From Planctomycetaceae bacterium (GTDB taxonomy: Bacteria > Planctomycetota > Planctomycetia > Pirellulales > Thermoguttaceae), in contig PWXP01000406.1 of assembly GCA_003561895.1 (NCBI GenBank), positions 1-34,531 of the forward strand: a DNA stretch of 34,531 nt. The letters run 5' to 3'. Shown one piece after another: positions 1 through 34,531 of this stretch. The position numbers were made by a program, and so were the translations under genes. Each line of letters opens with the position of its first letter. The first letter of the stretch is position 1. The notes under the pieces were generated by a model that worked only from the letters and a program-made list of their open reading frames with translations, was not told the origin of the DNA and ran no database searches.

Positions 1-28
1 CCGTCACGATGCGGGCCCAGTTTGATTT

Positions 29-724
29 TTAGGCAACCTGGCCGCCGCAGCCGAACAACTCGCACGCCCGCTGCCGTCCCGCCTCCGTGCCGAGGTCCGC
101 TGCAAGGGCGTGGCCCTGGTCCCGCCGCGAAGCCTCCGGCGCGGCGCGTTCGGTGGCCAACTGTGCCAGGAGCCGGGCATCGTTCAAGTTGCGGAACTCG
201 GGCGTGTCGAGAACCGCGCGCCGGCGAAAGACCTCGAGCAGCTCAACCACCTGCGCAATGGCGGCCTCGTCGAGTTCCACGGACCTCAGCACCGCGACGG
301 GATCGAGGGGAGACGAGCCGCCGGGCGCGCGGTCTTCCTCCGGTTCCAACGGGACGACATCGCTCACGTGCGGCAGCAGCAGTGCGGCGGCAAGCACGAT
401 GCGCGCATCGCCCCCCGACCGGGCCATCAACGCGCCGGCGTGCTGAAACACCAGCAGCGACCGGGCAAATCCCGCCGTGTCGCCCCGCAACCGGCCCTCG
501 ACGGCGCCCATCAGCCGGTGGGCCAATGCGGTCTCGATCAGGCTGTTCACCCGGGAAGCCGACACGCCGACACATTGTTCGGCGTATTCGCACCAGTTGG
601 CGCAGTCGAAGGCGCCTTTCGGGTTGGCGAAGCGGTGCCCGCAGCGCCGGCAGCGAGCCCTTTGCTCGTCTTTGAACACTTCGACCGCATGGGTACAGCG
701 GGGGCAGGGGATGTCGAAGGCCAT
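29..724 (-). CDS. Zinc-ribbon / degenerate HD-domain protein
   Basis: Last gene of the formate dehydrogenase operon, 231 aa if started at the ATG at 724. The N-terminus carries two CxxC pairs (CPRC and CRRC, residues about 8-30) followed by a CANWCEYAEQC segment, so it probably binds zinc or another metal. The following helical region resembles HD-phosphohydrolase-like proteins (FQHAGALM, then LAAALLLPHVSDV). Where active relatives have LLHD it reads LLPH, so the catalytic His-Asp pair appears to be lost. The frame stays open upstream to a GTG at 844 and an ATG at 766, but the first recognisable motif begins right after 724. Neither start has a strong ribosome binding site. A role in maturing or regulating the neighbouring molybdo/tungsto-enzymes is inference from position only. 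Confidence 0.7.
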   Translation of the reverse strand: MAFDIPCPRCTHAVEVFKDEQRARCRRCGHRFANPKGAFDCANWCEYAEQCVGVSASRVNSLIETALAHRLMGAVEGRLRGDTAGFARSLLVFQHAGALMARSGGDARIVLAAALLLPHVSDVVPLEPEEDRAPGGSSPLDPVAVLRSVELDEAAIAQVVELLEVFRRRAVLDTPEFRNLNDARLLAQLATERAAPEASRRDQGHALAADLGTEAGRQRACELFGCGGQVA

Positions 725-883
725 GTCGGCCGTCCAGGATCGGCGGTCTTGACCGGGGCATTGCATGGAATTCGTCCGTGGGAGGGCAACGGGGGCGTTG
801 AAGGTTGCCGGTGCCGCCGTTTGCGGCGCCACCCATGGCAACACCTCTTTCGCACACCCGGGGACAGGTCCGTCAACGGTGTT

Positions 884-1147
884 CTATCCGCCGGCGTCGG
901 CGGAGAGGATCAACACGCAATCGCCGGGGCAAAGCGGGGTGGTCGGATCGTTGACGAACCGGTCGCCATTGACGTTTGCTACGTAGCCCGGCCGCAGCCG
1001 GCCCGGGGAAAAGCACCGTTCGGCCAGCGTGGGAAAGCGACGGGACAGGTCGGCGAGCACCTCCCCGAGCCGGCAGCCCGCGGCGGTCGTCGCATCGACG
1101 CCCGCCGTCCGGCGCGCCATACCGAATAGTTCCACGCGGACCCTCAT
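884..1147 (-). CDS. MoaD/ThiS-family sulfur carrier protein
   Basis: Small beta-grasp protein of 87 aa that ends in Gly-Gly (ADAGG), the C-terminus that MoaD/ThiS carriers need for adenylation and thiocarboxylation. It begins MRVRVELFGMAR, typical of MoaD, and has the internal VNGDRFV turn of the fold. Its ATG overlaps the fdhA stop by 4 bp (ATGA), so it is translationally coupled to the catalytic subunit. Context suggests it provides sulfur for molybdopterin synthesis, or a dedicated form for the tungsten/molybdenum enzymes FdhA and the divergent AOR. Such carriers often sit next to AOR genes. A ThiS role cannot be excluded from sequence alone. Confidence 0.85.
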   Translation of the reverse strand: MRVRVELFGMARRTAGVDATTAAGCRLGEVLADLSRRFPTLAERCFSPGRLRPGYVANVNGDRFVNDPTTPLCPGDCVLILSADAGG

Positions 1148-3828
1148 GCTTTACCGTTGAGTTTTTCGATGCGCACGGCGCACACTTTCGTTTCGGGAAT
1201 CTTCGACGCGGGGTCCAAGGCGGCGTGGGTCAGCACGTTGGTGGGCGCGTCGGGGAAGTGGAACGTGAGTGAGACCAGGCCCGGCGGGCACGCCTCGGTC
1301 AACCGGGCCTCGACTTCCAGCCTGCCCCGGCGGGAACGGACCTCCACGGTTTGGCCGTCCGCGATCTCCAGCCGCGCGGCGTCGTCGGGATGGATCCTCA
1401 GCAACTCCCGGTCGCTCAAGGTCTTCAGCCCCTCGACCCGCAGGGTCATCGTGCTGGTGTGGTAATGGTAGAGGCTCCGGTCGGTGGTCAGCAGCAGGGG
1501 ATATTCCGGGTCGGACAACTCGGCCGGCGGTTTGTACTCCAACGGAACGAAGCGCGCTTTGCCACCGGTGGTGTTGAAACGCTCCGTGTGCAGAACCGGC
1601 GTGCCCGGATGATCGGGAGTCGGGCAGGGCCACTGCAGGCCCCCGTGGTCGAGCCGCTCGTACGCCATACCGCCATAGCTCGGGGTGACCGCGGCGATTT
1701 CAGCCGAAATCGCTTGCGGATTGCCGCAGTCGAAGCTCACCGCGCCCATGCGCCGGGCGATCTGGTTGACGATCCACCAGTCGGGCTTCGCCTGGCCGAC
1801 CGGCTCGACGGCCGTCCGGACCCGCTGCACCCGGCGCTCGGTATTGGTGAACGTGCCGTCCTTCTCGGCGAAGCTGGCCGCCGGGAGGACGACGTCGGCC
1901 AGCCGGGCGGTTTCCGTGAGAAAAATGTCCTGGCAGACGAAGAAGTCCAACTGGGAAAGGCCCTCGAGCACGTGGCTCGAGTCGGCCTCGCTGAGGACCG
2001 GATTCTCGCCGACCACGTACAGCGCCTTCACCCGGCCGGCGCTCATCGCATGGAACATCTCCGTCAAGGCCAGCCCCGGACGGTCGCTCAGTTCGGCTTG
2101 CCAGGCTGCCTGGAACTTCGACCGGACGGCGGGGTCGGCCACTTTCTGATAGCCGGGATACACGTTCGGCAGCGCGCCCATGTCGCACGCGCCCTGCACG
2201 TTGTTCTGGCCGCGCAGCGGGTTGATGCCGCCGGCCGGCCGGCCCACGTTGCCGGTCAGCAGCGCCAAGTTGCTGACCGCCAGCACGTTGTCAGTGCCGT
2301 GGCTGTGCTGGGTGATGCCCATAGCATAGAGGATGGCGGCGGGCTTGCGCGTGGCATAGGTCCGGGCGGCGTCGACGATCGCTTGCCCGGGCACGCCGCT
2401 GATCTGCTCGACCCGCTCGAGGTCGAAGCCGCCCAGTGAGCTGCGGAATGCTTCGAAGTTCTCGCAGCGCTCGGCGACGAAGCCGTGGTCGAAGAGTTCT
2501 TCCTCGACGATCACCCGCATCATGCCCATGAGCACCGCCACGTCGCTCCCCGGACGCTGGCGCAGGCGGATCGAGGCGTGGCGGCCCAGGTCGATATCCT
2601 TGGGGTTGACCACGATCAGTTCAGCGCCGCGGCGAACGGCCTCCTTTACGTGCAGGCCGATGATCGGATGGGCGGCGGTCGTGTTCGTCCCGATCGCCAG
2701 GATGCACGCCGCGTCGCGCAACTCGCCGATGCTGTTGGTCATCGCGCCGCTGCCGAGGGTCTGCGCCAGGCCGGCCACCGACGGCGCGTGGCACAGCCGC
2801 GCGCAGTGGTCGACGTTATTGGTGCCCATGACCGCCCGGGCGAACTTCTGGATAAGGTAGTTCTCTTCGTTGGTGCACCGGGCCGAGGCCATGGCGGTGA
2901 ACCGGTTGCCGCGGTAGACCGCCAGTTTACGGGCCACCAGGTCCAGGGCTTCGTCCCAGGAGGCCTCCACAAGCCGGCCAAATCGCTTGATCAGGGGCGT
3001 GGTGAGACGGTCGGGATGGTGAACGAAATCGTGCCCGTACCGGCCCTTCACGCACAGCCGGCCGCGGTTGACGGGGCTGCTCCGATCGCCCTCGACCGAT
3101 ACGATCCGGCCGCTGCGGACGCCCAAGGCGATGGAGCAGCCCGTGCCGCAATAGGGGCAGATCGTGCGGACCTCGCGCGCCGGCTGCTGGAACCGCTTCG
3201 GGACCAGCGCTCCGACCGGGCAGCGCTCCACGCATTCGCCGCACGATTCGCATCGCGACTCGACGATCGGCCGGTTGCCGAAGGTGCTCACGCGCATTCG
3301 GTGGCCGCGGAAGGCGAACTCCAGCGCGTCGACCCCGGCCACCTCGTTGCACGTGCGAATGCAAATGCCGCACAGAACGCATTTGTCGTGGTCGAGCGTG
3401 AAGAAGGGATTCGACGCGTCGCGCTCGCCGCTGGGCTCAGGGTGGCGCAGCCGGGCCATCCGTTGTGGGTCGATGCCCACCCGAGCCGCCGCCTGCTGCA
3501 ACTGGCAGTTCTGATTCTGCACGCAGCTCAGGCAGTCGCCGTGGTGGTTGGCGATCAGCAGTTCGAGGGTGACGCGCCGGGCGAACTCGACCTCTCCGGG
3601 GTCGGTGCGGACGCCCATGCCTTCCTCGACAGGCGTCCGGCAGGCGAGCACCTGCCCGCGACCTTCCACGTCGACCAGGCACAGGCGGCAGGAGCCGGTC
3701 GGCTCCAGGTCGGGATGGTGGCACAGGTGGGGAATGTAGACGCCAGCCGCCAGGGCCGCTTCCAGCAGGTTGCTGCCGGTCGGGGCTTCGATGATCGCAC
3801 CATCGATCGTGATCGAAAGTCGTTCCAC
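1144..3828 (-). CDS. fdhA: Formate dehydrogenase catalytic subunit (Cys type, NuoG-like N-terminus)
   Basis: Molybdenum/tungsten bis-pterin formate dehydrogenase of 894 aa that reversibly converts CO2 to formate. Cluster ligands visible in order: [2Fe-2S] Cys36, 47, 50 and 63; a His95/Cys99/102/108 cluster of NuoG type; two ferredoxin-like [4Fe-4S] sites (C150xxCxxCxxxC160 and C193xxCxxCxxxC203); and the catalytic-domain [4Fe-4S] at Cys224, 227, 231 and 259, with the conserved Lys261. The active-site loop reads HCARLCHAPSVAGL, so Cys346 (with His347) replaces selenocysteine. The start is GTG at 3828: GGAGG at 3836-3840 lies 7 nt upstream, and the beta-grasp domain begins at once. The frame stays open further upstream, but that part lies inside the NuoF-like gene. 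The domain layout with NuoE/NuoF partners matches soluble NAD-linked FDHs. The formate-versus-CO2 direction in vivo is inferred from the Wood-Ljungdahl context. Confidence 0.95.
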   Translation of the reverse strand: MERLSITIDGAIIEAPTGSNLLEAALAAGVYIPHLCHHPDLEPTGSCRLCLVDVEGRGQVLACRTPVEEGMGVRTDPGEVEFARRVTLELLIANHHGDCLSCVQNQNCQLQQAAARVGIDPQRMARLRHPEPSGERDASNPFFTLDHDKCVLCGICIRTCNEVAGVDALEFAFRGHRMRVSTFGNRPIVESRCESCGECVERCPVGALVPKRFQQPAREVRTICPYCGTGCSIALGVRSGRIVSVEGDRSSPVNRGRLCVKGRYGHDFVHHPDRLTTPLIKRFGRLVEASWDEALDLVARKLAVYRGNRFTAMASARCTNEENYLIQKFARAVMGTNNVDHCARLCHAPSVAGLAQTLGSGAMTNSIGELRDAACILAIGTNTTAAHPIIGLHVKEAVRRGAELIVVNPKDIDLGRHASIRLRQRPGSDVAVLMGMMRVIVEEELFDHGFVAERCENFEAFRSSLGGFDLERVEQISGVPGQAIVDAARTYATRKPAAILYAMGITQHSHGTDNVLAVSNLALLTGNVGRPAGGINPLRGQNNVQGACDMGALPNVYPGYQKVADPAVRSKFQAAWQAELSDRPGLALTEMFHAMSAGRVKALYVVGENPVLSEADSSHVLEGLSQLDFFVCQDIFLTETARLADVVLPAASFAEKDGTFTNTERRVQRVRTAVEPVGQAKPDWWIVNQIARRMGAVSFDCGNPQAISAEIAAVTPSYGGMAYERLDHGGLQWPCPTPDHPGTPVLHTERFNTTGGKARFVPLEYKPPAELSDPEYPLLLTTDRSLYHYHTSTMTLRVEGLKTLSDRELLRIHPDDAARLEIADGQTVEVRSRRGRLEVEARLTEACPPGLVSLTFHFPDAPTNVLTHAALDPASKIPETKVCAVRIEKLNGKA

Positions 3829-3830
3829 AA

Positions 3831-5720
3831 CTAGGCCTCCACCGGGACGAAGTTGCCGGAGAGCCGTTCCACCGCCGCCACCTTGGGCGGACAAGCGTCG
3901 AGGCAAGCTCCGCACCGAATACACCGATCCTGCTCGATCCGGTGGGCCTGCTTGCGATCGCCGCGGATGGCGTCGGTGGGGCATACCCGCTTGCAGGCGC
4001 TGCACCCGATGCAGCGGTCGGCGTCGATCTGGAACGAAATCAGCGCCCGGCAAGCGCCCGCCGGGCACTGCCGCGCATGCACGTGGGCCTCGTACTCGTC
4101 GCGGAAGTAGCGGAGCGTGGTAACCGCCGGGTTGGGCGCCGTTTGCCCAAGGCCGCACAGCGAGCCCTTCGCAACGCCCCGGGCGAGGTCTTCCAGCAAA
4201 TCCAGATCGCCGGCGCTGCCCTTCCCTTCGGTGAAATCGGTCAGAATGTCCAGCATCTGTTTCGTCCCCAGGCGGCAGGGAGGGCAAGCGCCGCACGACT
4301 CCTGCTGGGCGAAGTCGAGGAAGTAGCGGGCGAAATCGACCATGCAGGTCGTGTCGTCCATCACGACCATGCCGCCGGAGCCCATGATGCTGCCGGCCGC
4401 CTTGAGGGAATCGTAATCGACCGGCGCGTCGAGCAGGGCAGCCGGGAGACAACCCCCGGACGGTCCGCCCGTCTGCACGCCCTTCAAGGGCCGGCCCCCG
4501 ATCAGTCCCTCGCCGATGTCGAAGATCATCTCCCGCAGGCGGATTCCCAGCGGCACTTCGATCAGGCCGGGCCGCTGCACCTGCCCGACCAGCGAGAACG
4601 TCTTCGTGCCCTTGCTCTGCTCGGTGCCGTACTGGGCGAACCAGGCCGGGCCTTTCTGGAGGATCAGCGAGACACAGGCGAGGGTTTCGACGTTGTTGAT
4701 GATGGTGGGCCTGCCCCACAATCCCGCGGCGGCGGGAAACGGCGGCCGGGGGCGGGGCATGCCGCGCCGGCCCTCGATCGACCCGATCAAGGCCGTTTCC
4801 TCCCCGCACACAAAGGCGCCGGCGCCCTCCTTGACCTTGATGTCAAAGCGGAAACCCGATCCGAGCACGTCATCGCCCAGCAGGCCGTAGGCTTCCGCCT
4901 GGGCCAACGCGGTGCGCAGCCGCTCGAGCGCCAGCGGATACTCGGCGCGGCAATAGATGTAGCCGGTGCGGGCGCCCAGGGCGTGCCCGCCAATGAGCAT
5001 GCCCTCGAGCACGGCGTGCGGATCGCTTTCCAGCAGGGCGCGATTCATGAAGGCGCCGGGGTCGCCTTCGTCGGCATTGCAGACGAGATACTTGTCGCTC
5101 CCGGCCGCCTCCCGGCAGAGTTGCCACTTGCGCCACGTGGGGAAGCCGGCCCCGCCGCGACCGCGCAGCCCCGCCGCGCGGAGTTGTTCGATGACCGCCG
5201 CGGGCCCCGCCTCCAGCGCGCGGGCCAGGCCGCCGTAACCGCCGTGTGCCAGGTACTGGTCGATGTCGGTCGGATCGATCCATCCACAACGCCCCAAGGT
5301 ACGCCGGACCTGGCGCTTCAGGACCGGCGTGTCGAACAGTGGCAGAATGCCGTCCACGCGCGCTTTGCCCAACGTGCCCAAGGCGTACTCGGCGGCAGGG
5401 TCGCCGCCGGCCAGGTATCGCGCCACCAGTTCCGCAGCCCGCTCGGACGTCACCTCGCCATAGCACACCGTCGGCATTCCGGGCCTGGCGATGGCGACGA
5501 CCGGCTCGGCATAGCACAACCCGATGCAGCCGACCTCGATCAGCCGCGCCTCGATGCCCCATGCGGCCAACGCCTGGCGGAGGGCATCCCGCACTTCCAA
5601 CGCGCCGGCCGACCGGCCGCACGTTGCCGTGCCGATGAGAATGCGCGGCCGCGGGTCGGCCTGGAGAAACTCCCATCGCTTGAGGGCCCGCGCGCGCAGG
5701 TCTTCGAAGGATCGGCTCAT
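3831..5720 (-). CDS. NuoF/HydB-like flavoprotein subunit of formate dehydrogenase
   Basis: 629-aa diaphorase subunit that links FdhA to NAD(H). An N-terminal thioredoxin-like [2Fe-2S] domain carries Cys34, Cys65 and Cys69. The FMN/NADH domain has GLRGRGGAGFP at 184-194 and NADEGDPGAF at 215-224. A NuoF [4Fe-4S] motif follows (SCGACPPC, later SLCGLG). The C-terminus adds a 2x[4Fe-4S] ferredoxin domain (CIGCSACKRVCP at 570-581, CIRCGACLDACP at 600-611). This extra ferredoxin tail is typical of HydB-type subunits of electron-bifurcating hydrogenases and formate dehydrogenases, so ferredoxin as well as NADH may be used (inference). The ATG at 5720 overlaps the NuoE-like stop by 4 bp. An in-frame extension to 5807 would lie inside the preceding gene and is not needed. 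Confidence 0.93.
   Translation of the reverse strand: MSRSFEDLRARALKRWEFLQADPRPRILIGTATCGRSAGALEVRDALRQALAAWGIEARLIEVGCIGLCYAEPVVAIARPGMPTVCYGEVTSERAAELVARYLAGGDPAAEYALGTLGKARVDGILPLFDTPVLKRQVRRTLGRCGWIDPTDIDQYLAHGGYGGLARALEAGPAAVIEQLRAAGLRGRGGAGFPTWRKWQLCREAAGSDKYLVCNADEGDPGAFMNRALLESDPHAVLEGMLIGGHALGARTGYIYCRAEYPLALERLRTALAQAEAYGLLGDDVLGSGFRFDIKVKEGAGAFVCGEETALIGSIEGRRGMPRPRPPFPAAAGLWGRPTIINNVETLACVSLILQKGPAWFAQYGTEQSKGTKTFSLVGQVQRPGLIEVPLGIRLREMIFDIGEGLIGGRPLKGVQTGGPSGGCLPAALLDAPVDYDSLKAAGSIMGSGGMVVMDDTTCMVDFARYFLDFAQQESCGACPPCRLGTKQMLDILTDFTEGKGSAGDLDLLEDLARGVAKGSLCGLGQTAPNPAVTTLRYFRDEYEAHVHARQCPAGACRALISFQIDADRCIGCSACKRVCPTDAIRGDRKQAHRIEQDRCIRCGACLDACPPKVAAVERLSGNFVPVEA
3836..3840 (-). 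promoter_or_regulatory. Shine-Dalgarno site deciding the GTG start of fdhA
   Basis: GGAGG on the minus strand overlaps the end of the NuoF-like gene, whose TAG stop is at 3831-3833. It sits 7 nt before the GTG at 3828-3826. No ATG is available at the beginning of the conserved N-terminal ferredoxin domain, so this site supports the GTG start. Confidence 0.75.
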
Positions 5721-6184
5721 TTCGCGGCGCTCCCGTTCCGGCCGAAGACCTCGGCCACTTTGCCCGGTGTCATCTTCGCCTGGACCTTCTTGTTGGTCAT
5801 CACGCAAGGAGAAAGGCCGCAGGCGCCGATGCAGGCCACCGTTTCCAGAGAGTACTCGCGGTCGGGCGTGGTCTGCCCTTGCTTGATGCCCAGGTGTTGC
5901 TCAAACGCCTCCAGGATGCAACGAGCCCCGCGGACATGGCAGGCCGTCCCCCGGCACACCGCCACGTGGTTGCGGCCGACGGGGGTGAAGCGAAACTGGG
6001 CATAGAACGTGGCAATTCCGAAGACCGTGCCTTCCGGGACGCCGGTGAAACGAGCGACCGCCTCCATGCCGGCGTCGGACAGGTAGCCAAATTCCTCCTG
6101 CACTCGCTGCAACAGAAGGATCAGCTCCTCGCGGCACCCGTCGAACGAGGAGAAGATGGCCTCCAGACGAGGGTCGCTTTGCAT
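5717..6184 (-). CDS. NuoE-like [2Fe-2S] subunit of formate dehydrogenase
   Basis: 155-aa thioredoxin-fold subunit homologous to NuoE/HydC. A helical N-terminus carries the family segments LLQRVQEEFGYLS and GVPEGTVFGIATFYAQF. The [2Fe-2S] ligands are Cys77 and Cys82 (CRGTAC) and Cys118 and Cys122 (CIGAC). It is the first gene of the operon, about 50 nt downstream of the predicted transcription start. The chosen ATG at 6184 has GGAGG 5 nt upstream. The frame also extends to a TTG at 6223, which would run into the leader palindrome and is unlikely. It passes electrons between the FMN site of the next subunit and FdhA. Confidence 0.93.
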   Translation of the reverse strand: MQSDPRLEAIFSSFDGCREELILLLQRVQEEFGYLSDAGMEAVARFTGVPEGTVFGIATFYAQFRFTPVGRNHVAVCRGTACHVRGARCILEAFEQHLGIKQGQTTPDREYSLETVACIGACGLSPCVMTNKKVQAKMTPGKVAEVFGRNGSAAK

Positions 6185-6214
6185 GGCATCCTCCGCTGAG
6201 GTGGGGTTTGGTAG

Positions 6215-6231
6215 CGTATCCAACGGATACG
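6215..6231. repeat. 17-bp palindrome in the fdh operon leader, candidate operator
   Basis: Perfect inverted repeat CGTATCC-AAC-GGATACG with 7-bp arms. It lies just downstream of the predicted transcription start of the nuoE-like/fdhA operon and about 30 bp before the nuoE-like ATG. Position and symmetry suit a repressor operator or a small 5'-UTR hairpin. The motif does not match an operator I can name. Confidence 0.5.
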
Positions 6232-6244
6232 AAAACTACGTTTT

Positions 6245-6273
6245 ATTCTACCCCTTTCCGGAGCACGCGTCAA
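6245..6273 (-). promoter_or_regulatory. Sigma70-type promoter of the formate dehydrogenase operon
   Basis: On the minus strand the -35 box TTGACG (6268-6273) is separated by 17 bp from the -10 box TAGAAT (6245-6250). The transcription start would be near 6238, giving a leader of about 54 nt before the nuoE-like ATG at 6184. The palindrome at 6215-6231 lies inside that leader. Confidence 0.6.
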
Positions 6274-6403
6274 GCGAAGAGCGATTTATTAAGTGATGTT
6301 TATTCATGGCCGAGCACCCCCTCCTGGCAACGCAAGCAGGTGGACTTTCGACGCGATTCTCCGAAAAATCGGGAGGCGGGAGCCGTCGGAGTTGCTCGAT
6401 CCT

Positions 6404-6412
6404 TGGTAGAAT
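6404..6412 (+). promoter_or_regulatory. Extended -10 element directly before the AOR gene
   Basis: TGGTAGAAT (TGn plus TAGAAT) ends only 6 bp before the AOR start codon at 6419, and no -35 box matches well. Transcription would begin at or next to the ATG, giving a leaderless mRNA. The bases before the ATG (AATAACGAC) contain no Shine-Dalgarno sequence, which agrees with this. Confidence 0.4.
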
Positions 6413-6418
6413 AACGAC

Positions 6419-8248
6419 ATGAACGCTAATGATCGTGCCGAAACCTTCGCCTACCATGGCCGTTACCTGCGGTTGAACGTGAGTAGCGGTCAGGCTGAGC
6501 CCGTCGCGCTAAGCGAAGGCGAATTGCGCCGTTCTCTGGGCGGGATCGGGCTGGGGGTCTTCCTGGCCCTGCGGGAGGGCGGAGCGGCGGCCGATCCCCT
6601 CGCCGAGGCGGCGCCCCTGGTCTTCGCGTTCAGCCCGCTGGTCGATAGCCCGCTGACCACTTCCGCTCGGTTCGCCGTGGTTGGCAAGAGCCCGTTGTCC
6701 GGACGCATCAACGATTCTCTTGCCGGAGGGCCGTTTGCCATCGAAGGGAAGCGGACCGGCTACGATGCACTGGTCCTGGTCGGGCGGGCCGCCAAACCCT
6801 CCCTCCTGGTGGTCGACGACGCCGGGCCGCGGCTCGAGCCGGCCGGCGACCTGTGGGGCGCCGGCTGCATCGAGGCCGAGAAGCAACTTGCCGGACGATT
6901 GGGGCCGGAGCACCAATTTGCCGTCATTGGTCCGGCCGGCGAGAAGCACGTGCGGTTTGCCTTGATCGCCCACGCCGGGCGTTTTGCCGGGCGCGGCGGG
7001 AGCGGCGCGGTCCTCGGCGCCAAGAACCTCAAGGCGATTGCCGTGCATGGGGCACACCGCTGCCGCTGGTCCAACCCGGACCGGCTTGCCGAACTGGCCG
7101 ACGGACTGTCGCAGCGGTCGCTCGGCCCGGCCACCGCCCGTTACCGGGATATCGGCACCATCGAAAACCTCGTCTTGTTGAACCGCCTGCGCGCCCTGCC
7201 CACCCGGAATTTCCAGCAAGGCTCCTTCGGCCGGGTCGCGGAGCTATCGCCGGAGCGGATCGCGGAAGTCCGGGGCGAGGTCCGAAGCAGTTGTACGTGC
7301 TGCACGATCGGCTGCGAGCACCTGTTCCCCGCCGGACGCGGGCGGAAACCGGTCCGCCTGGAATACGAGAGCCTGTTCGCCCTCGGACCGCTTTGCGGGA
7401 TTCACGACCCGGAGGTCGTCCTGACGGCCGTCGAGCGCGCGAACGAACTGGGCCTGGACACGATCAGCACCGGGGGCACGATCGCGTTCGCCATGGAATG
7501 CTGCCAGCGAGGCCTGGTCCGCGCCCCGTGGCTGCGGTTCGGCAGCGGACCGGCCCTGCTCAGGGCCGTCGAGGAAATCGGCGCGCGCCGCGGACTTGGA
7601 AACCTGATGGCCGAGGGCACCCGCGCGATGGCCCGGGCGGTCGGCGGCGGAAGCGAAGCCTTCGCGCCGCACGTGAAGGGGCTGGAGATTCCCGGCTACG
7701 AGCCGCGGGCGATGCAGACGACGGCCCTCGGCTTTGCGGTCGGAACGCGGGGTGCCGATCACAACCGCTCGGGCGCCTACGAGGCCGACTTCTCGCCCGG
7801 GGTGGACCGCCGCCATGCCGGTCCCGACGCGGCGCTGCACGCCGTGGAAACCGAAGACCGCGCGGCCGTGCTCGATTCCCTGGTGCTCTGCAAGTTCTTG
7901 CGAGGCGTGTTCACCGATTTCTACGCAGAAGCCGCGGAGTTGCTGGCCGCCGCCACCGGATGGGACGTCGGCGGCGACGAACTCCGACGGACCGCCCAAC
8001 GCATCGTAACGGCCAAGAAGTACTTCAACATCCTCGCCGGTTGGCAACCGGAAGAAGACCGGCTCCCGGCGCGCTTCCTCAGCGAGCCCCTGGGCGACGA
8101 TCCCCGGGCCGAGCTGTCGGCGCAGCAGTTGGGCGAAATGGTGCGGGCCTACAACCTCGCCCGCGGCTGGTCGCCGGAGGGCTGGGTATCGCAGGAGCAA
8201 CTCAATGCGCTCGGCGTGCCGCCCCTGGACCACACCATGCCGGCGTAA
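6419..8248 (+). CDS. Aldehyde:ferredoxin oxidoreductase-family tungsten enzyme
   Basis: 609-aa member of the AOR family, tungsto-bispterin enzymes that interconvert carboxylic acids and aldehydes with ferredoxin. An N-terminal AOR domain is followed by the [4Fe-4S] ligands C292xxC295xxxC299 (CTCCTIGC) with the fourth at Cys491 (LCKFLRG). The family pterin/active-site motif GADHNRSGAYEAD is at 445-457. Length is normal for the family. It is transcribed divergently from the formate dehydrogenase operon and ends 8 bp before the convergent mobA stop. In acetogenic metabolism it could reduce acetate to acetaldehyde, but the substrate cannot be read from sequence and BamB-like or other AOR subfamilies remain possible. 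The start shows no ribosome binding site. Confidence 0.9.
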   Translation: MNANDRAETFAYHGRYLRLNVSSGQAEPVALSEGELRRSLGGIGLGVFLALREGGAAADPLAEAAPLVFAFSPLVDSPLTTSARFAVVGKSPLSGRINDSLAGGPFAIEGKRTGYDALVLVGRAAKPSLLVVDDAGPRLEPAGDLWGAGCIEAEKQLAGRLGPEHQFAVIGPAGEKHVRFALIAHAGRFAGRGGSGAVLGAKNLKAIAVHGAHRCRWSNPDRLAELADGLSQRSLGPATARYRDIGTIENLVLLNRLRALPTRNFQQGSFGRVAELSPERIAEVRGEVRSSCTCCTIGCEHLFPAGRGRKPVRLEYESLFALGPLCGIHDPEVVLTAVERANELGLDTISTGGTIAFAMECCQRGLVRAPWLRFGSGPALLRAVEEIGARRGLGNLMAEGTRAMARAVGGGSEAFAPHVKGLEIPGYEPRAMQTTALGFAVGTRGADHNRSGAYEADFSPGVDRRHAGPDAALHAVETEDRAAVLDSLVLCKFLRGVFTDFYAEAAELLAAATGWDVGGDELRRTAQRIVTAKKYFNILAGWQPEEDRLPARFLSEPLGDDPRAELSAQQLGEMVRAYNLARGWSPEGWVSQEQLNALGVPPLDHTMPA

Positions 8249-8256
8249 GGTGCGCG

Positions 8257-8958
8257 TCAGGGCGCGGTTTCGCGGTCAGATAACCATTTCTGTCCGCCAG
8301 CGAAAGACGCACAACGGGGAGGAAATCCGGCACCTTCCACCGGCAGCCCGGCTATCCGCAACGCTTCGCAGTATTCGTCGGGGTGGTTGATGTTCCGGAA
8401 GGTCATCAACCGGGGATCGACGTCGCGGAGTTCGGCGGGCTGGACAAACCGGGTGGCGACGCGACGGAACAGGAAGACCGGACGCCGCCGGTGACGGACC
8501 AGCAGCCGGTCGACCTCCGCGAGCACGCTGCGCCGATACACGGCCGCCAGCGGTTGGTAGCGGCCGTCGACCACCGGGACCGCCGCTTCATAACCGTCGT
8601 TCAACTCGATCATGCGGGCGGCGAATTCGGGGACCAGCAAAGGCACGTCGCACGCCGTGACGTAGGCGGCCTCGACCGGCGGCGGCAGGGCGGCCAGCCC
8701 GCTGCCGATGCCTTCCAGCGGGCCGGTGTCGGGGCGGCGATCGCGGGCGATCAGCACGCCGGGCGGCAGGTCGGGCAACTCCTGGCCGGCCGCGGCGGCG
8801 ACCACAATGGAATCGACCACCTGGCCGAGGAGGCGCACCACGCGCTGGAGCATGTACTCGGGCCCGAACGGCAGCCACGCTTTCGCGGCGCCCATCCGGC
8901 GGCTTTCACCCCCGCACAGGACCACCGCGCCAAATCGTGAAGTTCTACGGCGGATCAT
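8257..8958 (-). CDS. mobA: Molybdenum cofactor guanylyltransferase MobA
   Basis: 233-aa nucleotidyltransferase that adds GMP to molybdopterin to form the MGD cofactor used by FdhA-type enzymes. The GTP-binding signature reads LCGGESRRMGAAKAWLPFG near residues 14-32. The metal-binding Asp lies in TACDVPLL (residues 101-108). It is the last gene of the long Wood-Ljungdahl transcript and converges with the AOR gene. An alternative ATG at 8988 would add ten residues (MPSTSIVELR); neither start has a clear ribosome binding site. A MobA specific to this operon fits the need to supply pterin cofactor to formate dehydrogenase. Confidence 0.88.
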   Translation of the reverse strand: MIRRRTSRFGAVVLCGGESRRMGAAKAWLPFGPEYMLQRVVRLLGQVVDSIVVAAAAGQELPDLPPGVLIARDRRPDTGPLEGIGSGLAALPPPVEAAYVTACDVPLLVPEFAARMIELNDGYEAAVPVVDGRYQPLAAVYRRSVLAEVDRLLVRHRRRPVFLFRRVATRFVQPAELRDVDPRLMTFRNINHPDEYCEALRIAGLPVEGAGFPPRCASFAGGQKWLSDRETAP

Positions 8959-9008
8959 TCGGAGTTCGACGATCGAAGTCGAGGGCATGGAGCGCCCTGC
9001 TACGGTAG

Positions 9009-9644
9009 TCAAAACGGTTTGCCTTCCAACCGCGACACGCAAGATTCGCACAGCACGACGATGTCTTCGGTGGCAAGGAACATTTCGATGTTCGGCGGCA
9101 GAAGCCAGGTGGCCTCGACGGGAAACTCCTCGTCGGCGTCGTGCCAGACCAGCCCGGTGGCCAGGCGGGGAAATACGTCGAAGAGGAAGGTCAAAGGTTC
9201 GTCGGCGGTTCGGCGCCCGCCGATGGCCACCGCCGCCGCGTGGATCGACGCCCGGGTCTTTCCCGCCGTGGCACAAAGGCGGCCGGTGGTCCGTTTGCGG
9301 CACACTTCGGCATAACCCCGGCCGGCCGAAAGGTCGGCGAAGGTGACGTGCGGCGGTTGGCGGGCTGGACGGCCGGAAACGGCCAGGTAGTGCAGTACCA
9401 GGATCTGCCAGGCCGGCCGGACCGTTTCGCCGCGCGAGGTGACCACGTTGCCGGAAGAGAGATCGACCGCAAGCGAAGCGCCGAGGACCGGGAGTTCCCA
9501 CCCGGCCGGCGAGGGCACGCCGCCCAGCCAGGAAATCTGCTCCGGCGCCTGGCGCCGGAGAGCCTCGACGGCCATGCCGACGGCCACCTGGTAGGCGTTT
9601 TGGGGAGGTGGGGCGGGGCGGTGTCGACTGGTGGCGTTGGTCAT
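9009..9644 (-). CDS. DUF3786 domain protein
   Basis: 211-aa soluble protein recognised as DUF3786 from the pattern WLGGVPSPAG...VLGASLAVDL, then LVLHYLAVSGR and the VTFADLSAGRGYAEV region. Function is unknown. From memory, members often lie beside CO dehydrogenase, corrinoid protein or methyltransferase genes of anaerobes, and that is the setting here, between the MetE-like protein and MobA. No catalytic motif or membrane segment is evident. There are two Cys in the C-terminal VLCESCVSR. The ATG at 9644 lacks a Shine-Dalgarno sequence and follows the upstream stop by 45 bp. A role in corrinoid or nickel enzyme assembly is speculation. Confidence 0.75.
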   Translation of the reverse strand: MTNATSRHRPAPPPQNAYQVAVGMAVEALRRQAPEQISWLGGVPSPAGWELPVLGASLAVDLSSGNVVTSRGETVRPAWQILVLHYLAVSGRPARQPPHVTFADLSAGRGYAEVCRKRTTGRLCATAGKTRASIHAAAVAIGGRRTADEPLTFLFDVFPRLATGLVWHDADEEFPVEATWLLPPNIEMFLATEDIVVLCESCVSRLEGKPF

Positions 9645-9659
9645 GCTTTGGCGATGGAC

Positions 9660-9676
9660 GGCACACGGCGTGTGCC
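9660..9676. repeat. 17-bp palindrome between MetE-like and DUF3786 genes
   Basis: GGCACAC-GGC-GTGTGCC, perfect 7-bp arms, in the 45-bp gap between the MetE-like stop and the DUF3786 start. It could form a small intercistronic hairpin or bind a dimeric regulator. No T-run follows, so it is not a terminator. Confidence 0.4.
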
Positions 9677-9689
9677 TGCCGCATTGGGG

Positions 9690-10727
9690 TTACTGATGGA
9701 TCGTTTGGCTGAGGTCGGCGGCCAGGTCGCGAGTGAGCGCGAGGGCCCGTGCGGCTGCTTCCGGCGGGCGCGTACCCAGGCCGCAGGCGGGCGTGATGAG
9801 GCTCTGCCGGAGCACCTGCTCGCGGGAGAATCCCAAGGCGGCTACTCGGGCAATTTGCGGCAGCAGCCGCTCTCGCAACGTGTCGACGGTTTCCGCGGCA
9901 AGCGATTCGGGGTCCGTCGGGACGACGCCCCAGGCGATGGTCCCGCCGCGCGCAAGGAACGTTTCCAGGTCGTCGCGATAGACGAGGAAGTTGTCGGCAA
10001 ACTCGAAGGCATCGAAGGAAACGACGGCCAGTTTTCCGCCCAGGAAGATCGACCAGTCGGTATTCGAGCAGCAGTGCGAGCCGACGGTCTCGGCGCCGGC
10101 CGCCACGGCTTCCAGACACGCGCGGACCTGGGCTACGCTCCAACCGAAGAACGGAGTGCCGAACGACGCCAGGAACGGTTCGTCGACGAACACGACGGGT
10201 TCGGTCCCCGCGGCACGCAGCCGCTCGGTCAGCCACTTCACGCGCAGGTGAAGGAACTTTACCAGCACGTCGCGGACGACTTCGTCGTACAGGATCGGAT
10301 TTCCATCCTCGCCGAGCACGGCCATGCCGACCGTGATGGGCCCGGCGATCTGGGCCTTCGCCTGAACGGCTCCGCGCTGCCGGAGTGCGGCGAGGAAGGG
10401 ATCGAAGCCGCAGGCTGATTCAACCGGGAGAGCGGCCGCGGCCGCATCGCCTGACTCGTAAGCCGCGAAGACCTTCTCCACGCCCAGGTAGAACACCTCG
10501 TCCTGAACGAGCCGTAGTTTGCCATCTTCGGCCTGCACCCCCGGCATGCCCGCCACCGCCTGCTCGTTCATCCCCTCGTTCCGGGAGACTTTCGGCAGTT
10601 GCGGCCAATAGGGCAGGTCGGGCGAGAAGTCGAACACCGCCTCGACGGCCGCCGGGACGTCGGTGTGCGGCAGGCTCCCGATGCCGGTGGCCCGGCAGTT
10701 TCCCAGGAAGATTGTTGTTGCTGGCAT
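9690..10727 (-). CDS. Short MetE-like (core methionine synthase / UROD-MetE family) protein
   Basis: 345-aa TIM-barrel protein related to the C-terminal half of cobalamin-independent methionine synthase. The zinc site of the family is present: H218-C-C220 (SHCCSN) and Cys315 in ITPACGLGTR, equivalent to His641, Cys643 and Cys726 of E. coli MetE. The N-terminus has the TGIGSLPH motif. The MetE N-terminal folate-handling domain is absent. Short core-MetE proteins have been reported to take the methyl group from methylcobalamin or the methylated corrinoid/Fe-S protein. Its place in the operon that encodes that protein makes methionine synthesis from Wood-Ljungdahl methyl groups a good hypothesis. 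Another corrinoid-dependent methyltransferase activity is possible. The ATG at 10727 is 2 nt after the fhs stop. Confidence 0.8.
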   Translation of the reverse strand: MPATTIFLGNCRATGIGSLPHTDVPAAVEAVFDFSPDLPYWPQLPKVSRNEGMNEQAVAGMPGVQAEDGKLRLVQDEVFYLGVEKVFAAYESGDAAAAALPVESACGFDPFLAALRQRGAVQAKAQIAGPITVGMAVLGEDGNPILYDEVVRDVLVKFLHLRVKWLTERLRAAGTEPVVFVDEPFLASFGTPFFGWSVAQVRACLEAVAAGAETVGSHCCSNTDWSIFLGGKLAVVSFDAFEFADNFLVYRDDLETFLARGGTIAWGVVPTDPESLAAETVDTLRERLLPQIARVAALGFSREQVLRQSLITPACGLGTRPPEAAARALALTRDLAADLSQTIHQ

Positions 10728-10729
10728 GG

Positions 10730-12445
10730 TCAAAACAGTCCGACGACCTCTTCATTCTCGTTGATGTCGATCGAGGCGGCCGCCGGGACTTTCGGGAGTC
10801 CCGGCATGGTCATGATGTCGCCGGCCAGCGCGACCACGAACCCGGCCCCGGCCGCCAGGCGGACGTCGCGCAGGGGCACGTCGAAGTTCTTGGGCCGCCC
10901 CGTCAGGCGAGGATCGCTGGAGAAAGAATACTGGGTCTTGGCCATGCAAATGGGCAGGTGCCCGTAGCCGGCGTCCTCCAGCGCCTGGAACCGCTGGCGC
11001 AACTGCTTGTCGGCCAGCACGTCGGTCGCCCCGTAGATTTCCCGGCAGATGATGTTCACTTTCTGCCAAAGGCTGCACGTATCGGGGTACAGGTAGTGGA
11101 AATCGCTCTTGGTGTTCTCGGCCACGTCCACGACGGCCCGGGCCAGCTCTTCCGCGCCGGCGCCGCCGTGGGCCCAGTTGGTCGCCGGCACGATCTCGAC
11201 CGACAGGTGGGCGCACTTCTGCTGGACGTGGTCGATTTCCTCTTCCGTGTCGCCCCGGAAGGCGTTGAGGGCCACCACGACGGGCAGCCCGAAGCGGTGG
11301 ATGTTCTCGATGTGCTTCTTCAAGTTGCCGAGTCCCCGCTCAAGCGCGTCGAAATTGGGCCGGTCGAGTTCCTTCGGCCCCGCCCCGCCGTGATGTTTCA
11401 GGGCTCGCACGGTGGCCACGAGCACCACGCAGTGCGGGTGGAGGTTGGCCTTGCGGCACTTGATGTTGAGGAACTTCTCGGCCCCGAGGTCGGCCCCGAA
11501 TCCGGCCTCGGTCACCGTGTAATCGGCCAGGCGCAAGGCGAGCTTCGTGGCGATGACGCTGTTGCAGCCGTGGGCGATGTTGGCGAACGGACCGCCGTGG
11601 ACGAACGCCGGCGTGTGTTCCAGCGTCTGCACGAGATTGGGCCTCAGCGCGTTCTTCAACAGCACGGTCATCGCGCCCTGGGCGTTGAGGTCGGCGGCGG
11701 TGATCGGCTTCCGATCGCGGGTGTAGGCGACGATGATCCGGCCGAGCCGCTCGCGCAGCTCGGTGAGCGATTCGGATAGACAGAAGATGGCCATCACTTC
11801 GCTGGCGACGGTGATGTCGAAGCTTCCCTCGCGGGGAATGGAGTTCCCGACGCCGCCCAGGCCGACGAGGATCCGCCGCAGGGCGCGGTCGTTCATGTCC
11901 ATCACCCGGTTCCAGGTGATCCGGCGGGGGTCGATCTGCAGGGCGTTGCCCTGGTGGAGGTGGTTGTCGAGCATCGCGGCGAGCAGGTTGTGGGCCAGTT
12001 CGATGGCGTGCACGTCGCCGGTGAAGTGGAGGTTGATGTCCTCCATGGGGACCACCTGGGAGTAGCCGCCGCCGGCGGCGCCCCCCTTCATGCCGAAGCA
12101 CGGTCCCATGGACGGCTCGCGCAGGCAAACAGCCGTACGCTTGCCGATGCGTTGCAGGCCGTCGGCCAGACCGATGCTGGTGGTGGTCTTCCCTTCGCCG
12201 GGCGGGGTGGGGGTGATGGCCGTGACCAGGACGAGTTTGCCCGTTCGGTGGGCGTTCCTCCGCCCATCGAGCCCCGGCGGGACTTTCGCCTTGTACCTCC
12301 CGTACAATTCCAGGTGTTCCTCCTCGATCCCCAGCCGGGCGCCCACTTCGGCAATGGGGAGCGGCTTGACGGAGCGGGCGATTTCGATGTCCGGCCGCAG
12401 GCCGACCGATGGCAGGTCGACCGGCGGAGACGGTGCAATGGTCAT
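10730..12445 (-). CDS. fhs: Formate-tetrahydrofolate ligase
   Basis: 571-aa formyl-THF synthetase, which activates formate with ATP to 10-formyl-THF in the methyl branch. The ATP-binding loop [12 protein letters not shown] is at 79-89. Other family stretches are [43 protein letters not shown] and [14 protein letters not shown]. Length is close to that of acetogen enzymes. The ATG at 12445 has AGAGG 5 nt upstream; an in-frame extension to 12505 has no support. It follows metF by 56 bp and is tightly followed by the MetE-like gene. Confidence 0.97.
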
Positions 12446-12501
12446 AACGTCCTCTCGAGCTGAGTAAGGCAAAGATACGTAAACGCGCCGGTCACGGCGT
12501 C

Positions 12502-14238
12502 TCATGGTGGCAACGACTCTGTCTCTCGAGTGCGGGCGAGGCGCTGTGTCTCAGATTCGGGCGATGCGGCGCCGGCGGGCATCTCCCCCGTAACGGGGTT
12601 TCTCGCCGGCGGCGCGCCGGCGCGCTCCGCGCCGGCGGCCCCATTGCCCGCTCCCGCGCGGTCTTCGGCGTCCGAGTCCTCTTCGGCCAGGTGATCGCGC
12701 TCCAGGAATCGGTTCGCCCAGGCGGAAGTGTGCCGCAGTTCGCCGCGGTAGAAGACCGGGGGGCGATCGAGCATCGTTTCGCCTTCGCCGAGGTATCGCA
12801 TGCGATGGTACACCCGCACCCAAAAACAGTGCTTGTCGTCCCGTTCACAGCGGCCGTCGGCGGATCCGCCGCACGGACCGTTGCGCAGGTGTTTCGAGCA
12901 GGCGATCATGGGGCACAGGTAGGCGCATTCCGGGAGACTGCAATCGCCGCAATCCTGGCAGTCGTACGTCAGAAACTTCGCCCGCCTCTCCAGCCAATGG
13001 GCCGCGCGCCCGAGCCGCCCGCCCTGAGCGTCCCATCGCGAGCAAAGTTTTTGCATCGCGCCGAACAGCCCCCGATCGCGCGTGAACAGCCAGCGGTGCG
13101 CCAGGAGCGAAACCCGGTAGCCGAGGGTGATTTCGCGGCTTCGCGGCGGATGGTCGAGCGTGCGGAGGTATTCGGGGTTCAGCCGCGCCGGCTCGCTCAG
13201 GCCCGTGGCCGGCTCGTGCTCGAACAGGAAGAACTCGCCGGGCTGGGCATACTGGATTTCCCGGATGAAGTCGCGCCAGTCGTCGGGGCCGAAGCCTTCA
13301 GCCATCTCGATGATCCGGCTGAAGGTGTCCGGCTTGGCCATTCCCCCCAGATAGCCGCCGGCAAACCCGAGCCCCTTGAATACGGCCAACTGCTTCGCGG
13401 CCAGTTCTTGGAAAAAGCCGCGCCCCTTGTCGGGGCCGGCGGCATACTTCCGGACCTCGGCCAGCAACGCGTCGCTGACCACGCAACCGGCCAGTTGGCG
13501 CTCGTGGAACATGCGGGCGACGGTCTTGCTGAGCAGATAGGCGTTGCCGACCACGGGCACGTCGAGGCCGCGGGAGGCCAGCAGCAATTTCACCTCGTGG
13601 AATTTCCGCATGTCGTAGCCGAGTTGGGGAATCACCCAGCGGCCCCCGGCGGCAATCTTCCGCACCAGCTTCAGATACTGGGGGATCAACTCCGCCTCGT
13701 GCCGCTTGAACGGCGAGACGGCGCAGCCGATGAAGAAATCGGTCGCGGGAAGGACCTCCAGATTGCCGCGCCGGCCCGGCACCCGGAGCCCCTCGTTCAT
13801 CGACTGCAGCAGTCCGATCAGGCTCATCGCGTCCAGGTCGAACACGGGGGTCGCCCCGCCCCGGAAACCGCCGGTCGGATAGTCGCCGGTCAGGGCCAGC
13901 ACGTTCTCGAGGCCCTCGGCGCCGTTGCGCCAGGCAGCGGCCTCCAAGGCATTGCGGTTCATGTCCTTGCAGGTCAGGTGGACCACGAGCCGCTCGCGAT
14001 GTTCGGGCAACAGCCCCGCAAGCCAGTCCGGCGGAAGCATGGCCGTGCCGCCCGGATTGTCGGTCACCGAGATCCACCCCACCTGCGGCGCCGCAAGCAG
14101 GTCGCTGGCCATGGCCGCCGCGTCGCCGCCGGAAGCGGGCGACGGGAGCCCGCGGCTGGTGACCACTTCCACCCCATAGTGGAACCGGTCGGACGTGACC
14201 ATCTCCCGGTAAGAACGGGCCTGGTTGGCGGCAATCAT
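12502..14238 (-). CDS. metF: Methylene-THF reductase fused to a MetV-type Fe-S/zinc domain
   Basis: 578-aa protein. Residues 1 to about 320 form the MetF flavin TIM barrel ([10 protein letters not shown] at 88-96, LALTGDYP at 114-121). About 325-516 form the MTHFR C-terminal domain that acetogens encode separately as MetV. That domain has nine Cys (427, 430, 433, 438, 442, 447, 456, 464, 471) in the [12 protein letters not shown]...[10 protein letters not shown]...GPCGG pattern and ends at [14 protein letters not shown]. MetV domains supply a [4Fe-4S] cluster that feeds electrons to MetF, so the fusion builds the whole reductase in one chain. The last roughly 60 residues are a low-complexity Ala/Glu/Pro tail encoded by very GC-rich palindromic DNA and absent from the domain. 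The start is ATG at 14238 with a GGGGAG site. The electron donor (NADH, ferredoxin or a partner) is not evident. Confidence 0.92.
12615..12637. repeat. GC-only palindrome inside the metF tail
   Basis: Perfect 10-bp arms CGCCGGCGCG / CGCGCCGGCG around CTC, surrounded by more CCGGCGG-type repeats (about 12586-12640). It encodes the low-complexity Ala/Gly/Pro tail of the MetF fusion and would form a very stable hairpin in the mRNA about 170 nt before fhs. There is no T-run, so it is not an intrinsic terminator. Confidence 0.5.
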
Positions 14239-14289
14239 GGTTGGCTCCCCTTGTTGGTCGGACGGTGTTGTCCAGCGCAGCAGCGGCCT

Positions 14290-15129
14290 CTATACCTGGG
14301 CCGGCTCCACTTGGGCCGGCAGGCCCCTCTGCATCCTCCATGCCTTGATGTAATCGTCGCTGTACAGTTCCTTGCCCAGCAGGACCTCGGCGGAGATCAT
14401 GGCCGCGATCAACTCGTCATCGGCGGCGTCGACGATGGCCGCGTCCAGCCCGGCCGCCAGGCACATGACCAGGAAGGTGCGGTTCAGCAGCCGGTTCATC
14501 CGGCATTTCTGGCTGACGTTGGAAAGCCCGACGATGAACTTCGGCGGCGGGTCGTTGACGATCGACAGTTGCCGGATGGCCTCGATGACGAACTGTTGCT
14601 GCTTGAACGCCGCGTTGACCGGCAGGACGATGGGGTCGATGTAGATCGCGTCGATGGGGATGCCGTGCTCCAGGGCGGTCATGATGAAGGTCGCGCCGCA
14701 CTCGATCCGCTTCTCCACGTTGCCCGGCACGCCCTCCTGGTCCATCGTCAGGCCGATGATGGCCGCGCCGCACGAGGTTGCCACGGGAAGGAGTTTCTCC
14801 ATGTAGCTCGGTGCGGCGGTGCAAGAGTTGATCACCAGTTTGGTGTCGGGCAGCGCATCCCGCACCCGCGGCACCACCTGGACCAGCAGGTCGGCCTTGG
14901 CGCTGTCGAGCGAGAGCGGCTTGTCGGTCACCTCGTGGACGGTGCGGGCGAGCCAGACGAAATGCTCCACGGCGTCTCCCTTGGCCGGGCCGACGTTCAG
15001 GTCCATCACGTCGGCGCCGCCGGCGAGCTGCTGCTCCGCCAGATCCTGGATCACTTCCGGGTTCCGCTCGACAATGGCCGATCGAACGTCGCGGTACATG
15101 CCGTTGATGCGTTCACTGAAGACAATCAT
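14290..15129 (-). CDS. acsE: Methyl-THF:corrinoid/Fe-S protein methyltransferase
   Basis: 279-aa pterin-binding TIM barrel (DHPS-like) that moves the methyl group from methyl-THF to Co(I) of the AcsCD corrinoid protein. Family positions visible: GADVMDLNVGP (39-48), LSLDSA with Asp75, VINSC with Asn101, GLTMDQEG, and a late YIDPIVLPVN strand. Length matches the characterised acetogen MeTr. The ATG at 15129 has AGGAGA 6 nt upstream. The gene sits between acsD and metF, directly connecting the methyl and carbonyl branches. Confidence 0.96.
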   Translation of the reverse strand: MIVFSERINGMYRDVRSAIVERNPEVIQDLAEQQLAGGADVMDLNVGPAKGDAVEHFVWLARTVHEVTDKPLSLDSAKADLLVQVVPRVRDALPDTKLVINSCTAAPSYMEKLLPVATSCGAAIIGLTMDQEGVPGNVEKRIECGATFIMTALEHGIPIDAIYIDPIVLPVNAAFKQQQFVIEAIRQLSIVNDPPPKFIVGLSNVSQKCRMNRLLNRTFLVMCLAAGLDAAIVDAADDELIAAMISAEVLLGKELYSDDYIKAWRMQRGLPAQVEPAQV

Positions 15130-15236
15130 TCACTATCTCCTGGTGGTTGGGATGGAAGGTAGATGTTCCTTGATGGCATCGCCGAGGGGTTTTCCGCCGT
15201 ATCCAAAGGGAACCGCCCCCATGCGACGTTCCGTTA

Positions 15237-16199
15237 TTATGTTGCCGTTAGTTCGCCGATCGTCTGGCGGACCGCCTGCATGGCCTCGGGATGGCGAAGC
15301 ACCAGCAGGTCGGCGCTGCCCTGGAGGAGCACCGCGGCGGTGACCGCTTCCCAGGCCGGCCCGCGCCGGCCGATCGGGCCCCAGACCTCCGCCGCCTCGT
15401 CGCCGGTGCGGGCCTCTTTCGTCCGCCACGCCTCGTAACCCACGTCCAGGATCACCGGCTGGGCCATCACCCGGTCCCCGGCCAGCGCCGCCAGCCGGCC
15501 CCGCTCGAGGATCGAGTACACGTACTCCATGCCGTAGCCCAGCGCGGCCGTGGTCGGGTAGATGACCAGGTTGGTCAAGGGATAGCCCGTGTCGCTGACG
15601 AGGATGTTCACCTGCTTCGACTTGTTGATGTCGCACGGGGCCAGGGCGATCAGCTTGTGGCCGTAGGCCTGGGCGGCGGCGGCCAGCGTGCGGTAGTCGG
15701 TCTCGGTCACCGCGCCCAGCAGGCAGTTTTCCCCCCGGGTCGCCTCGGCCACCTTGGGCATCACCGCCTGGTCCTTCGCCGGCACGTCGCAGCCCCAGAC
15801 CACCAGCGGCAGATCGACGGCCTCGAGCACCGCCTGGACCGTTTCGACGGCGGCTTCGGGGGGCCGGTCGCCCTCGTCGGGGTGCGTGCCCAACAGCCGA
15901 AGATTGATCAGGTCGGCCCCCAGGTCCGCGGCCCGCCGAGCCCAGCCGGCCGGCTCCGACCAGACGTCGCCGTAGACCTCCCGCAACGGCTCGGGCCAAC
16001 CGACCGGCGTCGTATCGAGCACGTCCAGGGCGATCGCCGGGGGGTGGGGCGTCTCGCCGTCGGAACTCAAGAAGGCGATGCCCGCCTCGCCGCCGAGCGT
16101 CACCGTGCGGCCGCGGGTGCCGCCTTCGGCGGGCGTGGCGCCGAGCGTCACCGGGTTGATGCGGCCCGACCAGGTTTGTGTGGCGTCAGGAATGGGCAT
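15237..16199 (-). CDS. acsD: Corrinoid/iron-sulfur protein small subunit
   Basis: 320-aa TIM-barrel subunit of the corrinoid/Fe-S protein (CdhD/AcsD family). Recognised from GADLINLRLLGTHPDEGD, the LPLVVWGCDVPAKDQAVMPKVAEA stretch, LIALAPCDINKSKQVNIL and the TTAALGYGMEYVYSI region. It forms a heterodimer with AcsC, caps the cobamide and presents it to AcsE, AcsB and AcsV. The start is ATG at 16199 with AGGAG 6 nt upstream; the frame extends to 16232 without support. A 107-bp gap separates its stop from acsE, the longest gap inside the operon. I see no terminator there. Confidence 0.95.
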   Translation of the reverse strand: MPIPDATQTWSGRINPVTLGATPAEGGTRGRTVTLGGEAGIAFLSSDGETPHPPAIALDVLDTTPVGWPEPLREVYGDVWSEPAGWARRAADLGADLINLRLLGTHPDEGDRPPEAAVETVQAVLEAVDLPLVVWGCDVPAKDQAVMPKVAEATRGENCLLGAVTETDYRTLAAAAQAYGHKLIALAPCDINKSKQVNILVSDTGYPLTNLVIYPTTAALGYGMEYVYSILERGRLAALAGDRVMAQPVILDVGYEAWRTKEARTGDEAAEVWGPIGRRGPAWEAVTAAVLLQGSADLLVLRHPEAMQAVRQTIGELTAT

Positions 16200-16235
16200 A
16201 GGGTTCTCCTCGCAGGCTGTGGGAAGTTCCATGGT

Positions 16236-17012
16236 TCAATACGCACACGCCGTACGCGTGCAAAGCATCTCGGCCACTTGCTCGACGGCCGACCAGGCAG
16301 GGCTCGGCTCCGGCAGGGTGAATACGTCGCGGCCCGCGGCGCCGGCACGCAGGACGCCGCGGTCCTCGGGCACGTCGGGAAGGCGGTGGGCGTCCAGCGC
16401 TTGCAACTCGTCCCGGATCTCCGCCGGCACCCCCTCCGGTTCGGCCCGATTCAACAACACCGCCCGGTAGCCGATCTGCATCGGCAATTCCCGCGAAAGG
16501 GCCACGATCCGCTGGGCCGCGCGGAGCGACGGGCGCGTGGGGTTCAACACGGCAATGAGGAAGTCGATGTCGTTGGTCGTCCGCCGGGAAAGATGCTCCA
16601 TGCCGGCCTCGTTGTCGATCACCACGGCGGCATAGTTCCGCGCCAGTTCACCGAGCGACGTGCGCAGCAAGTTGTTCACCGCGCAGTAGCAGCGGGGTCC
16701 CTCGGGCCGGCCCATGGTGACCAGGTCGAAGCCCTCGGCCTCGCTGATCGCGCGCTGAAGCTCGTCCTCGACGGCGCGGACGCGGCCGATGCCGCTGGAG
16801 GGGGAGCCTTCGGGCGCGGAGCCCTGCTCGCGTATGTCGGCGAGGGTCGTGCCCTCCTCAACTCCCAGGGCCTCGGCAAGGTTCGAACTGGGATCGGCGT
16901 CGACGGCCAGGATCGGCCGGACGCCGCGCTGGCGCAGGGCGCGGACCAGCAGGGCGGCCACGGTCGTCTTGCCGATGCCCCCTTTACCGGCTACGGCGAT
17001 GGAAAGCGTCAT
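16236..17012 (-). CDS. acsF: CooC/AcsF-type nickel-insertion ATPase
   Basis: 258-aa MinD/CooC-family P-loop ATPase. The deviant Walker A is GKGGIGKTT (9-17) and the nucleotide/switch strand is LAVDADPSSNLA. A Cys-x-Cys pair (Cys108, Cys110 in RCYCAVNNLL) matches the dimer-interface Ni(II) site of CooC1. IDNEAGMEHLSRRT is the Walker B region. It overlaps the acsV stop by 4 bp. Of the two CooC homologues in the window this one lies among the acsC/acsV/acsD genes, so it is likelier to load nickel into acetyl-CoA synthase (the AcsF role). Which enzyme each serves is inference. Confidence 0.9.
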   Translation of the reverse strand: MTLSIAVAGKGGIGKTTVAALLVRALRQRGVRPILAVDADPSSNLAEALGVEEGTTLADIREQGSAPEGSPSSGIGRVRAVEDELQRAISEAEGFDLVTMGRPEGPRCYCAVNNLLRTSLGELARNYAAVVIDNEAGMEHLSRRTTNDIDFLIAVLNPTRPSLRAAQRIVALSRELPMQIGYRAVLLNRAEPEGVPAEIRDELQALDAHRLPDVPEDRGVLRAGAAGRDVFTLPEPSPAWSAVEQVAEMLCTRTACAY

Positions 17013-19030
17013 GATGCGTTTCTCCTTCCCTCACGAGCGTAGGCCAAGACCGCCGGCCCCGACTCGCGCTGCAAGCGCTCCGCCGTCGAGGGGAAATAGG
17101 CCAGATCCGTATGCGGCAGGAAGCAGGCGGAGGTGAACCGCTCCATGTACTGGGGATCGGCCATCAATTCCTGGTAGGTGATCCGCTCGCGGATGCGGTG
17201 GGCGTCATCGAACATCCGGCGGTTGAGAATCGCCTGCTTGGCCCCGGTCAGCGCGCTGTTGCCGATGAACTGGAATTGCTCCAGGGGCAGCTCCGGCAGC
17301 AGCCCGATGGCGATGCAACCGGCCACGTCCAGCCGGTTGCCGAACGCGCCGGCGATGTAGACGCGCCCGATGTCGGCAAAGGACAACCCCAACGACTGGA
17401 CCAGGGAATCGGCCGCGGCAAAGATGGCGCCCTTGGTGCGGATGAGGTTGTCGATGTCGTACTGGGTAATCACCAGGTCGCGCCAATGCTGGGCCTCCTC
17501 GGCCGAGACGACGACGAACTCCGGCTGGACGTCCTCCTCGCGCAGGCGGAAGCGGCTGCCGGCGGCCTCCGGGTCGAGGCGGCCGTTGCGGTCGATGATC
17601 CCGGCGAGAAACATCTCGGCCAGGGTCTCGATCAACCCGGTGCCGCAGAAGCCCACCGGCAGCGCCTCGTCGATGGTGGTAACGGACACGACCGGGCCGG
17701 GGCGGAAGATCCGCACGCGGTCGATCGCCCCGGTCGTGGCCCGCATCCCGCAGGCCACCGACGCGCCCTCGAACGCGGGTCCCGCCGAGGCGGAGCAGGC
17801 GACGAGAAACTCCTTGTTCCCCAGCACGACCTCGCCGTTGGTGCCGATGTCGAGAAACAGCGCGATCTCGTCGCGCTGGTGCATGCCCGAGGCGAGGATG
17901 CCCGCGGTCGTGTCGCCGCCCACGTAACTGCCGACCATCGGCAGCCCATAGAGCAGGCCGCGGGGATGGATGCGGATTCCCGCTTCGGCCGCGCGGACCG
18001 GAGGCGGACAGGCGACCGTGGGAACGAACGGCGCGATGCGGACCAGGTCGGTCTCCAGGCCCAAGAGGAAATGGAGCATGGCCGTGTTGCCCGCCGCCAC
18101 CACGCACTGGATGTCGCCGCGTCCGATTTGGGCGCGGCGGACGAGGTCCTCCAAGAGGGTCTCCACGTCGCCGATCACGGCGTTGTGCAGCGCCTTGGCG
18201 CCGCCGGGGCGGCGGGCGTAATTGATCCGGCCGATCACGTCCTCGCCGAAGCCGATCTGGGAGTTGTACTTGGCCGCCGCCTCGCGGGTTGCGCCGGTGA
18301 GCAGGTCGACCACGTGGGCGACCACGGTGGTCGTGCCGACGTCCAGCGCCAGGCCGAAGCTTCGTTGCGAGGTGTCGCCTCGTTCCAAGCAGAGGACCTC
18401 GCCCACCTCCCGGCGCATGCCCACGGTGGCCGTCACCTGCCCCTCCCACTCCCAATGCCACGACGAACGGTTCACCGTCAGCCGGCGCAGCAGCCGGGGC
18501 AGTTCCCGGGCGACCTTCAGTCCCATTTGCAGCGGCCCCGGCTGCCGCTTCGCCACCGCTTCGAGCAGCCGTTCCTGGTCGGCGGTCGGGTTGTCGAGGG
18601 TCGGCGCGTCCAACTCGAGGAAGGTCTTCTGGGTCACCGGGTCCAGCCCGCCGGGCAAACGCTCCGCCTCGCGCCGCTCGAACGCGCGGAACCGGTCGCT
18701 GTCCTTGCCGACCCCGATGAAGCTGCTCAGCCGCGATTCGGGCGGGACCTCCACGACCAGGTCGCTGTGCGGCACCACCTGACAGGCAAGGACGTAGCCG
18801 CGGCGGATTTCGGCGCGGGTGAGAAACTCGGTCGACTCGCCGCTCACTTCCCCGTCGCGGACAATCAACCGGCACTTGCCGCAGGTCCCTTCACCGCCAC
18901 AGATGGCGCCCACGTACACCCCGGCGGCCTGGGCGGCTTCAAGCAAGGTCTTTCCCTCCTCAATGGCGGCTTCGCGCTCATCCGGCAGAAAGCGGATCCG
19001 GTGCCCGATGTTCAGGCTGGTCTTTTCCAT
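17009..19030 (-). CDS. acsV: Reductive activator of the corrinoid/Fe-S protein (RACo)
   Basis: 673-aa ATP-dependent activator that re-reduces the accidentally oxidised Co(II) corrinoid of AcsCD to Co(I). An N-terminal plant-type [2Fe-2S] domain has Cys44, 50, 53 and 83 (CGGEGTCGKC, then LACQVV). A linker and middle domain lead to the ASKHA-fold DUF4445 ATPase (ALDVGTTTVVAHVVDL, AAGNTAMLHFLLGL, LFLDIGTNGEVVLG, GTGLIETLAEM, GAFGNRLD). Length is in the usual RACo range. The ATG at 19030 lies 18 bp inside the end of acsC, so the two overlap. The open frame further upstream runs antiparallel in phase through acsC and is not coding. Confidence 0.94.
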   Translation of the reverse strand: MEKTSLNIGHRIRFLPDEREAAIEEGKTLLEAAQAAGVYVGAICGGEGTCGKCRLIVRDGEVSGESTEFLTRAEIRRGYVLACQVVPHSDLVVEVPPESRLSSFIGVGKDSDRFRAFERREAERLPGGLDPVTQKTFLELDAPTLDNPTADQERLLEAVAKRQPGPLQMGLKVARELPRLLRRLTVNRSSWHWEWEGQVTATVGMRREVGEVLCLERGDTSQRSFGLALDVGTTTVVAHVVDLLTGATREAAAKYNSQIGFGEDVIGRINYARRPGGAKALHNAVIGDVETLLEDLVRRAQIGRGDIQCVVAAGNTAMLHFLLGLETDLVRIAPFVPTVACPPPVRAAEAGIRIHPRGLLYGLPMVGSYVGGDTTAGILASGMHQRDEIALFLDIGTNGEVVLGNKEFLVACSASAGPAFEGASVACGMRATTGAIDRVRIFRPGPVVSVTTIDEALPVGFCGTGLIETLAEMFLAGIIDRNGRLDPEAAGSRFRLREEDVQPEFVVVSAEEAQHWRDLVITQYDIDNLIRTKGAIFAAADSLVQSLGLSFADIGRVYIAGAFGNRLDVAGCIAIGLLPELPLEQFQFIGNSALTGAKQAILNRRMFDDAHRIRERITYQELMADPQYMERFTSACFLPHTDLAYFPSTAERLQRESGPAVLAYAREGRRNAS

Positions 19031-20358
19031 TGCTGTTTCTTCAAGTAAGTGGGAAGTCCGGCGGCCTCTTTGGGGCCGATCTCGACACCCCAGCCCGATT
19101 CGTCTTCCACGCCCGCCGAAAGTACCGCCACGAAGCCCGGGAGCACCAGCTTCTTGTGCGCGATCCGGCTTTCGAGCCCCGTTTGGTTCAGGGCCTTGGT
19201 AATGGTTTCGGCGTTGAACTTGTCGGAGGCCCAGGCGGTGAGCACCGAGGTCCCCTCCGTGTCGACGGCCAGCACGTAGGCCGGTACGCGACTGGCCTCG
19301 ACCTCCGACTCGACCGAATAGTAGCTCAACGAGAAGTTCGTGGTCACCAGCACGGGCGAGTCGTCCCCGACCGCGCCCACGCTGTACAGCTTCGGCTCCA
19401 CCGCCACCGGTTTCTGGGGATCGGTGTAGATGTCCTGCCGGGTGGTGAGAATGGGCAGGATCTGCCACGGCTCGCAGGCGTCGGTGACGACCACCGCGGC
19501 GTACTTGGCCACGTAGGTGCCGGCCTCGACGGCCTGCATCGTGGGGTCGGCGCTGCTGGTCAGTGCGAGGGTCGGGTAGCCCAACGCCCGGAAGTTCTTC
19601 AGGGCCAGGCGCCGTATCGCCGTCATGGCCTCCAGGGTCGGTTTCAGCCCCCGCGCACCCGGATCGAGCACGAGTTGCTCCACGCCGAGCACCGCCAGCT
19701 TGGAACTCAAGTCGGCCAGCGCCTCCAACCCGTCGGCCCGCACGGCCAGGGGGCAGTTCTCGTCCTTGGCCACCGCGGCGGCGGCCCCGGCCTCGGCCGG
19801 GTCGGTAATGTACAGCAGGGGGCGCCGGCCGGAGAGGGCCGCGGCCGCCCGGCGGAGGTTGCCCGCGGTGGCCGACATCACCACGCAGGCCAGCCCCGAG
19901 GCGTCGGCCGCCCGCTTCGCGGCCTTTTCCAGCTTCGCCGGGTCGCCCGACTCGTTGTCCACGGCAACCAGGTCTACGCGAATCCGGAGCCCGACCCGCT
20001 CGAACGCCAACCGGCCGACCGCCTCGGCCCGCGCGGTAATCGCCTGCTCGTCGTCGAGGTCGGAAATGCGGACGGCGACGGCCGTGGGGCGGTGGAACTT
20101 CTCCTCGTGGCGGTACAGTTGCGTCTCGTTGCCCACCTTGATCTCGGCATCGCCCGCCCCGATGGTGACCAGTTGGATAGGCGGGCGCGAGGCCGATTCG
20201 AGAGCGGCTGCCGCGTCGGCGCTCACGTGGGGGCACGCCTCCAGCGCCACCTGCTTGGTCGCCACCTTCATGGCAAACGCCAGGCAGGTGGGAAGGCCGC
20301 AGTCCTTGCAGTTCGTCTTCGGTAAGTTCTTGTAAATGTCGAGGCCGGATAACGCCAT
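19012..20358 (-). CDS. acsC: Corrinoid/iron-sulfur protein large subunit
   Basis: 448-aa subunit with an N-terminal [4Fe-4S] domain (Cys17, 20, 25 and 42 in NCKDCGLPTCLAFAM...ACPHV), a TIM barrel, and a C-terminal cobamide-binding domain (TTNFSLSYYSVESEVEASRVP onward). It carries the methyl group on cobalt between AcsE and acetyl-CoA synthase. The cluster serves reductive activation. The start is ATG at 20358, with AGGAA about 7 nt upstream. It follows acsB by 47 bp and overlaps acsV at the 3' end. Confidence 0.96.
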   Translation of the reverse strand: MALSGLDIYKNLPKTNCKDCGLPTCLAFAMKVATKQVALEACPHVSADAAAALESASRPPIQLVTIGAGDAEIKVGNETQLYRHEEKFHRPTAVAVRISDLDDEQAITARAEAVGRLAFERVGLRIRVDLVAVDNESGDPAKLEKAAKRAADASGLACVVMSATAGNLRRAAAALSGRRPLLYITDPAEAGAAAAVAKDENCPLAVRADGLEALADLSSKLAVLGVEQLVLDPGARGLKPTLEAMTAIRRLALKNFRALGYPTLALTSSADPTMQAVEAGTYVAKYAAVVVTDACEPWQILPILTTRQDIYTDPQKPVAVEPKLYSVGAVGDDSPVLVTTNFSLSYYSVESEVEASRVPAYVLAVDTEGTSVLTAWASDKFNAETITKALNQTGLESRIAHKKLVLPGFVAVLSAGVEDESGWGVEIGPKEAAGLPTYLKKQQWKRPA

Positions 20359-20405
20359 CGAATTTTCCTTTCCACGGGGAATCAGTATTCGTCGAGTCCT
20401 GCGCC

Positions 20406-22607
20406 TCACCCAATCAGCGGATCGAGGCTGGCCGCCGGGTGTCCCTTCGCCGCCAGGAACCCCGCCACCTCCTCCTCGGTCGTGGCGTCTTCCTCGGTGG
20501 CGATCTTCTCCAGCAGGTCGGGCTCGCCGATCCGCTCCGCTTCTTGCTGAAGCCTCTCGGCCACCGTTTCCTTCAGCGAGCGGGGCATCCACACCAGCCG
20601 CCGGATGCCGCCGTCGGCGGCGAGGAACTTCGGGCTGGACAGGTACAGCCGCCCCACTCCCAGGAATCCCGGCGTCTGCGCCCCGCCGCCGGTGACCGAG
20701 GCCAACTCGCCAAAGCTCATCCCGCACGGCGTTCCCCCTTGGTGCTCCCGGTTGACCACCATCACGCCGTTGGCTACCGGCAGCATCGCCACGATGCACT
20801 CGAAGCAGCCGCAACTGGTCATCGGCGATTCCAGAAGGCTGTAGGCGCAGAAGCGCTCGACCTTGCGGTTCGACTGCTGGTACACAAACTGGTTGACCCC
20901 TTCCCACTCGCCCTTGCCCGCGTCGATGGTGCGGCCCTTGGCGATGGGCTGGTTGGGGCCGGTGGGGCTGATCTCGAAGTTGGCCCGGCCGTCCAGCCAG
21001 TTGTACGCCCCGCACAACCCCAGCCGCTGCGGCGTGATGACGCACACGTGGTCGGGCGCATAGCTCTGGCAGATCGTGCAACTGTAGTACGTGTCGACCG
21101 ATTCGTCGGTCATCCCCGCAATGCGGTCGTCGCGGAAGGCGAAGGCGTCGCCGGCCTCGGCCGCCTTGGCCTCGACCTTCTGGGGATCGGTGGCGAGGTG
21201 GACGGCCACCTTGTCGACAATCCCGCCGTACTCCTCGTGGATCTTCCCGTAGAGGATCGTGCCGAGGGGCTTCAGGCGCAGGCCGGCGTGGAAGGCCTTC
21301 TTGCTGATCCGGCACCAGATCTGGTCGCGCTGGCCGGTGTGCATGAAGCCCATGGCGTGGCTGAGCCAGCGGTGGACCTGCCGTTCGAGGATTCCCTCGA
21401 AATCGCGCTGCATCTTCCGCCCCGCCACGAGCACCTCGATCGCAAGCGGCATGGCCCCGCCCTCCTCGATGGTGTCGATGTCCGGGCCGTCCACCACGGT
21501 CCGGCCGTCCTCGACGTCGTCGGCCACGTGGACGTACTCGACCGCCGGCGAATACTTGTAGCCGAACTGCACGTGCATGTCGTCCTTGCGCACCCGCTCC
21601 CCCTCGAACGCCGCCGCGTAGCCGATAGGAATGTCGATCTTCTCCACCTTCACCTTCACGGCCCGGGTGTCAGTACACGTGGGGACCAGCTTGTCATAGT
21701 CGGTCTGGACGACCAGGGCCTCGCGCACGGTCACGCCGGTCGGTCGGACCTCCGGCGTGGTGGGCCGGTCGGAAATAATCGGGTAGCCCATGAGAATCGC
21801 CCCGGCGCCCAGGGCGTACCAGTCGTCGGGAATGTCGCCGAAGGTGATTCCGAAGGCGTGAATGCGGTTCTTCGTGTAGTCGAGGCACTTGCGCGTCTCG
21901 CCCCGCTTGTGGCCGCCGAACGTCAGCGCGCTGCGGATCGACCAGTTGAGCACGTAAATCGAGTCGAGTGTGTCGGGCCCGACCGGTACGACGTACTGGT
22001 CCCAGCACTCCTTCAGCGGCGCGTGCTCCTGGAGCACGCCGCCTTCGTACATCTGCTCCCGGGCCGTCTTTCCCTCATGGTTGGCGCACAGGAAGGTGAG
22101 GATGCTCCGATTCTGGAGTTCGCGCACTACCTTCACGGCGATCTCCGTGCTCGGCGCCGGACCGAGGATCAGGGCGAAGCCGGGCATGCGGCCGTCGACG
22201 AGCTGAATGCCCAGTTCGCGCATGATCGTGTCGGAGATGAACCCCTGCCAGCCCGGCGGCGTCTGGTAGCCGTTGGCGGTCCGCAGCGCCACGAGCGCCT
22301 CGGTGGCCAACATGCTGGCCACCCCCGCGTCCAGGCCGTCGCCCAGGTAGGGCAGCCAGAGCTGCGCGTCGGGAACCGGCCGCAGCAACTCGCGGGCGTG
22401 GTCGAGTTGGGCTTGCAGGTCGCCCAACGTCTTCACTTCCAACCCCATCAGGGCGTACGACATGGGCAGGGAATAACATGTCTGAGTTCCCCAGCCCACG
22501 GGCCGGTCGGGGCCGTACTCGGCAATCGCCGCCTGGAACTCCGCTTCCGCCTGCTGAACCCAGGCGTGCGTCCCTCGGATAACTTGCGTGAATACTTCTC
22601 GCGACAT
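20406..22607 (-). CDS. acsB: Acetyl-CoA synthase
   Basis: 733-aa acetyl-CoA synthase, close to the 729 aa of the Moorella enzyme. It condenses CO, the corrinoid-bound methyl group and CoA at the Ni-Ni-[4Fe-4S] A-cluster. All ligands are present with a constant +4 offset from Moorella: cluster Cys510, 513, 522 and 532 (CTIC, HVC, LCG) and the Cys-Gly-Cys that binds the distal nickel, Cys599 and Cys601 (TSCGCFEC). The N-terminal domain that contacts CO dehydrogenase is kept (about 1-310), so this is the bacterial full-length form, not the shorter archaeal CdhC. The start is ATG at 22607 with a GGAGAGAAG stretch upstream. It lies 22 bp after acsA. Confidence 0.97.
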   Translation of the reverse strand: MSREVFTQVIRGTHAWVQQAEAEFQAAIAEYGPDRPVGWGTQTCYSLPMSYALMGLEVKTLGDLQAQLDHARELLRPVPDAQLWLPYLGDGLDAGVASMLATEALVALRTANGYQTPPGWQGFISDTIMRELGIQLVDGRMPGFALILGPAPSTEIAVKVVRELQNRSILTFLCANHEGKTAREQMYEGGVLQEHAPLKECWDQYVVPVGPDTLDSIYVLNWSIRSALTFGGHKRGETRKCLDYTKNRIHAFGITFGDIPDDWYALGAGAILMGYPIISDRPTTPEVRPTGVTVREALVVQTDYDKLVPTCTDTRAVKVKVEKIDIPIGYAAAFEGERVRKDDMHVQFGYKYSPAVEYVHVADDVEDGRTVVDGPDIDTIEEGGAMPLAIEVLVAGRKMQRDFEGILERQVHRWLSHAMGFMHTGQRDQIWCRISKKAFHAGLRLKPLGTILYGKIHEEYGGIVDKVAVHLATDPQKVEAKAAEAGDAFAFRDDRIAGMTDESVDTYYSCTICQSYAPDHVCVITPQRLGLCGAYNWLDGRANFEISPTGPNQPIAKGRTIDAGKGEWEGVNQFVYQQSNRKVERFCAYSLLESPMTSCGCFECIVAMLPVANGVMVVNREHQGGTPCGMSFGELASVTGGGAQTPGFLGVGRLYLSSPKFLAADGGIRRLVWMPRSLKETVAERLQQEAERIGEPDLLEKIATEEDATTEEEVAGFLAAKGHPAASLDPLIG

Positions 22608-22629
22608 TTCGTCTTCTCTCCAACTAGGG

Positions 22630-24582
22630 TCAGCCCACGGCGGCCACGGCTTCCACGGTCTTCTGGGCATAGGGAACGGGGTACATCGACGCCGGGAGCC
22701 CCAACTCGACGCGCTTGCAATCGATGTGGTCGATCATCAGTTGCGCCGCCTTGATCGGATCGGGCTCGAAGCTCCAGGTGGCGCCGAAATGCTTCTCGAT
22801 TTCCCGCGTCAGGAAATCGACCGCCCAGGCGCTCCCCTCCACCGGCAACGACTGGCCGATAACCACCGACACGCCGCTGGCGACGAAGTACATGCCAATG
22901 GCGATGGCCTTCTCGCTCATCCACTCGGGCGCGGCGCCGGCCACCGGCAGTTTGTCGAACGAATCGCCCAGACCGCCTTCGGCGACCATCTCGGCGCAGG
23001 TCGTCAGGATCCGCGAGTTATCCACACAGCTTCCGCAGTGCAGGACGGGCGGCATGCCCACGGCGCGGCACACCTCCTGAAGCCCCTCGCCGGCGTGCTG
23101 CATTGCCGCCTCCGGCGTCAGCAGCCCACCCTTGGCGCACGCAATCGCGCTGCAGCCGGTTTGCACGACCAGCACGTCGTTGCGGATCAACTCCTTGACC
23201 ATCGCCAGGTGGGACTCGTCCTGGGGGAATTTCGGGTTGTTGCACCCCACCACGCCGGCCACCCCGCGGATGCGCCCCGTTTGGATGGCGTCGTTCAGCG
23301 GCCGGTAGCTCGGCCGGTAGCGCCCGCCGAGAATCTCGGAAACCACCTCGCGCGTGAAGCCCGCAATCAGCGGCTGCCGCTCGTGCGGAATGGCCACCTT
23401 GCCCGGATCGCGCCGGCCGAACGCGGCAATGGCCTCGCGGACGATCTGCCGTGCGGTGTCCCAGGCCCGCTCCTCCTCGAAGGCGATGTGCTTGGCCCCG
23501 CGGAACTGGGCCTTCGGACTCGTGGAAACCACCCGCGTGTGGAAACACTGCTCGAACTCGGCCAGCGACGGGAACACGCACTGCACGTCGACGAGCATCA
23601 CGTCCACCGCGCCGGTCATCAGGGCCAGTTCCTGCTGGAGGAAGTTGCCGGCGATGGGCACGCCGTGGCGCATCAGCACTTCGTTGGCCGTGCAGCAGAT
23701 GCCCGCTAGGTTGATGCCCGCCGCCCCGGCCGCCTTGGCCTCGGCCAGCAGTTCCGCGTCGCGGCTGGCGGCCACCATCACGTCGGAAAGCGTCGGCTCG
23801 TGGCCGTGGACGAGAATGTTGACCTCATCGGCCTTCAACACGCCCAAATTGGCGCTGGCCCGAAGCGGCTTCGGCTGGCCGAACAGCACGTCGGAAACAT
23901 CCGTGGCGATCATCGAGCCGCCAAAACCGTCGACCAGGGCCACCCGGGCCGCCGCCAGCAGCAGGTGCTCCGGATCGTTGTCCACCCCCATGGCCGTCAT
24001 GTGCAGGGCGGTGGAGACCTCGCGGTCGATTCCCCGCGGGGTGGCGGCGCCCTGCGCCCAATTCTTCTGCTGTTGCTCGGGGGCGCGCCGGGTGTTGGCC
24101 AGCGCCCCGTCCTGCCGGCCGAACTCGGCCAGGAGGAACTCGGCCAGGTCCTTGGCAATCTGCCGGTCGGACCGGCCGTCGCGCGCGATGCCGTATTCCT
24201 CGGCCAACGCGTGCAGCTTGGCCGGACCGCGAATCTGGTACACCGGCGAGTTTCCCTCGGCCGCCATGAGCAGCGCCCGGACGATTTCGCGGGCGTGGTC
24301 GCAGTGGGCGGCCGTTCCGGCGGCGACGTGGCGGAGCAGATTCCGCGCGACGATCGTCTCGGCCGTCGCGCCGCAAACGCCCTGTTGCGGGCCGCGCCCG
24401 TCCTTGCCCACGCGGCAGGGCCCCATGAAACAATGGCGGCAACACAGCCCTTCGCGGCCGAACCGGCACTGCCCTTTCTGGGCGTCCAGCCGATCCCACG
24501 CCGTTTGGACCCCAAGGTTGCCCGCCACGTCCAGCATCGCCACGGATGCCGAGTCGGCGGATCGTCGCTTCTGCTCAGCCAT
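22630..24582 (-). CDS. acsA: Ni-Fe carbon monoxide dehydrogenase catalytic subunit
   Basis: 650-aa CODH that reduces CO2 to CO for acetyl-CoA synthase. D- and B-cluster Cys are 39 and 47 plus 48, 51, 56 and 70 (QCRFGREGLCCRHCFMGPC). C-cluster ligands are His261 (HGHEP), Cys296/297, Cys335 (DVQCVFP), Cys447 (GCNNP), Cys477 (TGCSAIAC) and Cys519 (GSCVDNS). The proton-relay His93 and His96 and the EKAIAIG lysine are also present. The start is ATG at 24582 with AGGAG 5 nt upstream; a GTG two codons earlier is possible. It pairs with acsB immediately downstream. Confidence 0.97.
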   Translation of the reverse strand: MAEQKRRSADSASVAMLDVAGNLGVQTAWDRLDAQKGQCRFGREGLCCRHCFMGPCRVGKDGRGPQQGVCGATAETIVARNLLRHVAAGTAAHCDHAREIVRALLMAAEGNSPVYQIRGPAKLHALAEEYGIARDGRSDRQIAKDLAEFLLAEFGRQDGALANTRRAPEQQQKNWAQGAATPRGIDREVSTALHMTAMGVDNDPEHLLLAAARVALVDGFGGSMIATDVSDVLFGQPKPLRASANLGVLKADEVNILVHGHEPTLSDVMVAASRDAELLAEAKAAGAAGINLAGICCTANEVLMRHGVPIAGNFLQQELALMTGAVDVMLVDVQCVFPSLAEFEQCFHTRVVSTSPKAQFRGAKHIAFEEERAWDTARQIVREAIAAFGRRDPGKVAIPHERQPLIAGFTREVVSEILGGRYRPSYRPLNDAIQTGRIRGVAGVVGCNNPKFPQDESHLAMVKELIRNDVLVVQTGCSAIACAKGGLLTPEAAMQHAGEGLQEVCRAVGMPPVLHCGSCVDNSRILTTCAEMVAEGGLGDSFDKLPVAGAAPEWMSEKAIAIGMYFVASGVSVVIGQSLPVEGSAWAVDFLTREIEKHFGATWSFEPDPIKAAQLMIDHIDCKRVELGLPASMYPVPYAQKTVEAVAAVG

Positions 24583-24642
24583 GTTCACTCCTGATTGCTA
24601 GTAGAATGTTCCTTCGCAACGGCGGGTCGCGCCGTCGCCTCC

Positions 24643-25437
24643 TTAGCCCGCCGTGGCCGATACCCTTTCCGTCAGCTCGTGTTCCAGCTCGCCGGCCACG
24701 CGCTCGACGGCCTCGGCCACGGCGGCTTCGGCCTGCCCGACGGACCGGTCTTCCAGATCGGCACGGGCCAATTCCGCCGCATAGGGGAGGACGCCCAGGA
24801 TCGCCGCATCCGGCAGGGCACCCCGCAAGGCGGCTTCCTCGGCAGCCGATCGCACCCGGTTGCCCACGACAAAGAAGGGTTCGATACCGATCTCTCGGGC
24901 TAGATGCTGGAGGCGTTTGGCGGTGCGTACGCTCCGCATTCCCGGCTCCACGACGCCGATCATCGCGTCGACCCCGCGTGCCGAGGCCCGGCCGATATGC
25001 TCCAATCCGGCCTCCATGTCGAGGATCACGTCATCGTCCACCCGCAGAAGCAGATGCTGCATCAAGGCCTTCAGCACCGCGCCTTCCGGACACATGCACC
25101 CCTTTCCGCCGGCTTCGACGGTGCCGAGCACCAGGAGCCGGACGCCGCCGGCCCGGACGGAAAAGCGGCCGGGAAGGTCATCGACCTGCGGGTTCAGGCG
25201 GAACATCAGTCCCGCCCCTTCGTCCTTCGCCTCCGTTCGCTCGAGGATCAGATCGCGCATCCCGGCGATCGGTTCCGGGACGTCCTGCTCGGCCACGCCC
25301 AGGGCCGAGGCGAGATTGCCGTCGGGGTCGGCGTCGACGGCCACGACCCCACGTCCCCGCGCAGCCGCCCGTCGCGCAAGCAAGGCGGCAAGCGTCGTCT
25401 TGCCCACCCCCCCCTTGCCAACGATGGCGAATTTCAT
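24643..25437 (-). CDS. cooC: CooC-type nickel-insertion ATPase of CO dehydrogenase
   Basis: 264-aa P-loop ATPase. The deviant Walker A is GKGGVGKTT (7-15), followed by VAVDADPDGNLASALG. The Cys-x-Cys nickel site is Cys114/Cys116 (GCMCPEGAVL) and the Walker B region is VILDMEAGLEHIGR. It is the first gene of the Wood-Ljungdahl operon and precedes acsA by 60 bp, the usual place for the ATPase that helps insert nickel into the C-cluster. The start is ATG at 25437 with AGGGGG 7 nt upstream. The predicted promoter leaves a leader of about 120 nt. Confidence 0.93.
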   Translation of the reverse strand: MKFAIVGKGGVGKTTLAALLARRAAARGRGVVAVDADPDGNLASALGVAEQDVPEPIAGMRDLILERTEAKDEGAGLMFRLNPQVDDLPGRFSVRAGGVRLLVLGTVEAGGKGCMCPEGAVLKALMQHLLLRVDDDVILDMEAGLEHIGRASARGVDAMIGVVEPGMRSVRTAKRLQHLAREIGIEPFFVVGNRVRSAAEEAALRGALPDAAILGVLPYAAELARADLEDRSVGQAEAAVAEAVERVAGELEHELTERVSATAG

Positions 25438-25565
25438 CGACTGACCCCCTCTTGCGGGTGACACTGTTCTACCTTGCGAAAGCTACCGTCTGGTATCCAC
25501 AAGGGCTGGCGATCGAAATGGTACGAGGTCCGGTCATGTATATCATTAGACCTATCATAATAGTA

Positions 25566-25594
25566 ATGTTATCGCAAATCGCGAAGGATGTCAA
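25566..25594 (-). promoter_or_regulatory. Sigma70-type promoter of the Wood-Ljungdahl operon
   Basis: Minus-strand -35 TTGACA (25589-25594), 17-bp spacer, -10 TAACAT (25566-25571). The transcription start would be near 25559, 120 nt before the cooC ATG. The surrounding DNA is AT-rich compared with its neighbours. It is the best promoter-like match in this gap and probably drives up to thirteen genes down to mobA. Confidence 0.65.
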
Positions 25595-25618
25595 CCGACC
25601 GGCAGCAAGAAAAAGCGC

Positions 25619-25718
25619 GCTCTTCCGTTTCGAGGTGCAGGCCGCGTCAATGGTAGTAGGCACCCGCCGTTGTGCCGTCCCCCCCGGCAAAGCAGTCTGC
25701 ACCTCGAAATGGAAGAGC
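25619..25718. repeat. Long inverted repeat upstream of the cooC promoter
   Basis: Two 22-bp arms, 25619-25640 and 25697-25718, are reverse complements with one mismatch (left arm begins GCTCTTCCGTTTCG, right arm ends CGAAATGGAAGAGC). The 56-nt centre contains its own small stem (GGCAC / GTGCC). The element ends 25 bp upstream of the cooC -35 box and 17 bp before the plus-strand -35 box. It could be a MITE-like insertion, a cruciform regulator site or part of an unannotated RNA. Confidence 0.7.
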
Positions 25719-25734
25719 AAGAGAATATTCCCCC

Positions 25735-25762
25735 TTGTAACCGATTGCGTCTGTGGTACAAT
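25735..25762 (+). promoter_or_regulatory. Promoter of the LeuD-like gene
   Basis: -35 TTGTAA (25735-25740), 16-bp spacer, -10 TACAAT (25757-25762) preceded by TGG, an extended -10. The start of transcription would be near 25769, 100 nt before the ATG at 25869. Confidence 0.5.
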
Positions 25763-25868
25763 AAACTGGATATTACCAAGTGGTCGACTATACTAATGCA
25801 TAGCCATCCCGGGCCATCGTGAGGATTTCAATGCCCTCCCCGCCTTATCCAATCAAAGGAGGCACCCC

Positions 25869-26366
25869 ATGCGAGTTTGGAAATTCGGCGATCATGTTCC
25901 CGCCCACGCGCTTGTGGACGCAGCCGAACGCCTGAGGCTGTCCCAGAAGCAGAAGGCCATCGAAGTCGATCGGCGCATGATCGCGCGATTCGTCGCAGCC
26001 GTGGCCGAGGCCGAGGACGATTTGCTGCTGGCCGGCTTCGACTTCGGCACGGGACCCTCGGCCGACGCGCTGGCCCGGTTCCTCAACGCGTCGCACGTTC
26101 GGGCCGTGGTCGCGAAGAGTTTCGCGCCGGAATTCGCCGTCGCCGCGTCGTCCCTCGACGTCGCGCTGATCGCCCAGGCCAACGCCGTCGATACCTACGA
26201 GCAGAACGAATACCTCCCCCCGGACGACTGCTTGATCCGGTATATCCTCGAAGCGGGACCCGATGCGATGCGGCGGGTTCCGGAAGTCGAACTCGATCTC
26301 CACGAGGGACGACTCGTCATTGACGGAACGCCGTTCACCTTCGCGCCGCCCGTCCATCAGACGTAA
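25869..26366 (+). CDS. Degenerate LeuD-like (aconitase swivel-domain) protein
   Basis: 165-aa protein that follows the small subunit of 3-isopropylmalate dehydratase along its length: VWKFGDHV at 3-10, LLLAGFDFG at 52-60, VRAVVAKSFAPEF at 78-89 and a late VELDLHEGRLVIDG strand. The substrate-recognition loop GxNFGCGSSREHA of true LeuD/aconitases has become GFDFGTGPSADAL (56-68), losing the Ser-Arg-Glu-His residues. No large subunit (LeuC) is nearby. It is therefore unlikely to be an active dehydratase by itself. The start is strong: AAAGGAGG is 6 nt before the ATG. Divergent transcription from cooC suggests a function tied to the pathway, for instance as a ligand-binding or regulatory protein, but this is speculative. 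Confidence 0.75.
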   Translation: MRVWKFGDHVPAHALVDAAERLRLSQKQKAIEVDRRMIARFVAAVAEAEDDLLLAGFDFGTGPSADALARFLNASHVRAVVAKSFAPEFAVAASSLDVALIAQANAVDTYEQNEYLPPDDCLIRYILEAGPDAMRRVPEVELDLHEGRLVIDGTPFTFAPPVHQT

Positions 26367-26624
26367 CCCGATCGCCTCGAGGGAGAGCAACTTCAGGTTT
26401 CCTGATCTCTGGCCTTCGGAGCCGATAGCAACTGGGGCGATATTCGCTTGAATTTCGGGCGTTTGGCGAGAACTTGCCCCCGGTGGCCCGGAGTAGCCAG
26501 GGGGAAAATAAAGCGGTACCTTCAACACTTCAGACACGGCTCTCGCCCGGGAAGGCAACGCGGGGTTCTTCCAGCTCCGCCGAGGCCGCGGTGCATCGGT
26601 CATCACGAAGAAGGTGGTGGCCGA

Positions 26625-26817
26625 AGTCGCAAGCGGCTGATGGACACCGTGAAAATGGTGGCGTATCGTGCGGAAACGGCGTTGGCCATGATCGTACGCG
26701 ACAAGCTCTCCCACCCGGACAAGGCGCGGGCGCTGATTCGCGGCGTGCTTCGCTCCGATGCCGACCTTCATCCGGATGAGGCAGCAGGCGTTCTGCACAT
26801 GCGCATGCGGCTACAGT
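26625..26817 (+). pseudogene. Transposase C-terminal remnant
   Basis: One frame encodes RKRLMDTVKMVAYRAETALA, then RDKLSHPDKARALIRGVLRS and DADLHPDEAAGVL, about 64 residues. This resembles the C-terminal part of a family of transposases common in planctomycetes and cyanobacteria, where the VKMIAYRAETA block recurs. No start codon context, catalytic core or terminal repeats are present, and the similarity stops where the 16-bp inverted repeat begins at 26816. I read it as a decayed insertion sequence; assignment is from memory of the motif. Confidence 0.45.
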
Positions 26818-26862
26818 GTCCTTCCGGCAAGCCCAATTCATGCACGCTTGCCGGAAGGACAC
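26816..26862. repeat. Perfect 16-bp inverted repeat
   Basis: Arms GTGTCCTTCCGGCAAG (26816-26831) and its exact complement (26847-26862) around a 15-nt loop. There is no T-run on either side, so it is not a terminator. It marks the border between the transposase remnant and the tRNA-like sequence and may be a leftover end of a mobile element. Confidence 0.7.
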
Positions 26863-26890
26863 AAGATTCGAACGGACCTCCTGGAAACCC

Positions 26891-26961
26891 GGGCCGCTGG
26901 TCCAACGGGAAGACGCCTGGTTTGCACCCAGGTAATCGGGGTTCGACTCCTCGGCGGGGTA
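26891..26961 (+). tRNA. tRNA-Ala(UGC)-like gene, possibly degenerate
   Basis: A tRNA cloverleaf can be drawn. D arm GTCC...AGAC (26900-26914); anticodon stem CCTGG / CCAGG (26916-26920, 26928-26932) around TTTGCAC with anticodon TGC; T arm CGGGG-TTCGACT-CCTCG (26937-26953); 3' acceptor GCGGGGT (26954-26960); discriminator A. The 5' acceptor (GGGCCGC) pairs only over positions 4-7, and positions 1-3 clash with the 3' strand. The G3:U70 pair expected of alanine tRNAs is absent and CCA is not encoded. A good intrinsic terminator follows 45 bp downstream, so it may be transcribed. It is either an unusual tRNA or a pseudogene whose 5' end was replaced. Confidence 0.5.
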
Positions 26962-27006
26962 CTTTCGTGGTTGGCTGCCGCCAAGCCTGCTGTGAGTGAA
27001 CGCAAC

Positions 27007-27042
27007 ACCCGGGGCCGGGAGCGATTCCGGTCCCGGGTTTTT
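27007..27042 (+). terminator. Intrinsic terminator after the tRNA-like sequence
   Basis: 12-bp stem ACCCGGGGCCGG (27007-27018) with CCGGTCCCGGGT (27027-27038), one G-T pair, 8-nt loop GAGCGATT, then TTTTTGTT. The T-run is on the plus strand, so it ends transcription through the tRNA-like gene. Confidence 0.8.
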
Positions 27043-27234
27043 GTTGAATCTCCGGTTCCCTGAGCGCTCCTGGCGTCCCTGCGCAACGGTTCCGCACGGA
27101 CCGACAGCCGGCCCCGTTGCAGTCCTTGATTCGGATGCCATTCGGTTGCGAATCTCGATCGCGATACTGGTGAGCCCAAGTATGGGCGAGAATCGGCCGC
27201 AGAAGCCCCCAGGGGCCACTGTGGGGCCGCGGAC

Positions 27235-27313
27235 GCCGAGAAGGCCTCGGATGCCATGAAAGCCGGCAAGAAGCGCCAGCGGCCTCCTGGCGCTTCTCAG
27301 CGGCCTTCTCGGC
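27235..27313. repeat. Nested double hairpin
   Basis: Outer arms GCCGAGAAGGC (27235-27245) and GCCTTCTCGGC (27303-27313) are perfect over 11 bp. Inside lies a second perfect 11-bp stem, AGAAGCGCCAG (27269-27279) with CTGGCGCTTCT (27287-27297), loop CGGCCTC. Together they could fold as one branched or cruciform structure of 79 nt. The origin is unknown; a repetitive element is likely. Confidence 0.6.
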
Positions 27314-27564
27314 GATCGGTAGGCCGCGATTGGTGTTCGCGCCGTGCGCGGACGCGATATACCCACCGAAAAAACCGAATACTTGGTCATCGCTGTCCAC
27401 GTCGATTGCGGACATCATGTCCGAACTACGAAAGTGTTTATCATGACGTCGGTGTCTGAGCGAAGACGACCTGACTACCGCGATGTTCGACCGGTCTGCT
27501 CGTGCGACGGCCATCAACTGTTGGCACGCGTAAATCGCGCGGCGGATTTCCAAAATGTGATTAT

Positions 27565-27677
27565 TCCCTTGTGGCCTACGCCTATTGCACGCCGCCATTT
27601 GGGCACAACATGTAGGGTACGCCCGGTAGGTCGGGTACAATATGTAGGGGTGTGCAACGCGCGTAGGCCACAAGGGA
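27565..27677. repeat. MITE-like palindromic element
   Basis: Terminal inverted repeats of 26 nt (27565-27590 and 27652-27677): the outer 17 bp TCCCTTGTGGCCTACGC are exact, then three mismatches, then TTGCAC exact. The 61-nt centre has tandem-like GTAGGGTAC / GTCGGGTAC units with ATGTAGGG on both sides. The layout suggests a small non-autonomous repeat. Copies elsewhere in the genome would be expected but cannot be checked here. Confidence 0.6.
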
Positions 27678-28340
27678 TTATTCGGCAGTACGTACCGCTC
27701 CCCGACCCCCACGGAGAGCCGACCGGGAAGCCGAACAACAAGAAAAGGGACCGCCATCGGGAGTGGGTGGTAGCTCTTGGCACTTGGCATTTCTGGAACC
27801 ACCGGCAGACGCTGCCGCCTCCTCCGCGCCTGTCTCTGTCGCCGCAAACTGACCACCCCCTCCCAATTCCCTTCCAGGCGGCGCCCTGCCGAGGTTCTTC
27901 ACGCTTGCCGGACACGCCGACCCACACCTACATCGAAGGCTACAGCGCAACCGGTGGAGAGGGTCCGCCGATATCCGCACTGCACGGCGAGACAATCTTC
28001 GCCCCCAAACGCGATGCGGTCATCCGCTTTCTCAAATCGTTCGGCCTGAGCGATGATGAGGCCGCGGAAGTCGTCCGCCGGGTGGGGACGGTGCCGTGAC
28101 GGGCGTTCGCGGGAGGCCAGGGAACATGCGATGCGAGAAGTTTCGGGCAGGGACAGCACCGATTAGCGCGCCGCACATATCGGGAATGTACCAGCCAGCC
28201 GCGCCGTTCCTTCGAGTTTTTTTTCTGCTCTTCGTGGTTTTCCCCTTGCCCTATGCCCTGCGGAAGAGTTCCCCCTCGGCCAAGAGCGTCACGACCAGCG
28301 ACAATAAGCGCCCGCCACGCTCGCGCCAATCCAGAATGCA

Positions 28341-28386
28341 CGGTGGCCGGGCGCCCTGCGGGGCGCCCGGCTGCCGGTTTTTCTTT
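28341..28386 (+). terminator. Strong intrinsic terminator without an obvious gene
   Basis: 16-bp stem CGGTGGCCGGGCGCCC (28341-28356) with GGGCGCCCGGCTGCCG (28361-28376), two G-T pairs, loop TGCG, then G and TTTTTCTTT. It is oriented on the plus strand. The nearest open frame upstream ends at 28099 and is not recognisable, so the terminated transcript may be non-coding or a decayed gene. Confidence 0.75.
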
Positions 28387-28939
28387 AGCATTCAGGGGGG
28401 TTGAAAGTCGTTCGGCCGTTGTCGCGCGTGGTTGTACGCCACCAGTCGCCATGCGTCAGATGAGGCGAAACTCCTTGCACGGTTGACCGATCGCGATTTC
28501 AGACGCGGATGCTTTACCGCCAGACGCTGGCCGCCGCCTTTTCCCCACCTGCAGGTCTTTCGTTCGTGCCCCAGCGCTGCCGGCCCCTTTTGCCGCGAAA
28601 ATCGGGACAGGCCCCCGCCGGCGTTCCCTCCACCCGCCGAATCTCGGGCCGACAGTCAGCGCTGCTTCGCCAACTCCCATGGGGGAGTGAAAGCTAGGTG
28701 ATTTCCGTAAGTGCTTGCTGTGGCTTGGTTTACTTGACACGGCAGCGAGCGAGTGCAGGACTTTCATGCCACACCCAGAGTACCACTGAGCAAAAGTCGC
28801 GCCTTCCGGCGCTGGAGGGTCGCGTCGAGTGCGTGTGTGGGGGTGTTTTGATGAGCGAAATAGTGTATTATGAACGATACGGTGTTGTGCTTTCTTCCGG
28901 CGGTGGCGTTGTTGGACGTGCCGATGCAGGAGGGCCGCA

Positions 28940-30847
28940 ATGAGCCTTCGATTCAAGCTGACCACCGTTGCTGTCGCAGTCATCGTGGTGGCCAATTCTC
29001 TGCTCTCATTTCTTGCGCTTCGGTACCTGGGGCATATCTGGCTCAACGAGGTCCAGACTCGGGTCCAGAGGAACTTGAACTCCGCCCGCGGCGCCTACCA
29101 AAAACATATCGAGTTGATCGTCGCCAGCTTGCAGGCCGCGGCACTGGACCAAACGTTGATTGCCGCGGTAGGGCGGGGTGACCGGGCGGAACTGAAGCAG
29201 ACGCTGCAAGCATTCCATGCAACGGGCAAGATGGATTTCGTAGGCGTACTGGACCCGATGGGGCAGGTGGTCTGCCGGGCCGGGAGTGAGCAGCGGGGAG
29301 ACGATCTTTCTGCCGACCCCCTCGTCGCCCAGGTAATCGACACGCGAACACCAGCCGGCGGCACGGTAATCCTGTCACAACAGCGCCTATCGGCGGAGGG
29401 ACCGGAATTGGCCGGGCAAGCACGGTTTGAAGTCATTCCGACCCCGGCCGCAAGGCCCACCGACGACCGTATCCGCACGGACGGCATGGTACTTGCCGGA
29501 GCCGCGCCGGTAACCGACCGAGAAGGGGAATCTGTGGCGATCCTGTACGGTGGGAAACTGCTGAACCGGCGCTACGAACTGGTCGACGCGATCAAACGGG
29601 AGGTATTTCCCGGCGAAATCTATCAGGGCAAGGACATAGGCACGGTGACCATCTTTCAGGAAGACCTGCGGATTTCCACGAACGTGACGATGGCCGACGG
29701 GGAGCGCGCGGTAGGCACCCGCTTGAGCAGGGCTGTGTGCGAAGCCGTACTCGACCGCGGCCAAACGTGGGCGGCTCCGGCCTTCGTGGTCAACGATTGG
29801 TACATTACGGCGTATGAGCCCATCCGGGATCCCACGGACCGGATCATCGGGGTGCTGTACGTGGGCCTGCTCCAAGCTCCATTCACGTCCCAACTCAACG
29901 TGATTCGCGCCGTCTTCCTGGCAATTGTGGGCGTGGCCACGCTGACCAGCCTGGCCCTGCTGGTGCTGGCTACCGAATTGGTGCTCCGGCCGATCCACAG
30001 CGTCGTGCGCATGGCTCATAAGGTGATCGGCGGCGATCTCTCCGCCCGCGTGGGCATCCGGCCGCCGGGCGAAATGGGAACGCTCTGCCGCGCGGTCGAC
30101 AGCATGGCCCAGGCCGTCGCGGAGCGGGAGGAACTCCTCGCGCTGGCCACGCGGCAGCAGATTGGCCGCAGCGAACAACTGGCGGCCGTCGGGCGGCTGG
30201 CGGCGGGCGTTGCCCACGAAATCAACAATCCGCTCACCGGCGTCCTGGCCTTCGCCGACATGCTCCGGGAAAAAGAAAACATGGACGAACAGGACAGGCA
30301 GGACCTGGACCTGATCGTCCGCGAAACCAAGCGGGCGCGCGAGATCGTCCGCGGGCTGCTGGAGTTCGCGCGGGAGACACCCTCGGCCAAAACCCTGCTG
30401 AACGTCAACGACGTTGTCCGGCAGACCACCCGCCTGTTGGGAAAACGCGAGGCGTTTCAGAATACCTTCATCGTCGAGGACCTTTCTGAAGACCTACCGC
30501 CGGTCAACGCCGACAAGAATCAGATCCAGCAAGTGCTGGTAAACCTGGCGCTGAACGGCTGCGAGGCGATGCCCGAGGGCGGAACCCTCATGATTTCATC
30601 CCGCTACGAGCATGGCCGGGTGGTTGTCAAAGTGACCGATACCGGCTGTGGAATCCAAAAGGCACACTTGGACCAGGTCTTCGAACCGTTCTTCACTACC
30701 AAGCCGGTGGGCAAGGGCACCGGGCTGGGGCTGAGCGTCAGTTACGGCATCCTTCGTCAACACGGCGGCACGCTGGAGGTCGAAAGTGAAGAGGGAAAAG
30801 GCTGTACCTTTACGATGACTCTGCCCTCAGCAGGGACGACGTCATGA
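28940..30847 (+). CDS. Membrane sensor histidine kinase (NtrB-like, Cache sensor)
   Basis: 635-aa sensor kinase. TM1 is at about 7-30, a periplasmic Cache-type sensor region at about 31-320 (FVGVLDPMGQVV, ILYGGKLLNRR, WYITAYEPIRD, GVLYVGL), TM2 at about 322-345 and HAMP at about 346-398. The dimerisation/phosphoacceptor helix has His426 in AAGVAHEINNPL. The HATPase domain has an N box (NLALNGCEAM, 535-544), DTGCGI (567-572) and GKGTGLGL (591-598). Kinases of this class usually feed sigma54 activators, and the next gene is one, overlapping by 4 bp. The ATG at 28940 has AGGAGGG 5 nt upstream. No promoter is clear. The ligand is unknown; small organic acids are common for Cache domains. Confidence 0.93.
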   Translation: MSLRFKLTTVAVAVIVVANSLLSFLALRYLGHIWLNEVQTRVQRNLNSARGAYQKHIELIVASLQAAALDQTLIAAVGRGDRAELKQTLQAFHATGKMDFVGVLDPMGQVVCRAGSEQRGDDLSADPLVAQVIDTRTPAGGTVILSQQRLSAEGPELAGQARFEVIPTPAARPTDDRIRTDGMVLAGAAPVTDREGESVAILYGGKLLNRRYELVDAIKREVFPGEIYQGKDIGTVTIFQEDLRISTNVTMADGERAVGTRLSRAVCEAVLDRGQTWAAPAFVVNDWYITAYEPIRDPTDRIIGVLYVGLLQAPFTSQLNVIRAVFLAIVGVATLTSLALLVLATELVLRPIHSVVRMAHKVIGGDLSARVGIRPPGEMGTLCRAVDSMAQAVAEREELLALATRQQIGRSEQLAAVGRLAAGVAHEINNPLTGVLAFADMLREKENMDEQDRQDLDLIVRETKRAREIVRGLLEFARETPSAKTLLNVNDVVRQTTRLLGKREAFQNTFIVEDLSEDLPPVNADKNQIQQVLVNLALNGCEAMPEGGTLMISSRYEHGRVVVKVTDTGCGIQKAHLDQVFEPFFTTKPVGKGTGLGLSVSYGILRQHGGTLEVESEEGKGCTFTMTLPSAGTTS

Positions 30848-31950
30848 AAGACGATTGCCCAGTGACCCGCAGTAATGCAGTAGAGCCGTTGCCAAACCAG
30901 CCCGGTCCTGCGGCCGGCACTTCGACATGCCGGCCGGCCATCGAGTTTGAGGGAATGCTCGGCGGGTGCCGGGGCATGCAGGAGGTGTTCGGGCTGATCG
31001 AGCGGATCGCTCCGGCCGAGAGCACGGTGCTCGTCACCGGGGAAAGCGGAACCGGGAAAGAGATGGTTGTCGGGGCAATCCACCGGCACAGCCGTCGGCG
31101 GGATTTCCCACTCCTGGCCTGCGACTGCACGGCCCTGGCTCCCACGTTGTTGGAGAGCGAGTTGTTCGGCCACGTCAAAGGGTCCTTTTCCGGAGCGATA
31201 GCCACCAAGCGGGGCCTGTTCGAGGTGGCGCACCAGGGCACCCTCTTCTTGGACGAAGTGGGAAATCTCAGCCTGGAGACCCAAGGGAAGCTTCTGCGCG
31301 TGTTGGAAACCCGTCGCGTTCGCAAGGTCGGCGATACCGCGGAGCAGGAGGTGAATATCCGGCTGGTCGCCACGACCAATCGGAGTCTGGCCGAGATGGT
31401 CAAGATGGGCGCCTTCCGCGCCGACCTCTACTACCGGCTCAACGTCGTGCCTATCTCCCTGCCTCCGCTTCGCGACCGCCCCGGGGATATTTCCCTACTG
31501 GCCATGGCCTTCCTAGCAGAGTTCTCGCGGCAAATGGAGGTCGAACCCCGGGGGTTCTCGCCCGAGGCCATGCACCAGTTGGAAATCTATCCCTGGCCGG
31601 GCAACGTCCGCGAATTGCGGAACATCGTGGAACGATTGGCGGTCCTTTACGGCGGGACGCGCATCGAGCGCCGCCATTTGCCAGGTGAGATCCATGAAGC
31701 CCGAGCCGCGCGTTCAAGTGTGGAGGTATCGGGAAGTTGGGAAGAACTGAAGCAGCGGAAGCGGCAGATCGCCGACGATCTGGAACGCCGATTCCTCATC
31801 GCGGCCCTTCAGCGCTGCTCCCAGAACGTTACCCAGGCAGCGGAGAGCGTCGGGATGCAACGGACCCATTTCCACGCACTCTTGCGGAGCCATGGCCTAA
31901 AGGCCGGAGCGCCTTCCGAGGGTCCCACCGGGGATCTGGGTGAATCGTAG
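30844..31950 (+). CDS. Sigma54-dependent activator lacking a receiver domain
   Basis: 368-aa bacterial enhancer-binding protein. A short N-terminal region of about 35 residues replaces the expected receiver domain. The AAA+ core has Walker A GESGTGKE (66-73), the sigma54-contact loop GSFSGA (113-118; GAFTGA in the consensus), Walker B GTLFLDEVG (132-140), the ATTNR sensor and the WPGNVRELRN block (251-260). A Fis-type helix-turn-helix ends the protein (about 316-352, ALQRCSQNVTQAAESVGMQR). The start overlaps the kinase stop by 4 bp. Without a receiver, direct phosphorylation by the kinase is not possible, so control must pass through another protein or through expression. A palindromic site and a -24/-12 promoter lie directly downstream. 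Confidence 0.93.
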   Translation: MKDDCPVTRSNAVEPLPNQPGPAAGTSTCRPAIEFEGMLGGCRGMQEVFGLIERIAPAESTVLVTGESGTGKEMVVGAIHRHSRRRDFPLLACDCTALAPTLLESELFGHVKGSFSGAIATKRGLFEVAHQGTLFLDEVGNLSLETQGKLLRVLETRRVRKVGDTAEQEVNIRLVATTNRSLAEMVKMGAFRADLYYRLNVVPISLPPLRDRPGDISLLAMAFLAEFSRQMEVEPRGFSPEAMHQLEIYPWPGNVRELRNIVERLAVLYGGTRIERRHLPGEIHEARAARSSVEVSGSWEELKQRKRQIADDLERRFLIAALQRCSQNVTQAAESVGMQRTHFHALLRSHGLKAGAPSEGPTGDLGES

Positions 31951-31964
31951 CACCCGTGTTTCTG

Positions 31965-31986
31965 GGTGTATGTACTTTCATACACC
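31965..31986. promoter_or_regulatory. Candidate upstream activator site for the sigma54 activator
   Basis: Perfect inverted repeat GGTGTATG-TACTTT-CATACACC, 15 bp after the activator stop codon and about 140 bp upstream of the -24/-12 promoter. Size and symmetry are those of Fis-type enhancer-binding protein sites. A repeated half (TATACACC) follows at 31994-32001. Confidence 0.6.
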
Positions 31987-32121
31987 GTACCAGCATCTAT
32001 ACACCGGCACGCCCGCGGTACGATTGTCGGACGAGGTATTGCTCGGATAACTGGGCGGTTGTGTCCGCAAAGAAAGCGTTATTGTCCCACAAAGCGAGTC
32101 CTATCGGCTCCGCTCGCGATG

Positions 32122-32137
32122 TGGCACGGCAGTTGCC
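32122..32137 (+). promoter_or_regulatory. Sigma54 (-24/-12) promoter
   Basis: TGGCACGGCAGTTGCC matches TGGCACG-N4-TTGC, with exactly 10 nt between the GG and GC elements. The transcription start would be near 32148, about 109 nt before the ATG of the REC/GcvH-like gene. The activator gene just upstream strengthens the call. Confidence 0.8.
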
Positions 32138-32256
32138 CTGTGGAAAGGGCTCATGGAGGGATGGCTGAGGTAGCACCCCTCCTACGGCACTTCGCGTTGT
32201 TCTGCAAAGCGATACTTATCCTGTTTCACCCAGCAATTGATAAGGAGGAGGCTGTT

Positions 32257-33840
32257 ATGGCGGACAATCCTGCACTGTTGGTGGTCGATGACGAGGAGGT
32301 CGTTTGCCAGGCATGCCGGCGGATATTCTCTCGGCAAGGGTACCAAGTCGATCTGAATACTGATGCCCGGCAAGGGCTGGCCTGGGCGGTGAAGAACGAC
32401 TACGAAATTATCCTCTTGGACATCAAAAGGCCGAACATGGACGGCATCCAGTTCTTGGAGCAATTGCGGGAGCAGAAGTCGGACGTACCCGTGCTGATCA
32501 TTACCGGCTACCCCAGCATTCCCAATGCCGCCTCGGCAATGCGGCTGGGGGCTTGCGACTACGTTACCAAGCCCTTCACTCCCGAGGAAATCACGCAGGC
32601 GGTGCAAAGGGTTTTGGCCACGCGGCGGTTTCCCGACGGCGAAACGGAAACGCCTGCCGGCATGGAGGAGCCGGACACCGGGGTCGAAGCGGGTTCCGAA
32701 ACGTTGTTCTGGGACGAATCGTGGTTGCGGGCCGAGCCCGATGGATCGGCATGTGTCGGGGCTGTGCTGCCGGGGTTGCGGGGCGACGAACCGGCCACCG
32801 TTCAGTTGCCGCGCATTGGCGAGGTCGTTTACCAGGGACTGCCGCTGGCCGGAGTCGGCACGCCCGATAAGCCGGTGCATATCGTCCCTTCGCCCATCTC
32901 CGGCGTCGTGGTCGCGGTCAACGACTTGCTGGCGCAGCGGCCCGCACTGGTGGCGGGCGATCCCTGCGGATCGGGTTGGCTTGCCTGCATTTGCACGACT
33001 CAATACGACGACGAAGTCAAACATTGCCGTCCGCGGCGGATCGTCCTGGTCAATGCCGATCCTCCCTCCGCAGGGCAACAGGCGGAGAAGCTCGGCAACC
33101 TTGGTTGCGAGGTCGTGCAGGTGCAGGATCGCGGGGCATTGGCCGAGGTGCTCGAGGATACCCGCGATCGCGTGGCCGTTCTTGACGCCGCCTCGCTCGG
33201 CGAATCGGGTCCGGAGTTGGCGGGCATGATCAACGAGCGAGCGCCCTCGCTTCGGACCGTGGTAGTCGGCGCGCCCGGCGGCGCGTACGAAACGGCCTAC
33301 CGGAAACAGAAGATATTCTACTACGCCGTCGAGCCCTTCTCCGACAACGAAATTGCCGACATCCTATCGGACGTCTTTCACGTCTCGGCGGCCGCCGCTC
33401 CCGAACGAAAAGGCCCCTCGGAGCCGGTCAGCAGCATCACGATCACCAACCGCAACGGGCACAAGGTGCATCTGCTTTCCGCCCCGGGCCTGCTGTGGCG
33501 GAACGAGGGCCTCGGCGCCCTGATCGGGCAGAAGCTGCTGGCCAAGATGTTCCCGGTGGTGATCACGCCGGGCGTGGCCAACCTCACGCCGGCCAACATT
33601 CTCAAGATGGCCGCCGGCAACGACCGGCTGATGGTCTTGCTCGCCCGCGACGCCGGCCGGCTGCCCGGCAGCCTCTCGCGCGACACGAAGCCGGAGTTCG
33701 GCATCGACCCCGGCGAGGCTGCCGGCAAGGTGACCACGCTAGCCGTACAGCCCGACGCCGTCGGCGGGCTCGCCACCCTCGACGCCCGCACCACCGCCGC
33801 CCTGGCCGACCATATTGTGCGGGAAATGGCATTGTATTGA
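32257..33840 (+). CDS. Receiver / GcvH-like lipoyl domain / pseudo-receiver fusion protein
   Basis: 527-aa protein of unusual build. Residues 1-120 are a complete receiver domain (Asp11, Asp12, phosphoacceptor Asp55, Thr83, Lys105). About 148-250 follow the glycine-cleavage H protein fold, including SPISGVVVAVND and PALVAGDPCGSGWL. Lys205 in TPDKPVHIVPSP occupies the lipoyl-lysine position, seven residues before SP as in GcvH. About 258-375 look like a second receiver-like domain with Asp310 kept but the conserved lysine replaced (AVEPFSD). Residues 385-527 are not recognised. The start is ATG at 32257 with AAGGAGGAGG. A sigma54 promoter precedes it. It may couple phosphorylation to a lipoyl-carried group or use the domain only as a scaffold; both are inference. 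Confidence 0.85.
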   Translation: MADNPALLVVDDEEVVCQACRRIFSRQGYQVDLNTDARQGLAWAVKNDYEIILLDIKRPNMDGIQFLEQLREQKSDVPVLIITGYPSIPNAASAMRLGACDYVTKPFTPEEITQAVQRVLATRRFPDGETETPAGMEEPDTGVEAGSETLFWDESWLRAEPDGSACVGAVLPGLRGDEPATVQLPRIGEVVYQGLPLAGVGTPDKPVHIVPSPISGVVVAVNDLLAQRPALVAGDPCGSGWLACICTTQYDDEVKHCRPRRIVLVNADPPSAGQQAEKLGNLGCEVVQVQDRGALAEVLEDTRDRVAVLDAASLGESGPELAGMINERAPSLRTVVVGAPGGAYETAYRKQKIFYYAVEPFSDNEIADILSDVFHVSAAAAPERKGPSEPVSSITITNRNGHKVHLLSAPGLLWRNEGLGALIGQKLLAKMFPVVITPGVANLTPANILKMAAGNDRLMVLLARDAGRLPGSLSRDTKPEFGIDPGEAAGKVTTLAVQPDAVGGLATLDARTTAALADHIVREMALY

Positions 33841-33944
33841 GGGAGTTGGTTCCGAGTACAACGATGAATCCCTGAACTCACCCAATTGACCTTTTATCGC
33901 CGCCGCGTGATCATCGTCATTAGACGAGCGGAGCGACGACTCCA

Positions 33945-34425
33945 ATGGCAGGAAGCGATCCCAACAAACCCGTCGGAAGGCGTGACGATGCGCGCGAGGT
34001 CCACATCTTCCTTCGTGTGTTCCTCGGCTTCTTCGGGAGCATGTTCCTTGCGGTCGTTGCCGTTGTCATGCTTTGGTCTTTGACGGAATCGCGGCCAACG
34101 CCCGACGGTTCTGTGCTCGTGATTATGTTCGTATTTGGCGCACCTGCTGTTGGATTCGGAGCCTTCGCACGGCATCCGTTCCTTCGAGTGTTGGCCTGGG
34201 GAGCGGGCCCTGGAGTTTCAGGCGCGCGTGCGCGAGTTGCATGAGTCTATTCAGGCACGGCACGCGGCGGAGTTGGCAGCGGCTGGTTTCTTTCGGCGGT
34301 TGCTTCTGGGCTGGCGCATCGCCGCAGAGTTTCGTCGAGAGCGCCGAAAGATTGAGCCGTCACCGGGTTCGCTTTACAGCAATCAGACCGTGGTGCGGAT
34401 GCCTGATAAAGAGGAGGGATCATGA
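33945..34425 (+). pseudogene. Small membrane protein, apparently frameshifted
   Basis: A frame from 33945 encodes a charged start (MAGSDPNKPVGRRDDAREV), two hydrophobic segments (FLRVFLGFFGSMFLAVVAVV and VLVIMFVFGAPAVGFGAF) and then loses sense near 34200. A second frame, open from 34135 only through a TTG, continues with an amphipathic helix (RALEFQARVRELHESIQARH) and ends at 34425, overlapping the next ATG by 4 bp. Joining them by one indel near the GGGG run at 34198-34201 gives one plausible protein of about 160 aa with a membrane hairpin and cytoplasmic tail. It may be a true frameshift or a sequence error. The function is not recognised. Confidence 0.5.
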
Positions 34426-34531
34426 AAACGCGGATCGCGGTCACCCCCGAAATCCACTTTGGGAAGCCTTGCGTGGCGGGCACGAGGATTCCGGTGCAGA
34501 ACGTCCTGGAGTTGGTCCGCGACGGTCTTTC
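34422..34531 (+). CDS. DUF433 antitoxin, 5' part only
   Basis: The first 36 residues are present and the frame runs off the window. It begins MKTRIAVTPEIHFGK and has GKPCVAGTRIPVQNVLE, the typical start of DUF433 proteins, small DNA-binding antitoxins usually followed by a PIN-like toxin gene. GAGGAGG lies shortly before the ATG, and the start overlaps the preceding stop by 4 bp. The partner toxin, if any, would lie beyond the window. Confidence 0.8.
   Translation, partial: MKTRIAVTPEIHFGKPCVAGTRIPVQNVLELVRDGL

Follow-up and report, generated by a model that had tools for sequence, protein, structure and literature searches.

The 345-aa protein encoded at positions 9690–10727 on the minus strand is very probably a core methionine synthase of the MesB type. 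Search score, conserved residues, tree placement, co-occurrence across genomes and the surrounding operon all point to this identity, in agreement with the original prediction, which had described it as core-MetE-like. Its activity is best explained as the transfer of a methyl group from the methylated corrinoid/Fe-S protein (methyl-CoFeSP) to homocysteine, which we regard as likely. The MesB family and the CoFeSP hypothesis were already published in 2020 and 2021, and the present protein is a further member; what is added here is the operon linkage in a new lineage, the finding that His122 is not conserved, and a split MetH that likely exists alongside. The family, in direct operon linkage with CoFeSP and the methyl branch, now reaches a planctomycete lineage other than the anammox group. 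The window is the whole 34.5-kb contig (G000:C598) of an uncultured planctomycete, whose draft genome of 4.63 Mb in 680 contigs is 86% complete.

Catalytic Residues and Structure

A Pfam scan of the 345-aa protein detected a single MetE-type barrel (Meth_synt_2, PF01717, E = 4e-8), with the N-terminal domain of MetE absent. The predicted zinc ligands are H218, C220, D239, and C315 (ATG numbering), and the predicted homocysteine-site residues are S18 and D182; none of the zinc ligands varies among the 126 MesB-type proteins compared, nor does D182, and S18 is present in 121 of them. A catalytic barrel alone, carrying H218, C220, and C315, had been proposed earlier and is borne out, but D239, S18, and D182 had been overlooked. 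These three residues matter because the H-x-C...C pattern by itself also occurs in methyltransferases of the UROD (MtaA) type, and that shared pattern, together with a fold that UROD and MtaA-type structures also match (E 5e-6 to 9e-6), is what would speak for a UROD/MtaA-like corrinoid:thiol methyltransferase in place of a methionine synthase. Such an identity is very improbable, since in the structure search of the AlphaFold model (pLDDT 96, pTM 0.93) MetE structures came first with a better match (E 4e-8), Pfam assigned Meth_synt_2 and gave no UROD match (PF01208), and the DEP and IGS motifs, like D239, are of the MetE type. A profile comparison brought the DEP, H-x-C, and C-G motifs into register with those of the catalytic half of E. 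coli MetE (E 2.8e-5, probability 74%); PDB sequences, searched directly with phmmer and by profile, yielded nothing useful (de novo repeat proteins; no match). The spacing of the ligands is that of Q3Z939, the Dehalococcoides MesB, in which zinc is held by H214, C216, D235, and C311 (PMC7857596).

Family Membership and Phylogenetic Distribution

It has been proposed that MesB proteins be recognized by a cut-off of 130 bits to the DET0516-type MesB (Price et al., PMC7857596). The query used here, L199, is a Dehalococcoides-type MesB in which all seven functional residue positions published for Q3Z939 are present; against it, the protein scored 240.5 bits (phmmer), and planctomycete homologues outside the MesB set scored 20 to 117 bits. 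L196 also fits all seven Q3Z939 positions, and L204 fits the CBDB1 numbering, in which the core-MetE residues are H122, H215, C217, and C312 (PMC7005905); these Dehalococcoides-type proteins come from small genomes of the matching order. The highest of the low scores, 117 bits, belongs to a MesB-like protein (G081:C196, L057) from a genome in which neither AcsC nor MetH was found, and a different function is possible for it.

In a tree of 59 proteins, a branch with a support of 99 divides MesB, including the present protein, from the MesB-like proteins that planctomycetes with MetH carry. The placement against core-MetE proteins suggested in the original prediction thus puts it inside the MesB clade; the protein has no match to the UROD family, and neither of the findings named there as refuting was made. 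Its immediate clade (100/100) contains G200, L105, L106, and G145, has a long stem (0.89), and in the best tree stands apart from the anammox MesB; a weak link to Desulfobulbaceae (82, quick tree) was lost in the careful tree.

The phylogenetic profile covered 199 Planctomycetota genomes, 21 with a strong MesB homologue and 178 others. AcsC was found in 20 of the 21 and in 5 of the 178 (Fisher p = 7e-22), while a strong match to the MetH reactivation domain was found in none of the 21 and in 134 of the 178 (p = 5e-12); related genomes were treated as independent, and their kinship inflates both p-values. This is the co-occurrence pattern that Price et al. used in defining MesB (PMC7857596). 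The MesB-like homologues in Planctomycetota that carry MetH (G003, G035, G058, G096, and others) belong to the same superfamily and are 24–34% identical, but they reach only about 20–101 bits against the Dehalococcoides MesB and fall outside the MesB clade; among the 14 genomes with a weak homologue, MetH occurs in 12 and AcsC in none.

Gene Organization

The gene lies in a minus-strand run of 12 genes, acsA-acsB-acsC-RACo-cooC-acsD-acsE-metF-fhs-mesB-DUF3786-mobA, with intergenic gaps of −41 to +107 nt. The run begins with acsA, encoding Ni-CO dehydrogenase (22630–24588), and acsB, encoding acetyl-CoA synthase (20406–22670), followed by acsC for the large subunit of CoFeSP (19012–20358), which together with AcsD is the proposed methyl donor; the reductive activator of the corrinoid Fe-S protein, RACo (17009–19030, start ATG at 19030); a CooC/MinD-type ATPase with a putative role in nickel or CODH/ACS maturation (16236–17012); and acsD for the small subunit (15237–16232), so that CoFeSP is encoded in the operon of mesB itself. 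Then come an acsE-like gene for a methyl-THF:corrinoid/Fe-S protein methyltransferase (14290–15129; PRK07535, 232 bits, under its 259-bit cut-off), metF with a C-terminal DUF5981 (MetV-like) domain (12502–14238), and fhs for formate-tetrahydrofolate ligase (10730–12505, E = 3e-265). Downstream of mesB by 45 nt lies the gene of a DUF3786 protein (9009–9644, E = 2e-22), and a MobA-like nucleotidyltransferase gene (8257–9000, start approximate) forms the 3' end of the run. The position between fhs and the DUF3786 gene is as originally described; a literature search on DUF3786 gave nothing useful.

The mesB frame opens with ATG at 10727, 2 nt past the fhs stop, and gives 345 aa plus a stop; an alternative TTG start at 10733 overlaps the fhs stop. 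A chance ORF is excluded because a mesB 82% identical occurs in a same-genus MAG (G200) and the 345-codon frame carries residues conserved across the family. In G200, the order acsC-RACo-cooC-acsD-acsE-metF-fhs-mesB is identical, with 81–89% identity, and mesB stands directly downstream of fhs within the acs operon in two species. Another same-genus MAG, G199 (84% complete), is without mesB, which counts against the favored reading. A contaminant contig was considered and is unlikely, given the same-genus synteny, a tetranucleotide correlation of 0.98, and a GC content equal to that of other contigs.

Four relatives from its subclade (L043/G145, L105, L106, L108) have mesB away from the acs genes, which also counts against the favored reading. 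This separation, the long stem of the planctomycete subclade, and the suggestion by Price et al. that some MesB paralogues use other corrinoid proteins (PMC7857596) could point to a MesB paralogue acting on a different thiol or with a different corrinoid protein, for example one on C28 or C585. We consider this unlikely, as the gene is the sole mesB copy in the genome, follows fhs directly in the acs operon of two species, and keeps the full set of zinc and homocysteine residues. In other phyla, mesB adjoins RACo, cooC, or acs genes (for example, L138, L150, L159, L160, L166, L180, and L184). The order RACo-mesB-cooC recurs in unrelated phyla, including archaea (L138, L150, L159, L166), and may reflect a link between MesB and the reactivation of CoFeSP.

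Proposed Catalytic Mechanism

In the favored reading as a methyl-CoFeSP:homocysteine methyltransferase, Zn2+ would be held in one TIM barrel by H218, C220, D239, and C315; homocysteine would bind in the barrel through S18 and D182, and its thiolate would coordinate the zinc. The activated thiolate would then attack the methyl group of CH3-Co(III) on AcsCD, releasing methionine and Co(I)-AcsCD. Fhs and MetF would supply methyl-THF, from which AcsE would methylate AcsCD, and RACo would restore cobalt that has become oxidized; MesB would thus tap the Wood–Ljungdahl methyl pool directly. We infer the zinc, homocysteine as the acceptor, AcsCD as the donor, and the direction of the reaction.

It has been reported that the core-MetE of Dehalococcoides forms methionine from methylcobalamin (PMC7005905); a literature search found activity with CoFeSP reported for no MesB. 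His122 of the Dehalococcoides enzyme was proposed as a cobalt ligand in a His-on mode (PMC7005905). The equivalent position, 126 in the present protein, is Gln in 114 of the 126 MesB proteins, including this one, and His in 9, mostly from Dehalococcoidales; a His ligand supplied by MesB is therefore not general, and His-on cobalt ligation of the kind suggested for the Dehalococcoides enzyme cannot be the family-wide mechanism. Gln at this position would fit a donor corrinoid held by its own protein, although it does not prove it.

Comparison with Known Methionine Synthases

The closest known system is the MesB of Dehalococcoides mccartyi (DET0516/cbdbA481; PMC7005905, PMC7857596), with which the present protein shares its size, the single barrel, the H-C-D-C spacing, the Ser and Asp homocysteine residues, co-occurrence with AcsC and AcsD, and a genome without single-chain MetH and MetE. 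The two differ in that they are only about 36% identical; mesB here follows fhs within the acs operon; Gln replaces His at position 122; MetF and AcsE, both missing from Dehalococcoides, are encoded in the genome; and a split MetH is likely present alongside. Full-length MetE, such as that of E. coli, has the same fold and ligands in its catalytic C-terminal barrel, but its N-terminal folate-binding half is absent here, and Glu665 of MetE is replaced by Asp. MesA, MesC, and MesD are likewise core synthases without a folate domain; MesA is restricted to methanogens, MesC is archaeal with His as the second ligand, and MesD is aerobic and occurs with MesX (PMC7857596), whereas the present protein has C220 and is located in a Wood–Ljungdahl operon.

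A Probable Second Methionine Synthase in the Genome

The check for MetH and full MetE recommended at the outset found neither: the 86%-complete genome contains no PF02965 match and no full TIGR02082 match that would indicate single-chain MetH, nor a full-length MetE, its one PF01717 match being mesB. It does encode, on C338, a homocysteine methyltransferase that stands alone and, on C395, one fused to MetF; a cluster on C28 (L041:2340–7575) comprises a corrinoid protein, another metF (61% identical to the copy in the window), a methyl-THF methyltransferase, and another fhs (72%). This cluster is flanked by murB-like and dprA-like genes, and the order metF-methyltransferase-fhs is kept in relatives. 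Among 60 relatives, the C28-type methyl-THF methyltransferase is present in nearly all members of the family, and elsewhere in the order it has no close match; 9 genomes have it no more than 2 kb away from the stand-alone homocysteine methyltransferase, as seen directly in L220 and L223. The simplest reading of the separate homocysteine, methyl-THF, and corrinoid proteins is a three-part MetH, which is probable, their function and partnership being deduced from adjacency in relatives. In the same set of 60 relatives, full MetH is patchy within the family, and all genomes sampled from the order's other families have it; many near-complete family members are without both MetH and MesB.

MesB is thus probably one of two methionine synthases in the organism, and the absence of MetH alone is therefore not attributable to it; as a split MetH is probably present, MesB would not be required for methionine prototrophy. 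It is somewhat favored that the split MetH (C338 and the C28 parts) is the main methionine synthase and MesB an accessory, for example while the Wood–Ljungdahl pathway runs, an explanation that contests the Wood–Ljungdahl origin of methionine and not the identity of MesB. All of the parts are encoded in the genome, the methyl-THF methyltransferase is family-wide with the adjacency described above, and both methyltransferases are retained in family members that have neither MetH nor MesB (G222, for one, is 99% complete). However, the reactivation domain was not found, the corrinoid and methyltransferase matches fall under the NCBIfam equivalog cut-offs, and the same parts occur in relatives with full MetH (e.g., G167), where they could serve another methyl donor. 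The original prediction that methionine synthesis branches off the Wood–Ljungdahl pool probably holds for the MesB route, with methyl-CoFeSP as the presumed donor, but is overstated for the organism's methionine synthesis as a whole because the parts of a split, folate-dependent MetH are present in the genome and across the family.

A broader reading is offered tentatively and seems rather less probable than its negation: the organism would have two separate routes from formate to methionine, one through MesB and CoFeSP and the other through the split MetH with its own fhs-metF-methyltransferase-corrinoid cluster, and MesB would generally use a His-off corrinoid protein. If so, methionine could be obtained with the Wood–Ljungdahl pathway running or idle. 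As AcsE, MetF, and a probable split MetH all accompany MesB here, the proposed transfer from CoFeSP to homocysteine can be tested against the folate route in one organism.

Other Features of the Window

No riboswitch was found in the 34.5-kb window. At 1144–6223 (minus strand), NuoE, NuoF, and a molybdopterin protein of the FdhA/NuoG type are encoded, probably forming an NAD-linked formate dehydrogenase that feeds the methyl branch. A long ORF on the opposite strand (6419–8248, plus) resembles, by eye, aldehyde:ferredoxin oxidoreductase. A tRNA is located at 26891–26961, and the plus-strand region 28940–33840 encodes a Cache-domain histidine kinase, a sigma-54 activator, and a response regulator with a GcvH-like domain.
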